Source: Alicyclobacillus acidiphilus NBRC 100859 (GTDB lineage Bacteria; Bacillota; Bacilli; Alicyclobacillales; Alicyclobacillaceae). Taken from it: a DNA stretch of 64,000 nucleotides. The notes beneath the pieces were generated by a model, which worked only from the letters and a program-made list of their open reading frames with translations, searched no databases and was not told where the DNA came from. The translations under genes were made by a program, and so were the position numbers. The DNA lies in contig NZ_BCQI01000006.1 in the NCBI RefSeq assembly GCF_001544355.1, positions 1 through 64,000 on the forward strand, given 5' to 3'. Shown one piece after another: positions 1 to 64,000 of the stretch (within the stretch, counting starts at the first letter, position 1; the number at the start of each line of letters is the position of its first letter).

Positions 1-55
1 GGGGCGAGGGGCGAGGGGCGAGGGGCGAGGGGCGAGGGGCGAGGGGCGAGGGGCG
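1..55. repeat. GGGGCGA 7-bp tandem repeat (minisatellite)
   Basis: Seven exact head-to-tail copies of GGGGCGA followed by a partial copy. The array begins at the first base of the window, so its true length is unknown. No coding frame or promoter is recognisable in it. It is simple-sequence DNA and prone to copy-number change and assembly error. Confidence 0.9.
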
Positions 56-61
56 GCGACG

Positions 62-287
62 CGAATAAGCGTCCGAGAGCCGCTTAATCCTGTCGAATCA
101 TCTGATTTGTCGCGAATAAGGTGCCCTGGACCGCTTAAGTGGCGGGGATCGGGCTTGATCCGGGGGCCGAGAGACGAATAAGCGTCCGAGGGCGGCTTAT
201 CTGTATTGAATCAGCCGAGTTGCGAGGAATAAGGTGCTGTGGACCGCTTAAGTGGCGTCGGCTCGGGCTTCGATCTCGCCTACCCGG
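62..287. repeat. 113-bp direct repeat, two diverged copies
   Basis: Two head-to-tail copies start at about 62 and 175. Matching landmarks are all offset by 113 bases: CGAATAAGCGTCCGAG at 62 and 175, AATAAGGTG at 115 and 228, and CCGCTTAAGTGGCG at 131 and 244. Each copy also contains two related half-units in which AATAAG is followed after a short spacer by CGCTTA, giving imperfect hairpins (for example 64-71 against 81-88). This looks like a structured non-coding interspersed element rather than a gene. Its function is unknown. Confidence 0.7.
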
Positions 288-328
288 CCCGCCTGCCCGG
301 CCCGCCTGCCCGGCCCGCCTGCCCGGCC
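284..328. repeat. 13-bp tandem repeat, unit CCGGCCCGCCTGC
   Basis: Three exact copies of the 13-mer plus a six-base partial copy. Because 13 is not a multiple of 3, every reading frame through it gives the same Pro/Ala/Arg-rich spurious peptide. It is not CRISPR-like because there are no spacers. Confidence 0.85.
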
Positions 329-505
329 ACACTGCAGCCGCACCCATCACGTCTCCGTTCGCTTCCGCCTGCGCCATCTCGCACCGACGGTCCGAATCCT
401 GTTCCCATGCGTGCTGCTCTACGCTCCTTCTCCCCGTGGGCTGGCCGATCGCGGCCCCGCACAGGTGAACCGCAGCGGGAGTTGTTTAGCGCGATGGCGC
501 CGAGA

Positions 506-1828
506 TCACGCGAGATCTTCGATATTCCGCAATGTGCGGACTGGAGAGAGAATGAGCAACAGCGTCGTGCAGATCATGGCCAATGCGGACAGCAGCATCG
601 TATCGCGAATTCCGATGATCTGCCCCAACAACCCGGAGACGAGTGCGCCGATGGCCGTACAGCCGACTTCGGCTGCGCGCACGGTGGCGTTGACTCTGCC
701 GAGCAGCGAGTCGGCGACGATGGTTTGCCGGAGTGTATTGTCGAGTATGCCGTAGATCATCCCGCTCGAATCGCCGAATAACTGCGCGGCGAGGAGGAAC
801 AGGACGGATCGCCAGACGGGACCGCCGGCCCACACCCAGCCAGTCGCAGCGAGTCCCTGGACGAGTAGCGTGAGGATCATCGTCGATCCTGCGCCAAAGC
901 GGTGGATGACGCGTTTCGCCAAGGCGGCTCCAATCAAGGAGCCGACGCCGCCCATGGTGACGGTGATTCCGAACAGAAACGCCGTCAGGTGAAGCGTCCG
1001 GATGGCGTACAAGGTGTCCAGCACGAAGATGGAACTGCTGGCGAATCCATACGTCGCGGCGACCGTGGCAGGCGCAAGCAGCAAGCCGTTCGTGCGAATG
1101 GCATGCCAACCATCGGCTATCTCGCGCCGCCAATCGCGAAAACCAACAATTTCCTGATCGGTTCGGCCCATTCCATTCGCTTCATCCATTTCGCCGTCGT
1201 CGTCACCATCTACTGTGGCGATCTCGTCCGCTTCATTCGCTCGCCGCTGCCTCGGTTCGCGTTTGCCAACCGCCAGGATGAAGCACGCCGACGCGAGGTA
1301 GGACAACGCGTCAAACGCGATGGCGATTGGGGCCGTCAATATTTGCACCAGCACGCCTGTCAGCCCCGGCCCAATCACCTCAGCTGTGGAAGCTGTAACG
1401 CCAAGCTTCTGATTCGCTTCGCTCAATTGTGCGCGGCCAAGCAGCCAGGGTAAATACGCTTGGTAGGCGCTGTCAAACACCAGCGACCCGATGCCGCACA
1501 GTCCGGCGATGGCGTAAAACATCCACAGTTGCAGGTGATGTGTGACGAACGCGACAGGAATGATCATAAGGAGCATGGCGCGGGCTAAGTCGGAGCCAGC
1601 CATCAGCGGTCGACGTCGCAGGCGATCGACCCACATGCCAATCCAGATGCCGAGCAACGACGCAGGGAGTTGCGTCGCCAAACTGAGTCCGCTCATCGTA
1701 AGCGGCGTCACACCCATCATCATCACCGCTCCGAGCGGCAATCCCTCGCGGGTGATGCGCGAGCCAATCTCAGACACGGTTTGGCCTGCCCATAATTTCA
1801 GAAAGTCTCGATGCTGCCATAGGCTCAA
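506..1828 (-). CDS. MFS transporter
   Basis: A 440-residue integral membrane protein with about 12 hydrophobic segments. It carries the major facilitator loop 2-3 pattern around residues 60-75 (G..W.D R..R R P), followed by an acidic and basic stretch. An Asp/Glu-rich cytoplasmic loop in the middle (about residues 195-225) separates the two six-helix halves. It resembles the MFS_3, enterobactin-exporter-like class of drug or metabolite exporters. The substrate cannot be told from sequence. The start is ATG with only a weak upstream GAGGTTGAGAG stretch. It is divergent from the DUF1697 gene and appears monocistronic. The many transmembrane helices make the family call firm. Confidence 0.88.
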   Translation of the reverse strand: MSLWQHRDFLKLWAGQTVSEIGSRITREGLPLGAVMMMGVTPLTMSGLSLATQLPASLLGIWIGMWVDRLRRRPLMAGSDLARAMLLMIIPVAFVTHHLQLWMFYAIAGLCGIGSLVFDSAYQAYLPWLLGRAQLSEANQKLGVTASTAEVIGPGLTGVLVQILTAPIAIAFDALSYLASACFILAVGKREPRQRRANEADEIATVDGDDDGEMDEANGMGRTDQEIVGFRDWRREIADGWHAIRTNGLLLAPATVAATYGFASSSIFVLDTLYAIRTLHLTAFLFGITVTMGGVGSLIGAALAKRVIHRFGAGSTMILTLLVQGLAATGWVWAGGPVWRSVLFLLAAQLFGDSSGMIYGILDNTLRQTIVADSLLGRVNATVRAAEVGCTAIGALVSGLLGQIIGIRDTMLLSALAMICTTLLLILSPVRTLRNIEDLA

Positions 1829-2023
1829 CCGCTCTCAACCTCGCTATCTGGCGATTGCTGAATCCTTTCGTTTTTCGCCCAGTCGTGTTTGTCTATTATC
1901 TCCGATCTCGCCGAAAACACGCTATACTAGATTTACTCATACGCTCTGTCAGGCCTCTGTCAGACCGGGCGTAACTCCCTATCGAATCAGAATACTCTGT
2001 GCGAGAAGACTGGAGGCCCTTTT

Positions 2024-2584
2024 GTGACCCCATATTTGGCTCTGTTGCGGGGTGTCAACGTCAACCATCGAATGGTCAAGATGGCGACATTGAAGTCCAT
2101 GTTGGAAGCGATGGGTTTGAACAGTGTTCGTACGTACATTCAAAGCGGCAACGTCTGGTTTACGAGCGACGAGGATCCATTGTGGATACGGGATCGGATG
2201 GCGCGCGACATGGAAAGCACATTTGGTTTCTCCGTCCCCGTCGCGTTGTTGACTTTGCCGGAACTGCGAAAGGTCCATGAATGTCCGCCATTTCCGGTCG
2301 ACGCGTTGCGAGACGGGGAGCAGGTTCACGTGTCGTTTCTGATTGACTCACCCAGCGAAGAGGCTGTCAAAGGCCTGGAAGCCGTCGAACCAGGGCTCGA
2401 CGAATGCCGGATCGCAAATGGGCACGCATATGTTCTCTATCGGCAGCCAGTCCATAAGTCTTCTTTGTCCAATCAGTGGATCGAGCGAAGATTGGGTGTT
2501 CCGGCGACGTTGCGGAACTGGAAGACCGTGTCCAAGCTGCTTGAACTCGGCAATGATTTGCTGGAACACGGTTCCGTGAGATAA
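2024..2584 (+). CDS. DUF1697 family protein
   Basis: A 186-residue soluble protein. Its N-terminus YLALLRGVNVN, followed by MATLKSMLEAMGL and the YIQSGNVWF segment, is the hallmark of DUF1697, a ferredoxin-like-fold family of unknown function common in Bacillota and Actinobacteria. The GTG start is fixed by the GGAGG at 2012-2016 with a seven-base gap. The length equals the usual family size. A TATACT box at 1923-1928 could be its -10 element, but no matching -35 is visible. The biochemical role is not known for the family. Confidence 0.85.
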   Translation: MTPYLALLRGVNVNHRMVKMATLKSMLEAMGLNSVRTYIQSGNVWFTSDEDPLWIRDRMARDMESTFGFSVPVALLTLPELRKVHECPPFPVDALRDGEQVHVSFLIDSPSEEAVKGLEAVEPGLDECRIANGHAYVLYRQPVHKSSLSNQWIERRLGVPATLRNWKTVSKLLELGNDLLEHGSVR

Positions 2585-2620
2585 CGCGCGTCAACGATTC
2601 AACCAAAGGATGGAACAACT

Positions 2621-3508
2621 GTGAACCGACTCGTATTGAAATATTTTCTTGTCACAGCGATCTACGGATTAGCCGTTGCTGCCGTGTGTTTCGGCGTGCT
2701 GTCTCCACATCGCGCCGAGGTGACCAAGGTCCACTACCGGCATGTGCCTTCGCCTGCCCCTGTCGGTCCGCAGCCGGATCGGCCGGTCTTTGGAACAATC
2801 TCGTATCCCGTGACTGACAGGACGACCTCCATCCACCTCTATGAACGCCACTTTTCAACGTACAACGCCTACATTCTCACCGTCTCCAATCCGAAAAAAA
2901 TCAGCGTGGTCATGACCAAGTATCGACCGCAGCAGGGGCAGACCGTGGAGGATTTTGTGCAGGAATATCACGCGATCGCGGGCATCAACGGAGGGGAGTT
3001 CTACGATCCCGATTGGCAGGGCACGGGCGGCGAGGTCCAAGGGATCGTGATTTCGGACGGCAAGGTACTGATTTCGTCGAAGCAGGCTGAGAACATTATC
3101 GGTTTTACCGAGTCGGGAAGGCTCATCAGCGGCCGCTATACGCTGGCGGAACTGAAGGCGATGCATGTCACACAGGCTCTGATGTTCGGCCCAACGTTGG
3201 TGAAAGACGGTGTCGGACAAATCAGTGGCGCGGGATCGTGGGGATACGCGCCGCGGACGGCGATTGGACAGCGGGCCGACGGTACGGTGATCTTCGTCGT
3301 CACCGACGGAAGGGAACTGACGGGACCCAACGACATTGGCGCGAGTCTCGGCGACATCCAAAGCCTGATGCTTCAATTTGGCGCCGTGACGGCGGCGAAT
3401 CTCGACGGCGGATCGTCTGCGACGCTGTATGCGGACGGCAAACTCGTCAACCAACCGACTGATATCCTGGGGCAGCGCAACGTCGGAACAGCCCTGATTG
3501 TGAGGTAG
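2621..3508 (+). CDS. Phosphodiester glycosidase (NAGPA-domain) family protein, membrane-anchored
   Basis: A 295-residue protein with one N-terminal hydrophobic segment (about residues 8-28) that acts as a signal anchor, so the rest should lie outside the membrane. From about residue 80 it matches the NAGPA fold (PF09992): the AGINGGEFYDPDW segment, a GYAPRTAIGQ segment and the C-terminal LDGGSSATLY motif. Relatives cleave GlcNAc-1-phosphodiesters or act on cell-wall glycopolymers; the substrate here is inferred only. The GTG start follows AAAGGATGG. It ends three bases before the next gene, so the two are co-transcribed and may work together at the cell surface. Confidence 0.85.
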   Translation: MNRLVLKYFLVTAIYGLAVAAVCFGVLSPHRAEVTKVHYRHVPSPAPVGPQPDRPVFGTISYPVTDRTTSIHLYERHFSTYNAYILTVSNPKKISVVMTKYRPQQGQTVEDFVQEYHAIAGINGGEFYDPDWQGTGGEVQGIVISDGKVLISSKQAENIIGFTESGRLISGRYTLAELKAMHVTQALMFGPTLVKDGVGQISGAGSWGYAPRTAIGQRADGTVIFVVTDGRELTGPNDIGASLGDIQSLMLQFGAVTAANLDGGSSATLYADGKLVNQPTDILGQRNVGTALIVR

Positions 3509-3511
3509 CCC

Positions 3512-4498
3512 ATGACACGCAAGCTCGCGGCATACTTGACGTTTTTACTGTTGTTGACCGTTGCCATCTATGTGGCCATGGACCTCTATGTCAAGCATGA
3601 ACCTCCACTTGTCCGGTGGAAGACGGTGACGGTTCACGATCCACCGCCCCTGCCGCAATTGCAAACGACCGGGATGGTCAAGCAGCCGATGGTTCGCCAG
3701 GCGGAGAATGTGTTCCCTTCGCCGGACGGAACGTTTCTTGGCTGCGTGGACGGCGGGACGCTGACGGTCGTCGATGCCAAGACGGGGGCAGTGGTTCGGC
3801 GCACCACGGCCAGTCATCCCATCATCGATGTCGTTTGGATTCGGGATCGCCTGTTGTTCTATGTGACTTCGGCGAACCAGTTGGTTACGTTTGACGTCTT
3901 GGCGAATCGTGTCCGGCCCATTTACACGAGCGATCCGCCGGCGGGACAAACGTTTCGCGCCCTCGCGTTCAGCGATTACACCAACGACGTCTTTTTCATC
4001 TACGGCAGTGCGAAGGGCAATACAGTCTATCAGTTTGACACGAACGAGCATGTATGGGCGACCAGTATAGGAGCGATCGGTGTTCAAAACGCCTACTATG
4101 GGACGACCAGCAAAATCTTGTATCTCGACGATGCAAAGCACAATCTCTATCAGTTGAATGGCGGGTACCTGCAGCGCATTTCGCAAAGGGCCGCCATCCT
4201 GCGCGGGGCTGGCAACTCGCTGTTTTATGCCGACTTGAACAAGCTTGGACAGGCGATCGCAGTCGAAGAACGAAACGATTCGGGCCAGACGCGATTGGTG
4301 TGCCGACTGGAGAAGCCGGCGCCCGTGGCCGATGTCGTGATCGATCACGCTGGCAAAGTATTTGTCGCCGCGGGCGACGTCGTCGAAAATGAAATGGAGC
4401 GCCGCGAGTGGCGGGTGCCGTCAGGGTATCAGCTTCGCGTCGCCGGGCACGATATTCTTCTGATTCGAGGCGCAACATTTCGTGTCGTCGTCGACTGA
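3512..4498 (+). CDS. Membrane-anchored hypothetical protein, beta-propeller-like
   Basis: A 328-residue protein of unknown function. Residues 5-25 form a hydrophobic signal anchor. The remainder is a series of short beta-strand-rich segments of similar length (for example FPSPDGTFLGCVDGGTLTVVD, then DVVWIRDRLLFYV, then LAFSDYTNDVFFIYG). These suggest WD/YVTN-like propeller blades facing the outside. No catalytic motif is visible. It starts with ATG three bases after the NAGPA-domain gene, so it probably forms a two-gene operon with it. I do not recognise a named family. Confidence 0.65.
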   Translation: MTRKLAAYLTFLLLLTVAIYVAMDLYVKHEPPLVRWKTVTVHDPPPLPQLQTTGMVKQPMVRQAENVFPSPDGTFLGCVDGGTLTVVDAKTGAVVRRTTASHPIIDVVWIRDRLLFYVTSANQLVTFDVLANRVRPIYTSDPPAGQTFRALAFSDYTNDVFFIYGSAKGNTVYQFDTNEHVWATSIGAIGVQNAYYGTTSKILYLDDAKHNLYQLNGGYLQRISQRAAILRGAGNSLFYADLNKLGQAIAVEERNDSGQTRLVCRLEKPAPVADVVIDHAGKVFVAAGDVVENEMERREWRVPSGYQLRVAGHDILLIRGATFRVVVD

Positions 4499-4540
4499 CA
4501 AGTACGGCTGAAGATTGATGCGTGCTTTCTGCCAAGTCGA

Positions 4541-4549
4541 TGGTATGCT
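4541..4549 (+). promoter_or_regulatory. Possible extended -10 promoter for signal peptidase
   Basis: TGGTATGCT fits an extended -10 element (TG-N-TATGCT) about 50 bases upstream of the likely lepB start. No convincing -35 hexamer lies at 16-18 bases. Judged on sequence only. Confidence 0.3.
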
Positions 4550-4601
4550 AGACATATGTTGAACTTCGTACAGTGTGTGCGAGTGGCGAGGCCATCAGCA
4601 C

Positions 4602-5204
4602 ATGGGTTACAAACGGAGAAGGATGTGTAAAAGTTTGGAGCGACGTGGAACAAGGAAGAAGTGGTTGACTGATTTTCTCATCCCAATCGTGGTTGGCGTG
4701 GCATTGGCGCTCGCCCTTCGACAATGGGTCGTAAGCCCCGCCCAAGTGCCTTCGGCATCGATGTATCCAACCATCCCCGCGACCAGCAGTCGGGATTTCG
4801 CTTATGTCGTGGTCAACAAATTGGCGACTGAACTTCGCCCAATCCATCGTGGTGAAGTCGTCGTCTTTCGTTGGCCCGACGATCCATCGCAACTATTTGT
4901 CAAGCGCGTGATTGGCTTGCCTGGTGACACCGTGACCGTGACGGAAAACGCCGTCTATATCAATGGCAAGAAACTGAATGAAAGCAATCCCAACATCGCG
5001 AAGGACAACGGTACCGCGCTTGGCACCTGGAAGGTACCGGCTGGGCACTACTTCATGCTCGGCGACAATCGTCCAATCTCGGACGACAGCCGCCTTTGGA
5101 AGCATAAATTTGTCAGTCGCTCTGCGATTCTCGGCGAGGCCGACGTGGTTCTGTATCCATTTTCACATATCGGCGGCATTTCCCAGAGCTTGACCAAAGG
5201 TTGA
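4602..5204 (+). CDS. lepB: Signal peptidase I (SipS type)
   Basis: Cleaves signal peptides from exported proteins at the outer face of the membrane. It has one N-terminal transmembrane helix (about residues 24-42, counted from ATG 4602). The catalytic Ser53 is in PSASMYPT and the general base Lys101 is in FVKRVIGLPGD. Box E follows as LGDNR.ISDDSR. The single anchor and short length are typical of Bacillus SipS enzymes. The start is uncertain: GTG 4575, ATG 4602 and ATG 4623 share the frame. 4602 has GCGAGG ten bases upstream and gives 200 residues. The gene stands alone between a surface-protein pair and an aldo/keto reductase. Confidence 0.9.
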   Translation: MGYKRRRMCKSLERRGTRKKWLTDFLIPIVVGVALALALRQWVVSPAQVPSASMYPTIPATSSRDFAYVVVNKLATELRPIHRGEVVVFRWPDDPSQLFVKRVIGLPGDTVTVTENAVYINGKKLNESNPNIAKDNGTALGTWKVPAGHYFMLGDNRPISDDSRLWKHKFVSRSAILGEADVVLYPFSHIGGISQSLTKG

Positions 5205-5259
5205 GCTTCTGGTTGATGTTCTAATCTGGGTTGGATACCTACTCTGGGAGGGTTCACAC

Positions 5260-6240
5260 GTGGAATATGTGAAGCTTGGCAACACTGGTTTGGACGTTTC
5301 GCGCATCTGCCTTGGCTGTATGAGCTATGGCGTGCCAGAACGCGGCAATCATCGCTGGGTACTCAACGAGGAGGAGAGCAGGCCGTTCATCAAGCGCGCC
5401 CTGGAGATCGGTATCAATTTCTTCGACACGGCCAACGTGTATTCCGATGGTACGAGCGAAGAGATTGTTGGGCGTGCGCTGAAGGATTTTGCGAATCGCG
5501 ATGAAATCGTGATCGCGACAAAAGTACACGGCCGCATGCACGCTGGCCCAAATGGCGCAGGGCTGTCGAGAAAAGCCATCATGAGCGAAATCGACGCGAG
5601 CCTGAAGCGGCTGGGGACAGATTATGTCGATCTCTACCAAATCCACCGTTGGGACTATTCGACGCCAATCGAAGAGACGATGGAAGCCTTGCACGACGTG
5701 GTCAAGGCTGGCAAAGCTCGTTACATCGGGGCGTCTTCGATGTACGCCTGGCAGTTCCTGAAGGCTTTGCATACGGCTGAAAAACACGGATGGACGCGGT
5801 TTGTCTCGATGCAAAATTATCTCAACCTGCTGTATCGCGAAGAAGAGCGTGAGATGATTCCGCTCTGCGAAGAGGAGAAAATCGGTCTCATCCCTTGGAG
5901 TCCGCTTGCGCGCGGCAGGCTGACGCGCGATTGGGACGAGAAGACGGCGAGATCGGAGACAGACGAATTCGGCAAGACACTGTATGCCACAACCGCTGAA
6001 GCGGACAAGCGCGTGGTCGATCGCGTCGCCGACGTCGCCGCGAAGCGCGGGGTTCCGCGGGCCCAGATCGCGCTCGCGTGGGTGCTGCAGAAGCCTGTGG
6101 TGAGCGCACCGATTATCGGCGCCACGAAGATGCACCACTTGGATGATGCCGTTGCGGCGGTGTCATTGAAATTGACCGACGACGAAATCGCGTATCTGGA
6201 AGAACCGTACGTGCCGCATCCCGTGCTTGGCTTCCGTTGA
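5260..6240 (+). CDS. Aldo/keto reductase
   Basis: A 326-residue NADPH-dependent oxidoreductase with the TIM-barrel AKR pattern. Asp56 and Tyr61 are in FFDTANVYSDG, the catalytic Lys is in ATKVHG, and the His is in DLYQIHRWDYSTPIEETMEAL. The C-terminal coenzyme-binding segment (PIIGATKMHHLDDA) is intact. It resembles the YhdN/general-stress AKR group. The physiological aldehyde or ketone is not predictable. The GTG start is fixed by GGGAGGG at 5246-5252. It converges on the pentapeptide gene, whose stop codon directly follows. A second member of the family lies at 46073. Confidence 0.92.
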   Translation: MEYVKLGNTGLDVSRICLGCMSYGVPERGNHRWVLNEEESRPFIKRALEIGINFFDTANVYSDGTSEEIVGRALKDFANRDEIVIATKVHGRMHAGPNGAGLSRKAIMSEIDASLKRLGTDYVDLYQIHRWDYSTPIEETMEALHDVVKAGKARYIGASSMYAWQFLKALHTAEKHGWTRFVSMQNYLNLLYREEEREMIPLCEEEKIGLIPWSPLARGRLTRDWDEKTARSETDEFGKTLYATTAEADKRVVDRVADVAAKRGVPRAQIALAWVLQKPVVSAPIIGATKMHHLDDAVAAVSLKLTDDEIAYLEEPYVPHPVLGFR

Positions 6241-6726
6241 TTAGACGGCCGTACTTCGCTGGGGGAGTGCTGAGTGAATGACATGGCTCTCCTGGCCGGA
6301 GTACGGCCGGCCTCTTTGGCGGCGTGATCGCGAAGTTGGGATTGCGGGATCGGACACAGGCTGCCGTGTTTGCTGTTCGGCACGGATTGGGCGGGCGTTG
6401 TGAGGGCAGGCAACTACATCGCGCAGCTTGCTTTGATCCAAAATGACTTTGGTCAGGTCTGCCCGGGTGAAATCGGTGCCTTCCAAATTGCCTCCGTAGA
6501 GATCGGCGTACGCCAACCTCGCGTCGCGGAAGTTGGCCCGCTTCAGTGTGTGTCCGCGCAAATTCACGTATGACCAGTCGCCTCCGACGATGGTCAGTCC
6601 CGTCAGATTCGCTTCTTGAAAACTCGATCCTGTCATTTTGCACCCGTCGAATTTCGCCCCAAACAGGTTCGCCATGCGGAATTGGCAATTGGTGAACGCG
6701 GACCGGCGGTGGGCTGAGGCGTTCAT
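6241..6726 (-). CDS. Pentapeptide repeat protein
   Basis: About 22 consecutive five-residue repeats of the A(D/N)LXX type run from SAFTN through ANLFG, AKFDG, ANLTG, ADLYG, TDFTR and ADLTK to SKLRD. They predict a right-handed quadrilateral beta-helix. After the repeats there is an Arg/Pro-rich tail that does not continue the pattern. Pentapeptide proteins include gyrase-protecting DNA mimics, but most have no known role. I place the start at ATG 6726, two bases after the acyltransferase stop codon, which implies coupled translation. The same frame stays open upstream to 6927 inside the acyltransferase gene, so a longer form with a CPIC motif is possible. Confidence 0.7.
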   Translation of the reverse strand: MNASAHRRSAFTNCQFRMANLFGAKFDGCKMTGSSFQEANLTGLTIVGGDWSYVNLRGHTLKRANFRDARLAYADLYGGNLEGTDFTRADLTKVILDQSKLRDVVACPHNARPIRAEQQTRQPVSDPAIPTSRSRRQRGRPYSGQESHVIHSALPQRSTAV

Positions 6727-6728
6727 TG

Positions 6729-7952
6729 TCAACCTGACGACGCGACGCTTGCCGCGATACTGTCCGTCGCAGATTGGACAGGGGAACTCGGCAACGGGCG
6801 TGGAATGGGGGACGTTCGGCCGACGAGGTAGCGAGCGTGTGGGACTTTGGACAGCCAATATGTTCCAAGTGTGCTGGTGGTGTAGACGACTGCGATACAG
6901 ATGGGCCACAGCAGGTAATGAAACCACGTAGCGCCGTGTTCAAGCCAAAGGGTGTGAATCCCATGTTCCGCCAATACCAATGGGAGAGGCTGGAGGAGGA
7001 ACATCCCGAACGAGGTGGTAGAGCCGAGTTCAACGAATTGGCTGAATCTCCGCCACGCTTGGTTTTCTCGAACGTCGGTCCACTTGCTTCCGGCCAACCA
7101 CAGATTGATTGTCAGCAGCAGACTGAACGGCACCATGAGCGGCTGCGTCACGAGCGACGCGATCCCTTCCGTTTCATGGAGCACCATTCTGTCGAACAGA
7201 TAGTGGCCCCAGAGCAGAATGAGCGAGGCGATGAACAAGGCAAAGAGCAGTCGCGCATGGCGCTTGGTCCAGTTCAAACACGACTCGTAATGCAGTGCCA
7301 CGATCAATCCGGCCACAAACCAAAACTGGTACGTGAGTATGAATTCGTTGTGATATTGGACGATATTGGAGAGAACCGGAGGAAGTCTCAAAGGGTCCGT
7401 GTGAGGGACAACGAACTTGCACAGTGCCGTGATGGCGATCTGCAGCGCAAAACTCCCGATGAACAGGTGGCGATGGTATCGCTGGGACTTGCGCAGCCAC
7501 GCAAAGAAAAACGGAAATACGAGATAAAATTGCATCGTCACGAAGAGATAGTACAAGAAGAACTGATTTCCTGTGAAAATGGAGTGCCTGACGTCCCGCA
7601 TGAAGACGGATGGCAGCCAGTAATGCGGAGTCGGTTGAAACAGGCCGTTGAATAGGAGATAAACGCCAGTCCACACGAGATATGGAATTCCGATGCGAGC
7701 CAATCGCTTCTTCCAGAACGGCATCGCCCGCAGCGGCTTATCGGCGTACGTAAAGGCGAGGACCAGACCTGTGATGAACATGAATGATTCGCGTGTGAAA
7801 TGGAGTGATGTCACAAGTGAGCCAATCGCCAAGAATGAAGCTGACATTGGCTTGGTCATTGACAGATAGGAATTGCTGGTGTGGACCGACAGCACGCCTA
7901 GCATGATGAACGTTCGCATGAAGTCAATTTCGTATAGGTGTTTGCGCAGCAA
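6729..7952 (-). CDS. Acyltransferase 3 family membrane protein
   Basis: A 407-residue polytopic protein with about ten transmembrane helices. The N-terminus EIDFMRTFIMLGVLSVHTSN holds the conserved Arg and His of membrane acyltransferase family 3 (OafA/YfiQ-like), and the TRESFMFITGLVLAF segment follows. Members transfer acyl groups to envelope polysaccharides or lipids; the acceptor is unknown here. The TTG start is supported by GGGAGGAG eight bases upstream. It is followed at two bases by the pentapeptide gene and is divergent from prfC. The C-terminal 30 residues are Ser/Pro-rich and variable-looking. Confidence 0.85.
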   Translation of the reverse strand: MLRKHLYEIDFMRTFIMLGVLSVHTSNSYLSMTKPMSASFLAIGSLVTSLHFTRESFMFITGLVLAFTYADKPLRAMPFWKKRLARIGIPYLVWTGVYLLFNGLFQPTPHYWLPSVFMRDVRHSIFTGNQFFLYYLFVTMQFYLVFPFFFAWLRKSQRYHRHLFIGSFALQIAITALCKFVVPHTDPLRLPPVLSNIVQYHNEFILTYQFWFVAGLIVALHYESCLNWTKRHARLLFALFIASLILLWGHYLFDRMVLHETEGIASLVTQPLMVPFSLLLTINLWLAGSKWTDVRENQAWRRFSQFVELGSTTSFGMFLLQPLPLVLAEHGIHTLWLEHGATWFHYLLWPICIAVVYTTSTLGTYWLSKVPHARYLVGRTSPIPRPLPSSPVQSATDSIAASVASSG

Positions 7953-8187
7953 CGTTCAGGATCTCCTCCCGGAAACTGCTTCAACGACCGTCTGCATCCG
8001 CTTTCGGTCAACAGCCGTCGACTCGCTCGGCGCAGCCGAGCAAGATCATCTTATCATGAACTGTGCCAACTCATGCGTATAAAAACGGCGAAGTCGGCTG
8101 TGCGGTTCCGTTTTCCGCTTTCTTCAACCTCTGTTTCGTGGTATTTTGAAACGCAGTGAATCCATTTGAGATACAGGAGTGCTATGC

Positions 8188-9795
8188 GTGTCCGCTCATT
8201 CCATAGAAGAATCATCTGCGGGTGGCTCCAGCTATCCGCGGCGAACGTTCGCCATCATCTCGCATCCAGATGCCGGAAAGACGACGCTCACGGAAAAATT
8301 GTTGTTGTTTGGCGGAGCCATTCGGGAGGCGGGGGCGGTCAAGGGCAATAAGGCCCGCAGGCACGCCACGTCGGACTGGATGGAGATTGAAAAGCAACGC
8401 GGGATTTCCGTGACATCGACCGTGTTGCAGTTTCAATATCGGGATCGTCGAATCAACATTCTCGATACGCCGGGCCACGAAGATTTTAGTGAAGACACAT
8501 ACCGGACGCTGACCGCGGCGGACAGCGCGGTGATGTTGATTGACGCCGCGAAAGGCGTCGAGCCCCAGACCATCAAATTGTTCGAAGTCTGTCGTATGCG
8601 CGGCATTCCAATTTTTACATTTATCAACAAGTTGGATCGCGAGGGAAAGGATCCGCTCGCACTGCTCGAAGAGCTTGAGGAGGTCCTCGGCATCCGATCC
8701 TGCCCAATGAATTGGCCCATCGGCATGGGGCAGGATTTTCGCGGCATCTACAATCGAACCGACGCCCGATTCGAGCGTTTTACGCATCGTAACGAGGAAG
8801 TCACGAACATCGACGCGACCGATCTCGACAGTCCTGAACTGGTTCAGGTGCTGGGCGCCGAACTGCACGCGCGGTTGAAAGACGAGGTCATGCTGCTCGA
8901 CATTGCGGGCGATCCGTTCGATGCCAATCTGGTGGCAAAAGGACTTCTGACGCCGGTGTTTTTCGGCAGCGCCATCGCCAACTTCGGCGTCGAGACGTTT
9001 CTCAACGAGTTTGTCGATCTCGCCCCTGGACCGACTCCCCGCCGGACCGAGGACGGCGCCGTCGTCGAGCCCGGCGATGCTGGATTTTCCGGATTTGTGT
9101 TCAAGATTCAGGCGAACATGAATCCTGCCCATCGCGATCGCGTCGCATTTATTCGCGTATGTTCGGGCACATTCAGTCGTGGCATGAACGTCACGCACGT
9201 GCGCACAGGCAAGAAGATTAGTCTTTCGCAACCCCAGCAGTTTTTCGGGCAGGGCCGGGAAATCGTCGACGAGGCGTACCCAGGGGACATTCTGGGTATT
9301 TTCGATCCTGGTCTGTTCCGCATCGGAGACACCTTGTGCGAACGAGGATCGTTTCAATTCGAGAAGCTGCCGCAGTTCTCGCCGGAACATTTTGCGCGCG
9401 TGTCGGTCAAGAATACGTTGAAGTACAAACAATTCCACAAAGGAATTGACCAGTTGACCGAAGAAGGCGCCATCCAGGTGTTTCGACAGGCGAACCGGAC
9501 GGAAGACTTGATCCTCGGCGCGGTTGGCCAACTTCAGTTTGAAGTGTTTCAATATCGTATGAAGGCCGAGTACGGCGCGGAGGTGGAGATGTTCACCTTG
9601 CCCTACTCGTTTGCGCGCTGGCTGGAGACGAACGTGGACGTCGAACAATTGAACTTTGATCGCTATTCCAATATCGTCGTCCGCGATCAGGACGATCGCC
9701 TCGTGATTCTGTTCCAGACGGAGTTCGCGATCCGCTGGATGCTCGAGCGCAATCCCGATGTAAAGCTCCATTCGACATCGTACGGGCTGGCCTGA
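8188..9795 (+). CDS. prfC: Peptide chain release factor 3 (RF3)
   Basis: A translational GTPase that recycles RF1 and RF2 from the ribosome after termination. G1 (SHPDAGKT), the switch segment RGISVTST, G3 (DTPGHEDF) and G4 (NKLD) are all intact. Domains II and III and the C-terminal FQYRMKAEYGAEVEM region match RF3 rather than EF-G. The length of 535 residues is normal for the family. The frame is open from GTG 8179, but AGGAG at 8175-8179 lies eight bases before GTG 8188, so 8188 is the better start. The gene is monocistronic between the divergent acyltransferase and panD. Confidence 0.95.
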   Translation: MSAHSIEESSAGGSSYPRRTFAIISHPDAGKTTLTEKLLLFGGAIREAGAVKGNKARRHATSDWMEIEKQRGISVTSTVLQFQYRDRRINILDTPGHEDFSEDTYRTLTAADSAVMLIDAAKGVEPQTIKLFEVCRMRGIPIFTFINKLDREGKDPLALLEELEEVLGIRSCPMNWPIGMGQDFRGIYNRTDARFERFTHRNEEVTNIDATDLDSPELVQVLGAELHARLKDEVMLLDIAGDPFDANLVAKGLLTPVFFGSAIANFGVETFLNEFVDLAPGPTPRRTEDGAVVEPGDAGFSGFVFKIQANMNPAHRDRVAFIRVCSGTFSRGMNVTHVRTGKKISLSQPQQFFGQGREIVDEAYPGDILGIFDPGLFRIGDTLCERGSFQFEKLPQFSPEHFARVSVKNTLKYKQFHKGIDQLTEEGAIQVFRQANRTEDLILGAVGQLQFEVFQYRMKAEYGAEVEMFTLPYSFARWLETNVDVEQLNFDRYSNIVVRDQDDRLVILFQTEFAIRWMLERNPDVKLHSTSYGLA

Positions 9796-9841
9796 TGCCG
9801 GCCCATTCCACGACATGACCAACCAGACTTGGTGAGGTGAG

Positions 9842-10234
9842 ATGAATTTGTTGCGAACATTGATGAAATCCAAGATCCATCGCGCGACGGTGACACGTAC
9901 CAATTTGAATTACGTAGGCAGCATCACCATCGCCGAAGATTTGATGGAAGCCGCTGATTTGCTGGAAAACGAGTTGGTGCAAGTCGTCAACATCAACAGC
10001 GGCGCTCGCTTTGAGACGTACGTCATTCCAGGGAAGGCTGGCAGCGGCGCGATCGAATTGAATGGCGCGGCCGCCCGCTTGGCAGAGCCGGGGGACCTGG
10101 TGATTATTATCTCGTATGGGATGTATGACGCGGATGAGGTGAAGGGCCACCAGCCGACGGTCGTCCTCGTGGACGAACGCAACGTCATTGCCGAGTACGT
10201 TGCCGATGAAGCAGAGCGCAACGGACAGAAGTGA
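9842..10234 (+). CDS. panD: Aspartate 1-decarboxylase precursor
   Basis: Converts L-aspartate to beta-alanine for pantothenate and coenzyme A synthesis. The proenzyme self-cleaves at the Gly-Ser bond in NYVGSIT; Ser27 becomes the pyruvoyl group. The following segments ([39 protein letters not shown]) match Bacillus PanD closely along 130 residues. RBS TGGTGAGGTGAG is just upstream of the ATG. panB and panC are not adjacent, so it stands apart from a pantothenate operon. Only the short carboxypeptidase gene follows on the same strand. Confidence 0.96.
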
Positions 10235-10324
10235 ACGGACACAAGTGAGCGTGTACAAGTGAAAAGCGAATACCCGCGATGCAGAGCCGCGGCGGCAAGT
10301 CCAATGACGCAGGGAGGCTGGGAC

Positions 10325-12014
10325 GTGCAGTCAAAATACTGGACCTATCAGGAAATGTGGGACGAGCTTCGAAGATTGGCGGACGCATATCCGCAATTTC
10401 TGAGTGTCGAAGTGATTGGCCAGAGTCGCCAGGGGAAGGATATCGCGGCCGTGACCGTGACAAACCGCTCCACGGGCGAGCCGGCGGACAAGTCCGCTCG
10501 TCGACGCGAACATCCACGCTGGTGAAGTGTCGGGAAACGCCGTCGCGATGTATTGGATTCAGTGGTGCCTTACGCAATACGGCCACAATCCCGAGGCGAC
10601 CGAGTTGCTGGACGCGCATACGGTCTACGTCGTGCCGCGGATTGCGGTGGACGGCGCCGAACTGTATTTGACGACGCCGGCGCGTTTCCGTTCGAGTCCG
10701 CACCTGTATCCGTACTCGCGGTTGCCCGAAGGGTTTATCCAGGAAGATGTCGACGGCAACGGACACATCCTGATGATGCGCGTGCCGGCGGCAGACGGTG
10801 GATTTGCGATCGACGATGTCGACCCGCGCGTCATGCGCCCACGGCGTCCAGGCGAATTTGGCGGCACGTATTATCACGTGTTTCCGGAAGGCAGGATCGA
10901 CAGGCTGTCCAAGTCGGGATCGCTTCCAGCATTCGCGACCGCGAAAGATGCTCGCAGAAGCGCCATGGACTTCAATCGCAATTTTCCGATCCGGTGGGCG
11001 GGTGAGAGCGGCCAGCCGGGTGCTGGACCCTATCCGCTGTCGGAGCCGGAATTGCGGGCGTTGGCCGATTTTATCCATCGACACCCGAACATCTCGGCGT
11101 ACGCCGCGCTGCACACGTCGGGCGGCGTCATCCTGCGCCAGCCGTCGACGGGCGACGACGCCACCCTGTCGCAAACGGATCGCCATCTATTCACCACCGT
11201 CGCTGAGATGGGCTCGCAGGTGAGCGGGTACTTTGCCGGATCGAACTACGAGAAGTTCGCGACCGGACACGAGAAAGTGTTGATGCCTGGCGCCGCCGAC
11301 GACTGGATGTACGATCACCTTGGCGTGCTCGGCTTCACGGTGGAAATTTGGGACCTCGACGGCCGGGCCGGCGCGCATGGCTATGGCCAGTACGGCATGC
11401 GCCACCTGATGACCCTGTCGCCAGAGACACTGGCGGAAGATGAACGCAAAGTGTTCGCTTGGGTCGAGCGAGAGGTCGGTGGGCAAGGCATCTTCCCTTG
11501 GACACCGTTCGATCATCCGGATTTCGGCCCCGTCGAGATTGGCGGATTGGATCCGAAGTACGTCATTCAGAATCCGCCTCTTCGCTTTTTGGAAGAGGAG
11601 TGTCGGAACGTGAGCGCGTTCCTGACCAAACTTGGCCTCTCCACGGCGAGGTTGTCGATTTCTTCGATCTCGATTGAAGAAATGTCCACCAATGTCTTTC
11701 GGGTCGTTGCAGAGGTGGCCAACGCGGGATTTTTGCCAACGTCATCGACCGCAAAGGGCAAGGAGTTGCTGTTGGAAGGCATTCACGCCAGAATCGATGG
11801 TGAACTGGAGGTCGTCGGCGGCACTTCTCCGGTCAGCATCGGTCACTTGGACGGCTATGGTTCTCAGAGCACATGGGCACCAGCCAACGGCCAGCGCGCC
11901 TACGCGGAGTGGATCGTTCGCGCCAATCGCGGCACAAACGCGACCATCGCGTTCGAAGACCATCGCGCGGGGCGGATCGCGCAAACCGTCGTCCTCGGCG
12001 GAGAGCTGGGGTAA
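10325..12014 (+). pseudogene. M14-family zinc carboxypeptidase, frameshifted
   Basis: The first frame starts at GTG 10325 (AGGGAGG seven bases upstream). It runs through the M14 opening (KYWTYQEMWDELRRLADAYP, then GQSRQGKDIAAVTVTN) and stops at 10525. The second frame begins reading sensibly at about 10500 as VDANIHAGEVSGNAVAMYW and continues to 12014. Together they would give about 560 residues. The zinc ligands H..E sit in NIHAGE, exactly at the junction, so neither fragment alone holds a complete site. The third His (ALHTSGG) and the catalytic Glu (EIWDLDG) are intact downstream. A net -2 (or +1) shift near 10494-10500 explains this. It is either a recent inactivation or a sequencing error; the downstream frame is not otherwise decayed. 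Confidence 0.75.
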
Positions 12015-12056
12015 CGGGAACAGGCGGGCGTTTGGGTTGGTTCGGGCTGCCTCACG

Positions 12057-12533
12057 TCAGTGTGGAGGCAGTCCAGATTGGCCGTTTTCTTTGCAGTAGC
12101 GATACCATTCGAGCACGGCGCCTTCAATGGCGGAACGAATCAGGCCCTTGTCGAACGACCCGTCGAAGACGTCCTTCTCGTCGGCCCAGTCAGCCCACAG
12201 CCCGTTCTGGCTTGGGGACTGTTTCCATTTTCCGTCGGATACGGTGACCTTGACGCCCCTCGACGACGGCTTCACACGCACGCTCAGACGCGGCGAGTAA
12301 AACCGTGAATTGGTGAATCCAACCACGAGTTCCGGGTCGGGCGAAGTATTGACCTTGGTGTACAATTCCGGATCGGATTCGCCCACGCGGTCAGCCATCT
12401 CGTGAAGCAACGTCACTGCGAGTTCACGATCCGCTCCGTCGTTCGGCCTGGCGGCAGCATTCGGCGACGAGTGCGTCTCGCGGCGAATCCGCTCCATCTC
12501 CTGTCGAAAATGCGCCCCATTTACTTCGTTCAT
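12057..12533 (-). CDS. Hypothetical protein
   Basis: A 158-residue soluble protein with no family I recognise. It has a charged helical N-terminus and a central domain (VVGFTNSRFYSPRLSVRVKP, then a KVTVSDGKWKQSP segment). It ends with an aromatic stretch, LEWYRYCKENG. There is no signal peptide or transmembrane segment. The ATG at 12533 is chosen because GGAGGGATTCCG stands directly before it; an upstream in-frame ATG at 12581 lacks a site. It shares the strand with the ATPase gene 67 bases upstream and may be its partner. Confidence 0.6.
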   Translation of the reverse strand: MNEVNGAHFRQEMERIRRETHSSPNAAARPNDGADRELAVTLLHEMADRVGESDPELYTKVNTSPDPELVVGFTNSRFYSPRLSVRVKPSSRGVKVTVSDGKWKQSPSQNGLWADWADEKDVFDGSFDKGLIRSAIEGAVLEWYRYCKENGQSGLPPH

Positions 12534-12600
12534 CGGAATCCCTCCATCCACCATCCAGACGCTTCCTTTGAAGGATCCCACATCGTTCCTAGATCATGCA

Positions 12601-13443
12601 TCAGTTTGGATGTTTATTCGCTCCGTCAGCCAATGACAACCGACGCAGGAAAGCGTCGGGGCGAGCGAGGAAATCGCGCAGCAGGGAAACATGCTCTAGT
12701 TCCGACCAGTCGGTCCGGATGATGTCGCCACCCGTGAGATGAAGGATCGTCGCCCCAGGATACGCCATGACGATGGGAGAGTGGGTGGCAATCAAAAATT
12801 GCGATCCTTGTTCGACGGCTTCGTGGACCAGGTGAAGAAGCGTGAGTTGACGCAGCGGCGACAAAGGTGCCTCGGGTTCGTCCAGGATGAAAAGGCCCTG
12901 TCCGCCGATGCGGGAGGAGAATAGCTGCAGAAAACTCTCGCCGTGCGACATGGCGTCCAAATCATCGCCGTACAGTGTCCTCATTTCCGACAACGCGCGG
13001 GCGTACGGAAGTTTCGCCTGTTGCTTCGCCAGGGTCGATCGTTGTTCGTAGTCGGCGTCGATCCGATGCAACTGCTCAAGCGCATCTTCCTTGATGCTGC
13101 GCAAGTGTCGGCAGAAGTTAAAAAAGTCTTCCGCCCTTAGGAAAAATCCGCGGCGGGTTTTGCGGTTCCACGTCAACCGCAGCGTTGCTCCCAGTGCTCG
13201 TTGTTGGACGAGTGTGGGATCTTCGCTTGCGTCCGCCGCTCCAATGGCAGGCAGCCCAATGGCGGTGGCCATCGCCTCCAGCAAGGTCGATTTACCCGTG
13301 CCGTTTTCGCCAACCAAGATGGTTACAGGGGACGAAAAATGAATCCGGCAGCCTCTGTGCAGAACCGGGATGTCAAACGGGAAGCCCTTGCTGGGAACCG
13401 TCTGTTCGCCTGGTTCGTACTGAACGGTGCGTAAGAACAACAC
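12601..13443 (-). CDS. AAA/SMC-like ATPase
   Basis: A 280-residue ATPase of the ABC/SMC-type AAA_23 class. Walker A is GENGTGKS (45-52), a signature-like SHGES stands near residue 167, and Walker B is LFILDEPEAPLSP, followed by an H-loop ATHSPIVM. A short helical insert (about residues 100-150) replaces the long coiled coil of RecF or SMC. Such proteins occur alone in Bacillota, often annotated as YbbA or OLD-like ATPases, with unknown partners. The GTG start is supported by GGGAG nine bases upstream. It lies upstream of the hypothetical protein on the same strand. Confidence 0.82.
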   Translation of the reverse strand: MLFLRTVQYEPGEQTVPSKGFPFDIPVLHRGCRIHFSSPVTILVGENGTGKSTLLEAMATAIGLPAIGAADASEDPTLVQQRALGATLRLTWNRKTRRGFFLRAEDFFNFCRHLRSIKEDALEQLHRIDADYEQRSTLAKQQAKLPYARALSEMRTLYGDDLDAMSHGESFLQLFSSRIGGQGLFILDEPEAPLSPLRQLTLLHLVHEAVEQGSQFLIATHSPIVMAYPGATILHLTGGDIIRTDWSELEHVSLLRDFLARPDAFLRRLSLADGANKHPN

Positions 13444-13631
13444 TCAAGTCAACTCCCATGGTCGATCACGTTCCTCTTATGTTAGCGCTTCCGCGGGCTC
13501 ATCGCATATCAGAAACGAAAAACTATGTATCTGTCGCCATTGTTGGTAGAATAAGCATCAAGCACTTACCGCGATTGGGCCTTTCCGCCCAATTTGTCCG
13601 ATCACGATTTTTCTTCGAAAGGATGTCGTCG

Positions 13632-14477
13632 ATGAAAGTTGTCGTTACGGGAGGGAGCGGCCTTCTAGGGCCGTGGGTCGTCCGCGAATTCGTCGAAGCA
13701 GGCTATGAAGTCCTGAACGTCGATGTCAAACAGCCAGCCGAAGAACTTTGTCCAACGCTGATCGTCGATTTGACCAATCTTGGAGAAGCGGTTCAAGCGT
13801 TGGAGGGTGCTGAAGCCGTGGTGCACGTGGCGGCCATTCCACGCGTTGGCATTCGTCCAAACGCCGCTACGTTCGAGACGAATACCGTGTCCACGTACAA
13901 TATCCTGGAGGCGGCCGCGACGCTCGGTATTCGCAAAGCGGTGATCACATCGAGCGAATCGTCTTACGGACTCGTATTTGCGACGCATCCGTTTGATCCT
14001 CTTTACGTCCCCGTCGACGAAGACCATCCACAACTGCCGCAGGACGCCTACGGGCTGTCGAAAGTCGTCAACGAGTTGACGGCGGAGACGTTCCATCGGA
14101 AGACGGGCATGCAAATCGTATCGTTCCGGATGGGCAACGTCATTACGCCCGAAAAATATCGGAATTTTCCCGGCTTCATCCATCAGCCGGAGTTGCGCAA
14201 GAACATTCTATGGTCGTATATCGACGCGCGCGACGCCGCCACAGCGTATCGCTTGGCCATTGAGAAGGACGGCCTTGGCGCGGTCAAGTTGAACATCGCT
14301 GCCGATTGGACCAGCATGGATATGACCAACGGCGAGCTGTTAAAAGCTTGCTATCCGAATGTAACGGACATTCGCGTGCCGCTCGATGGATACGACACGC
14401 TCTTGTCCAACAAGAAGGCGAAACAATTGTTGGGTTGGCAGCCAGTTTACCACTGGCGCGATCACGTGTCGTTGTAA
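13632..14477 (+). CDS. NAD-dependent epimerase/dehydratase (extended SDR)
   Basis: A 281-residue extended short-chain dehydrogenase. The Rossmann motif TGGSGLLGPW is at the N-terminus, the NAD-discriminating Asp is in VLNVDVKQ, and the active site is YGLSK preceded by TSSESSYG. These features fit sugar-nucleotide or sugar-acid epimerases such as uronate dehydrogenase-like proteins. The substrate is not predictable. ATG 13632 has AAAGGA nine bases upstream; the frame is open further upstream, but that part overlaps the divergent ATPase gene and is not protein-like. The neighbours do not form an obvious pathway with it. Confidence 0.85.
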   Translation: MKVVVTGGSGLLGPWVVREFVEAGYEVLNVDVKQPAEELCPTLIVDLTNLGEAVQALEGAEAVVHVAAIPRVGIRPNAATFETNTVSTYNILEAAATLGIRKAVITSSESSYGLVFATHPFDPLYVPVDEDHPQLPQDAYGLSKVVNELTAETFHRKTGMQIVSFRMGNVITPEKYRNFPGFIHQPELRKNILWSYIDARDAATAYRLAIEKDGLGAVKLNIAADWTSMDMTNGELLKACYPNVTDIRVPLDGYDTLLSNKKAKQLLGWQPVYHWRDHVSL

Positions 14478-14655
14478 GAGACTGGTGCAATGTTGGGACG
14501 ACTTTCGCGTTGAATGCCGACGGGCCAGCAGATGCTGGTCCGGTCGGCCGTTTCATCTGGTGATCGACGAATAAAGGTATGTGCGTCATCGTATAGTTGG
14601 AACTCCAGAGGTCGTCGAAGACGACGCGACTCGGTTGATTGAGGGAGGCACACAC

Positions 14656-15168
14656 ATGACTGTACAACTTGGCGTCTACACCATGGGCTTTATGGAAGTG
14701 TCAATTGCTTCGCTGTCGGCGGCCCATCGGCGGATTCACGATGACATTTTTCAAGAGTTGGCCGAGGAACCGGGATTTTTGCGCGCCATCGACACGTTCC
14801 CCCAACAGCCTGCGTTTCACGGCGTTTCTTATGAAAGCGGTTACCCGATCCAGACCCTGACCGTGTGGCGCGATTTGGATTCCGTTTCCCACTTCGTATA
14901 CAAAGCGCGCGCGCATCGGCGCGCTATGCGCGAATTGCCGGATCTCTATATCAAGATGCCGAATGGTCGGGCGGTTTACGACGTGTTATGGTGGTTCGAC
15001 GAGGATATGTCGGACGGCGCGGACAGCCTGCTTGTGGAAGAGGCGTATCGAAGAATGGACTATCTTTTGCACGAAGGTCCCAGTGCCTACGCCTTCAATT
15101 TAAAACATCCATATGACGAGAATGGACAGTTGACAGATTTCCGTGCGTTGCGCGATCAACATTGGTAA
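14656..15168 (+). CDS. DUF3291 domain protein
   Basis: A 170-residue protein matching DUF3291: an N-terminal segment on avoiding close packing (HDDIFQELAEEPGFLRAID), then LTVWRDLDSVSHFVYKARAHRRAMRE, then a YDVLWWFDEDM segment. It belongs to the dimeric alpha/beta-barrel (antibiotic-biosynthesis-monooxygenase-like) fold, but the family has no established reaction. The start is fixed by GAGGGAGG at 14641-14648, seven bases before the ATG. It is 15 bases upstream of the alcohol dehydrogenase gene and probably shares its transcript. Confidence 0.78.
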   Translation: MTVQLGVYTMGFMEVSIASLSAAHRRIHDDIFQELAEEPGFLRAIDTFPQQPAFHGVSYESGYPIQTLTVWRDLDSVSHFVYKARAHRRAMRELPDLYIKMPNGRAVYDVLWWFDEDMSDGADSLLVEEAYRRMDYLLHEGPSAYAFNLKHPYDENGQLTDFRALRDQHW

Positions 15169-15183
15169 CAGGAGGGAACATCT

Positions 15184-16206
15184 ATGGGAAGCAACATGAT
15201 GAAAGCGTTCGTGATCGAAGGACCCAGACAAGGCAGCGTGCGCGAGGTGCCCTACCCGGAACCAGGGCCTGGCGAGGTCGTGATCCAAGTCAAACGCTGC
15301 GGCATTTGCGGCACGGATCTCCACATTTTCGAAGGCGAGTTTCTCTCGCCGTACCCCATCATCCCGGGCCATGAGCTTTCGGGTGTGATCCATCGCGTGG
15401 GCGATGGCGTGGACACTTTCCAGGTAGGCGACAGGGTGACGGCCGATCCGACCCTGCCGTGCAATCGCTGTGATCGATGCCTGACCGGGAAAATGAACCA
15501 ATGCCGCAACTGGCAGGCGCTCGGCAACACGGTGGATGGCGCGATGGCGGAGTATGTCAAGGTCCCCGCGGCCAACGTCGTCAAGCTGCCGGACCACATG
15601 TCGTTTGAGACAGCCGCTTTCACCGAACCCATCGCCTGCGTCGTCCATGCGATGAACCGCCTTCCGCTCAAGTCAGGGCAGTCGGTATTACTGTTCGGAG
15701 CCGGTTCGATGGGACAGCAGCTCGTGCAGGCCATCGCGCACCGTGGCGCAGGGGAGTTGGTCGTGGTCGACCTATCGCAGGACAAGCTGGATCTCGCCCT
15801 ACGGTTCGGCGCGACCCGCGGCGTTTTGGCGACTGAAGCAGACTCTGTCCTGCCTGCCGATTATCCGGATGGCTTCGACATTGTTGTCGACGTGACCGGG
15901 ATTCCCCGCGTCATCCAAGGTGCGTTGCGCTATCTGGGCGTCACCGGCACGTTCCTCCAGTTTGGCGTCACGCCGACGGGCGCCAGCGTGACCGTCCCAA
16001 CGTTCGATCTCTATCGCAACGACTGGACGATTCTTGGCTCGATGGCCATTAACGATTCCTTCATTCCCGCGTTCCATTGGCTGAAGGCCGGGCGCATCGA
16101 AACGGGCCATCTGGTATCGCAGACGATTTCGTTGGACGAATTGCCAAACTGGATGGCGTCCGACAAGTCTCCAGATGTCCTCAAAGTGCAGGTGACGTTC
16201 GAGTAG
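15184..16206 (+). CDS. Zinc-dependent medium-chain alcohol/polyol dehydrogenase
   Basis: A 340-residue MDR protein of the sorbitol/threonine dehydrogenase type. The catalytic zinc ligands are Cys42 in CGICGTD and the His-Glu pair in IPGHE. The structural zinc is bound by the four cysteines of C..C..C.......C in the CNRCDRCLTGKMNQC loop. The NAD fold has LLFGAGSMGQQ, and VVDLS ends in Asp, which favours NAD over NADP. The substrate is probably a polyol or sugar alcohol. RBS AGGAGGG precedes ATG 15184. It is translated after the DUF3291 gene. Confidence 0.92.
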   Translation: MGSNMMKAFVIEGPRQGSVREVPYPEPGPGEVVIQVKRCGICGTDLHIFEGEFLSPYPIIPGHELSGVIHRVGDGVDTFQVGDRVTADPTLPCNRCDRCLTGKMNQCRNWQALGNTVDGAMAEYVKVPAANVVKLPDHMSFETAAFTEPIACVVHAMNRLPLKSGQSVLLFGAGSMGQQLVQAIAHRGAGELVVVDLSQDKLDLALRFGATRGVLATEADSVLPADYPDGFDIVVDVTGIPRVIQGALRYLGVTGTFLQFGVTPTGASVTVPTFDLYRNDWTILGSMAINDSFIPAFHWLKAGRIETGHLVSQTISLDELPNWMASDKSPDVLKVQVTFE

Positions 16207-16224
16207 CTGCCCAATCCCGCCGCC

Positions 16225-16983
16225 TTATGACGGGATGGGTGTCTTGTTGAGCCACGAGTCTTTCCGCAAATCGGCTTCCAACAGCGTGGCGGCAAGCTCG
16301 TGGCCAGCCTCGTTGGGATGCCAGCCGTCGGCGGCATACGTTTCCCAGGTCAAGTCGTGATCGGCCAGATAGGCTTTCATTTGCGAGAACAAATCCACAA
16401 TGTGAACATTCGGATTGTGCAACGCCTCGACCGCTTTCTCCTCGGAGCGCAGCGCGATAGGCTGCTCGGTCTTGAACTCGACATACGATGCGCCGACGAC
16501 CGGCGGGGTCACAATGGCCACTTGGGCGCCAGCATGCAGGGCGTCCTTCGTCTCGTCGACAATCTGCGCATCCAATTGCGAGATCGGGTGCTTGTCGTAC
16601 AAATCGTTCAGCAAGCCAAAGGAAATCACCACGAGGTTTGGCTTGTCTTTGGTGAGCAGGGTGTTCATTCGCAGCAGGTAGTACGATGGGCCTTTTCCCT
16701 CGGACGCCTCGTTTGTAAATTGGTAAGTCGTCTTCGCATTGGAGAGCGCCCGAAATGTGCGAGTCAGGTAGCCCCCGTCCTGCTTGTTGTCGTCCCAGCC
16801 CAGCGCGATCGATCCGCCAATCGCCATGACCCGAACCTTGGACAGCGTTTGAGGTACGCTTTGCGACAAGGACATGGCTGGGGATATGGTGTCGCCGTGC
16901 GAATGGGTATATGAAAGAGGGTAACTCAGCGCGATTCCCGCGGCGATCACGGCGGAGAGTATTCCCCATACAGTTCTCTTCAT
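16225..16983 (-). CDS. SGNH/GDSL hydrolase, exported
   Basis: A 252-residue esterase-type hydrolase with an N-terminal hydrophobic segment (about residues 4-22) serving as a signal peptide or anchor. Block I is GGSIALGW with the nucleophile Ser, block III is the ISFGLLNDLYD region, and block V is ADGWHPNEAGH carrying the Asp and His of the triad. Relatives include YvpB/TesA-like lipases and cell-wall acetyl esterases; the substrate is unknown. ATG 16983 follows GGGAGATGACATC, better than the in-frame upstream codon. It is convergent with the dehydrogenase and upstream of nothing on its strand. Confidence 0.85.
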   Translation of the reverse strand: MKRTVWGILSAVIAAGIALSYPLSYTHSHGDTISPAMSLSQSVPQTLSKVRVMAIGGSIALGWDDNKQDGGYLTRTFRALSNAKTTYQFTNEASEGKGPSYYLLRMNTLLTKDKPNLVVISFGLLNDLYDKHPISQLDAQIVDETKDALHAGAQVAIVTPPVVGASYVEFKTEQPIALRSEEKAVEALHNPNVHIVDLFSQMKAYLADHDLTWETYAADGWHPNEAGHELAATLLEADLRKDSWLNKTPIPS

Positions 16984-17015
16984 GATGTCATCTCCCACAG
17001 CCTATCCTATCGCAT

Positions 17016-18413
17016 TTAGCGAGATATCGCACTCACCCTCCCTTTGCCGCCGTGTTTGGAGGCGTACATCGCCTTATCCGCGACCTGAATCAATTCGCTG
17101 ACTGTTGTGCCGTCGCGCGGCGCGCTCGACACGCCGACCGAGACGGTCAAGTGTCTGTGGCGATAAGGGATTTCCATGCCTGGGTGGGCGCGAAAAGCGT
17201 CCAGAATGTCTTCGCCGACGGACAGGCCGACGCTGACGTCCGAGTTCGGAATGAGAATGACGAATTCGTCGCCGCCAATCCGTCCCGCTATGGCGCCGTC
17301 TGGTATGGATTGGCGAATGATGGATGCCGTTTGGACAAGGATCGCGTCTCCGGCAGGGTGGCCAAACGAGTCGTTGATTTCCTTAAACGAGTCGATGTCC
17401 AACATCAGCAGTGTGCATGGCTGTTCCGATGCTGAGGTGGACTTCAGCAAATTCGTCGCCGATTCGTAGAACGAGTCCACGCGAAACAGGCCAGTGAGAT
17501 CGTCTTTCGTAGCCCGCTCGTTGAGCGACTCCATCAGCTTGCTTTTGCCAAGGGCGAGCCCGACCTGTGTCGCCAGTTCGATCACGGCCTGCAGCGCGCC
17601 TTGAGGAACGGCGTCGAGCGAATAGATGTTGTCGAGCAGCAGCGCGGCAATTCGCTTGCCACCCATGACAATCGGCACCCAAACGGCTTCAATCCCTGGG
17701 ATCTGCTGTGGTTCATTCGCGAAGGTGGGCAGGGAAGGGGAGTGGGTCAATTCAATCGGTTCCGATCCGACTGCGGCGTAGATGGTTCGAGAGATGGTGA
17801 CTTCGTCGGAGTCGAACAGGAACAACGTCGCTCGGTCGAACCCAAGCAATCCGACTCCGGCTCGCGCCAAGTTCATGAGAATTTCTTCGGTGTTGTCGCT
17901 GACGGAGATGACGCGCGACAAATCTGTCAGGGACTGCAGGAAGACGAGCCGTTCCTTCAGTGGGCGAAAGGTGGCGTAGTGGCGAATGCCAAGGGCAATG
18001 GTCTGTTGAAACGCCACTAGGCTCTCGCTTGGGAGCAGAATCAAATCCCGCCTCGAAATGATGACGATGAAGCCGATCAGTGACTCGCCAGAGATGGGGA
18101 TCCAAATTTCAAACCGATCTCCCCTCCGCACCCGAACGACCTCGTCACGAAGCGGGAGTACAGACTGCACCTGATACTCCGAGAGATAGTTCGACTCGAG
18201 ATACAACTGGCCCTCCTGAATGTCGACGACCGAGCGATACATCGTGTCTTCGTCTCGGATAAAGACGTTGATTTGAACGATATGTTCAGAGAACGGGATC
18301 CCTTTCCACATCAATAGAAACGCTCTTCTCAACGTGTCATCGGAGACATCGCCGCCATAGAGCATGGAAGAAATTTGGTAGCCAAGGTTCGCCATGTGTT
18401 GCGCATAGTCCAT
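17016..18413 (-). CDS. GAF-GGDEF diguanylate cyclase, cytoplasmic
   Basis: A 465-residue protein with no transmembrane segment. Residues 1-150 and 150-300 look like two GAF-type sensory domains. Residues 305-465 form the GGDEF domain, starting DDLTGLFR. It has the metal-binding Asp in MLDIDSFKEIND and an intact active-site GGDEF near 380, so it should make c-di-GMP. No RxxD inhibitory site stands in the usual place before GGDEF. The ATG overlaps the stop of the upstream solute-binding-protein-like gene (TGATG), with GGGAGG seven bases before it inside that gene, so the two are translated in step. This pairing suggests that the neighbour supplies the input signal. Confidence 0.9.
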   Translation of the reverse strand: MDYAQHMANLGYQISSMLYGGDVSDDTLRRAFLLMWKGIPFSEHIVQINVFIRDEDTMYRSVVDIQEGQLYLESNYLSEYQVQSVLPLRDEVVRVRRGDRFEIWIPISGESLIGFIVIISRRDLILLPSESLVAFQQTIALGIRHYATFRPLKERLVFLQSLTDLSRVISVSDNTEEILMNLARAGVGLLGFDRATLFLFDSDEVTISRTIYAAVGSEPIELTHSPSLPTFANEPQQIPGIEAVWVPIVMGGKRIAALLLDNIYSLDAVPQGALQAVIELATQVGLALGKSKLMESLNERATKDDLTGLFRVDSFYESATNLLKSTSASEQPCTLLMLDIDSFKEINDSFGHPAGDAILVQTASIIRQSIPDGAIAGRIGGDEFVILIPNSDVSVGLSVGEDILDAFRAHPGMEIPYRHRHLTVSVGVSSAPRDGTTVSELIQVADKAMYASKHGGKGRVSAISR

Positions 18414-19660
18414 CAATTCACCTCCCAGTTAAACCGCAGAAGCTGGTTGAGTTCCTCGTCCGCATGAATGCACATCGATTGGGCGTGATCGTCAAAATCG
18501 TGATCGATTAAGTGCCACATCATATCGCTCATGGTCACAGACATGTTGCGCTCAATGGAGCCCCACATGGGATGCATCGGATAGATTCGCGCATGGTTCA
18601 GATTGTGCAACAGAACTTGGATGTCTGGATGATTGGCGTATTGTTCCCAAAACCGGCACTCCACAGCTGGCAAGGAGCAAATCCAGCGTGCCCAGCGGTC
18701 CGCGAGTTCTGCAGATTGAAGGGCCTGAACGATTTCCCACGCCAAATCCGGATGTTTTGTCACCGATGAAACGCCAAGCAGCGATCCGCCGCCATACGAA
18801 ACGGAGCCTGCCGGGCCAGAAGGAGGTGGAATCACGCACGTGGGGAATTGGGGATCCACATTCCACGCCGGTTCCACCACCTTGCGTATCGTTTCGAACA
18901 GTCCGCTCACATGGAACACGGTACTGCCCTGCTGAAAATACGCCATATTGGATTCGTAGCTGCTGCTGCGAGCGTCCTCCACGGTCGTTTCACTGATTTC
19001 CATCAAATTGCGGATATATTCCATTCCGCGTTTGAATGCCGTGGAGTTCATCACCGACACGGGCCTTTCGTCCAACGAAGGGAAATCAAATCCACCCGAC
19101 CAGAGCCATGGAGAGATGCGATGAAGCGTTGGTCGTTCGGGTCGGCAAGGGAACGTGATGGCTCGCGGCGCGCGATCCATGTACGCCCAGGATGCGGCCC
19201 GTTTTTGCATGATCATGCTGCACACCGATTCGAATTCCTCCCACGTGAACGATACCTGGTGCGGAATGTCGAGTGTGTCGAGAATATCCGTACGAGCCAG
19301 GATGCAGGAAGTATCAGCGGTCCATGGCACGGCATACGGGCGGTTTTGAAATTGGCGCGACAGGTCAAGGTAATCGGCGATGGCATGTTCCATGACCAAC
19401 CCCTCTGGCACTGGGGAGAGCATATGTAAACGAACCAGCGTGCTGAACCACGTGGTTCCAAACTCGAAAACGTCAGGAGGGGTCCCGTTCTTGTACGACC
19501 GGATCAGTTCTGTCCAAGCGTTGGCGAACGTGAGCAGTCTCCACTCGATCTGCAGCGACGGTCTGCTGGCTAGAAAGCGGTCAAGTTGGTGTTGCAGGAA
19601 GTCGACTGTCTGTGAACCTCTATACGAGTTCACAATCCAAACTTCTATCGTGTTCGGCAA
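18413..19660 (-). CDS. Cytoplasmic solute-binding-protein-like sensor
   Basis: A 415-residue protein of the family 1 extracellular solute-binding fold (sugar type). It opens with IEVWIVNSYRGSQTVDFLQ and continues with PPDVFEFGTTWF, then RPYAVPWTADTSCILARTDIL, then SVTKHPDLAWEIVQAL. These are the standard segments of MalE/UgpB-like proteins. It lacks the usual signal peptide and lipobox entirely: the fold begins at residue 5. The TTG start has GGAGG seven bases upstream, and no upstream in-frame extension could add a leader. It overlaps the GGDEF gene by its stop codon. I infer a cytosolic ligand receptor rather than an importer component. Confidence 0.85.
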   Translation of the reverse strand: MPNTIEVWIVNSYRGSQTVDFLQHQLDRFLASRPSLQIEWRLLTFANAWTELIRSYKNGTPPDVFEFGTTWFSTLVRLHMLSPVPEGLVMEHAIADYLDLSRQFQNRPYAVPWTADTSCILARTDILDTLDIPHQVSFTWEEFESVCSMIMQKRAASWAYMDRAPRAITFPCRPERPTLHRISPWLWSGGFDFPSLDERPVSVMNSTAFKRGMEYIRNLMEISETTVEDARSSSYESNMAYFQQGSTVFHVSGLFETIRKVVEPAWNVDPQFPTCVIPPPSGPAGSVSYGGGSLLGVSSVTKHPDLAWEIVQALQSAELADRWARWICSLPAVECRFWEQYANHPDIQVLLHNLNHARIYPMHPMWGSIERNMSVTMSDMMWHLIDHDFDDHAQSMCIHADEELNQLLRFNWEVN

Positions 19661-19810
19661 TTGGAAACCTCCGAAAGAAAGACAGTCTATACGTATTTGG
19701 AATATTCATTCGACAATCATACCCGATCCCCTGCGGATATCCTGGGGTGTACCGGGAATTAAGAGGCCCTTCAGGAACAAAGATTACGTAACTTGTCATT
19801 TTTTGAACTT

Positions 19811-19852
19811 CTTTCTCATCAGTGCAGCGCTTTCACGAGAAAGTTGTATAAT
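19811..19852 (+). promoter_or_regulatory. Putative promoter with inverted repeat upstream of the Gfo/Idh gene
   Basis: A perfect seven-base inverted repeat, CTTTCTC (19811-19817) and GAGAAAG (19837-19843), ends four bases before a consensus -10 box TATAAT (19847-19852). No good -35 hexamer stands 17 bases upstream, which fits an activator-dependent or weak promoter. The repeat could be an operator. Neither has been tested. Confidence 0.4.
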
Positions 19853-19875
19853 GGCATCCGAAGGATGGTGACAAC

Positions 19876-20988
19876 ATGGCACGCCCAAAGGTAGGCATCA
19901 TAGGTTGTGGCAATATTAGCGAGATTTACTTTAAGAACTGTCAGGCGTTCGGCATGGACGTCGTCGCGTGTGCAGATATCGACTTGGAGAGAGCGAAGAG
20001 CCGCGCCGCTCAGTTCAATGTTCCCGTTGGCTGCAGCGTCGACGAACTATTGGCGAATCCCGATGTCGAGGTCGTCATCAATCTGACGATCCCGAGCGCG
20101 CACGCCGAAGTTTCCCGCCGAGCACTTGCGGCTGGCAAGCACGTACACTCCGAAAAACCGCTCGCCTTGACCGTTGAAGAAGGCCGAGAACTCATTTCGT
20201 TTGCTCAACAACAGAACCGCCGCGTCGGCTCTGCGCCAGACACGTTCCTCGGGAGTCACCTGCAGACATCGCGCAAGGTGATAGACGATGGGTGGATCGG
20301 CAAGCCAATCGGCGCTACGGCGTTCATGATGAGCCATGGCCCGGAACGCTGGCATCCCAATCCGGACTTTTTCTATCAACCGGGCGGCGGCCCGATGTTT
20401 GACATGGGTCCGTACTACCTGACGGCGTTGGTGCACCTGCTGGGACCCGTTCAGCGGCTCACAGGCATGACGCAAGTGAGCTTTCCAGAACGGGTTGTCA
20501 CCTCGGAACCGCGATTTGGCCAGTCGATTCAAGTGAACACGCCCACGCACGTCACAGGCATTCTGCAATTCGCATCCGGGGCCATCGGCAACATTCTCAC
20601 GTCGTTCGACGTATGGCACTCGGAACTGCCCCGGATCGAAATTTACGGCACAGAGGGAACGTTGAGTGTGCCTGACCCGAACAATTTTGGCGGCACGGTG
20701 CGCGTCCGTCGCCATGACGCCAAAGAGTGGACCGAAGTTGCGCCACTGTTCGGCTTCCAGGAAAATAGCCGTGGACTCGCGGTAGCCGATCTGATGGACG
20801 CTGTCCGGACGAACCGATTGCATCGCGCAAATGGCGATCTCATGCTTCACGTGGTCGAATTGATGGAAGGGATCCACGTTTCGGCGAACGCTGGCCGTCA
20901 TTATGAGATGACGACGACCTGCGAACGTCCGTCACCATGGCCCCTCGGTTTCGACGAAACGCAACTGCGGCTTTCATTTTTCCGCTAG
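19876..20988 (+). CDS. Gfo/Idh/MocA family oxidoreductase
   Basis: A 370-residue NAD(P)-dependent dehydrogenase of sugars or sugar derivatives. The Rossmann motif is VGIIGCGNIS at the N-terminus. The EKP motif (HSEKPLALTVEEG) and the C-terminal domain with GGGPMFDMGPYYLTALVHLLG are intact; the latter carries the usual catalytic His. RBS GAAGGATGGTG precedes the ATG. It has its own terminator, so it is a separate unit just upstream of the ABC importer. Family members oxidise myo-inositol, glucose or keto-sugars; here it may process the imported glycan. Confidence 0.92.
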   Translation: MARPKVGIIGCGNISEIYFKNCQAFGMDVVACADIDLERAKSRAAQFNVPVGCSVDELLANPDVEVVINLTIPSAHAEVSRRALAAGKHVHSEKPLALTVEEGRELISFAQQQNRRVGSAPDTFLGSHLQTSRKVIDDGWIGKPIGATAFMMSHGPERWHPNPDFFYQPGGGPMFDMGPYYLTALVHLLGPVQRLTGMTQVSFPERVVTSEPRFGQSIQVNTPTHVTGILQFASGAIGNILTSFDVWHSELPRIEIYGTEGTLSVPDPNNFGGTVRVRRHDAKEWTEVAPLFGFQENSRGLAVADLMDAVRTNRLHRANGDLMLHVVELMEGIHVSANAGRHYEMTTTCERPSPWPLGFDETQLRLSFFR

Positions 20989-21027
20989 GACTAATAAACA
21001 CGCGGTTGCTCCATGATGCGATACGAA

Positions 21028-21064
21028 ACTCGGATGTCGGCTGACCTGCCGCATCCGAGTTTTT
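21028..21064 (+). terminator. Rho-independent terminator after the Gfo/Idh gene
   Basis: ACTCGGATG at 21028-21036 pairs with CATCCGAGT at 21052-21060, with further pairing inside the loop, and is followed by TTTTT. It stands 40 bases after the stop codon and separates this gene from the importer promoter. Confidence 0.8.
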
Positions 21065-21363
21065 GATTGAGGAAGAAGGCGGGAGTCCGGCGAATAGAAG
21101 GTCCTTGACGGTACTGAATGTGAATTGATCGGTTCCATAACAACGCGAAGCTGTAATCCCCCGACTTTGGTCTCAGAATGGTCAAATCACTAGGGAACGG
21201 TTTCAATAACATCTAAAATCAAGCGGATTTGCGTGATGAAAGGGCACGCTCATGATTTCGATCTCGATAAAATCCATGGACGTACCTGAAAAATGTAATT
21301 GACAAGAGGTTGATTCGAGTGCAAAATAGGCTCTATTAATCCCTATCTCAAAGTTTCCAAGCA

Positions 21364-21392
21364 TTGATATCGAAAGCGATTACATGTTTATT
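21364..21392 (+). promoter_or_regulatory. Predicted sigma-A promoter of the ABC importer operon
   Basis: TTGATA (21364-21369), a 17-base spacer and TTTATT (21387-21392). The spacer is filled by a catabolite-repression-like site. The start of transcription would be near 21399, and the large palindrome would lie within the leader. It is preferred over the TTGACA pair 65 bases upstream because its distance to the palindrome matches that of the second operon. Confidence 0.45.
21371..21384 (+). promoter_or_regulatory. Candidate cre (CcpA) site
   Basis: CGAAAGCGATTACA matches the Bacillus cre consensus TGWNANCGNTNWCA at 13 of 14 positions, failing only at the first base. It lies between the predicted -35 and -10 boxes, where CcpA binding would block polymerase. 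This would give glucose repression of the importer. Confidence 0.5.
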
Positions 21393-21422
21393 CGTCTTAA
21401 TTGTCAATGTCGTACATTTAAC

Positions 21423-21448
21423 CTCTTTTGGGAACGTTCCCAAAAGAG
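21423..21448. promoter_or_regulatory. 26-bp perfect palindrome, LacI-type operator
   Basis: All 13 base pairs around the centre (21435/21436) are complementary. The core TTTGGGAACGTTCCCAAA recurs exactly at 29596-29613. LacI-family operators are palindromes with a central CG like this one. A LacI gene lies at 28292-29296. The centre is 43 to 44 bases after the predicted -10 box. Confidence 0.75.
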
Positions 21449-21470
21449 CCGAGTGGAAGGGAGAATCGCC

Positions 21471-22349
21471 ATGGCCTCTCCGATGGAGAAAAAATCAAGA
21501 TATGGCCTAGTCTTTGTCGCACCGTACTTTATCGTGTTCGCTATCTTTGGTCTATATCCAATCCTGTACTCCTTGTACATCAGCTTCACGAATTCGAATG
21601 GTTTCACATCGAATTTTATTGGGCTCCAAAACTATACCCGTCTCCTGCATGACAAGTTCTTTTATCAATCTCTTTGGAGCACTGTGGTTATTTGGATTAT
21701 TTCCATCGTTCCGCAATTGATTATCGCCCTGGTCTTGGCCCTGATACTCAACGAAAAATTCATCAAAGGGCGCCATTTCTTTCGGGCGGTTTTTTATTTG
21801 CCAAACATCGTGACGCCGGTCACGATTGGCGTCTTGGCTGATTTGATGTTTGACTGGCAAACCGGGTTTGTAAACAAGCTGCTGATGGCGCTGCACATTA
21901 TCAAGCAGCCGGTGTATTGGTTTGGTCATCCGTTCTTGGCACAGTTGATCGTCGGCGGCGTCATCTGTTGGCAATATTTCGGGTACAACATGCTGATATT
22001 TATCGCCGGGTTGCAATCCATCGACAGCGAATTGTACGAAGCAGCTGAGATTGACGGGGCAGGCAAGTTTCAGACCGCGATACGCATCTCTCTTCCTTTG
22101 CTGAAGCCAGTCATGATGTTTACCATCATCACCTCCATTATCGGCGGAATTCAGATCTTCGATATTCCGATGATGGTTGGGAACGCCGTAGGAAACGCTA
22201 CGCAGACCTTGATTGTGTACCTGTACAAGGCGGGGTTTGTCAATTTCGACTACGGTTACGCGGCGGCGATCGCGTACGCCACGTTCGTGATCATCATTAT
22301 TCTGACACTGATTTCTCTCAAAGTGTCCAATCGGAAATCCGCTTCGTAG
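21471..22349 (+). CDS. ABC sugar transporter permease (MalF type)
   Basis: A 292-residue inner-membrane permease with six predicted helices. It carries the EAA loop as EAAEIDGAGKFQTAIRISLPLLKP near residue 190, which contacts the ATPase. It belongs to the carbohydrate-uptake CUT1 family. The frame is open from 21384, but that would place the operator inside the coding region; ATG 21471 has AAGGGAG eight bases upstream and gives the usual cytoplasmic start MASPMEKKSRYG. It is the first gene of the importer operon; no ATPase gene is present. Confidence 0.93.
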   Translation: MASPMEKKSRYGLVFVAPYFIVFAIFGLYPILYSLYISFTNSNGFTSNFIGLQNYTRLLHDKFFYQSLWSTVVIWIISIVPQLIIALVLALILNEKFIKGRHFFRAVFYLPNIVTPVTIGVLADLMFDWQTGFVNKLLMALHIIKQPVYWFGHPFLAQLIVGGVICWQYFGYNMLIFIAGLQSIDSELYEAAEIDGAGKFQTAIRISLPLLKPVMMFTIITSIIGGIQIFDIPMMVGNAVGNATQTLIVYLYKAGFVNFDYGYAAAIAYATFVIIIILTLISLKVSNRKSAS

Positions 22350-22391
22350 TCCCTGCCGTTGACTTTGATTGACTGAGGAGGATGTAACGCC

Positions 22392-23276
22392 GTGAGCCGT
22401 GTATTCGTGGACGGAGATTCTGTTAAGAAGCCTGCAAATTCAAGGAAATCCAGTCCTTCCCTAAGTGTCGGCCGGATTTTGGTCTATGCCTTTCTCATCG
22501 TGGTCGCGCTGATCAGCTTGCTTCCTTTCTACAGCATGATCATGTCGTCTACACACGCAAACTATGCCATTGCAACGCAATTGAATCTCTTACCAGGAAA
22601 TCAGTTCATCGCCAATTACAAGCGTCTGATGGGTACTGTGAATATTTGGAGAGGTTTCGCGAACGATCTGCTGGTAGCAGTTTCCGCGACCGTGTTGACC
22701 TTGTACGCGTCGGCACTGACCGCCTACGGTTTTTCGAAGTTTCGGTTTCGCGGCAGCAAATTCCTGTTTGGGTTTGTCCTTGCTTCGATGATGGTCCCTG
22801 GTCAGCTTGGTATCATCGGATTCTTCCGGGAGATGCACACCTTGCATTTGCTCAATACGTATTGGCCGTTGATCATCCCGGGGATCGCCAGCGCGTTCAA
22901 TACGTTCTTTATCAAACAAAACTGCGACTCCGCGGTTCCCGATGAATTGATTGAAGCTGCGCGGATGGATGGCGCGAGTGAATGGTATATCTTCCACCGG
23001 ATCGCGCTGCCGCTGTTGAGACCGCCGATGTCCGCGCTGGGGATTTTTAGTTTCATTGGCAACTGGAACAGCTACATGATGCCTTTGATCATCCTGTTTG
23101 ACAATAATCTGCAAACGTTGCCCGTGATGGTGGCGATGACACAAAGCGCGTCGTCCACTGACTATGGGGCACAGTATGTCGGTGTTGTCATCTCCGTCGT
23201 TCCAATCATCATCGTGTTTTCGATTCTTTCACGGCGGATTATCGGTGGATTGTCCGTCGGTGCTCTGAAAGGATAA
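22392..23276 (+). CDS. ABC sugar transporter permease (MalG type)
   Basis: A 294-residue permease with six helices and an EAA loop (EAARMDGASEWYIFHRIALPLLRPP), the partner of the upstream permease in a CUT1 importer. The N-terminus is a Ser/Lys-rich cytoplasmic tail. The GTG start follows GAGGAGG at ten bases. It is 42 bases after the first permease and 114 before the binding protein. The C-terminus IIGGLSVGALKG is the standard MalG end. Confidence 0.93.
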   Translation: MSRVFVDGDSVKKPANSRKSSPSLSVGRILVYAFLIVVALISLLPFYSMIMSSTHANYAIATQLNLLPGNQFIANYKRLMGTVNIWRGFANDLLVAVSATVLTLYASALTAYGFSKFRFRGSKFLFGFVLASMMVPGQLGIIGFFREMHTLHLLNTYWPLIIPGIASAFNTFFIKQNCDSAVPDELIEAARMDGASEWYIFHRIALPLLRPPMSALGIFSFIGNWNSYMMPLIILFDNNLQTLPVMVAMTQSASSTDYGAQYVGVVISVVPIIIVFSILSRRIIGGLSVGALKG

Positions 23277-23390
23277 ATTCACCCGCCCGATTGCGGCGTT
23301 CGATTGTGGAGGTGGTGCCTAAATCTCAAATGTCTGTCGTGATTCACCATTCGCAGCGTGTTATGGGGAGAATTTTGAGGAGGTGCTACA

Positions 23391-24704
23391 GTGAACAGAA
23401 AAACGAAATTATCGATGTCGATCCTCAGCGTAATCGGAATCGGCGGATTGTTGGCAGGGTGCGCTGCTCCCGCGAATACGAACAATGGCGGAGCGGCAAG
23501 CACGAATCCGAAGGTCGCAGCGACCAACTCGAAGCAGATTAATTTGGTGGAATGGACGTACTACGCGAACGAAAAGTTGGCGGTCCAACAATTTGAAAAG
23601 ATTCATCCAAACATTCATATCACACTCAAGGTATTCCCGGGCAGCGATTATGAAACCAAGTTGCAGGCCGCGCTGTCCACTGGAACCGACGTGCCAGACA
23701 TTTTCGATCTCGATATGGGATACATTGGCAAGTTCATCAATACACCCTACGTCGCGGATCTAAGCAAATTGGGGGCCAATTCGCTTGTCAAAGGGATGAT
23801 CCCGTACGTGGCAGCCGGCGGCGAAAAGAGCAACGGTGATGTCGGTGCCATTACCGACACGTCGTCGCCTGGAGGATTTTGGTTTAATATGGCGGCTGCG
23901 AAAAAGTGGCTGGGTACCAATGATCCGAACAAGGTTGCAACCATGGTAAACAGCTGGAGCAAAATCGAGAGTCTCGGCAAGAAGATCAACCAAGAGAGCA
24001 AGGGCAAAGTTCACTTGCTCGACGATCCTGGCTCGGTGTTCGCGGTCGAGGAATACCATACCCAGAACTTGGTTCAGAACGGCAAGTTGGTCATCGATCC
24101 CAAATGGAACACCATTCTGAATACCATGCGTACGCTCGCTCAACCTGGACTCACTGCAAATCTTCCCGCGATGGGTACGGGATGGGGCAACTCGTTGAAC
24201 GATCACTCGGCGGATCCGGATGCCATTCTCTTCGCGATTCCGTCCTGGGCAGGCTTCATGGTCAACAGTACGACCGCGAACGGCAAATATGGTGTCGTTC
24301 CTGCGCCGGATGGGTACTACGAAGGTGGTCGGTACGCCGCTATCTACGCTGGATCGAAGAATCAGCAAGCGGCTTACGAATACCTCCAGTTCCTGGCCAG
24401 CCCGCAATGGCAAAAGTGGAACTTGGACAACACGGCCAACATGCCGTCGCTGAAGTCGGTGTATACGAAGTACGAAAATACGTACACATATCCGTGGTTC
24501 GGCAACCAGAAAATCCTGAAGATGTACTACAAGATCTCCATGGATATTCCGCCTCAGAAGCAGGATGAATACGAACAACCGCTTGTTTCCGACTTCTTGG
24601 GGGATGCCAGCACGATGGTGACGCAGAAAAAGTCCAACCAATGGGCGATCCAACAGTTGAAGGCACAGGTGCAATCTTCATATCCGGAAGTCAAAGTCGA
24701 TTAA
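23391..24704 (+). CDS. ABC transporter sugar-binding lipoprotein
   Basis: A 437-residue family 1 solute-binding protein. A signal peptide ends in the lipobox LAGC, with the lipidated Cys at residue 24, followed by an Asn/Gly/Ala linker. The mature part has the expected VEWTYYANEKLAVQQFEKIHPNI and SKNQQAAYEYLQFLASPQWQ segments. It captures the oligosaccharide outside the membrane for the two permeases. The GTG start follows GAGGAGG. Being last in the operon, directly before a strong terminator, is unusual, since binding-protein genes normally come first. The ligand is probably a mannose-containing oligosaccharide, judging by the neighbours. Confidence 0.93.
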   Translation: MNRKTKLSMSILSVIGIGGLLAGCAAPANTNNGGAASTNPKVAATNSKQINLVEWTYYANEKLAVQQFEKIHPNIHITLKVFPGSDYETKLQAALSTGTDVPDIFDLDMGYIGKFINTPYVADLSKLGANSLVKGMIPYVAAGGEKSNGDVGAITDTSSPGGFWFNMAAAKKWLGTNDPNKVATMVNSWSKIESLGKKINQESKGKVHLLDDPGSVFAVEEYHTQNLVQNGKLVIDPKWNTILNTMRTLAQPGLTANLPAMGTGWGNSLNDHSADPDAILFAIPSWAGFMVNSTTANGKYGVVPAPDGYYEGGRYAAIYAGSKNQQAAYEYLQFLASPQWQKWNLDNTANMPSLKSVYTKYENTYTYPWFGNQKILKMYYKISMDIPPQKQDEYEQPLVSDFLGDASTMVTQKKSNQWAIQQLKAQVQSSYPEVKVD

Positions 24705-24717
24705 GTCGTCCGGGGGC

Positions 24718-24760
24718 GACGGTTGATCCGAATTTCGGGATCAACCGTCCCTGTTTTTTT
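24718..24760 (+). terminator. Strong Rho-independent terminator after the importer
   Basis: A perfect 12-bp stem, GACGGTTGATCC with GGATCAACCGTC (24718-24729 and 24738-24749), has an eight-base loop and is followed by GTTTTTTT. It lies 14 bases after the binding-protein stop and should cut the importer transcript off from the MBL and mannosidase genes. Confidence 0.92.
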
Positions 24761-24881
24761 CACTATATTGTCTAAAACACTCGTCGTTGGATCCGGTCGA
24801 GCGTGTCTACTGAAACTCCGTAGAGGCACCTGCGAACATCCGAAACAAAGAGTGGAGCCGTGAAGAACGGAGGAAATCGAC

Positions 24882-25598
24882 GTGGGGCGATTAATTGAAA
24901 ACTTGTATGCAGTGGCAGGCAGTGGATTGACGCATGAATGGGACGCCAGCGCATATCTCGTCGCCGGCGATGAGCCAGTTTTGATCGACTGCGGCAGCAC
25001 GGTGGGGTATACGAAACTCAAGGCGAACCTGCAGCAAATCGGCTACGCGCCGAAGGACATCCGTAAGGTTATCGCCACACATGGACACTGGGATCACGTT
25101 TCCGGTATGGCCCTGCTGCGTGAGGAAAGTGACGCGGAATTTTTGATTCACGAAGCGGATCGACGTCAGGTCGAGTCTGGAGATACCGATAAGACTGCGG
25201 CTTTTTTGTATAATGAGCCGTTCCCGAAGATCGCGGTGGATGGTCTCATTCAGGATGGCGAGACCCTTCGACTCGGGGACTATGATTTTGAAGTGATTCA
25301 CACGCCTGGACATTCTCTGGGAAGTGTGTCTTTATACACGCGGATTCACGATCTCGGCATTCTGATTGTCGGCGACACCGTTTGGGGTGGATTTCATCCG
25401 CGGATTGGATCGGATATCGACAAGTGGGAGCAATCGTTGGATCGCTTGCTGGAACTGGACTTTGACGTATTTACTTGGGGGCATGGACAACCATGCTTGA
25501 TTCCTGAGGCGAAGGTGCGGATCCAGGAAGCGCGCCGTCAACTTGGCGTCTACTTTCATCCTTGGTTTAAGCCGTTTTACCGAAAATTTACGTATTAA
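24882..25598 (+). CDS. MBL-fold metallo-hydrolase (copy 1)
   Basis: A 238-residue metallo-beta-lactamase-fold protein of the glyoxalase II/lactonase type. The binuclear metal site is THGHWDH at 65-71, with a further His in HTPGHSLGS and Asp in IVGDTVWGG. It ends in a conserved YFHPWFKPFYRKFTY tail that is almost repeated in the second copy at 31723. The two proteins are about 60% identical by eye. The reaction may be hydrolysis of a sugar lactone or ester, but this is inference from the carbohydrate setting. The GTG start follows ACGGAGGAAAT. The beta-mannosidase gene follows after 24 bases. Confidence 0.88.
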   Translation: MGRLIENLYAVAGSGLTHEWDASAYLVAGDEPVLIDCGSTVGYTKLKANLQQIGYAPKDIRKVIATHGHWDHVSGMALLREESDAEFLIHEADRRQVESGDTDKTAAFLYNEPFPKIAVDGLIQDGETLRLGDYDFEVIHTPGHSLGSVSLYTRIHDLGILIVGDTVWGGFHPRIGSDIDKWEQSLDRLLELDFDVFTWGHGQPCLIPEAKVRIQEARRQLGVYFHPWFKPFYRKFTY

Positions 25599-25622
25599 TG
25601 GTGTGGGGTGAAGGGACATCGC

Positions 25623-28205
25623 ATGGCGACGCAAATGTGCCTGGATGGCGACGATTGGGTTTACAAGGGTTTTATCGGGGAGTCCTGGCATGGTTCTGTA
25701 CAAGCGGACAGTCGGGAAGGCCCTGATTGGAAACAAGGAACTGTGCCGGGGACTGTGTACGATGATCTGTGGACTGCAGGAGAGATCGAAGATCCTTACT
25801 ACGAACAAAACAGCTTAATCATCGAATGGGTTCCGGCGCGCTACTGGGTGTACAAAAAGCGTTTTAGAGTAGCTTCTCCATCGCCTGGAACGGGTGTGGA
25901 ACTGTGTTTCGAAGGCATTGATTACGCGGCCCGCGTGTACCTCAACGGCGCCGAACTTGGCCGACACGAAGGCATGTATGTCCCTGCTTGCTATCGGGTT
26001 GAATCGTTGCTTCGGTATGGGGAAGACAATGTGCTGGTGGTGGTGATTGAGCCAGCGCCACAGGAGCAGCCGCAAATCGGACGGACGAGTCTGGTGAAGA
26101 CGCACAAATCGAGGATGACTTATTGGTGGGACTTTTGCCCGCGCATGATTCATGTGGGCATTTGGGATTCGGTGTACTTGCGAGAAGTCGCCGAAGTTCG
26201 TATTCGGGACATTTACGTTCGCACGGACGTGGACGCCGCGCTGTCAGCGGCTGACGTGGGCGTCGCTGTTGAATTGGATGCAGCGAAAGACGGCCGGATT
26301 GATCTGTCTATCGAATTCCTGCATCAAGGAAAAACCGTTCATCGCCACGCGTCCGATCACGTCATGCCCACTGGTTCAACGTCGGTCCAGTCGTCTATTC
26401 GGCTGGATCGACCGAATTTCTGGTGGCCGAACGGTCTTGGCGACGCACATCTGTATGAGGCACGGGTACAAGTCTTCAGGGACGGGGCTGCTGTCGACGA
26501 GCGCAGTGTGACATTTGGCATCCGAACAGTTCGGCTCGAAAGCAATGCTGGTGCGCCAGATGACGCCCGCCCGTATACCTTCGTGGTCAACGGGATACCG
26601 ACTTACATCACGGGATGGAACTGGGTGCCTATCGATGTCATGTATGGCAAAAGACAACCTGGCAAGCTACGTCACTTGCTTCACCTGGCCAAGGCGGCGA
26701 ATGTCAATTTGCTGCGTGTATGGGGCGGCGGGTTAATTGAACGTGAAGACTTTTATCGCTTATGCGATGAATACGGAATCATGGTTTGGCAGGAATGGAT
26801 TCAATCGAGTTCCGGGATGGACAACAAGCCGTCGGAGGACCCTGAATTCATCGAGATGATGGTGGATCAGGCCAAGCAGATCATCCCGCGCCGGCGGAAT
26901 CACGCGTCGCTGGTGCTGTGGTGCGGCGGAAATGAACTGCAAGATCTCGACGGCATTCCACTCGATGATTCGGAACCTGTGTTGGCGGCTTTGCGGGACG
27001 TGGTCGACGCGCTGCACCCTGACGCAAATTGGCTGCCAACTTCGCCCTCCGGGCCCTTGTTCATGAACAGTATCGAGAATATTGAGCAGAATCCGGATGG
27101 ACTTCACGACGTGCATGGACCTTGGGAATTTCAGGGGGTGACAGCCCACTACGATTTATATAATCGCGGGACGTCACTCTTTCACAGTGAGTTCGGGGTA
27201 GAAGGCATTGCAAATCGACGGACCATTGACGCGACCATTGCGCCTGAACATCAGTGGCCAGCCACGCGGGAGAATCCCGTATGGAACCACCGAGGCAGTT
27301 GGTGGATCAACGAATCGATAGTGCAAGCTTCATTCTCTGGTCTATCGAATTTGGAGGAACTGGTTTGCGCTAGTCAGTTTCTGCAGGCAGAAGGATTGCG
27401 TTACGCGATTGAAGCGAACCGCAGGCGATCCCCTCGGAACAGCGGCACCATCCCGTGGCAGATGAACGAGTCGTACCCCAATGGATACTGCACCGCGGCC
27501 GTCGACTTTTACGGCCGTCCGAAGCCTGCGTACTACGCTGTTGCAAGGGCGTATCGCCCGATTGTAATCACGGCGCGACTGGCAACGATGGCGTGGGAAG
27601 GTCGGGATCGATTTGAGGCTGAGGTTTATGTCATCGATTCTGGTTTGCCGCAGGCCCCGTACGCCGATGGTGGCACATGCGAAGTGGTGGCGCGGTTGCG
27701 GGATGCGGCCGGCCGCGTTCTGCGCAAATGGGTCGACAAAACGGATATTTCGCCGATCCGATCAGCGAGGCATGTGTTTGCTGTGAGCACGTTGGTCGGT
27801 GAGATTCCTGGTGATGTGTTCTTCTTGGATTTACACTTGCTCGACGGTGAGGGACGCGTGATCGCAGACAACCGTTACGTCCTCAGTCGCACGAGTACAT
27901 TCAAACCACTCATGGCAGTTGATCAGACGACATTGCGCGTGGATTGGGAATGGGGCGAGGACGATGAAACCGTGTTGACCGTCCGGAACGAAGGGACGAG
28001 CGTCGCCATCTCGGTGCAATTCGAGGACACGCTGCCGCTGAAGACGGATCGCTACCTGTACTTTCGTGATAACGCATTCCATTTGTTTCCTGGAGAGACG
28101 CGTCGAATTCAGCTTTCGCATTCTGCCGGATTAGAATCATCGTTTGAGGTCGAAGTGGGTGGTTGGAATACGCAAAAGCAGGTACTGACGATCAGGCGCG
28201 GTTAG
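25623..28205 (+). CDS. GH2 beta-mannosidase
   Basis: An 860-residue glycoside hydrolase family 2 protein with the order: jelly-roll sugar-binding domain (1-200), Ig-like domain (about 200-300), TIM barrel (about 310-620) and C-terminal beta domains. The acid/base Glu is in WCGGNELQDL near residue 438 and the nucleophile Glu is in HSEFGVEGI near 523. The RVWGGGLIEREDFYRLCDEYGIMVWQEW segment is typical of beta-mannosidases rather than beta-galactosidases. There is no signal peptide, so it acts in the cytoplasm on imported beta-mannosides. ATG 25623 has GAAGGG eight bases upstream. Expected substrates are Man-beta-1,4-Man or Man-beta-1,4-GlcNAc. Confidence 0.9.
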   Translation: MATQMCLDGDDWVYKGFIGESWHGSVQADSREGPDWKQGTVPGTVYDDLWTAGEIEDPYYEQNSLIIEWVPARYWVYKKRFRVASPSPGTGVELCFEGIDYAARVYLNGAELGRHEGMYVPACYRVESLLRYGEDNVLVVVIEPAPQEQPQIGRTSLVKTHKSRMTYWWDFCPRMIHVGIWDSVYLREVAEVRIRDIYVRTDVDAALSAADVGVAVELDAAKDGRIDLSIEFLHQGKTVHRHASDHVMPTGSTSVQSSIRLDRPNFWWPNGLGDAHLYEARVQVFRDGAAVDERSVTFGIRTVRLESNAGAPDDARPYTFVVNGIPTYITGWNWVPIDVMYGKRQPGKLRHLLHLAKAANVNLLRVWGGGLIEREDFYRLCDEYGIMVWQEWIQSSSGMDNKPSEDPEFIEMMVDQAKQIIPRRRNHASLVLWCGGNELQDLDGIPLDDSEPVLAALRDVVDALHPDANWLPTSPSGPLFMNSIENIEQNPDGLHDVHGPWEFQGVTAHYDLYNRGTSLFHSEFGVEGIANRRTIDATIAPEHQWPATRENPVWNHRGSWWINESIVQASFSGLSNLEELVCASQFLQAEGLRYAIEANRRRSPRNSGTIPWQMNESYPNGYCTAAVDFYGRPKPAYYAVARAYRPIVITARLATMAWEGRDRFEAEVYVIDSGLPQAPYADGGTCEVVARLRDAAGRVLRKWVDKTDISPIRSARHVFAVSTLVGEIPGDVFFLDLHLLDGEGRVIADNRYVLSRTSTFKPLMAVDQTTLRVDWEWGEDDETVLTVRNEGTSVAISVQFEDTLPLKTDRYLYFRDNAFHLFPGETRRIQLSHSAGLESSFEVEVGGWNTQKQVLTIRRG

Positions 28206-28244
28206 ATATGCTCGCACCGTTTTCGTTTCCTCACCAAACATACG

Positions 28245-28281
28245 AACGGGGTCACGGCCGTATGGCAGTTGTGACCCTGTT
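28245..28281. terminator. Bidirectional terminator between the mannosidase and LacI genes
   Basis: AACGGGGTCAC (28245-28255) pairs with GTGACCCTGTT (28271-28281) over 11 pairs including one G-T. T-rich or A-rich flanks on both sides suit both converging genes. Confidence 0.7.
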
Positions 28282-28291
28282 TATACATGAA

Positions 28292-29296
28292 TTAGTTTGG
28301 GTTCGACGACGAATTGCGGATGATGAGCTCTGGCTTGAGCAGGCGCCGGCGGTTTGAGTCCATGGGTTTCTTGTCGATACAATCCAGGAGAAACTGGGCT
28401 GCCGTTTGCCCCATTTGTTCGAACGGTTGCCGAACGGTCGTCAACGCTGGGAAAATCCACTGCGCGATGTCGATATCGTCGAATCCAACCACTGAGAAGT
28501 CGCGCGGAATGCTGTAGCCTTGTTCCTGCAGGCAGGTCATTGCGCCCAGTGCGGATTCGTCGTTCGATGCGATGACCGCGGTAAATCCTCTGGATTGCAA
28601 CAGCTTTTTCATGGCGGTGTAACCACCTTGATTGGACCAGTCCGAGGTACAGATCCAGTCTGGATTCATGGCTAGGCCAAGCGATTCCATGGCGCTGACG
28701 TAACCGGCGGATCTGTATTTGGTTGCGCCGATATCGTCAGGTCCGGCGATATAGGCGATATGACGATGTCCAATTCGATACAAGTAGTGAACGAGTTCAA
28801 CGATCCCGCTGAAGTTGTCCACGTCGACCGTGTGGATGTCATCGACACCCGCGTTGTCGCCAAATAGTACCACGGGAAAAGGGGCTTCACGCATCTGTTC
28901 GACATCCGCTTGGTCACGGCGTGCGAAACTCACATAGATCAGCCCATCGACCTGTTCTTCGTACAGCAGGCGCAAAAAGTCCGTCTCCCGGCGCTTGGAC
29001 TTGTTCCAAGTGTAGTACACAGCGCTGTAGCCGTTCGCGTCCAGGACTTCGCCGATCCCTTTCAAAATGGGTGAATAAAATCGGTTGGAGATGTCGTCTA
29101 CGATAATTCCAATCTCCTGCGTTTTATCCATGACCAAACGCCGTGCGTTCATATTTGGATGGTAATTGAGTTCTTCAATGGCTTTGATGATGGCCTCTTC
29201 GGTTTTCTTGTTGACGGGAATTCCGTTGAGAAATCGGGAAACAGTGCTCTTGGACGTCTTTGCCTGTCTCGCGACATCTTTAATGGTCGGTGTCAT
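28292..29296 (-). CDS. LacI family transcriptional regulator
   Basis: A 334-residue repressor. The helix-turn-helix (TIKDVARQAKTSKSTVSRFLNG) and hinge helix (NARRLVMDKT) are N-terminal; the sugar-binding periplasmic-type domain follows from residue 60. It is divergent from the eleven-gene run at 29639 and convergent with the beta-mannosidase. A LacI-type palindrome occurs twice nearby, in front of the importer and in front of the run, so this is the obvious candidate to bind it. RBS GAGGGTGG precedes the ATG. The inducer is probably a sugar released from the glycan. Confidence 0.93.
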   Translation of the reverse strand: MTPTIKDVARQAKTSKSTVSRFLNGIPVNKKTEEAIIKAIEELNYHPNMNARRLVMDKTQEIGIIVDDISNRFYSPILKGIGEVLDANGYSAVYYTWNKSKRRETDFLRLLYEEQVDGLIYVSFARRDQADVEQMREAPFPVVLFGDNAGVDDIHTVDVDNFSGIVELVHYLYRIGHRHIAYIAGPDDIGATKYRSAGYVSAMESLGLAMNPDWICTSDWSNQGGYTAMKKLLQSRGFTAVIASNDESALGAMTCLQEQGYSIPRDFSVVGFDDIDIAQWIFPALTTVRQPFEQMGQTAAQFLLDCIDKKPMDSNRRRLLKPELIIRNSSSNPN

Positions 29297-29530
29297 AGTT
29301 CCACCCTCGCAACTTCTCGTTGTCTATCTGTCGATCATTTTCAGCGATTTGGTCCTAGCGTTTTACGGAGAAATCGATGGATTCGAATGGAGCGCGAACA
29401 GACTGCTCCCAGCGATGTTGAAAACGTGCCCAACATCTCAGTCTGTACGCGACATTCGTGATCGCGTGACATCTATAGTCCTATTATGCACCATAGGATA
29501 CGGATTGCGCTAGTAACAACTCTTTGTCTA

Positions 29531-29560
29531 TTGACATTCAGTGAAATGGGCGAGTATCAT
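29531..29560 (+). promoter_or_regulatory. Sigma-A promoter of the eleven-gene glycan operon
   Basis: TTGACA (29531-29536, perfect) and TATCAT (29555-29560, five of six) are separated by 18 bases. The predicted start is near 29567. The operator palindrome is centred 44 to 45 bases after the -10 box, so it would act as a block to elongation or through looping. Confidence 0.65.
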
Positions 29561-29595
29561 TCAGGCAACTGGCTAAAGCTTATTTTTTATTTTGT

Positions 29596-29613
29596 TTTGG
29601 GAACGTTCCCAAA
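29596..29613. promoter_or_regulatory. 18-bp palindrome TTTGGGAACGTTCCCAAA, LacI-type operator
   Basis: A perfect palindrome identical to the inner 18 bases of the 21423-21448 site. It lies in the leader of the glycan operon, 26 bases before the first ATG. Confidence 0.78.
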
Positions 29614-29638
29614 CGTGAAGGTTAGGTGTGAGGCGACT

Positions 29639-31681
29639 ATGGCAGACATCACCTGGCGCGTGTATCCCTCCGACGCAGCGAAAGAGTTGCATATCGTCTA
29701 TGGTGACACGTTCGACACCGACTATCTCAAATTATCTGCGTTAGGGCAGGTCATGATCGCTGGACACAGCAGTGCCTATGACATCCCAATATTGCAAACC
29801 TATTCAGATAAAGACGATAGACTTCACCTGGTAGGTCAGTCCGGCGATTTCTCGATCGTTATGGACTGGCAGCGTCAGACAGGTCGTTGCGCGTACGTCG
29901 ATGTCCATGTGGAACTCGTGTATCGCGGCGATGGTCCGGTGGACCTGGGTCTGCGCTTCCCATTCGAATTGGTGGGCCGCGGACGACCACGGTTCATGAT
30001 TCCTGGGGCATTTTACAAGGAAAATCGTTTTGCGCATAATGCGCGCAAATATCCAAGGTATGACTGGGATGGGGGGAACGCCGACGATCTCGTCTCAGAC
30101 AGTTGGTCGTTTCGGGCCGACAGGGCGGCATTGCCGGCGGTGTTCGCTTGGAACGAAGGCATGTCCGCAGCCATATGCGTCGAGGAAATCTCTGAAGCTG
30201 GTATGAACGGCGTAGGCTTTCAGGGCACTTCGGACGGGACCTTGATTTGGGCGGATTTTCCCTATCGTGAGGAACCTGTGGTATTTGACGGGGAACCTCT
30301 TGCTCAACCTGTGGATATTCAGACAGTTGCCATATCGCCTGGGCAGAAACTTGTGGTGAACTTTCGGATTTACGCCGGATCGGCAGACCTGCACGCTTAC
30401 GATCCGTTTGTCCGAACCATGTACGATATTCATCGTCAATCGCACCACCTCAATCCTTGGATGGATATCCAACAAGCTGCAGAGCTGACCGCCCATGGAT
30501 TGTTTACGTGGCACTTTCACCCGGAATACGACATTCTCATGGAGACTGCCGCGTTTGATCGGGAACTGAATAACAACGTCAAAGGCTTAGGGGATCGGCT
30601 GCACATGCACGTCGCCTGGGTCAGCGGTGCCCCATACGCCTATGCATTGTTGACCTACGGACGTCGCCATCATCGGCCTGAATATGTAGACGCTGCCATT
30701 CGAGTCCTTGACAAGATTGCGTCGGGCATTGCTCCGTGTGGGATATTCTGGGCCGCATGGACGGCCGAACGCGGCTGGGGCTGCGGTTGGAACCCGAATT
30801 CAGAGTGGCTGCAGGCGAGAACCATCTCGGAAGCGACGCTGTTTATGACGAGAGCCATCGAGTTTGAGCGGCAATTCGGCATGGAACACGAGACGTGGGA
30901 GAACGCGGCGCTTTCCAACTTGCGCTTTGCGCAACGCGTTCAGCGCGCGGACGGGAATTTCGGATCGTATTACCACTGCGAACGCGGAACGGTCGAAGAA
31001 TGGGATGGCGCAGGCGGAATGCTTTGGATTGCCGCGTTGTTGGAAGGCGCTGAAGTATTTAACCGCCGTGATTTTGCTGTCTCTGCGGAACGCGCTGGAG
31101 CGTACTACGAGCGCTTCGTCCTTGATGAATTCATATACGGCGCACCCGAGGACGTTCATCTCACGCCGACGTCAGAAGATGCGTACAACGCCGTGGTGGC
31201 GTACGTGATGCTGTATGAGCACGACTCATCGTTACGATGGCTTACTTTGGCGACCAAGTCGGCGGACTGGATGATGACATTCCGCTGGACGTACAATTTG
31301 GCGTTCCCGGCCCACACGTTGCTCAAACAGTACGATTTTCGATCCCGCGGTGCGGACCAAGCGTCTCCCTCCAATCAGCACCTGCATAACTACGGCCTGT
31401 TTTGTTTACCTGAAATGCTGCGACTCTGGCAGTATACCGACGACGATTATTATCTCATGCGCACCCGGGACTTATTGTCTTGTTTTCTTCAGTTCATCGC
31501 GCGTGAGGACGGCGACTTCAACGCGTACAAGGGCATGGTCACCGAGCGTTATTACAATACGAACTGTTTTCAGCCGAAAGGCATGCTGGTCACGCTGTCG
31601 CATGCATGGTGTGTCGGAGTGACGTTGTACGCCTGTCAGGAGGCAGCACCGTTTGGACCCCACCTCGCGCTGCGGGATTGA
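29639..31681 (+). CDS. Unrecognised 680-residue protein, predicted sugar-degrading
   Basis: I do not recognise a named family. The first 270 residues are beta-rich, like the N-terminal sandwich of many glycosidases. From about 280 to the end the sequence is mostly helical. It has repeated helix pairs and conserved-looking aromatic and acidic stretches (WAAWTAERGWGCGWNP, YYHCERGTVEEWDGAGGM, LTPTSEDAYNAVVAY), which suggests an alpha/alpha toroid like those of GH family hydrolases or lyases. There is no signal peptide. ATG 29639 has GTGAGG upstream; the frame is open from 29486, but that part contains the promoter and operator. As first gene of the operon it probably acts on the imported glycan. 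Confidence 0.7.
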   Translation: MADITWRVYPSDAAKELHIVYGDTFDTDYLKLSALGQVMIAGHSSAYDIPILQTYSDKDDRLHLVGQSGDFSIVMDWQRQTGRCAYVDVHVELVYRGDGPVDLGLRFPFELVGRGRPRFMIPGAFYKENRFAHNARKYPRYDWDGGNADDLVSDSWSFRADRAALPAVFAWNEGMSAAICVEEISEAGMNGVGFQGTSDGTLIWADFPYREEPVVFDGEPLAQPVDIQTVAISPGQKLVVNFRIYAGSADLHAYDPFVRTMYDIHRQSHHLNPWMDIQQAAELTAHGLFTWHFHPEYDILMETAAFDRELNNNVKGLGDRLHMHVAWVSGAPYAYALLTYGRRHHRPEYVDAAIRVLDKIASGIAPCGIFWAAWTAERGWGCGWNPNSEWLQARTISEATLFMTRAIEFERQFGMEHETWENAALSNLRFAQRVQRADGNFGSYYHCERGTVEEWDGAGGMLWIAALLEGAEVFNRRDFAVSAERAGAYYERFVLDEFIYGAPEDVHLTPTSEDAYNAVVAYVMLYEHDSSLRWLTLATKSADWMMTFRWTYNLAFPAHTLLKQYDFRSRGADQASPSNQHLHNYGLFCLPEMLRLWQYTDDDYYLMRTRDLLSCFLQFIAREDGDFNAYKGMVTERYYNTNCFQPKGMLVTLSHAWCVGVTLYACQEAAPFGPHLALRD

Positions 31682-31722
31682 ACTGGCAATTGAGACAGAG
31701 CATCTCTATGGAGGCGATCACC

Positions 31723-32439
31723 ATGGTACGACTAGCCGAGGGATTCTACATGATCTCGAGCGGGAACTTGACTCATCCTTGGGATGCAAACGCGTATCTG
31801 TTTCCTGGACAGGAGCCCGCACTCGTGGATTGCGGAAGCCCATTAGGCTATGCCGCGTTGAAGGAAAGTCTGAGGCAGTTTGGCTACGAACCAAAGGATA
31901 TCCGGAAAGTCATCGGTACTCACGGACACTGGGATCATGTGTCGGGGATGGCAAGTTTGCGTCAGGAGAGCGACGCGGTGCTTTGGCTGCATCCGGCGGA
32001 CAAGGAACAGGTCGAGCATGGAGATTACGACAAGACGGCCGCATTTCTCTACGGAGAACCGTTTCCCGCAACGCCTGTCGATCATCTCTTGGAAGACGGT
32101 CAGGACATCTTGGCGGGGGATCACACGCTCAAGGTGATTCACACGCCCGGCCACTCCATCGGATCGATCTGCCTCTGGTTTGAGGTTGGAGGCATAAAGA
32201 TTCTCATCTCAGCGGATACGGTGGGCGGCGGCTTCCATCCGCGGGTTGGTTCCGATTTGGTGCAGTGGGAGCACTCGTTGGACAAATTGATGAAGCTGGA
32301 TTTTGACGTGTATACCATGGGACACAGCAATCCGACGTTAATCTACGATGCCAAGCGAAAAATCCAGGAGGCTCGCGAACAGTTCAACGTCTACTTGAAT
32401 CCCTGGTTTCGCCCGTTTCACGTCAGTTTCACCTACTAG
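31723..32439 (+). CDS. MBL-fold metallo-hydrolase (copy 2)
   Basis: A 238-residue paralogue of the protein at 24882, equal in length and about 60% identical by eye, with the same metal motif THGHWDHVSGM. The other metal ligands are in HTPGHSIGS and ISADTVGGG, and it has a near-identical C-terminal tail ending FTY. ATG 31723 has GGAGG eight bases upstream; the frame is open further upstream over the previous gene's end. Having one copy in each of two linked transcripts suggests either a shared essential step or separate substrates. A sugar lactone or ester substrate is only a guess. Confidence 0.88.
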   Translation: MVRLAEGFYMISSGNLTHPWDANAYLFPGQEPALVDCGSPLGYAALKESLRQFGYEPKDIRKVIGTHGHWDHVSGMASLRQESDAVLWLHPADKEQVEHGDYDKTAAFLYGEPFPATPVDHLLEDGQDILAGDHTLKVIHTPGHSIGSICLWFEVGGIKILISADTVGGGFHPRVGSDLVQWEHSLDKLMKLDFDVYTMGHSNPTLIYDAKRKIQEAREQFNVYLNPWFRPFHVSFTY

Positions 32440-32465
32440 TGGTTGGCAGAGAGGGAGAGTGCCAG

Positions 32466-34199
32466 ATGGTTTCCATCATACAAGGAAAGTCGAGACAGAT
32501 TCAGGCAGACGCCTACAAATTGATCTTCCCGGAGGATGATCGGCCATTTTTGTATGTAGAAAGTGCTGACGGGGAGCGGTTGGCCGATCTGTTTGCCTAC
32601 ACCAGTGTCCACACCACGGCTGGGCCGGATGATACCACGGAAGTGGGCGAGTGGCAGATTGTCGAGCACGCGGATGAAGTGGTTTGCCAAATGGTCCTGA
32701 AGAGCTCCGTATGGGACGAGAAGACGATCCGCTTTCGCTGTCAGCCAGACAGTCTGGTTTACGAGGTGGAGGTTACTGGCAAGGGACATTTGCTGGATGT
32801 CAACTACTTCGGCGGATATTCATCGGAAAGCTTGCGCTGGGGTTCGGGATTTTTCTGGTCGGGTATGAAAGCGCTGCAAGGCTTCAATCCGGAACCGAAT
32901 TGCGATGAGATTTTCTACTTCGATCCGGATTCGACGTCCGTGATCCATATGACAGGTGTTCCGATTCCGGGCAGAGGAGACTGGTTTTTCACGCCGCCTC
33001 CGTTTTGCTTTTCCTTTGAATCCAAAATCGGCTGGTTCAGCCTGGGGATCGAAGCCGCGCCTGGGGAGAATCGCTTCACCGAGTATCGCTATCAAGGGCA
33101 GCAATTCGGATTCTACCTGGCGATCTCCTACGAAGGTTACACGCAAGTCGACGGGCGCTACCAGTTGCCTGCGATTCGTTTTCAATTTGCGGACAACGAG
33201 TATCAAGCGCTGGAAGGCCATGTGACTGCACTTCACAAGAACCATTTGGCCCCCAATCCCATCGACAAGCTTGTACCATCGTGGTGGCGGCGGCCCATTT
33301 TTTGCGGCTGGGGTGCGCAGTGCTATGTCGCCGAGCGGGAGAAGGGCCACTCGGCAGATTACGGCCACGCTCCGAGTTATTCGAGGCAAGCATTGTACCA
33401 GGAATGGATGGAGACGCTCGATGCGCGCCAAATCCGTCCGGGGATTGTGGTGCTGGACGATAAATGGCAAGTCCATTACGGACTCAACGATGTCGACGTC
33501 GAGAAGTGGCCGGATTTACCCGGATTCGCAAAATTTCTGCACGATCGCGGTCAAAAGATGCTGTTGTGGCTCAAGGCGTGGGACCCAGAAGGTGTTGCAG
33601 ACGAAGAGTGCGTGTTAAACGCTGCGGGTCACAAGGTCTCCATCGATCCGACGAATCCAGCGTACCAGGCCCGTTTGCGTGAGTCGGTGCGCCGCATGCT
33701 ATCCGAAGACGGTTATAACGCGGACGGCTTCAAAATCGATTTCAGCGCCCGGATTCCGAGTGGCCCAGGTTTTCGGAAGTACGGAGACGTCTGGGGTCTC
33801 GAATTGATGAAGTTGTATCTGTCGGTGATTTACGACGAGGCAAAACGAGTGAAGCCAGACGCATTGGTCATGGCGCACACGCCGCATCCGTATCTGGCCG
33901 ATGTTCTGGATATGATTCGCCTCAACGACGTCAATGTGGCGACGGACATCAACAAGGCCATGATCCACCGCGCCCGCGTCGCCGCCATCGCGTGTCCAAG
34001 CGCCGTGATCGACACGGACAACTGGCCGATGCCAAACAAAGAAGCGTGGCGCCAATATGTGGTGATTCAACCCGAACTCGGCGTTCCTTCGCTGTACTTC
34101 GCCAGCCATGTGGACGCGACCCAGGAACCGTTGGATGAACAGGACTACCAGTTGATTCGCGACGCGTGGCGGCGATACCAATCCAGTTCGTCGAACTGA
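32466..34199 (+). CDS. TIM-barrel glycoside hydrolase (GH31/GH36-like, clan GH-D type)
   Basis: A 577-residue protein with an N-terminal beta domain (1-270) and a TIM barrel from about 280. The barrel strands read GIVVLDDKWQVHYG, MLLWLKAWDPEG, YNADGFKIDF (candidate nucleophile Asp near 424) and VIDTDNWPMPNKEAW (candidate acid/base Asp). These resemble alpha-galactosidase/alpha-glucosidase clan enzymes. There is no signal peptide. ATG 32466 has GGGAG eight bases before it. It is 26 bases downstream of MBL copy 2. It probably removes a terminal alpha-linked sugar (Gal, Glc or Man); exact family and specificity remain open. Confidence 0.75.
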   Translation: MVSIIQGKSRQIQADAYKLIFPEDDRPFLYVESADGERLADLFAYTSVHTTAGPDDTTEVGEWQIVEHADEVVCQMVLKSSVWDEKTIRFRCQPDSLVYEVEVTGKGHLLDVNYFGGYSSESLRWGSGFFWSGMKALQGFNPEPNCDEIFYFDPDSTSVIHMTGVPIPGRGDWFFTPPPFCFSFESKIGWFSLGIEAAPGENRFTEYRYQGQQFGFYLAISYEGYTQVDGRYQLPAIRFQFADNEYQALEGHVTALHKNHLAPNPIDKLVPSWWRRPIFCGWGAQCYVAEREKGHSADYGHAPSYSRQALYQEWMETLDARQIRPGIVVLDDKWQVHYGLNDVDVEKWPDLPGFAKFLHDRGQKMLLWLKAWDPEGVADEECVLNAAGHKVSIDPTNPAYQARLRESVRRMLSEDGYNADGFKIDFSARIPSGPGFRKYGDVWGLELMKLYLSVIYDEAKRVKPDALVMAHTPHPYLADVLDMIRLNDVNVATDINKAMIHRARVAAIACPSAVIDTDNWPMPNKEAWRQYVVIQPELGVPSLYFASHVDATQEPLDEQDYQLIRDAWRRYQSSSSN

Positions 34200-34229
34200 C
34201 GCGCTCATTTCCGAAAGGTGGCAGGAACG

Positions 34230-36680
34230 ATGTCGAAAAGCACGCTGCATATGATAGGAAACGCGCATATCGATCCCGTTTGGCTCTGGCAGTGGCAGGA
34301 GGGATTTCAGGAGGTCAAGGCGACGTTCCGATCCGCGCTGGATCGGATGAAAGAGTACGACGACTTTGTGTTCGTGTCCAGCTCAGCCGCATTTTACGAG
34401 TGGGTAGAAGAAAACGATCCTGCGATGTTTGACGAAATCAAAGCACGCATCGCCGAAGGCCGTTGGGAAGTCGTCGGCGGTTGGTGGATCCAGCCGGATT
34501 GCAACATCCCGAGTGGGGAATCTTTCGTTCGCCAAGGGTTGTACGGGCAACGATATTTCCACGATAAATTTGGTGTGATTGCGAAGACGGGTTACAACGT
34601 CGACAGCTTTGGCCACCATGGCATGCTGCCACAGATTTTGAAAAAGAGCGGCATGGATCAGTACGTCTTCATGCGGCCGGGGCCGCACGAAAAAGGACTT
34701 CCTGGTCACGTGTTCTGGTGGGAATCGGATGACGGATCGCGCGTGTTGACCGCCCGCATCCTGTTTGAATACTGCACGTGGGGAAAGGAACTGGACACGC
34801 ACGTGCGCCGCTGTGCCGAACAGTTGCAGTCGTCGGTCAAGCAATTGATGTGTTTCTACGGTGTCGGCAACCACGGTGGTGGTCCGACCAAAGAGAACCT
34901 GGACAGCATCCATCGGTTGCAGGAGGAGCTAGCGGGGACGCATATCGTCATCAGCACGCCGGATCGATATTTTGCCGCATTGCGCAAAGACACAGCGCTA
35001 ACGCTGCCGGTCGTCCACGACGATCTTCAACATCACGCCAGCGGCTGTTATGCGGCGCATTCCGGCGTGAAGCAATGGAACCGCAAGGCGGAAAATTTGT
35101 TGTTGGCCGCGGAAAAATGGTCGCTGTTGGCCGATTGGATGAATCTGCAGCCGTATCCGCAAACCTACAATCAGGCATGGAAAGACGTGATGTTCAACCA
35201 GTTTCACGACATCATGGCGGGGACCTCGCTCGAAGCTGCTTATGACGATGCGCGCGATTTTTACGGAGAGGCCATGTCCATCGCGAGCCGGGGACTGAAC
35301 AACGCCGTCCAAGCCTTGTCTTGGCGAATCGACATCCCGGAAGAAGCTGGAATGAAACCGATTGTGGTCTTCAACCCGCATGCTTGGAGAAGCCGCGTCA
35401 ACGTCGAATTGGAATGTGGCAGCGTTCCGGCTCATGCGGTGCTCGTGGATGACGAGGAGAGACAGGTGCCATTCCAATTGGTGCAGTCGAAAGCGACATC
35501 GAACGGAAGGTACCGTCTCAGCTTTATCGCGGATCTCCCATCGCTCGGCTACCGCGTGTATCGCCTGCGGACGGAACATGCTTTGACGAAAGAAGCGGAG
35601 TCGTTCAACGAATGGAATGCGACGGAGACGTCGTTTGAGAACCCGTTCTTCCAAATTGAATTCGATCCGGAGACGGGATATATTTCGCGCCTGTTTGACA
35701 AGCAGGCGGAGGTGGAAGTGTTCCATCGACCAGGTGCCGTGCCGATTGTCATGGATGACAAGAGTGACACGTGGAGCCACGGCGTGCTTCGGTTCGATCG
35801 CGAAATTGGACGGTTTCAGGCGAAACGGGTGCGTTTGCTCGAACACGGAGCTGTCAAATCGGTCATCCGCGTCACCAGCGAATACGGGCATTCCACATTG
35901 GTCCAGGACTTTACGCTCTATCGGGAGTTGCGTCAGATTGACGTGTTTGTCACCGTGGATTGGCACGAAAAACACAAAGCGCTGAAACTTCGCTTCCCAA
36001 CCAATATCTCGCATAGCGACGCAACGTACGAAATTCCCTACGGGCATATCAAACGCCCTGTAAACGGCGAAGAGGAACCGGGGCAAAGTTGGTTGGACGT
36101 GACGGGCCTCGCACGGACGACAGGCGAGCCCTATGGCCTGTCGCTGCTGAACGACGGTAAGTACAGTTTCGACGTGTTGGAGAAGGAGATCCATCTCACT
36201 GTGCTGCGCAGCCCCATCTATGCGCACCACGATCCGCTCGAGCCGGAAGAAGACGGCGAATACTCGTTCATTGATCAAGGCATTCAGCGTTTTACGTATT
36301 CGCTGTTGCCTCATCAAGGTCAATGGCAGGATGCGCGTACCGTGCAAACCGCGGCGGAATTGAATCAAAAGGCCATCGCCGTGATCGAAACGTATCACGC
36401 GGGGCCATTGCCGCAAGCGGATTCCTTTCTCACCGTCAGCGACGAGGGTGTCATGGTTTCTGTTGTGAAGCGGAGTGAAGATGGCGACGCGATGATCATC
36501 CGTTGCGTCGAGACGAGCGGCAGTCCGAAGACAGCCACGATCGCCTTGTCGCGTTGGAACCGAGAGTTTGACGCCAGCTTCGGTCCATGTGAAATCAAAA
36601 CATTTCGGATCGAAAAGGACGAATCCGTACCGGTGAAGGAAACCAACCTGCTCGAATTTGTCGACGGCGAGATCGAATAG
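34230..36680 (+). CDS. GH38 alpha-mannosidase
   Basis: An 816-residue glycoside hydrolase family 38 protein. The zinc-binding opening is IGNAHIDPVWLWQWQEG, the catalytic nucleophile Asp is in YNVDSFGHHGMLPQIL, and the last zinc His is in FNQFHDIMAGTSLEAAY. The middle helical bundle and the long C-terminal beta domains are complete. There is no signal peptide, so it removes alpha-linked mannose in the cytoplasm, matching bacterial YbgG/MngB-like enzymes. ATG 34230 follows GAAAGGTGG. It lies 30 bases after the TIM-barrel gene and 14 before the SIS gene. Confidence 0.94.
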   Translation: MSKSTLHMIGNAHIDPVWLWQWQEGFQEVKATFRSALDRMKEYDDFVFVSSSAAFYEWVEENDPAMFDEIKARIAEGRWEVVGGWWIQPDCNIPSGESFVRQGLYGQRYFHDKFGVIAKTGYNVDSFGHHGMLPQILKKSGMDQYVFMRPGPHEKGLPGHVFWWESDDGSRVLTARILFEYCTWGKELDTHVRRCAEQLQSSVKQLMCFYGVGNHGGGPTKENLDSIHRLQEELAGTHIVISTPDRYFAALRKDTALTLPVVHDDLQHHASGCYAAHSGVKQWNRKAENLLLAAEKWSLLADWMNLQPYPQTYNQAWKDVMFNQFHDIMAGTSLEAAYDDARDFYGEAMSIASRGLNNAVQALSWRIDIPEEAGMKPIVVFNPHAWRSRVNVELECGSVPAHAVLVDDEERQVPFQLVQSKATSNGRYRLSFIADLPSLGYRVYRLRTEHALTKEAESFNEWNATETSFENPFFQIEFDPETGYISRLFDKQAEVEVFHRPGAVPIVMDDKSDTWSHGVLRFDREIGRFQAKRVRLLEHGAVKSVIRVTSEYGHSTLVQDFTLYRELRQIDVFVTVDWHEKHKALKLRFPTNISHSDATYEIPYGHIKRPVNGEEEPGQSWLDVTGLARTTGEPYGLSLLNDGKYSFDVLEKEIHLTVLRSPIYAHHDPLEPEEDGEYSFIDQGIQRFTYSLLPHQGQWQDARTVQTAAELNQKAIAVIETYHAGPLPQADSFLTVSDEGVMVSVVKRSEDGDAMIIRCVETSGSPKTATIALSRWNREFDASFGPCEIKTFRIEKDESVPVKETNLLEFVDGEIE

Positions 36681-36694
36681 AGGAGGCGCTGTTC

Positions 36695-37327
36695 ATGATG
36701 GCCATTGACGATTTGTTGGTGAAATATCCAGATCTGCAACCCATTGCGGGGGACATCCAGAAGGCGGTTTCCGTGTTGCACGACAGCTTTCGAAAAGGTG
36801 GAAAATTGTTGGTCTGTGGCAATGGCGGCAGTGCGGCAGACAGCGATCACATCGTCGGCGAATTGATGAAGGGTTTCATGAAGCCGCGGCGGATTCCGGC
36901 TGACGAGGCGCGTCAGCTTGAGCAGGTGTACGGCGAGGAAGGCAGGCAGTTAGCGGAGCAGTTGCAGGGTGCGCTGCCCGCCATCTCCTTGGGCAGCCAC
37001 GTCGCACTCATCAGCGCCATCGCCAACGATACGGATGATCGTGTCGCCTACGCTCAGCAGGTGTATGGATATGGCCGGGCGGATGATGTGCTGCTTGGCA
37101 TCAGCACCTCGGGGAATTCCAGAAATGTGCTGGCCGCGGTTCAGGTTGCGAAGATCAAAAGGCTCAAGACAATCGGATTGACCGGCGCGTCGGGCGGCAG
37201 ACTGCTCGACCTGTGCGACGTCACGATTCGTGTGCCCTATGTGCGGACGCCGGACGTGCAGGAACGGCACTTACCCATCTATCACGCGATCTGCATTGCG
37301 CTGGAGGAGGCGTTTTTCGCGTCATGA
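36695..37327 (+). CDS. SIS-domain sugar isomerase, GmhA-like
   Basis: A 210-residue SIS protein. The phosphosugar-binding motif CGNGGSAADSDHIVGELMKGF and the GISTSGNSRNVL turn follow phosphoheptose isomerase GmhA closely, as does the ending VQERHLPIYHAICIALEE with its catalytic His. GmhA turns sedoheptulose 7-phosphate into a manno-heptose 7-phosphate. A sedoheptulokinase-like gene lies in the same operon at 44667, which makes a link plausible. An insert of about 25 residues (RIPADEARQLEQVYGEEG...) is also seen in related SIS proteins. RBS GAGGAGGCG. It overlaps the ROK gene by four bases (ATGA). Confidence 0.85.
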   Translation: MMAIDDLLVKYPDLQPIAGDIQKAVSVLHDSFRKGGKLLVCGNGGSAADSDHIVGELMKGFMKPRRIPADEARQLEQVYGEEGRQLAEQLQGALPAISLGSHVALISAIANDTDDRVAYAQQVYGYGRADDVLLGISTSGNSRNVLAAVQVAKIKRLKTIGLTGASGGRLLDLCDVTIRVPYVRTPDVQERHLPIYHAICIALEEAFFAS

Positions 37328-38298
37328 AGCTGTTGTGCGGATTTGACATCGGTGGGACCAAGTGCGCCGTCGTGCTGGGTCGGGTTGAGAATGACGACGT
37401 GAAGTTGGTGGAAAAGGTCAAGTTCCCGACGTGTCGGACAAGCGAGGAAACCATTTCCGCACTGGCGGAATCGTTGGATGCCTTGTTGCGCAAATATCCA
37501 GAGGATGAGCTTGCGGCCATCGGCATCAGCTGCGGCGGTCCACTCGACAGTCGGCGTGGCCGCATTTTGTCCCCGCCCAATTTGCCTGGGTGGGACGACG
37601 TCGATGTGTTCACGCCGTTTGTCGAACGCTTTCAAGTGCCTATCGGCCTGCAGAACGACGCGAACGCCTGCGCGTTGGCTGAATGGCGATGGGGCGCCGG
37701 ACGGGGGACCAACCATATGGTATTTCTGACCTTCGGCACTGGCATGGGCGCTGGCCTGATTCTCAACGGGCGTTTATATTCAGGCGCGAACGACATGGCT
37801 GGTGAAGTGGGGCATGTGCGACTGGCCGAAGATGGTCCGGAAGGATACGGGAAAGCGGGATCGTTTGAAGGGTTCTGCAGTGGTGGAGGGATTGAGCGTG
37901 AGGCGAAGCGACGTGCCCGGGAGCGGTTCGCGCAAGGCGGCATCACCTCCTTTTGTTCAAACGAAGCGGAGATTGACGCCATCACCGCCGAGAGAGTCGC
38001 CAAGGCCGCGATCGCCGGCGACGCGCTTGCGCTCGACATTTTCGACGACGTTGGCCATTACTTGGGGCGCGGCCTGGCGTTGCTCATCGACATATTGAAC
38101 CCCGAGCGCATCGTCATTGGCAGTATCTACGCGCGGCAACAAGCATTGCTCGATCCCGTCATGCTGCCGGTGCTGCGGGAGGAGTGTCTTGGACTATCGC
38201 GATCGGTGTGTGAGATTGTGCCAGCCGGTCTCGGCGAGCACGTCGGCGATTTCGCGAGCTTGTCCGTCGCGGCCTACGCGGTGGACGCGAACGACTAG
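37324..38298 (+). CDS. ROK family sugar kinase
   Basis: A 324-residue ROK protein without a DNA-binding domain, thus a kinase. The phosphate loop is FDIGGTKCAVV, and the sugar-binding and catalytic segments are LQNDANACALAEWRWGAG, then LTFGTGMGAGLILNGRLY, then GEVGHVRLA. The Cys-rich zinc loop of classical ROKs is replaced by EGFCSGGGIE. ATG 37324 overlaps the stop of the SIS gene, so translation is coupled; the frame open from 37213 is spurious. Likely substrates are mannose, GlcNAc or ManNAc released by the neighbouring hydrolases. Confidence 0.9.
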   Translation: MKLLCGFDIGGTKCAVVLGRVENDDVKLVEKVKFPTCRTSEETISALAESLDALLRKYPEDELAAIGISCGGPLDSRRGRILSPPNLPGWDDVDVFTPFVERFQVPIGLQNDANACALAEWRWGAGRGTNHMVFLTFGTGMGAGLILNGRLYSGANDMAGEVGHVRLAEDGPEGYGKAGSFEGFCSGGGIEREAKRRARERFAQGGITSFCSNEAEIDAITAERVAKAAIAGDALALDIFDDVGHYLGRGLALLIDILNPERIVIGSIYARQQALLDPVMLPVLREECLGLSRSVCEIVPAGLGEHVGDFASLSVAAYAVDAND

Positions 38299-38314
38299 GG
38301 AAGGAGCGATTGTC

Positions 38315-40198
38315 TTGCGAATTCGGCTCATTGGGGATGTAGATGGTTTACAGGCCGGGCTCTCCGCGCTGTGCCAGGAACTGGGCGTTTCGCTTGCGGA
38401 TGACGGAATTGAGGTTGAAGCCGTCCACGCGGCCGGGGTTCTGGAAGCGAGTTGTCGCGATGGGAAAGGGCGCATTGTGTTTGATCAACGCGTCCATTTT
38501 TTTCGCGCGCTCGGTCTCTGGGTGATGCATTACCGCAAGCAGCAAACATTCCACCATGTCGAACGGCACAGGTTTGACACCATTGGCGCCATGTTCGACG
38601 CCTCGCGAAACGGTGTGCCCACCGTGGCGTCCGTTCAGCACATGCTTCGGAAAATGGCTTTGATGGGCATGAATTTGCTGCTCTTGTACACGGAAGACAC
38701 ATTCGAAATGGAGAAGTATCCGTATTTCGGCTACATGAGGGGCCGATATACACAGGCGGAATTGACCGCGTGCGACGATTATGCGGACCAACTCGGCATC
38801 GAGATCGTGCCCTGTATTCAAACTTTGGCGCATCTGACGGAGGCGTTGAAATGGAACTACGCCGCGGAGATTCGCGATACGCCGGATATCTTGCTTGCTG
38901 GCAGCGACCAGACGTACGCGTTTATTCGAGACATGATGCAGTCCGCATCCGTGCCGTTTCGCAGTAAGCGGATTCACATTGGCATGGATGAAGCGCATCA
39001 GCTAGGGCTCGGTCGGTATCTTGAATTGAACGGGTACAGGGCTCGCTTCGACATGATGAACGATCATCTGCAGCGCGTCGTCGACATTGCCGAAGAATTT
39101 GGTTTGAAGCCGATGATCTGGAGCGATATGTATTTCCGGCTCGGTTCCAAGACCGGCAATTATTACGACCTGAATGCGGCCATCCCGGAGCATGTGATCC
39201 AGGCGTTTCCGAGCAACGTCCAACTGGTGTATTGGGACTATTATCACGGCGATCCGGCGTTTTATCGGACATTTATCGCCAAGCACAAGGTATTTGGCCA
39301 CACACCGATCTTCGCCGGAGGGGTCTGGACCTGGAACGGTATTGCCCCGAACTACGGCAAGACGATAGAGACGACCAATGCGGCGCTCCAAGCCTGCAAG
39401 GACGAAGGGGTACGGGAAGTGTTCGCCACCATGTGGGGAGACAACGGCGCCGAAACGAGCCTCTTCAGCGGACTTGCAGGTCTGCAGTTGTTCGCCGAAC
39501 ATGGATACGCCGACCAAGTGGAAGATCGATTTCTCGCGGAGCGGATCGAGTTCTGTACGGAATCGCCAATGGCGGATTTTTATCTGCTGAATCGATTCGA
39601 CGAAACGCCCGGTATCGAGAACAACAACATGCAAGAATCGAATCCGTCCAAGTTTCTGCTTTGGCAAGACGTGCTCATTGGTCTCTACGACGACAATGTC
39701 AAAGATTTGCCGATGAACGATCACTATGCGCAGCTGTACCGCGATCTCACGGCCGTCGTGGAGAGAACGGGATCGCGGCGGACGATGTTTCGCTTTTACC
39801 AGCAGTTGGCCAACGTGTTGCGGGTGAAGAGCGAGATCGGCCTGCAAATCAAAGCCGCGTATGACGAGGGAGATCGCGACCAATTGCGCACACTGGCCGA
39901 GACATTGGAATCGCTGCGTCGAGACGTCGATTTGCTGCGCGAAGCCCATCGCGCACTGTGGTTCGAAGACAATAAACCGTTTGGCTGGGAAGTGCTCGAC
40001 ATTCGTTACGGCGGTCTGCTTTCGCGACTGGAGACCGCGCGTCGCAGGCTCCTTGACTACCTCGATGGGCGCATTTCGGCCATCGAGGAATTGGCAGCCG
40101 CACGACTCTATTTTGACGCGCCTTGGAAGATGGGACCGGGCACGCTTGGCAGGGGGGCCTACCACCGGATCGTGACGGCTGGCAGTCTTTCCGGCTGA
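38315..40198 (+). CDS. GH20 beta-N-acetylhexosaminidase
   Basis: A 627-residue GH20-type enzyme: small N-terminal domain (1-75) and a TIM barrel (about 80-400) with the catalytic Asp-Glu pair in IHIGMDEAHQLGLG. Aromatic pocket residues follow (YWDYYHGD and WTWNGIAPN), and the C-terminal part is helical. It has no signal peptide. The TTG start is set by AAGGAG eight bases upstream, just after the ROK kinase stop. It should release terminal beta-GlcNAc, for example from the chitobiose core of N-glycans after mannose removal. It is co-transcribed with the mannosidase genes. Confidence 0.85.
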   Translation: MRIRLIGDVDGLQAGLSALCQELGVSLADDGIEVEAVHAAGVLEASCRDGKGRIVFDQRVHFFRALGLWVMHYRKQQTFHHVERHRFDTIGAMFDASRNGVPTVASVQHMLRKMALMGMNLLLLYTEDTFEMEKYPYFGYMRGRYTQAELTACDDYADQLGIEIVPCIQTLAHLTEALKWNYAAEIRDTPDILLAGSDQTYAFIRDMMQSASVPFRSKRIHIGMDEAHQLGLGRYLELNGYRARFDMMNDHLQRVVDIAEEFGLKPMIWSDMYFRLGSKTGNYYDLNAAIPEHVIQAFPSNVQLVYWDYYHGDPAFYRTFIAKHKVFGHTPIFAGGVWTWNGIAPNYGKTIETTNAALQACKDEGVREVFATMWGDNGAETSLFSGLAGLQLFAEHGYADQVEDRFLAERIEFCTESPMADFYLLNRFDETPGIENNNMQESNPSKFLLWQDVLIGLYDDNVKDLPMNDHYAQLYRDLTAVVERTGSRRTMFRFYQQLANVLRVKSEIGLQIKAAYDEGDRDQLRTLAETLESLRRDVDLLREAHRALWFEDNKPFGWEVLDIRYGGLLSRLETARRRLLDYLDGRISAIEELAAARLYFDAPWKMGPGTLGRGAYHRIVTAGSLSG

Positions 40199-40247
40199 CG
40201 AGATCGATTGCGGCAGACGGCAGGCCAATCGACGAGGAGGGTCTTCC

Positions 40248-43200
40248 ATGAAACGGACTGGACCAGGACGCGGCGAGTGCATTGCAGACGTCGATGTGTT
40301 GGTGGTCGGCGGCGGATTCAGCGGTGCAGCCGCTGCCTGCAGGGCGGCGGATGCGGGGCGCACGACTGCCCTGATTGAACCAAGAACTTATCTGGGTGAA
40401 GAGCGGACCGCGCCGCTCAGGATGCGGATGTCGTCTGCCGAAACGGCGGCATTCGCAACGACGTTTCCCCACGAAGCGATGGACGCGTTGAAGGCGTCTT
40501 TCATCCTGTCGGACGCCGACGCACGCGTGGCGGTTCGACCGGACGTGGTCAAAATTGTGCTTGAGGATGCGTTGCTGAATCGCCATATCAAATTTCTGTA
40601 CCAGGTAAAACCCATTGCGTGGAAGCGTGTGGATGCGAACCACCTGCAGATTGAAGTCGCAGGCAAGTTTGGCAGGGGATACATTCGAGCGAAGAGCGTG
40701 ATCGACGCCTCCCTGCAAGGTATCTTCGCGTCGCTCACAGATGGCGTTCAACCGAGATACGCGGAGCAATCGTCGATCCGCATTTGGCGAACGCTCGATC
40801 TGATTCGCGTGGACACGACGGAACTTCACCAGTTCACGCTGCCTAACGAACTGGCTGTCGATTGCGAGATTCATGCGGGATCGCAAGGCGGGGGCCACGT
40901 GTGGCTGAGCTACGCCTTCGATTGGAAGGTGGACATGACGCCGACAGGGCGCAACCGACTCGAAGTCGACGCCAGATTTGCGTCGCGACGGATTGTCAAG
41001 TGGCTGTTTCAAACCCATCCGGCATTTTCATCCGCACGGTGGGTCGGTTCATCGGACGAGTGCTGGATGCCTTCTCTGCGAAGAATCCGGTCCGCGGCCG
41101 CTTCGGTGCCTGCTGAAGCACACGAATCTTTGGTCGTTCCTGCGATCCGTCGTTTTCAAGTGGCAGACGGCATTTTTGTCGCGAATGGAACGGCTGACGT
41201 GGACGACGCAGAGTCGCAAGCGATGGTCAATGATGTCGCGCGCTTGCTCGACGTGGGAACGTCGGTGGGGCGCGCGTGTGCGGAGGGGATTGGCTCCGAG
41301 ACGAGCATCTCGGCTCCTCGCGTGGAAGCGGCCATGGAGCCTGCGCGGGAGGTTCGGGAGATTGACGTCCTGGTGGTTGGTGGTGGGACGAGTGGAGTCC
41401 CATCTGCCATATCTGCGGCAGAGTCAGGCTGTTCGACCCTGCTGTTGGAGATGAACTCCGCGCTAGGTGGAGCCGGAACAGTCGGTGGGGTCGACAGTTA
41501 TTGGTATGGACGGCGCGAGGGATTCAACGCGCGCGTCACAGCGCGTGTTGCGGAAGAGCACCGCTGGATGGGCATTCCGGAACACCAAGGCAAGTGGAAT
41601 ATCGAAGCCAAGATGTTCGCCTGGTTGCAACTCGCGAACGACGCCGGTGTGGAAGTGCTGTTGCACGGCATGCTCGTCGATGTCTTCGTGAAGGACGGAC
41701 ATATCGTGACCGGGGCGTTGATTGCGACGCCTGATGGACTCGTCGAAGTTCATTGCAAAGTGGTGATTGACGCGACCGGCGACGCCGATGTCGTCGCGCG
41801 CGCCGGCGGGGAATACGTGTATGGCTCGGAGCGGGAAAGCGCGACCATGTGGTTTTCCATGATTCCGTTTACGCAGCCAGGGCAGTCGAGGAACAACTGG
41901 ACGAGCACGGTCGATTTGGACAATGTGCAGGATATTACCCGCGCCATTGTCTCCGCCAGGCGTCGGTGGGTGGGCTATGATCACAGTCCGTACGTCGCGC
42001 CTCGGGAAACTCGACACATCAAAGGCGAGGTTTGTCTGACCCTGACGCAGCAATTGCAGTTGAAGCAGTGGGACGACGTGGTCTCTATCGCCTTCAGCAA
42101 CCACGACATCAAAGGGCATAGTACCTCAGATTGGCTGCGCGTCGGACTGATCCCGCCAAACCTGGAGATTGAAATTCCCTACCGCGCACTGATTCCGGTT
42201 CGGATAGACGGCGTCATTGTCACTGGCAAAGCGATGTCAGCCACGCACGATGGGCTGCCTGCCATTCGTATGCAGGCGGATTTGGAGAACCTCGGAAGCG
42301 CGTGCGGAATAGCCGCAAGTCTCTGTGTGCAACAGGAAGTGGCTCCTCGCAACGTGTCGATCCGTTCATTGCAAGCCAAGCTGGTGGAACAGGGGATGCT
42401 CCCGCCGTCGATTTTGGATCGGTCGGTTGAGCCGAAGCAGCTGAGCCAGGCAGAGATGCTGGAATGGATTGAGCAGTTGGACGACCGTGTGAAGTTGTAC
42501 GATTACTCGGATATGGGATTCAACGAAGTTCGCCGAACGCCCATCCCGTTTGTCGTGGTTTGCACGGCAGGAGAAGCGATGATTCCACTCCTTCGCCGCG
42601 AACTCGACAATCCGCAGTCTCCGCGAAGGCTCACGGTCGCGAAAGCCTTGGCATGGTATGGGGACCGAGCCGCTGTACCGATCTTGCTCGACGAGATCGA
42701 AACCTATCTTCGCGGCGATACCCTGCCGTTTCGCGATTCGAAGATTCGCCACACGCAGGCTTCGCCTGATCAAGGCGCTATGCCTGACTTGGCGTACTTG
42801 TTCCATTCGCTCGCGATGACGAGGGACACGCGTTCGCTCAGTGTTTTGCGGCGGGGCGTCGAGAAATTGCGCGTGACGATGGAAGATTTCAGGGACAACA
42901 AGAGTGGCATTTTTCACTATGTCGACAGTCTTTGCGACATCGCCGAACAGCTTGGCGACCCAGCCTGTATTCCTGCCCTGCTTCGCCTTCACTCGATCGA
43001 CCTGCTTCATGATCGCGTCTTTCACGGGACGTCGCAACCAGACTACTTTGAAGAGCGACTCGCGTACTTGGAAGTGGTCATCGGTCGGGCGCTTGCGCGG
43101 TGCGGAAGCAAGCAAGGTTTGCAAATTCTTGCGTCGTACGTCGAAGATTCGCGTAGTCTGCTGGCACGTCACGCGTATCGCGAGTTGTTGGATATCACAG

Positions 43201-43301
43201 GGGAGACACATCCGCAAAACACGGAGGTTTGGCTGGAGCGGATCCGGCGTCTGGGAACCTTGGAGCCAAAACCATGGCGCGTCGCTCGAGGTCTCTCCTA
43301 A
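40248..43301 (+). CDS. Large FAD-dependent oxidoreductase with duplicated FAD domain and helical repeats
   Basis: A 1017-residue protein. A first FAD motif, DVLVVGGGFSGAAAACRA, stands at 14-31, and a second, DVLVVGGGTSGVPSAIS, near 373-390. The second belongs to the FAD_oxidored class (PF12831), with ATGDADVVARAGG and GKAMSATHDGLP downstream. The first half retains the dinucleotide fold but a reduced substrate region. From about 765 the chain becomes helical, with repeat-like units (AGEAMIPLLRRELD, RAAVPILLDEIETY) suggesting HEAT repeats. RBS GAGGAGGG. No signal peptide. It may oxidise a sugar or sugar derivative; the actual substrate is unknown. Confidence 0.8.
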   Translation: MKRTGPGRGECIADVDVLVVGGGFSGAAAACRAADAGRTTALIEPRTYLGEERTAPLRMRMSSAETAAFATTFPHEAMDALKASFILSDADARVAVRPDVVKIVLEDALLNRHIKFLYQVKPIAWKRVDANHLQIEVAGKFGRGYIRAKSVIDASLQGIFASLTDGVQPRYAEQSSIRIWRTLDLIRVDTTELHQFTLPNELAVDCEIHAGSQGGGHVWLSYAFDWKVDMTPTGRNRLEVDARFASRRIVKWLFQTHPAFSSARWVGSSDECWMPSLRRIRSAAASVPAEAHESLVVPAIRRFQVADGIFVANGTADVDDAESQAMVNDVARLLDVGTSVGRACAEGIGSETSISAPRVEAAMEPAREVREIDVLVVGGGTSGVPSAISAAESGCSTLLLEMNSALGGAGTVGGVDSYWYGRREGFNARVTARVAEEHRWMGIPEHQGKWNIEAKMFAWLQLANDAGVEVLLHGMLVDVFVKDGHIVTGALIATPDGLVEVHCKVVIDATGDADVVARAGGEYVYGSERESATMWFSMIPFTQPGQSRNNWTSTVDLDNVQDITRAIVSARRRWVGYDHSPYVAPRETRHIKGEVCLTLTQQLQLKQWDDVVSIAFSNHDIKGHSTSDWLRVGLIPPNLEIEIPYRALIPVRIDGVIVTGKAMSATHDGLPAIRMQADLENLGSACGIAASLCVQQEVAPRNVSIRSLQAKLVEQGMLPPSILDRSVEPKQLSQAEMLEWIEQLDDRVKLYDYSDMGFNEVRRTPIPFVVVCTAGEAMIPLLRRELDNPQSPRRLTVAKALAWYGDRAAVPILLDEIETYLRGDTLPFRDSKIRHTQASPDQGAMPDLAYLFHSLAMTRDTRSLSVLRRGVEKLRVTMEDFRDNKSGIFHYVDSLCDIAEQLGDPACIPALLRLHSIDLLHDRVFHGTSQPDYFEERLAYLEVVIGRALARCGSKQGLQILASYVEDSRSLLARHAYRELLDITGETHPQNTEVWLERIRRLGTLEPKPWRVARGLS

Positions 43302-43403
43302 TGTGAAGGGATCAAGTGGATGGACAGGAAATGGGCGCCTCTCTGATGAAAGAGTGGTTGGCTGATGTGAAAGATGCTTCGGAGATTGAATTTTCCTAGT
43401 GCG

Positions 43404-43423
43404 TCTGCTTCAATGGAAGCAGA
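43404..43423. promoter_or_regulatory. 8-bp perfect inverted repeat at the start of the ROK regulator gene
   Basis: TCTGCTTC (43404-43411) and GAAGCAGA (43416-43423) are separated by four bases and abut the ATG at 43424. It could be an operator for the ROK regulator itself or an RNA hairpin hiding the start. Confidence 0.4.
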
Positions 43424-44620
43424 ATGAACGGACGTGACGATATGGAAAGTGTGAATCAACTGGTCCTGCGCGATATCAACAGCGGCTCCATTCTGCGGAC
43501 CATTCGCGATCACGCCCCCATTTCCCGCGCGGACATCGGCGAGCGGCTTGGGCTGGCGCCAAGCACCATATCGGTGATCACGAAGGAATTGCAAGAACGG
43601 AACCTGATTCGCGAATGTGGGCGCGCTTCATCGACTGCGGGACGCCGCAGGGTGCTGCTGGAAATCAATCCATCCGGCGGTCATTTTATTTGTGCGGATC
43701 TCAGCGGATCGCAACTGAACGTAGCGGTGTTGGATCTGTCGTTTCACCTTGTGCAGTCCTGGGATCTCCCGATGGCGGGGCGCAGAGGGGATGCGCTGTA
43801 CGACTATCTGCGAAACGCGCTTCACGTAGCCCGCGACTGGTGTGGAGAGCGGAAACTGGTTGTGTTCAACATCGGGATCGCCACGCCGGGGCTCGTCGAG
43901 CCGGGAACAGGTACCGTCCTCGAGGCCGACAATCTGTCGTGGTACGAGTTTCAACTGCAGGAGCGTCTGCAGCAGGAGTTTGATTGCCCGGTCTGGGTTG
44001 AAAACGATACCAACACCGCCGCGTACGGGGAGTACAGGTACGGGTACGGCAAGGATCAGCACGTTGCCAATCTGATGTACGTCACCATCGGCACCGGCAT
44101 CGGCGCAGGGTTGATCCTGAACGGACAGATGTACGCAGGGTCGGCGGGCATGGCTGGCGAAATTGGGCACGTCGTCGTCGCGATGGACGGCCCCGTTTGC
44201 GTGTGCGGAAACCGTGGATGTGTCGAGTCGATCGCGTCGGCGCAAGCATTGGTCCGAGACTATCGAACCATGGTGAAGTCGCCGGCTGAAGTGGATGTAA
44301 CCATCGACGAAATCATCGATTTGGCCGAGGCGGGGGACCCGGTTGCCAGGTCTCTGGTGGAACGTGCGGGCAGGGCGATTGGCTTGGCGGTCGGCAGCCA
44401 GGTCAATATTCTCAACTTGCACAGCGTGTTGTTTGGTGGTTTGGCCTATCGCGGAACGCTCCTCCTGCAATCGATCCGGAAGGCCATCGATGCAGCCGTT
44501 CTGCCGAATCTGCGTGAACAGTTGGACGTGCGCGAAGCGTCGCTCGGACCGCGCGCGGCGTTGGTGGGGACTGCTTCGTTGAGTCTGGATCGCATGATGA
44601 AGGGGTTTACGTCGGCGTGA
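43424..44620 (+). CDS. ROK family transcriptional regulator (NagC/XylR type)
   Basis: A 398-residue ROK protein with an N-terminal winged helix (SRADIGERLGLAPSTISVITKELQERNLI, about residues 28-58), so a repressor rather than a kinase. The ROK fold follows with ENDTNTAAYGEYRYGYG, IGTGIGAGLILNG and the zinc loop CVCGNRGCVES. Two starts are possible: ATG 43424, which abuts an inverted repeat, and ATG 43442. It is embedded inside the operon, 122 bases after the FAD gene, and may control the downstream FGGY and aldo/keto reductase genes or itself in response to GlcNAc or a heptose. Confidence 0.9.
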   Translation: MNGRDDMESVNQLVLRDINSGSILRTIRDHAPISRADIGERLGLAPSTISVITKELQERNLIRECGRASSTAGRRRVLLEINPSGGHFICADLSGSQLNVAVLDLSFHLVQSWDLPMAGRRGDALYDYLRNALHVARDWCGERKLVVFNIGIATPGLVEPGTGTVLEADNLSWYEFQLQERLQQEFDCPVWVENDTNTAAYGEYRYGYGKDQHVANLMYVTIGTGIGAGLILNGQMYAGSAGMAGEIGHVVVAMDGPVCVCGNRGCVESIASAQALVRDYRTMVKSPAEVDVTIDEIIDLAEAGDPVARSLVERAGRAIGLAVGSQVNILNLHSVLFGGLAYRGTLLLQSIRKAIDAAVLPNLREQLDVREASLGPRAALVGTASLSLDRMMKGFTSA

Positions 44621-44666
44621 TGGGGTCGAATGATCATGCTGATCATGTGACGAGGAGTGACTGGCA

Positions 44667-46034
44667 GTGCTAACCATCGGCTTGGACATTGGGACGACCT
44701 CGCTTTGCGGGCTCGTTTGGGACACAGAATCTGCAAAGATCGTCGCGTGCGTGACGCATCCGAACGACGCCTCGGTGTTGCCGCGCGACGTCGGCGCGAG
44801 CATGCAGGATCCGAATCGGATTGCGGATAGGATGGCAGATCTGCTGCGCAAGTTGCTTCTGAGGTATCCTGGCGCGGGAGCGATTGGGCTGTCAGGGCAG
44901 ATGCACGGAATTGTCTACGTCGATTCCGGCGGACAGGCCGTCAGCCCGCTTTACACGTGGCAGGATGGGCGAGCCAATTGGCCGATGGCTTCCGGTGAAA
45001 CCTATGTTGATTCGCTTCAGAATCTGACAGGGTATGCCATTTCCTCCGGGTTTGGTCTTGCGACGCATTACTACCACGTCATCAACGGTCAAGTCCCCCC
45101 GGCTGCGGCAACCTTCTGCACCATCGCCGATTATGTGGCGATGCGGCTCACGGGTGCGCCTCGCCCTGTGCTGCACCCAACCATGGCGGCGAGTCTTGGC
45201 CTGTTCGACGTTCAAGGCTCGCGCTTTGATGAGGACGCCGGCGTGCGGGCTGGTATCAGCCCGACGATGCTGCCGCCCGTCTGCGCGAAGGGGACGGTGG
45301 TCGGTCGGTACGAAGGATCGATCCCCGTATTCCACGCGATCGGCGACAATCAGGCGAGTTTTTTCGGCGCTGCGCTCGGACGGGAAGAGATCTTGTTGAT
45401 CAACGTTGGCACGGGCGCACAGTTGTCGCTCTTGTCCGCAGACTATCGGCAAGTGGCAGGCTGGGAGACGAGGCCGTTTTTCGACGGTCGGTATTTGCTC
45501 GTGGGCGCCGCGATGAGCGGGGGAAAATCGTACGCGCTTGTCGAGGCGTTTTTTCGAGATGTTCTTCAATTGGCCGGTTCACCTGTGCCAAGTTCACTCT
45601 ACGCTCGAATGGACGAGGCACTCGCTTCCCACCCATTGACGACCACGCTGCAGGTTGAGCCGATGTTCTATGGGTCCCGGAACGACGCGCAAAAGCGGGG
45701 GACGATTGGCAACCTGACGCCTGACAATTTTACCGCGATCGACCTGATGGTCGGCGTGCTTACAGGTATCGTCGACGAACTCCACGAATACTATCAAAAG
45801 CTTCCGCAGGCGTTGAAAGAACAAATTCGGACTATCACCGGCGCCGGAAACGGCATTCGTAAGAACCGACACCTCGTTCGTCTCATCGAACGGCGCTTTG
45901 CCAGCACGGTGACCGTTTCGCCGCACGAAGAGGAAGCGGCCTTCGGCGCCGCGCTGTATGCCGCTGTCTCCGCCAGTGGGTACCCTGGGTTTGGCGAGAT
46001 TGGGATCCAGGAAGATCGTGGTACACTAGAGTAG
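44667..46034 (+). CDS. FGGY family carbohydrate kinase, sedoheptulokinase-like
   Basis: A 455-residue FGGY kinase. The phosphate-1 motif GLDIGTTSLCGLVWD is N-terminal, the SGQMHGIVYVD and LYTWQDGRAN segments resemble sedoheptulokinase, and the FGGY C-terminal ATP motif is ITGAGNGIRKN. It phosphorylates a keto-sugar. With a GmhA-like isomerase in the same operon, a seven-carbon sugar is an attractive substrate, but this rests on resemblance only. The GTG start follows CGAGGAGTGA. It is 46 bases downstream of the ROK regulator and 38 upstream of the aldo/keto reductase. Confidence 0.85.
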   Translation: MLTIGLDIGTTSLCGLVWDTESAKIVACVTHPNDASVLPRDVGASMQDPNRIADRMADLLRKLLLRYPGAGAIGLSGQMHGIVYVDSGGQAVSPLYTWQDGRANWPMASGETYVDSLQNLTGYAISSGFGLATHYYHVINGQVPPAAATFCTIADYVAMRLTGAPRPVLHPTMAASLGLFDVQGSRFDEDAGVRAGISPTMLPPVCAKGTVVGRYEGSIPVFHAIGDNQASFFGAALGREEILLINVGTGAQLSLLSADYRQVAGWETRPFFDGRYLLVGAAMSGGKSYALVEAFFRDVLQLAGSPVPSSLYARMDEALASHPLTTTLQVEPMFYGSRNDAQKRGTIGNLTPDNFTAIDLMVGVLTGIVDELHEYYQKLPQALKEQIRTITGAGNGIRKNRHLVRLIERRFASTVTVSPHEEEAAFGAALYAAVSASGYPGFGEIGIQEDRGTLE

Positions 46035-46072
46035 ACAGTTTCTGCAGCAGACAGTTCGGAGGAGGAGATAGG

Positions 46073-47047
46073 ATGCAGTATCGTCAGTTGGGAACCAGCG
46101 GTCTGAAAGTTTCCGTGCTCGGTTTGGGAACGAACGCCTTCGGCGGACGAGCCGACAAGGCGACATCGATTCGAGTGCTCCATCACGCGGTCGACATGGG
46201 CATCACCTTTATCGATACGGCGAACATCTACACCAACACGCAATCGGAATCGATCATCGGCGAAGCCTTCGAAGGCAGGCGCGACCAGGTCATCCTCGCG
46301 ACCAAGGTCGGCATCAAGAACGGCGATGGACCGAACGACGGCGGATCGTCGCGGCTTCACATCATGCGTGAGGTGGAGAACAGTCTGCGCCGACTGCGGA
46401 CCGACTATATCGATCTCTATCAGATACATACGTTCGATCCGACGACGCCGCTCGAAGAGACGCTGCGCGCGTTGAACGATCTCGTCGTAGCCGGCAAAGT
46501 TCGTTACATCGGCGCATCGAACTACGCGGCTTGGCAGTTGATGAAATCCTTGTCGATCAGCGAACGCTTCTCGCTGGCGAAATACGTGTCGGTGCAGCCG
46601 GGCTATTCGCTGGTGGACCGCGGAATCGAACGCGAACTGGTGCCTTTCTGCGTTTCGGAAGGCATTGGCATAATCCCGTATTTCCCGCTGGCAGGCGGCA
46701 TCCTGACCGGAAAATACGCAGGAGGGGCGAAGCCCGAGGGATCGCTGCTCGACAAAAATCCAAACTTTGCGGCCCGCATGGACGATGCTCGGATGGCCAT
46801 GGGGGATAAGGTGGTTGAAATGGCCAAGGAACTGGGGACCACCGCGACAGCTCTGTCGCTCGCCTGGCTCATGCACCAGCCTGGGGTTAGCACCGTGATC
46901 GCCGGGGCGACGAGGGAGTCGCAGATTGATGACAACCTGCAGGCCGTCGGTCTTGAACTCTCCTCAGACGTGCTGAACGCGCTGGACGAAGCGAGCGAGG
47001 AATTTATCTACGTTCGACCGTTTGGCAGTCAGCCGCGTCGGAAATAG
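46073..47047 (+). CDS. Aldo/keto reductase
   Basis: A 324-residue AKR with the complete tetrad: Asp and Tyr in FIDTANIYTN, Lys in LATKVGI, and His in YQIHTFDPTTPLEETLRAL. The NADP-binding end STVIAGATRESQIDDNL is present. It is the last gene of the eleven-gene run (RBS GGAGGAGGAG). It may reduce a sugar aldehyde or keto-sugar produced by the neighbouring enzymes. It differs clearly from the AKR at 5260 and is closer to the YhdN/IolS-type. Its last 44 bases overlap the 3' end of the convergent EamA gene. Confidence 0.92.
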   Translation: MQYRQLGTSGLKVSVLGLGTNAFGGRADKATSIRVLHHAVDMGITFIDTANIYTNTQSESIIGEAFEGRRDQVILATKVGIKNGDGPNDGGSSRLHIMREVENSLRRLRTDYIDLYQIHTFDPTTPLEETLRALNDLVVAGKVRYIGASNYAAWQLMKSLSISERFSLAKYVSVQPGYSLVDRGIERELVPFCVSEGIGIIPYFPLAGGILTGKYAGGAKPEGSLLDKNPNFAARMDDARMAMGDKVVEMAKELGTTATALSLAWLMHQPGVSTVIAGATRESQIDDNLQAVGLELSSDVLNALDEASEEFIYVRPFGSQPRRK

Positions 47048-47981
47048 TCCCGGTTGCTTTTCGGCCGTTGGACCTGCGTGCTGTACTCATCAGGGCGGTT
47101 CCGCCAAGAATCAATAGGCCGCTGATCCATATGAAATAGGAAGGCGGCGTGCCTAATCCAATCCATTGCATGAGCGCCGTGAACAGGGCCTGCGGGTAGA
47201 AGGTCACGGCGGAACCGATCGCGGCGGGAACCCGGGTCAGTCCGTAGCCATACAGTACGTAGGCGATGACGCTGACAACCACCACGATGTAGCCGAGCTC
47301 TTCCCAGCCATGGCTGGGAAGGGCCGCGATCGCTGCGATCGCGCGGCCCACGCGGCCGGTGACGAGCGCGAAGATCCACAGCAGGACAGCGCCTATTCCA
47401 TTCGTAGCGAGCAATACGTCGAACAAGGGCAGGGCTTGAAACAGCGATTTCGACGTCACTGTGTAGCAGGCGAACGACAATGCCGCCAAAATCGCCAGCG
47501 CGAATCCGAGCGTGGAGCTCTTTCCGCCCCATTGATGCGCCACAAGCAGAATGACGCCGAAAAACGAGACGAGGATCCCTAAGCCATCTCGCAAGGTTAG
47601 CCGTTCGCGAAGGAATATCCAGCCGATGCCTGCGGCAATCAGCGGGGACGTATTGACCAGGAGCAGACTCTCAATTGGCGACAGATATTCCAGCGTGGCA
47701 TACCAGAAAAGTGGATAGAGAACAGACCAACACAACCCGGCGATGCCCAGCTTGATTTGAGTTCCACGGTCCAATTGGCGCAATCGCCCTAGTCGACTTC
47801 GGCTGAACAGCAGAGGCAAGTAGCACAGCGCCCCGAAGGTGAATCGCCAAATCGACAGCGACACTGGCTGCATGTGGGTTTCAAGCGCGCTGGCGGCGAT
47901 AGCGTGGCTTCCCCAGAAGACGCTGACCAGCAACAGTGCGATAAATGGGAAGATGGGGAACAAGCGATTCATTGGCTGCAC
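47004..47981 (-). CDS. DMT superfamily transporter (EamA)
   Basis: A 325-residue membrane protein with ten predicted helices made of two EamA repeats, one beginning FIALLLVSVFWGSHAIAASAL and the second GFALAILAALSFACYTVTSKSL. It exports metabolites or amino acids by a drug/metabolite-transporter mechanism; the substrate is unknown. The GTG start at 47981 follows GGAGAGG at five bases, while ATG 47972 is a longer-spaced alternative. The basic C-terminal tail overlaps the aldo/keto reductase gene by 44 bases on the other strand, which may create antisense pairing of the two messages. Confidence 0.88.
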   Translation of the reverse strand: MQPMNRLFPIFPFIALLLVSVFWGSHAIAASALETHMQPVSLSIWRFTFGALCYLPLLFSRSRLGRLRQLDRGTQIKLGIAGLCWSVLYPLFWYATLEYLSPIESLLLVNTSPLIAAGIGWIFLRERLTLRDGLGILVSFFGVILLVAHQWGGKSSTLGFALAILAALSFACYTVTSKSLFQALPLFDVLLATNGIGAVLLWIFALVTGRVGRAIAAIAALPSHGWEELGYIVVVVSVIAYVLYGYGLTRVPAAIGSAVTFYPQALFTALMQWIGLGTPPSYFIWISGLLILGGTALMSTARRSNGRKATGTISDAADCQTVERR

Positions 47982-48052
47982 ACATACCTCTCCATGGCAG
48001 GATCCGGTTTCCGAATCCCGCCATAGAGTGTATCACGATCTCCGCCCCAGGC

Positions 48053-48739
48053 CTAGTGAGACTGGATTTCCGCCAAGGTCTTCTGATATTGCTTGTTGTA
48101 AATTTGCTGATCTTTTTGGATTTGATCCGGCGTAGGCACTTCTCCCATGACAAATTGCCCAATGTCGCCGACCAAAGAGAGGGCGTCATCCACCGCGACG
48201 GCAACGTCCGCCTGTTCTTCGCCAAGTTGATCTTTGGGTGAAGGATGGTAGTTGTTCCCGGCCAGTTGAAAACTCTTGATGCCGAGCGCCGAAGCGGTTT
48301 GATTGACTTTGGTGAAGAACGATTTGTCGTAGGTTCCTGGTTTCTCGGATCCGTACGCCTTGTAAATCGCGCGATATTCAGCGTTGGCCCAATTGAGCGT
48401 ATTCAGGAGCTGTTTGCGGCTAAGTTGTTTCGGACGTATGACTTTGGCCGCCGTCTGATTACTCGAAATCGCTGTACCGGACGAGACCGTGTTTTCAGTG
48501 GATACAGCGCCCCCTGTCGACGACGGCGACGGCTGTCCCGCGTTCGCCGGTACCAGCAGCCAGCCGACCAACGACAATGCCGCAATCACGCCAAATACAC
48601 TCCCCGACATAACACGTCTGCTGCCACTGGCATAGCCGAACCCGACGAGTCTAGGATTCCACAGTCCAATGCCTAAGCCAATACATCCCAAGATAAAGAC
48701 GATGATCAAAGCAGTAGACAACGCTGACAACAAAATCAT
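48053..48739 (-). CDS. Hypothetical membrane-anchored protein
   Basis: A 228-residue protein with two N-terminal hydrophobic helices (about 5-27 and 47-65). A Ser/Thr/Gly-rich linker (70-100) and a charged helical C-terminal domain rich in Asp, Gln and Lys follow. I recognise no family. The last 130 residues, starting KVIRPKQLSRKQLLNTLNWANAEY, are predicted outside the membrane. The start is ATG 48739, very close to AGGAGAG; the TTG two codons later has better spacing. It is flanked by EamA and the mannanase on the same strand. Confidence 0.6.
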   Translation of the reverse strand: MILLSALSTALIIVFILGCIGLGIGLWNPRLVGFGYASGSRRVMSGSVFGVIAALSLVGWLLVPANAGQPSPSSTGGAVSTENTVSSGTAISSNQTAAKVIRPKQLSRKQLLNTLNWANAEYRAIYKAYGSEKPGTYDKSFFTKVNQTASALGIKSFQLAGNNYHPSPKDQLGEEQADVAVAVDDALSLVGDIGQFVMGEVPTPDQIQKDQQIYNKQYQKTLAEIQSH

Positions 48740-48793
48740 CTCTCCTATCCGAGAACTTCAGGATACACATTTGTTCAATGAGTTGGCCAAGCA

Positions 48794-49741
48794 CTACCGA
48801 GACGCATAGAATGTCCGTACGACAGCTTCCGCAGGTTTGCCGTACATGCAATAGTCGTCGTTTTCGCCCGCCTTGTCCCGTGGATACAGCACAGCGGGCC
48901 AGTCCCACAACATGAACCCGTAAAACCATGCCTCATCTTTCATCGCGTCGAACATGACTTCGTAGAATCGCGCCTGCTCTGCCAAATCGACGACGCCCTC
49001 ATGCGTCCAGTCGTAGGGTACCATGGCCGAACCCGCCCGGCTCGGGCATCCCACTTCCATAAAGAAAATCGGCTTCTGGACGCGCGCCGCCCACTCGCGC
49101 AAGAAAGGAACACGCTCCGCCCACTCTGTGACAGGATAGTAGGCGCTCGTCGAAATGAGGTCCACAGCGTCCCACCAGCGAACTTTCTCTTCCTGGTGGT
49201 GGTTGCAATTGTAGGTGATGGGCCCGTGATACACGGTTCTCACTTTTTCGATGAGCGCCCGCCACTCCGCTTCGCGCCGATCCGATGAGACCATTTCGCA
49301 TCCCACGCAGAACATATCGCAGCCTGTGTCTTGCGCGATTTGCGCGTAGTGGAGAATAAAGCGCTCATAGCTGGAGAACCACTCGGCCCACGATGGTTCA
49401 CCGGGCGCGCTGGCGTCAGGAAAGTCGATGTACGCGCGCCACGTGCCGTCAGAACAGTTGACGACCGGTTTGAGACACACGTTCAGTCCATGGCCCTGTG
49501 CTTCGCGGATGGCCCACACCACTTCGTCGTCGCGCACCATGGTGCCCTCGTTAAACCGAATCTCCGTGGCATGCGGGTGGTCTTGCAGCCCTTGAAACGC
49601 GATGGCGGTCCAATTGATACCCAATTTCGTCATCTCGGCCATCGAATGGGATGCCGTTGGCGTCGCCCATGTGCCGTGACGGCCGACCCATCCCCAGGTC
49701 ATCCCTTTGATATAGTCAAAGCTCGACAATGCCAACCCCAC
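48794..49741 (-). CDS. GH113 endo-beta-1,4-mannanase
   Basis: A 315-residue TIM-barrel hydrolase. The opening KGMTWGWVGRHGTW is the signature of family GH113, founded by the Alicyclobacillus acidocaldarius mannanase of nearly the same length. The likely acid/base Glu is in FCVGCEMVSSD and the nucleophile Glu is in IFFMEVGCPSRAGS. Like the founding enzyme it lacks a signal peptide, so it works on imported manno-oligosaccharides, upstream of the GH2 beta-mannosidase. The start is uncertain: GTG 49741 lies two bases after the VOC stop (TGAGGTG), while later TTG codons or the ATG of KGMTW are alternatives. Confidence 0.85.
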   Translation of the reverse strand: MGLALSSFDYIKGMTWGWVGRHGTWATPTASHSMAEMTKLGINWTAIAFQGLQDHPHATEIRFNEGTMVRDDEVVWAIREAQGHGLNVCLKPVVNCSDGTWRAYIDFPDASAPGEPSWAEWFSSYERFILHYAQIAQDTGCDMFCVGCEMVSSDRREAEWRALIEKVRTVYHGPITYNCNHHQEEKVRWWDAVDLISTSAYYPVTEWAERVPFLREWAARVQKPIFFMEVGCPSRAGSAMVPYDWTHEGVVDLAEQARFYEVMFDAMKDEAWFYGFMLWDWPAVLYPRDKAGENDDYCMYGKPAEAVVRTFYASR

Positions 49742-49742
49742 C

Positions 49743-50195
49743 TCAGTCGTTTTCGAGCAATTCGAAGATCACTTTCATATCGTCCAGCGTATCGATGTAC
49801 GCGTAACGTCCGCCGGTGTATTCACCCTTTTGAATGACGTTCATTCCGCGCTTCTCAAGCACCTGCACAACCGTTTTCATGCCGTTTACGACGAACGCGA
49901 TGTGGTGCGGCCCTTCGCCGTGCGCATCCAGGTATTCGCGCCACGTGCTCGGATGGTGATCCGGTTCAATCAACTCCAGTTGCAACGACCCCATGTTGAA
50001 AAACGCCAATTTTGCCCGAGCTTCCGATGGCTCACCGTGATATTCCGTCTTCGCGACATCGACCCCGTCCGTCCAACTCCACTTGGGCGGCTCCATTCCG
50101 AAAAATTCGGCGTAGGCTTTGCTCGTCGCCTCGATATCGTGAACCAAAATGCCAATTTGCGCGATGACGTTGGTTCCTAATACGCCTTGACTCAT
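49743..50195 (-). CDS. VOC (glyoxalase-like) family protein
   Basis: A 150-residue single VOC domain with two beta-alpha-beta-beta-beta modules. The first is IAQIGILVHDIEATSKAYAEFFGM, with metal-ligand His in the first strand. The second is GEGPHHIAFVVNGMKTVVQVLEKRGM, ending IDTLDDMKVIFELLE. The layout is that of methylmalonyl-CoA epimerase and other metal-dependent isomerases. The specific reaction is unknown; with the mannanase it may be an anomerase or epimerase of a sugar, which is a guess. RBS AAGGAGG precedes the ATG. Its stop overlaps the mannanase start region, so the two are coupled. Confidence 0.85.
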   Translation of the reverse strand: MSQGVLGTNVIAQIGILVHDIEATSKAYAEFFGMEPPKWSWTDGVDVAKTEYHGEPSEARAKLAFFNMGSLQLELIEPDHHPSTWREYLDAHGEGPHHIAFVVNGMKTVVQVLEKRGMNVIQKGEYTGGRYAYIDTLDDMKVIFELLEND

Positions 50196-50522
50196 CCTAT
50201 CTTCCTCCTTGTGTGCGAACGTTTGGCCCTGCGGCCAGCAGCTTCATGAAAGCGGATACTTTCGTCTCGGCGACAAAGCTTCGCCTCGTATCTCTACCTA
50301 ATCATATCATCGTTGCTGGTTTCCAGGAATCCGCGAGGGGCATTTTGTTCTTTCGGCAGAGACGACGTCGTGGATCTGATCGACCCGTTCGTTATTCGGG
50401 TCATTTCGACGCGAGAATTTATAAATATGTACCGAAAAGGGAATGTTTACATATGTTGCCCATCAACGGACAAGCTAACGGTTCCATACGATTGGACACC
50501 GCGCAGGATATCAGGAGGACTT
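50196..50522. other. 327-base intergenic region upstream of the glucan synthase
   Basis: A divergent control region. It is AT-rich around 50415-50455 (TATAAA at 50420-50425 and TACATATG near 50449) but without a -35 hexamer I would trust. The glucan-synthase frame stays open back to 50313, yet that part is not protein-like. Confidence 0.5.
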
Positions 50523-53500
50523 ATGATTCTAAGCGATCTTCAGTTGCAGGCGCAGGCTCGTGAGTTTGCATTGACCGATGAAGTGATCCGTCCACGCCGG
50601 ACGACCTCCGCATTTTGGTCGAATTTCATGGCAGACATCCGCAGTTTGCACGATTTTGCCGAAATGCTGAGCGAACATCGGGCAACGTGCGCGCAACCTG
50701 CGGAGGATTGGCTGTTGGACCATATCGCTTTTCTCGAGACGCAGGCTCAGGTGGTCAAGCGCGAGCGCGTGACGAAACAGTTTGTTCAGATACCGCACTT
50801 GCGCGCCTCGTCGATTCCGAGAGTCTTTGCGCTGTGTGACGATTATTTGGAACATGTGAATGGCCAATATGACGCGAAAACCTTGCTGCTGTATCTTCAG
50901 TCCTACCAACAAGCGGCCATCTTGCATGTCCGCGAGTGCGCCATTCTACCGACCGTCATGCGTATCGCCATTCTCTCGCGTTTGGCCGACGCCATGCGGG
51001 AAGTGCGGCATCGGCACGAAGTTTGCCTCGAGTCGGAACGCATGCTCCAAACCATTGGGGGCAAGGGGATCACCGAGGCACAGGTTCGCCGCGAGATTTA
51101 CCGCCGGATTGGTGGTCGAGCCTTGACGTCTATCGAACTCGTCCATCTTGTGCAACATTTGCGCGAATGGGAGCCCGACATTCGGGTCGTTCGCGAGTGG
51201 CTTCATGGGCATATCGATCACAGTGAATCATCGCTTGAAGCGCTGGTGTCGCTCGAGCATCAACTGCAGTCGGAACTCCAGGTGCGATGTGGCAATCTCG
51301 TGCGGAGTCTGCATCGATTGGAACGGGAACCATGGCGGCCGATATTCACGCAAATTTGCCATGTGGAACAGTTGCTCCAAACAGACGAGCTGGACGAATA
51401 TCCCAAGCTCGATGAATCGAGCCAGGACGTCGTCCGCGACGCAATCGCCCGCGTGGCCCAGCGTCTGGGCGTGCCTGAGACATTGGTCGCTGAATCGGCG
51501 GTCGAGTTGGCGAGGCGCGAACTTCGCACCTGGTCTGGCGAAGGCGTTCCACCTCGCTCGGCGTCCGTCCCCTACTATGCGTTGGATCCTGCGGGACTGC
51601 GGACGCTCCATCGGGAGATTCGCAGGTCGACCGCGCCGGCTCCGCTGCGAGGGACATTCGCGCGTCGCCGCCCCTCCTTGGTCTATTTCGCGAGCGGCAG
51701 CCTCGTCTTGGTGGTTGGCATGATTCTCACGCTCGCGTGGGCGATCGGCGGCTTCGCGGTAAGCGCATGGGGTGTCGTTGGTGCGTTGGCGGCGTTGGCC
51801 TTCCCTGTGAGCGAGTGGGTTTGCACGGTGCTGCACGATGCCATCACCCGGTTTGTCAAACCCGTCCCATTGCTGCGTTATGATTTTTCACGAGGGTTGC
51901 CCGACGCAGCGAAGACGATGGTCGTGCTGCCTGTGATCTGGTCGACGGAGGACGAAGTCGACGAGGCGATGAATCGGCTGCTCGTTCACTACTTGGCGAA
52001 CCGTGAGCACAACATTGGCTTTGCGATCCTCGCGGATTTCGTGGATGGTGAGGAAGCCGTCACTGAGGCGGATCGGGCACTGCTTCAGCGGGCGATCGAT
52101 CGGATCAAGGCCCTGCAAGATGAATATGGCCCAGACAAATTCTATTTGTTCCACCGGGAACGGCGTTTCAATCCTGTTGATCAAGTGTACATGGGCTGGG
52201 AGCGCAAACGCGGAAAACTCGTGGAGTTCGTGGAATTGCTGCGCGGCAAAACCGATACGAGTTTCACGGTGTGCGTTGGCGATCTCGACTGGCTGCGGGA
52301 CGTCCACTACGTGTTCACAGCCGATCTCGATACCAGGCTTCCCTTCGGCGTCGTCGCGCGTCTCGCTGGCACCATGCACCTCCCATACAACCGGCCGCGG
52401 CTGAATCGGGAAGGTTCGCGCGTGATCGAAGGCTACGGCGTCTTGCAGCCAACCTTGAGCGTCACCTACGAGTCGACGGAGAAATCGCGGTTTGCCTCGC
52501 TTTGGGCGGGCGATCTCGGCATCGATCCATACGCCTTCGCCGTCTCCAATCCGTATCAGGACCTGTTTGGCCAGGCCGTGTTCGTCGGCAAGGGCATTTT
52601 CGACGTGGACGCCTTCGCCAGCACGCTCGTCGATCGCATTCCTGAAAACCACGTGCTCAGCCACGACATTCTGGAGGGTGGCTTTCTGCGCGCAGGGCTG
52701 GTGGCGGACGTCGAGGTCGTCGAAGAGCAGCCGACGACGGTCTATGCCTACCAACGCCGGGCGCATCGTTGGATTCGCGGCGATTGGCAGCTTCTGCAGT
52801 GGATCGGGCGGGCCTGTCGCGACAGGCGCGGACAGCGTCGCCCCGTCGATCTCTGCGGTGTCGTGCGCTGGCATATTGTCGATCACGTTCGGCGAAGCCT
52901 CCTGCCGCCCGCCTTGCTCGTCGTCGTTTGGCTCGGGGCTTTGCACGTGCTGCCAGGGCGCACCGCCGTCTGGTCGTGGATCGTGCTCCTGACCATGTTC
53001 GCGCCCTTCATCCAAACGTGCGCGGGCGGCGTGCTGGAACGGGACATCGACGTGCGTCGCGCGGCGACGGTGTTTGCGCAAAACCTGATCCAACTGCTGC
53101 TTTTGCCGTTTACGGCCGCGATTGCGGTGGATGCCGCCATTCGCACGCTCTACCGCATGCTGGTCAGCCGGCGAAGGCTGCTCGAGTGGGTGCCTTCCGC
53201 GCAAATGGAGCGGTTTAGCGGCAGTACGACGGTGATGTACGGTCCCCTCGGCGTCGTTGTCTTGCTTGCCATCGCGGTGTCCACATGGGCGGTCGGCGGG
53301 GCGGCTTCGATCATCGTCGGCAGTTGCGCGTTTGTCGTGTGTGTCATCGTGTTTCCCGTGATCCGATGGCTGAATCGGGCGCCTTCTCCAGAGACGGATA
53401 CGTGGGTAGAAGCGCATCAATCCGTGCTGGCCGATTGGGTCCGCGACATTTGGGCGTTCTACGAACGGTATGTGACGGCCGAGGAGTCGTGGATTCCGCC

Positions 53501-56500
53501 CGACAATGTTCAATACGAACCGAAGGAGACCATCGCGCACCGAACGTCGCCAACCAACATCGGCCTCTACCTGTTGAGCGTGCTGGCAGCGCGCGATGTC
53601 GGGCTGATTGACACGCGGGCGATGATCGACCGGATCGAGCGGACGATAGATACCGTCGATCACTTGGAAAAGTGGCATGGGCACCTGCTCAACTGGTACG
53701 ACACCACCAATGCCCAGCCGTTGTCGCCGAAGTACGTGTCCACCGTCGATTCCGGCAACTTCGTCGCGTGTCTGATGGTTGCCGCGCAAGGGCTGAAAGA
53801 GTATCGGGATGCGGCGGAAGCCGAACAGGCGGAACGAATGACTGCCTTGGCGGATCGACTGCGGCAGTTGATTCGGAACACCGATTTTCGTCCGCTGTAC
53901 AACGGGAATGAACGACTGTTTTCGCTGGGCTACCACGTCGACAGGGACGAGAAGGAATCGATTCTGTACGATCTCATGGCTTCAGAAGCGCGGCAGGTCA
54001 GTTTTGTGGCGATTGCGCTCGGTCAGGTTCCGGTTTCTCACTGGTTCGCGCTGAGCCGAACGATGACTCGCGCGGAGGGCCGTAAGACACTCTTGTCCTG
54101 GTCGGGTACGATGTTTGAATATCTGATGCCGCGCCTGCTGATGCGAACGTACGCGAACTCGCTTTGGGACGAGACGTATCAAGGGGTGGTCGCCAAACAG
54201 CAAGTGTATGCGGCAGAGCGCGGCGTGCCGTTTGGCGTGTCGGAGAGCGGTTACTACGCGTTCGACTATCAATTGAACTACCAGTACCGCGCCTTCGGAG
54301 TGCCAGGTCTTGGCTTGGACAGAGGGCTGGACCGCCATTTGGTCGTCGCGCCGTATGCGACGATTCTGGCGATGCCCATCGCGAAAGACGCGTCGCTGAC
54401 AGCGCTGCGACAGTTTGAGCAGCTTGGCGCGAAGGGAATGTTCGGTTATTACGAGGCCGTCGACTTTACGGTGGATCGGCTGCCGCAGGGCCATCGGCAC
54501 GAGGTCATCCGCAGCTTCATGGCGCATCACCAGGGCATGAGCTTGTTGACGTTGGTCAATCTGTTGAAGAACGACGTCATGGTGAGGCGTTTTCACGCCT
54601 TGCCCGAAGTTCAGGCGGCCGAATTTTTGCTGCAGGAGAAAATTCCGCGCAAAGCGGCCATGATTGAAGAGCCGGCCGGCAGCCAACTGAAGGGGGCGGA
54701 GTTGGGCGAGGGGCGTGCGGACGACGAACGCCGCGTCTCGCAATACAAATGGCCGCTCGAAGTCAATGTCCTGTCCAATGGGCGCATGGCAAGCGTGTCC
54801 ACGTCGCGGGGGGATGGGTTCCTGTCGTGGAAAGGCATCCATGTCACGCGCTGGCACGACGATGCGCTCGCGAATCTGAGCGGGACCGTGCTCTACCTCC
54901 ACGATGTCGCTTCCGAGACGACCTGGAGTCCCACCGCGTTTCCTCTGGGGCGGGGGGACGACGGCGACGCCCGGTTCCGGGCGGACAAATCGACATACCA
55001 ATGTACGGTTGACGGGATCGAATCCACGCTTGAGATCACGGTGGCTCCTGACGTCGACGTCGAGGTCAGGCGGTTGGAACTGATCAATCGTTCGAACAGT
55101 CCGCGGACCATCGAAGTGACGTCGTTTCAAGAATTGGCCTTGGCCGATCCGGCGGCGGATCGATCCCATCCCGCCTTCAGCCGGTTGTTCGTCGAGACGA
55201 GCCACGATGCGGAATCAGGCTGTCTGCTCGCGAAGCGCAGGCCGCGCGAGGCGGACGAGGCCGAAACTTGGGCCGTGCACACGCTGTTCGTCGAGGGGCA
55301 GCCGGTCACTGGGGCGTATGAATTCGAGACGGAGCGGCCTGTGTTCATCGGCCGGGGACGATCGCTCAAGCATCCTCGGGCCTTGACGCACAACCTGCAA
55401 GGCAAGTTGGGTTCTGTCGCCGACCCAGCGTTCGTCATGCGCAGGCGCGTGCAGATTCCTGTGAATCAACGGGTCGTCGTGTATCTGTTGACCGGTGTCG
55501 CCAATACGCGCGAGGACGCGCTGCACATGGTCCAAACGCTGCAGGAACCGAGGGCTGTGTCGCATGTGTTCCACCTGGCGTGGATCCGGTCGCAGATTGA
55601 GCTGCGCTACGCGCATCTCTCGCCTCGGCAGAGCATGGACGCGCAGTCGCTCGCCGCGCGTTTGCTGTTTCCGGCTGCATTGTCCGAGCGGCGAAAGCAT
55701 GCCATCGAACAGAATGTCCTCGGGCAATCGTCACTGTGGCCGCACGGTCTCAGCGGAGACGCGCCGATTGTGACCGTGCGGCTCGCGTTTCACGCGGATC
55801 TGCCCTTCGTGGTCGCCGTCGCGCGCTTGCATCATTATCTGTGCTCACGCGGACTCGCCATCGGTCTCGCCATTCTCGACGAGACCGTCGGCGGCTACCA
55901 GGACCAGGTGGCGGCCGAACTGCGTGATCGCCTCGCCGCGACGGGCTTGGGCGATATGAACCGGATTGTGGTGCTGAAGGCGGATCGACTGCGTGACGCG
56001 GAGCGGACACTGCTCGAAGCTGTGTCTCGCATCTGGATCGAAGCAGGCGGCCCGTCCGTCCGGACGCAGCTCCAAACCGCATCGCCAAGCGGTGAACAAA
56101 GTCCTTCAGTCGGGCGAAGTTCCACAGCCGGATCAGCCGGATCGTCCGCTGGTGGACGGACTCCGGAACTCCGCAGCGCTCGGTCGGCTTCTCCGCGCCC
56201 GGACTCACAGACCGCGGACGACAGGGAATTTGCCAACGGCGTGGGCGGCTTTGTCGATGGAGGCAGGGCGTACGAAATGGATGTCACCATGGATGCCGCC
56301 GGCGTACCGTCGAACAAGCCATGGTCGAACGTGCTCGCCAACCCGCATTTCGGGACGCTCATCACCGAACTCGGTACCGGCTATACCTGGTGGGGCAATT
56401 CGCGCGAATTCAAACTGACGCCGTGGCACAACGACCCTGTGCTGGATCCCCCGGCGGAGTGTTTCTATATCCACGATCTCGACACGGACACATTGACCTC

Positions 56501-58697
56501 GGCGGCTCCGAAGCCGGCGGGAGAGGGTCTGACCTATCGCGTGACGCACACCTTTGGCAAAACGCGTTTTCAATCGTCGGACGCTGTCCTCGAACGGACG
56601 ATGGAGGTGGTGGTCCCTCCGGAGGCGCCCATCAAGCTGATTCGGTTGAGGCTTCGCAATCGGACACATCAAACCAGGCGCGTGGCGGTGACGTATTACT
56701 TGGATTGGGTGCTTGGCGTGTCGAGAGAGAACCAGTCGTCGTTTATCGTCACAGATTGGGATGACGATAGCGAGTCGCTGATCGCCCACAACACCTACCA
56801 GACGACGTTTCGCGACGCCTTCGGCTTTCTCCATATGGCGACCGACGCTGTGGCGGACGACGAACTGCGTTCGTGGACGGCGGATCGACAGGAATTCATC
56901 GGTGTGCCGACGGGAAACGCGTCCGAAGTGGCCTCGTTCGCGAGGCCAGCCGGACTTCGACAAGCAGCGTTGTCCAAGCGGACAGGCACCGTGATCGATG
57001 CGTGCGGCGCCATTCGCCAAGTGGTCGGCGTACCGGCAGGCGGCGAGGCGAATGTCATGGTCCTGGTTGGTTGCGCGCCGTCCGCCGACGAAATTCGAGC
57101 TCTCGTCCGCGAATACGGCAGTGTGGCGGCGTATGAAGAAGCTGCTCGCGCGACCTCGACGTTCTGGCGGGAGACGCTGGGACAGGTGCAGGTGCGGACG
57201 CCGGATCGAGCCATGGATATTCTCCTCAACGGCTGGCTGTTGTACCAAGCGCTTGCCTGCCGTCTGTGGGCCCGTACGGCGTTTTATCAGGCGGGCGGGG
57301 CATTCGGATTTCGCGATCAACTTCAGGATTCGCTCGCGCTCCTGCACGCCAAGCCTGACATCGCTCGTGCGCAGATCATTCGCAACTCGGCGCACCAATA
57401 TCGCGAAGGCGATGTGCAGCACTGGTGGCATGAGGAAACTGGCAAGGGCATTCGCACCAAATTCTCGGATGACCTTCTGTGGCTCCCGTACGCCGTTTCA
57501 CGCTACGTCGAACACACCGGGGATTTGACGGTGCTCGACGAACGGGTGCCGTTTCTGACGAGCGAGGTTCTCCGGGAAGATGAGCTGGAACGCTACGAGG
57601 ACACCGTCGTGTCCGACGAAATGGGTACGGTGCTGGATCACGCGATTCGCGCCATCCGCCATGCGCTTCGGTTCGGCGAGCACGGCCTGCCGCTCATGGG
57701 CATCGGCGACTGGAACGACGGCATGAGCCGTGTCGGGGCCAAGGGACGCGGCGAGAGCGTGTGGTTGGCTTGGTTCCTGCTCGACGTGTTGAAGCGGTTC
57801 ACGCGTTTGCCCAAAAACGTGCTGGCGCAGGATGTGCGCGATCAGCTGCAGGCGCACGTGGAGCGCCTCAAACGGGCCGCCAACGACAACGCCTGGGACG
57901 GGGTCTGGTTCCGCAGGGCGTTCACCGATGCTGGCCAATGGCTCGGTTCCATTGCGAACGGCGAATGCCGCATCGACGCCATCGCGCAATCGTGGTCCGT
58001 CATTTCCGACGGAACGTCGCGCGAACGGCAACTGCGCGCGATGAAGTCGTTTGACAAGGAATTGGTCGATCCCGCCCTTGGCGTGGCTCGCTTGCTGACA
58101 CCCGCATTCCAGGACACACAGCCGAGCCCTGGCTACATTCAGGGATATCCGGCTGGCATTCGGGAAAACGGCGGACAGTATACCCACGGGGTCATCTGGG
58201 GCATTGTGGCGTGGGCGTTGTTGCGTCAATCGGACAAAGCGCACAAGCTGTTCTCCATGCTGAATCCGATTCACCATACGCGATCTCCACACGAGATCGC
58301 CATCTATGGCAACGAACCGTACGTGATGTCCGCCGATATCTATACGGCCGATCCGAACCGGGGGCAAGCAGGATGGTCGTGGTACACCGGAGCGGCAGGC
58401 TGGATGTACCAAGCAGGACTCGAGTACGTGCTTGGCGTCACGCGCCGGGCCGACAGACTCCACATCCGGCCGTGTGTTCCAGCCGACTGGACGACGTTCC
58501 ACGTCATGTATCGGTATGGATCGGCGATCTACAGCATCGAAGTGGATTGCAGCGCAGAGGACGCCGATGAGGCGCCGACCTGGGTGATCGACGGTGCGCG
58601 TCAGACCTCGCCATACTTGCAGCTCGTCGATGACGGGAAAACGCACAACGTGTCCGTCCAGGTCGGTCGCGACGCGACGCTCGAAGTGGTCGGGTAA
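50523..58697 (+). CDS. Cyclic beta-1,2-glucan synthase (GT84 / cyclisation / GH94)
   Basis: A 2724-residue protein. Residues 1-380 are a helical cytoplasmic part. Membrane helices lie near 390-440, and a GT84 transferase follows, with DLDTRLP near 600 and HRWIRGDWQ near 750. Further helices (about 785-955) and a middle domain (about 960-1390) match the cyclisation module (GH189/DUF3131-like) with HHQGMSLLTLVNLL. From about 1412 there is a GH94 phosphorylase-like part, with the general-acid Asp in GIGDWNDGMSRVG near 2396. It makes cyclic beta-1,2-glucan from UDP-glucose. ATG 50523 follows AGGAGG. A low-complexity Ser/Gly/Arg linker (about 1845-1900) splits the C-terminal region. No glucan exporter is next to it. 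Confidence 0.92.
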   Translation: MILSDLQLQAQAREFALTDEVIRPRRTTSAFWSNFMADIRSLHDFAEMLSEHRATCAQPAEDWLLDHIAFLETQAQVVKRERVTKQFVQIPHLRASSIPRVFALCDDYLEHVNGQYDAKTLLLYLQSYQQAAILHVRECAILPTVMRIAILSRLADAMREVRHRHEVCLESERMLQTIGGKGITEAQVRREIYRRIGGRALTSIELVHLVQHLREWEPDIRVVREWLHGHIDHSESSLEALVSLEHQLQSELQVRCGNLVRSLHRLEREPWRPIFTQICHVEQLLQTDELDEYPKLDESSQDVVRDAIARVAQRLGVPETLVAESAVELARRELRTWSGEGVPPRSASVPYYALDPAGLRTLHREIRRSTAPAPLRGTFARRRPSLVYFASGSLVLVVGMILTLAWAIGGFAVSAWGVVGALAALAFPVSEWVCTVLHDAITRFVKPVPLLRYDFSRGLPDAAKTMVVLPVIWSTEDEVDEAMNRLLVHYLANREHNIGFAILADFVDGEEAVTEADRALLQRAIDRIKALQDEYGPDKFYLFHRERRFNPVDQVYMGWERKRGKLVEFVELLRGKTDTSFTVCVGDLDWLRDVHYVFTADLDTRLPFGVVARLAGTMHLPYNRPRLNREGSRVIEGYGVLQPTLSVTYESTEKSRFASLWAGDLGIDPYAFAVSNPYQDLFGQAVFVGKGIFDVDAFASTLVDRIPENHVLSHDILEGGFLRAGLVADVEVVEEQPTTVYAYQRRAHRWIRGDWQLLQWIGRACRDRRGQRRPVDLCGVVRWHIVDHVRRSLLPPALLVVVWLGALHVLPGRTAVWSWIVLLTMFAPFIQTCAGGVLERDIDVRRAATVFAQNLIQLLLLPFTAAIAVDAAIRTLYRMLVSRRRLLEWVPSAQMERFSGSTTVMYGPLGVVVLLAIAVSTWAVGGAASIIVGSCAFVVCVIVFPVIRWLNRAPSPETDTWVEAHQSVLADWVRDIWAFYERYVTAEESWIPPDNVQYEPKETIAHRTSPTNIGLYLLSVLAARDVGLIDTRAMIDRIERTIDTVDHLEKWHGHLLNWYDTTNAQPLSPKYVSTVDSGNFVACLMVAAQGLKEYRDAAEAEQAERMTALADRLRQLIRNTDFRPLYNGNERLFSLGYHVDRDEKESILYDLMASEARQVSFVAIALGQVPVSHWFALSRTMTRAEGRKTLLSWSGTMFEYLMPRLLMRTYANSLWDETYQGVVAKQQVYAAERGVPFGVSESGYYAFDYQLNYQYRAFGVPGLGLDRGLDRHLVVAPYATILAMPIAKDASLTALRQFEQLGAKGMFGYYEAVDFTVDRLPQGHRHEVIRSFMAHHQGMSLLTLVNLLKNDVMVRRFHALPEVQAAEFLLQEKIPRKAAMIEEPAGSQLKGAELGEGRADDERRVSQYKWPLEVNVLSNGRMASVSTSRGDGFLSWKGIHVTRWHDDALANLSGTVLYLHDVASETTWSPTAFPLGRGDDGDARFRADKSTYQCTVDGIESTLEITVAPDVDVEVRRLELINRSNSPRTIEVTSFQELALADPAADRSHPAFSRLFVETSHDAESGCLLAKRRPREADEAETWAVHTLFVEGQPVTGAYEFETERPVFIGRGRSLKHPRALTHNLQGKLGSVADPAFVMRRRVQIPVNQRVVVYLLTGVANTREDALHMVQTLQEPRAVSHVFHLAWIRSQIELRYAHLSPRQSMDAQSLAARLLFPAALSERRKHAIEQNVLGQSSLWPHGLSGDAPIVTVRLAFHADLPFVVAVARLHHYLCSRGLAIGLAILDETVGGYQDQVAAELRDRLAATGLGDMNRIVVLKADRLRDAERTLLEAVSRIWIEAGGPSVRTQLQTASPSGEQSPSVGRSSTAGSAGSSAGGRTPELRSARSASPRPDSQTADDREFANGVGGFVDGGRAYEMDVTMDAAGVPSNKPWSNVLANPHFGTLITELGTGYTWWGNSREFKLTPWHNDPVLDPPAECFYIHDLDTDTLTSAAPKPAGEGLTYRVTHTFGKTRFQSSDAVLERTMEVVVPPEAPIKLIRLRLRNRTHQTRRVAVTYYLDWVLGVSRENQSSFIVTDWDDDSESLIAHNTYQTTFRDAFGFLHMATDAVADDELRSWTADRQEFIGVPTGNASEVASFARPAGLRQAALSKRTGTVIDACGAIRQVVGVPAGGEANVMVLVGCAPSADEIRALVREYGSVAAYEEAARATSTFWRETLGQVQVRTPDRAMDILLNGWLLYQALACRLWARTAFYQAGGAFGFRDQLQDSLALLHAKPDIARAQIIRNSAHQYREGDVQHWWHEETGKGIRTKFSDDLLWLPYAVSRYVEHTGDLTVLDERVPFLTSEVLREDELERYEDTVVSDEMGTVLDHAIRAIRHALRFGEHGLPLMGIGDWNDGMSRVGAKGRGESVWLAWFLLDVLKRFTRLPKNVLAQDVRDQLQAHVERLKRAANDNAWDGVWFRRAFTDAGQWLGSIANGECRIDAIAQSWSVISDGTSRERQLRAMKSFDKELVDPALGVARLLTPAFQDTQPSPGYIQGYPAGIRENGGQYTHGVIWGIVAWALLRQSDKAHKLFSMLNPIHHTRSPHEIAIYGNEPYVMSADIYTADPNRGQAGWSWYTGAAGWMYQAGLEYVLGVTRRADRLHIRPCVPADWTTFHVMYRYGSAIYSIEVDCSAEDADEAPTWVIDGARQTSPYLQLVDDGKTHNVSVQVGRDATLEVVG

Positions 58698-58731
58698 GGG
58701 GCCTCTTGCAGGGGCCCCTTGAACGTTTTCT
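58696..58731 (+). terminator. Rho-independent terminator after the glucan synthase
   Basis: AAGGGGCC (58696-58703) pairs with GGCCCCTT (58713-58720) across a nine-base loop, followed by a T-rich run (GAACGTTTTCTT). It overlaps the stop codon. Confidence 0.8.
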
Positions 58732-58798
58732 TAACTTTTAGAAACAACTCAGAAACAGCGTGATCAAACGAGCTAATCCATTGCTGTCGTTCACCCGA

Positions 58799-59674
58799 TC
58801 ACGCTTGCCCAGCTTGAAGTTGTCGAACGATTTCACCCAAGGCCTGGCGAATTGGGGTGACTGGACGGCCCAGCAACTTTTCGAAGTCGTCGCTCTCGAC
58901 TTCCAACGTACCCTCCCGGATACCTTGTTGAATGCCCACCAGGAGAGGAATGACAAAGTCAGGCACGCCCGCGCTCTTCATGATCTCGGCATACTTCGCG
59001 TCGTCTGTCTGTTGAACGGTGATTTCCTTACCCAACACCTCGCCGACGATGGAGGCTAATCCGGCCTGCGTCATCAGCTTTCCAGAAAGTTCATACACGG
59101 TCTTTTCGTGTCCTTCTCCTGCGAGCACTGCGGCGGCAGCTTCCGCGTAATCCTGCCTGGGAGCCCAACCCACTTTGCCTTCTCCTGCTGAAGTCACCCA
59201 CGGCGCGCCGGCCATCACCGCTTGAATCGACGACGTCTCGTTTTCCAAGTACCAGTTGTTCCGAAGGAACGAATACGGAATACCCGTTTTCAAAATGGCT
59301 TGCTCCGTGGCCTTGTGGGTAGGAGCCAAGAGATTTCGACTTTCCTGGGCATTGACGATACTGGTGTATGCAATGAACTTGACCTGCGCCTGTTGCGCTG
59401 CTGCCACTGCGTGTCCGTGCTGGCGAATACGCGTCTCGTTATCCCCATCCGCGGAAATGATCAGTAACCGATCCACGCCTTGAAACGCGGCATTCAACGT
59501 TTCGGGCTGATCAAAGTCTCCACGCCGAACTTCGACGCCGCGCGATTGGAGATCTTTCGCCTTGTCTGGATTTCGCACGCTGACTGCAAGCTGACTTGTG
59601 GGAACGCGCTTGAGCAGCGCTTCCACAACCTTCGATCCCAATTGCCCTGTGGCACCTGTCACCAGTAGTTTCAT
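58799..59674 (-). CDS. NmrA/QorB-type NAD(P)H-binding oxidoreductase
   Basis: A 291-residue atypical SDR. The N-terminal TGATGQLGSKVVEALL binds the cofactor, SVRNPDKAKDL gives the Arg-Asn pair typical of NADPH-binding QorB (quinone reductase 2), and the PYSFLRNNWYLEN segment matches the family. It likely reduces quinones or senses redox state. ATG 59674 has GGAGG eight bases upstream, better than the in-frame ATG at 59689. It lies next to a decayed TetR gene; such pairs are common, so the regulator was probably its own. Confidence 0.9.
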   Translation of the reverse strand: MKLLVTGATGQLGSKVVEALLKRVPTSQLAVSVRNPDKAKDLQSRGVEVRRGDFDQPETLNAAFQGVDRLLIISADGDNETRIRQHGHAVAAAQQAQVKFIAYTSIVNAQESRNLLAPTHKATEQAILKTGIPYSFLRNNWYLENETSSIQAVMAGAPWVTSAGEGKVGWAPRQDYAEAAAAVLAGEGHEKTVYELSGKLMTQAGLASIVGEVLGKEITVQQTDDAKYAEIMKSAGVPDFVIPLLVGIQQGIREGTLEVESDDFEKLLGRPVTPIRQALGEIVRQLQAGQA

Positions 59675-59699
59675 ATCCCAAACCTCCATCGCATGATTT

Positions 59700-60075
59700 T
59701 CATATTGTCCTCGTACAACAAATGGCGCGCTCCGCTTTCCGAAACTCCAGCGAGACGCCCGAGAGGGTCCGACGAATGTCCACGCCAGCGAGAGCTACCG
59801 CCTCCACAACCCCCTTGTGATGGAGACCTTCTTTGTACAATTTGTGACAGAAAATCAAAAAAGGCCGAACCTGGATCGTCATCATTCAGCATGTTCTCGG
59901 CCTGCTCAATCACACGTCGCTTGTAGTTGACGATGACCGCTTCATACAACGTGTCTTTCGTCGGGAAGTGACGATAAACGGTTCTTACCCCGAAACCGGC
60001 TCGACGCGCAATTTCGTCAATCGGAATCTCGATCCCGTCGGTCGCAAAAGCTTGGGCTGCGACACCCCTCAGGAC
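59700..60075 (-). pseudogene. TetR family regulator, degraded remnant
   Basis: Reading from 60075 leftwards, one frame gives the TetR helix-turn-helix (IPIDEIARRAGFGVRTVYRHFPTKDTLYEAV). It continues to FFDFLSQIVQ near 59840. Beyond that point the sensible sequence (GLHHKGVVEAVALAGVDIRRTL) is in another frame and ends at a stop at 59700. The N-terminus is also cut: an in-frame TGA lies directly before the helix-turn-helix (60076-60078), removing about ten residues and the start codon. The C-terminal ligand-binding half is missing. It is therefore non-functional unless the shift is a sequencing error. Confidence 0.75.
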
Positions 60076-60141
60076 TCAAGTTTACCTAGATCGGTACAAG
60101 TTGACAAATACGTCTCCGGCATTTGTGCGTACACAACTTTT

Positions 60142-60158
60142 AGTCAAAGATAGTCAAA
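60142..60158 (+). promoter_or_regulatory. CtsR operator box 1
   Basis: AGTCAAAGATAGTCAAA is a tandem pair of AGTCAAA heptamers spaced by three bases, the CtsR recognition sequence. It overlaps the predicted -35 hexamer of clpE. Confidence 0.9.
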
Positions 60159-60179
60159 GTCAGAATGTCGTGCTATAAT
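60151..60179 (+). promoter_or_regulatory. Sigma-A promoter of clpE
   Basis: TAGTCA (60151-60156), a 17-base spacer and TATAAT (60174-60179) with an extended -10 TG at 60171-60172. CtsR boxes overlap it on both sides, so it should be strongly repressed without heat stress. Confidence 0.8.
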
Positions 60180-60196
60180 GGTCAAAGAAAGTCAAG
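60180..60196 (+). promoter_or_regulatory. CtsR operator box 2
   Basis: GGTCAAAGAAAGTCAAG is a second heptamer pair starting at the base after the -10 box and covering the start of transcription. Confidence 0.88.
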
Positions 60197-60259
60197 GTCA
60201 ACCCAATCTGGGCGGCCGAAGCTGAACAAATGGTGCGCAATTCGAAGGAGGTTTTACGA

Positions 60260-62455
<2,196 letters not shown>

Positions 62456-62472
62456 TCCAATCGAACGATGCG

Positions 62473-62514
62473 AATGGGGCAGCCGCCCGGCGATGGTCGG
62501 GGCTGCCCCATTTT
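62473..62514 (+). terminator. Rho-independent terminator after clpE
   Basis: AATGGGGCAGCC (62473-62484) pairs with GGCTGCCCCATT (62501-62512) in a 12-bp stem followed by TT and a T/G-rich run. It lies 17 bases after the stop codon. Confidence 0.88.
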
Positions 62515-62617
62515 GTGTTGTCGAAAAAGCTCGAAGGAGGGGATGACAGACAGGATATAATGGATGGGACAAGTCCTGGGGAGATGGATCGTCCGCAGGC
62601 GTTGAGGTTGCGTGGGG

Positions 62618-64000
62618 GTGTGTGGATTGGAGCGTTACATCGCGATAGGCTCGCTGGTCGTCAACGTGATCGTGCTGCTGGTGGTGTGGCTGAAGGGCAA
62701 CAACCAAGGCTCGACCAGGCGTTTGGAAGGGCAGTTGAAAGGGCTGGAAGGGCACTTCGAGCGGATCGAACGGACGATGCGCGAGCAGATGGCCGAATTC
62801 CGCGAAGCAACGAGCCACGGGGATCGACTGGCGCGAGAGGAACAAGCTCGAGCGTTCCAGTCGTTCAGCGAGATGATGCAGCGAGGATTGGCTGACGCGC
62901 ATGCGCAAATGCAGCAGGCCTTCGCGAACCAACATCGGGCGACGCTGGACGCGATTGGCGAGATGTCCCGTCAGCACAAAGCGTTGCTGGACACCTTCCA
63001 AAAGCAACTGGCGGAATTGACGGCGATGAACGAACGCAAGCTCGAACACGTTCGCGACACGGTGGAACGCAAACTCACCGTGTTGCAGGAGGACAACAGC
63101 AAGCAACTCGAGCAGATGCGGATGACGGTGGACGAAAAGCTGCATCAGACGTTGGAGAAGCGGCTTGGAGAATCGTTTCAGTTGGTGAGTGAACGACTGG
63201 AACTCGTTCACAAAGGGCTCGGAGAGATGCAATCGTTGGCTTCCGGCGTTGGTGATCTGAAACGCGTGCTGACGAACGTCAAGACGCGCGGCACGCTCGG
63301 TGAAATTCAGTTGGAGAACATCTTGGAGCAGGTCATGAGTCCGGAGCAATACCAGCGAAATGTCGCCATCAAAAAGGGGAGCCAGGAACGGGTCGACTTT
63401 GTGGTTCGGCTGCCGGGCAAGGACAAGCGCGATCAACCGGTCTTGCTCCCCATCGACGCCAAGTTTCCGTTGGAGGACTACCAGCGGCTGATGGACGCGC
63501 AGGAAGCGGGAGATTTGGCCGCCGCGACGGAAGCGGCAAAGTTGCTCGAAAGCCGCATCAAGCAGGAAGCCAAGGCGATTCAGGAAAAATACTTGTCGCC
63601 GCCTGATACGACGGACTTCGCCATCATGTTCTTGCCAATTGAGGGCCTGTTCGCCGAAGTGCTGCGCAAGTCGGGTCTTTGGGACTCGCTTCAGCGGGAC
63701 TATCGCGTGGTCGTGACCGGACCGACGACCATCACGGCACTGTTGAACAGCCTCCAGCTCGGCTTCCGCACCCTCGCGATTCAGCAGAGATCGAGCGAAG
63801 TGTGGAAGCTCCTCGGCGCTGTGAAAACCGAGTTCGGCAAATTTGGCGACATCCTTGAAAAGACACAGAAAAAGTTGAAGGAAGCGAGCAACACCATCGA
63901 CACGGCCGCGAGCAAATCGCGCTCCATCGAACGCAAGCTGAAACAGGTCGAAGCGGTGCCTTCGCTTGAGGCGGACGAAATTCTCGAATTGACGGATGGT
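62618..64000 (+). CDS. rmuC: DNA recombination protein RmuC, partial (runs off the right edge)
   Basis: 461 codons are visible without a stop. The N-terminus has one transmembrane helix (YIAIGSLVVNVIVLLVVWLKG, about residues 5-25), then a long coiled coil rich in Gln, Glu and Arg to about 200. The RmuC domain follows, with RGTLGEIQLENILEQVM, LPIDAKFPLEDYQRL and FLPIEGLFAEVL. RmuC limits DNA inversions at repeats and resembles a nuclease fold. Two starts are possible: GTG 62618 (GAGG ten bases upstream) or TTG 62627 (GGGGGTG before it). A TATAAT at 62556-62561 may be its -10 box, but no matching -35 is visible. Confidence 0.92.
   Translation, partial: MCGLERYIAIGSLVVNVIVLLVVWLKGNNQGSTRRLEGQLKGLEGHFERIERTMREQMAEFREATSHGDRLAREEQARAFQSFSEMMQRGLADAHAQMQQAFANQHRATLDAIGEMSRQHKALLDTFQKQLAELTAMNERKLEHVRDTVERKLTVLQEDNSKQLEQMRMTVDEKLHQTLEKRLGESFQLVSERLELVHKGLGEMQSLASGVGDLKRVLTNVKTRGTLGEIQLENILEQVMSPEQYQRNVAIKKGSQERVDFVVRLPGKDKRDQPVLLPIDAKFPLEDYQRLMDAQEAGDLAAATEAAKLLESRIKQEAKAIQEKYLSPPDTTDFAIMFLPIEGLFAEVLRKSGLWDSLQRDYRVVVTGPTTITALLNSLQLGFRTLAIQQRSSEVWKLLGAVKTEFGKFGDILEKTQKKLKEASNTIDTAASKSRSIERKLKQVEAVPSLEADEILELTDG

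Follow-up and report, generated by a model that had tools for sequence, protein, structure and literature searches.

A leaderless solute-binding protein translationally coupled to a soluble diguanylate cyclase in Alicyclobacillus acidiphilus, a probable cytosolic receptor

Passages of PMC9602780 describe solute-binding proteins (SBPs) as extracytosolic proteins acting on importers or transmembrane receptors, and passages of a review of c-di-GMP sensing term their domains periplasmic, adding that SBP_bac_3 alone had been investigated in that context (PMC8846402). In Alicyclobacillus acidiphilus NBRC 100859, a 64,000-nucleotide stretch at the start of contig NZ_BCQI01000006.1 (the window) carries the gene of a complete SBP without a leader, followed directly by the gene of a GGDEF protein (Table 1). 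What would a binding protein do in the cytosol beside a cyclase? The first-pass annotation proposed a cytosolic ligand-to-c-di-GMP switch, perhaps reading sugars imported by the neighbouring locus.

Table 1. Features of the SBP-cyclase locus; coordinates are those of the window.
Feature	Coordinates	Strand	Remarks
GDSL/SGNH hydrolase	16225..16998	-	N-terminal hydrophobic segment; 17 bases past cyclase
Soluble diguanylate cyclase	17016..18413	-	465 aa, ATG; divergent, tentatively GAF-like N-terminal receiver domain, GAF, GGDEF
Presumed N-terminal receiver domain of cyclase	17919..18413	-	about 165 aa; profile search at E 1e-8
Junction TGGGAGGTGAATTGATG	18411..18427	-	SBP stop and cyclase start overlap
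Leaderless SBP (SBP_bac_1/SBP_bac_8)	18413..19660	-	415 aa; TTG start with GGAGG
Gfo/Idh/MocA oxidoreductase	19876..20988	+	divergent neighbour; context, not proven part
ABC permease pair	21384-22349, 22392-23276	divergent from SBP-cyclase pair	
Lipoprotein SBP (LLAGC)	23391-24704	divergent	belongs to the ABC permease pair

The SBP scores 46.8 bits against SBP_bac_8 and 46.4 bits against SBP_bac_1 (cut-offs 27 and 26; residues 47-332), and its profile matches solved binding proteins across residues 1-409, which identifies a solute-binding fold. The nearest solved relatives are the Thermus thermophilus HB8 protein that binds beta-glucosides (7c63, 7c6f; E 1.8e-59) and CbpB of Clostridium thermocellum (7x0i; E 1.2e-50). 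No other Pfam domain was found, and the SBP matches span nearly all of the protein. GGAGG precedes the TTG start with a spacer of seven bases, as the first-pass annotation had read it, and the SBPs of three other Alicyclobacillus likewise start with TTG after GGAGG. Upstream, the frame stays open for 15 codons, none of them a start codon; therefore, a hidden leader is not possible in this copy, and a wrongly placed start was rejected on the same ground. Neither in the SBP nor in the cyclase did a hydropathy scan find a membrane-spanning-like segment. The AlphaFold model of the SBP, built from four aligned rows, had a mean pLDDT of 45 and was not used for pocket or interface.

At the junction, the SBP stop overlaps the cyclase ATG at 18413 by one base (TGATG), and the codons for the C-terminal W-E-V of the SBP contain a Shine-Dalgarno-like GGGAGG for the cyclase. 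The GGDEF domain scores 120.9 bits and its motifs are intact (DDLT, DIDSFKEIND, GHPAGD, RIGGDEF); an I-site RxxD was looked for in the window cyclase and is absent. Together with the hydropathy scan, this bears out the earlier description of a soluble GAF-GGDEF protein with an intact GGDEF site, the GAF match being weak (21.0 bits, below the cut-off of 22.4). RxGGDEF and DxLT each recur in all 16 partner proteins of the family described below, the signature of GGDEF enzymes. The metal motif is DxD in the window cyclase and seven other GGDEF-only partners; in eight partners of the G747/G864 type it is DxN, and the cyclase activity of these eight is less certain since Asn replaces the second Asp. 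Output domains vary between GGDEF and GGDEF-HD.

Is the association a matter of chance? SBP-cyclase pairs occur in the window and in 12 other genomes from the same phylum. Three classes are represented, with 17 SBP copies and 16 partner genes in the 13 genomes; all 16 partners carry GGDEF and start between -14 and +16 bases from the SBP stop, the starts having been chosen by script within -16 to +70. In one tandem array, SBP-SBP-partner, two SBP genes precede a single partner gene, and the first of them is the 17th SBP. Chance is therefore excluded by conservation. Distribution is patchy, with the pair in 4 of 15 genomes of the genus and 7 of 59 of the order. Searches covered the host's phylum; homologues were kept at E 1e-35 or better in some searches and 1e-40 in others, and in the large genome draws the best four candidates per genome were scored. 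No new member came from a second draw of the phylum, 398 genomes with G821 at the centre, and a contig scan with two short peptide patterns returned three Alicyclobacillus only.

It may be asked whether the SBP still binds a solute. Position 45 is aromatic (F in 4 copies, W in 13), W71 is present in 17 of 17, and position 116 is acidic (D in 14, E in 3). These three positions match residues that were changed one at a time in chains deposited for the Thermus relative, and in view of those mutants they may belong to the ligand site; their character is kept in every SBP. One alternative is that the SBP has given up solute binding and now supports the cyclase structurally, stabilises it as a subunit, or serves it as a protein-protein adaptor. 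Pairing and co-variation by themselves would look alike under it. Distances among SBPs and among partner N-terminal regions correlate with r 0.94 (0 of 5000 permutations) and, in a subset that includes three paralogues of one genome and two of another, with r 0.73 (4 of 5000). Such a correlation speaks for a dedicated receptor but is expected from shared descent too. The SBP also reaches no more than 53-54% identity among Alicyclobacillus copies, which likewise fits an adaptor; in the syntenic block six of the eight further genes are better conserved (68-88%), though two are no better (53-54% and 42-45%). Against this, loss of the ligand should free the compared positions, yet they are kept in 17 of 17 very distant copies, so that an adaptor without ligand appears unlikely.

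The N-terminal domain of the cyclase is the presumed receiver of the SBP. In its AlphaFold model (mean pLDDT 65), residues 1-150 mostly reach 65-89, and strands and helices follow one another as in a GAF-like fold. A structure search with the model returned mostly GGDEF proteins. Against proteins of solved structure, the N-terminal domain weakly matched parts of sensor domains (best E 0.011), which we take to be GAF domains. A Pfam GAF match was obtained for one of 11 members (E 0.0013). The domain is thus called GAF-like on weak grounds, namely model topology, the weak matches to sensor domains and this one member. The GAF domains of the cyclase could themselves sense something else.

Two sets of 59 genomes, outside which the class of G737 lies, were searched for this domain, and 15 sites were found, of which 14 adjoin an SBP of this family and one stands at a contig end. 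In the order, 7 of 7 sites lie beside an SBP, and in the class of G747, 7 of 8, the eighth lying 28 bases from its contig end. Ten of the 15 sites are rows of the search profile itself, and the informative part is that no further site appeared.

This distribution bears on a second alternative, in which the two proteins share an operon and a regulon without contact and the SBP has a cytosolic task of its own, such as buffering a sugar or handing it over to the Gfo/Idh/MocA oxidoreductase. Of the 7 loci in the order, 6 do retain a sugar-type oxidoreductase close to the pair (all 4 of Alicyclobacillus, G054 and G055); its gene overlaps the SBP gene in G055 and ends 22 bases ahead of it in G054. 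However, a comparison sensitive enough to find the oxidoreductases of G054 and G055 gave no match to that of the window in the stretches around the pairs of G028, G737 and G747, yet the GGDEF partner is always there, and in the two genome sets the partner's N-terminal domain occurs beside SBPs of this family only, apart from the site at the contig end. It is thus quite improbable that the two proteins do not meet, and the oxidoreductase was rejected as a fixed third component. In all 4 of 4 Alicyclobacillus, the pair has the GDSL/SGNH hydrolase gene downstream of it. The window was also scanned against Rfam and for tRNAs, with no hit.

A third possibility places the SBP downstream of the cyclase, as a local effector binding c-di-GMP or a nucleotide. 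Some SBPs do bind nucleosides, as C. thermocellum Lbp binds guanosine according to passages of PMC9601137; in the same passages the Thermus protein and CbpB serve as binding proteins of ABC importers that take up gluco-oligosaccharides. The nearest solved relatives are sugar or oligosaccharide binders, and the compared positions match theirs, which makes an effector role very unlikely.

Does the cytosolic location hold for the family as a whole? By open frame and hydropathy, none of the 17 SBPs has a leader, the start of the G028 copy being the least certain. Leaders were assessed throughout from hydropathy and by visual inspection. Longer upstream frames contain in-frame start codons in A. 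tengchongensis, G028, G737, G747b, G810 and G864. When upstream codons are included, 12-residue hydropathy reaches 2.23 in G028, 1.71 in G821 and 1.66 in A. sacchari, and is lower in the others; the leadered outgroup rows range from 1.68 to 3.63. The upstream frames of G821 and A. sacchari hold no start codon. G028 is therefore, by its sequence, the one copy whose start appears unsettled, since its upstream frame has a start codon and a hydropathy inside the leader range. All 38 weaker homologues retrieved have a hydrophobic leader (37 scored, the 38th by reading), and none has a same-strand GG[DE]EF in the adjoining 1.5 kb that was fetched, or as far as the contig reached. In a tree of the 17 family and 37 outgroup SBPs (row L055 was omitted), a single branch divides the two sets with an SH-aLRT of 100 by a quick method.

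The neighbourhoods agree with this. Among 30 open frames around the pairs of G054 (10), G055 (7), G028 (3) and A. hesperidum (10) there is no permease, and the pair of G028 is surrounded by unrelated genes. The first-pass annotation had stated that no permease is present, which is right for the two-gene unit but not literally, for an ABC permease pair begins 1.7 kb away; it owns a separate lipoprotein SBP. The suggested reading of sugars imported by the neighbouring locus fared poorly, and a link to mannan-type sugars was dropped as the main reading, given the lack of permeases among the 30 frames around these four pairs. Export of the SBP by a route other than the classical leader, to act at the cell surface, recalls the leaders of its weaker relatives, but with no leader in 17 of 17 SBPs, no permease among those 30 frames and no membrane-like segment in SBP and partner, it is highly improbable.

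Overall, the coupled genes probably encode a dedicated cytosolic two-protein receptor, in which the SBP senses a solute and sets the c-di-GMP output of the cyclase. A relative of secreted oligosaccharide-binding proteins would stay in the cytosol for lack of a leader and close on a solute there, which is most likely an oligosaccharide or a glycoside. The SBP may then dock on, or release, the N-terminal domain, divergent and GAF-like, of the translationally coupled cyclase, and thereby change c-di-GMP synthesis by GGDEF, or synthesis and breakdown with an HD partner, in a direction that may be either up or down. PilZ proteins, whose genes occur in 13 of 13 pair-bearing genomes, could pass the signal on. 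Two outcomes that would have spoken against the switch first proposed, leaders in the SBP family and a GGDEF pairing that is not conserved, did not occur (G028 being the least certain start), and the link to imported sugars is the weak part.

It also seems likely, if a shade less so, that the pairs make up a family of their own, flytrap receptors inside the cell in at least three classes, modular in build, with the leaderless SBP as a detachable sensor and a dedicated receiver domain. In it, sensors multiply (four in G747, and one tandem site) and outputs swap between GGDEF and GGDEF-HD. No description of such a leaderless SBP-cyclase pair was found among the titles and abstract openings of the literature, and the evidence points to an undescribed internal switch from nutrient to lifestyle. 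If true, it would show how motility or attachment of a Gram-positive cell can answer directly to the nutrient pools inside it. Being small, soluble and made of two proteins, the pair lends itself to in vitro work, and it provides a natural scaffold for sugar sensors that act within cells.

To our knowledge, SiaC is not a solute-binding protein. The SiaC-SiaD system resembles the proposed receptor in that the GGDEF enzyme, SiaD, is activated by a partner, SiaC (7e6g, a structure of the two together). According to passages of PMC13060122, the transcription factors SgrR and DsvR also use a solute-binding fold (SBP_bac_5) in the cytosol, in a DNA-binding protein. There, however, an SBP of another family is fused to a DNA-binding domain, a fusion absent from the window SBP, and the output is transcription and not c-di-GMP. 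Unlike the Thermus protein and CbpB, the present SBP branch appears to be cytosolic and is paired with a cyclase, and in none of its 17 members is there the signal peptide or lipobox of ABC-importer binding proteins. Receptors of the NspS-MbaA type are located in the membrane. Their SBP is periplasmic, whereas here both proteins lack a leader or membrane segment; the SBP is also of a different family, SBP_bac_1/8, and a soluble, GAF-like domain is the presumed receiver. What the two have in common is a separate SBP encoded with, and in NspS-MbaA and its kin of Vibrio cholerae and Sinorhizobium meliloti regulating, a c-di-GMP enzyme (passages of PMC9602780), here with 16 partners for 17 SBPs. 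If the proposed receptor is real, it would be a modular cytosolic counterpart of these membrane SBP-receptor systems.

The protein encoded by the window SBP gene (SBP, solute-binding protein) matched both SBP_bac_8 and SBP_bac_1 of Pfam above their cut-offs, and none of the 15 codons of open frame upstream of the gene is a start codon. No membrane-like segment was found in the SBP or in its partner, a GGDEF cyclase. The first-pass annotation, which described a complete solute-binding fold without a leader, a TTG start with GGAGG seven bases ahead, and a stop overlapping the ATG of a soluble GGDEF protein with an intact site, is therefore upheld: the start and the TGA/ATG overlap are read in the window sequence, and the partner motifs DDLT, DIDSFKEIND, GHPAGD, and RIGGDEF are intact. 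No I-site was found in the window partner, and its GAF match is weak (21.0 bits against a Pfam cut-off of 22.4).

Features of the SBP-cyclase pair and of related loci (L, individual loci from searched genomes, G)
Feature	Position	Strand	Description
SBP	window 18413-19660	(-)	415 codons; TTG start; GGAGG, spacer of seven bases
Partner cyclase	window 17016-18413	(-)	465 residues; ATG start overlapped by SBP stop TGA; GGDEF 120.9 bits
Receiver domain	window 17919-18413	(-)	N-terminal part of partner
Tandem SBPs, G747	L065 10735-13265	(-)	two leaderless SBPs, then a single GGDEF-HD partner
Pair and preceding genes, G054	L020 5613-9020		PAS-GGDEF-EAL and Gfo/Idh/MocA genes lead straight into the pair
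Flagellin-like frame, G821	L068 451-1282		immediately before the pair, judged by eye
2794-residue protein	window 50313-58697	(+)	glucoamylase-like and GH94 domains
731-codon frame	window 29486-31681	(+)	inside the glycan island
586-codon frame	window 32439-34199	(+)	inside the glycan island

The searches that returned the members also returned 38 weaker homologues. A hydrophobic segment precedes the domain in all 37 that were scored (13 with a lipobox-like cysteine, by eye), the 38th, L055, also reads as leadered, and no same-strand GG[DE]EF was found in the fetched flank of any of them. Members and outsiders are far apart in score: in one search the weakest member reached 9e-108 and the strongest outsider 6e-48, and in a second the corresponding values were 6e-146 and 5e-63. 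Members that went into a profile necessarily score well. A tree of 17 members and 37 outsiders, built by a quick method and with long branches flagged, has a single branch (SH-aLRT 100) that parts the two sets.

Within Alicyclobacillus, which is placed in Bacillota, the SBP is present in four of fifteen genomes: the window genome, A. sacchari, A. hesperidum, and A. tengchongensis. Seven of the 59 genomes of the order carry it, including G028 from another genus of the same family and G054 and G055 from a second family, and in every one the gene that follows codes for a GGDEF protein and overlaps that of the SBP. A draw of 398 genomes from the phylum returned G737 and G747 besides the window genome; the class of G747 has four carriers among 59 genomes (G747, G821, G810, and G812) and that of G737 two among 72 (G737 and G864). 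No new carrier appeared in a 398-genome draw of the window's class, only six already known. Overall, 17 SBP copies and 16 partner genes were found in 13 genomes, none of the 17 with a recognisable leader. The least certain copy is that of G028, whose upstream open frame peaks at a hydropathy of 2.23 and holds two TTG codons. G747 has four SBPs, and the two in tandem ahead of one GGDEF-HD partner possibly form a two-sensor receptor.

The partner starts, selected by script, lie -14 to +16 bases from an SBP stop (n=16). At 11 of the 16 junctions GGGAG, often in codons for Trp-Glu, lies within the last codons of the SBP and ends 4 to 11 bases ahead of the partner start. Therefore, the C-terminus of the SBP doubles as the carrier of a Shine-Dalgarno-like sequence, by which SBP and partner may be made in balanced amounts.

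The receiver domain, which spans residues 1-165 of the partner, was not recognised as GAF by Pfam in ten of eleven members; it weakly resembles sensor domains of other proteins, which we take to be GAF. A profile search at E 1e-8 found seven sites across the order (59 genomes), each adjoining an SBP, and eight across the class of G747 (59 genomes), seven of which adjoin an SBP and one of which (G808) lies 28 bases from a contig end; 10 of the 15 sites are rows of the search profile. Apart from this contig-end site, no receiver domain without an SBP was found in either set at that threshold. SBP distances correlated with the distances over residues 1-300 of the partner (r 0.94, 0/5000 permutations) and less strongly with those over its GGDEF part (r 0.85, 0/5000). 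The G747-type set alone, to which one genome contributes three paralogues and another two, gave r 0.73 (4/5000). Shared descent explains part of this correlation.

RxGGDEF and DxLT are present in all 16 partners, with DxN in place of DxD in the G747/G864-type. An HD domain (HD_5) follows GGDEF in all three G747 partners; the G808 partner and the G821, G810, and G812 frames are of similar length and alike by eye, as is the cut frame of the G864 partner. The window partner and the five others run through Pfam have GGDEF without HD. The output thus varies around a retained input pair.

The SBP family profile matched the sugar-binding protein 7c6f over 1-409 (E 1.8e-59) and CbpB (7x0i; E 1.2e-50). 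We take 7c6f and 7c63 to be the Thermus thermophilus beta-glucoside-binding protein that has been compared with CbpB. Three deposited chains (7c6x, 7c6z, and 7c71) each differ from chain 7c63 by one substitution to Ala; these replace W, W, and E near positions 42, 68, and 118 of the chain (a count by eye), and we infer that they were made to explore ligand binding. At the matching positions the 17 SBPs have an aromatic residue (4 F, 13 W), Trp71 in every copy, and an acidic residue (14 D, 3 E). One study compares CbpB with the T. thermophilus protein and describes cellodextrins bound between the two lobes of CbpB through tryptophan stacking and hydrogen bonding (PMC9601137). Together, the kept positions and this binding mode would favour a saccharide as the SBP ligand.

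All four Alicyclobacillus carriers have a GDSL hydrolase gene after the pair and a Gfo/Idh/MocA oxidoreductase gene on its other side; the window hydrolase has a hydrophobic segment at its N-terminus. The surrounding glycan island of the window holds GH2, GH38, GH20, LacI, ROK, and an ABC importer, and the A. hesperidum locus GH36 and GH113. Neither the 731- nor the 586-codon frame had a Pfam match at 1e-5, and the 2794-residue protein resembles cyclic beta-glucan synthases. The window SBP is 53-54% identical to those of the loci L006, L007, and L008; six of eight other genes of the syntenic block reach 68-88%, and those at 14581 and 12057 do not exceed the SBP value. In G055 the genes for the oxidoreductase and the SBP overlap; in G054 the oxidoreductase gene ends 22 bases before the SBP gene and follows the PAS-GGDEF-EAL gene. 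Since these genes run straight into the pair, enzymes for making and breaking c-di-GMP may share one operon there. Next to the pair of G028, Pfam recognised genes for a pseudouridine synthase and for a zinc-finger protein of the dksA type. The flagellin-like frame of G821 gives a hint of motility as output.

The most probable scheme is that a cytosolic saccharide would close the SBP, whose closed (or open) form would bind the receiver domain and shift the cyclase dimer between active and inactive states; PilZ proteins, whose genes are present in all 13 genomes, would relay the c-di-GMP signal onward. Since Pfam SBP profiles also catch cytosolic proteins of other function (PMC9602780), an SBP fold without a leader is in itself no novelty. 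The literature searched, which covered few subscription papers, contained no account of a stand-alone leaderless SBP devoted to a soluble c-di-GMP enzyme. In NspS-MbaA, too, an SBP signals to a c-di-GMP enzyme; the SBPs known for such signalling are periplasmic (PMC9602780). In SgrR/DsvR, as PMC13060122 describes, the solute-binding fold is part of a transcription factor, whereas here the SBP stands alone.
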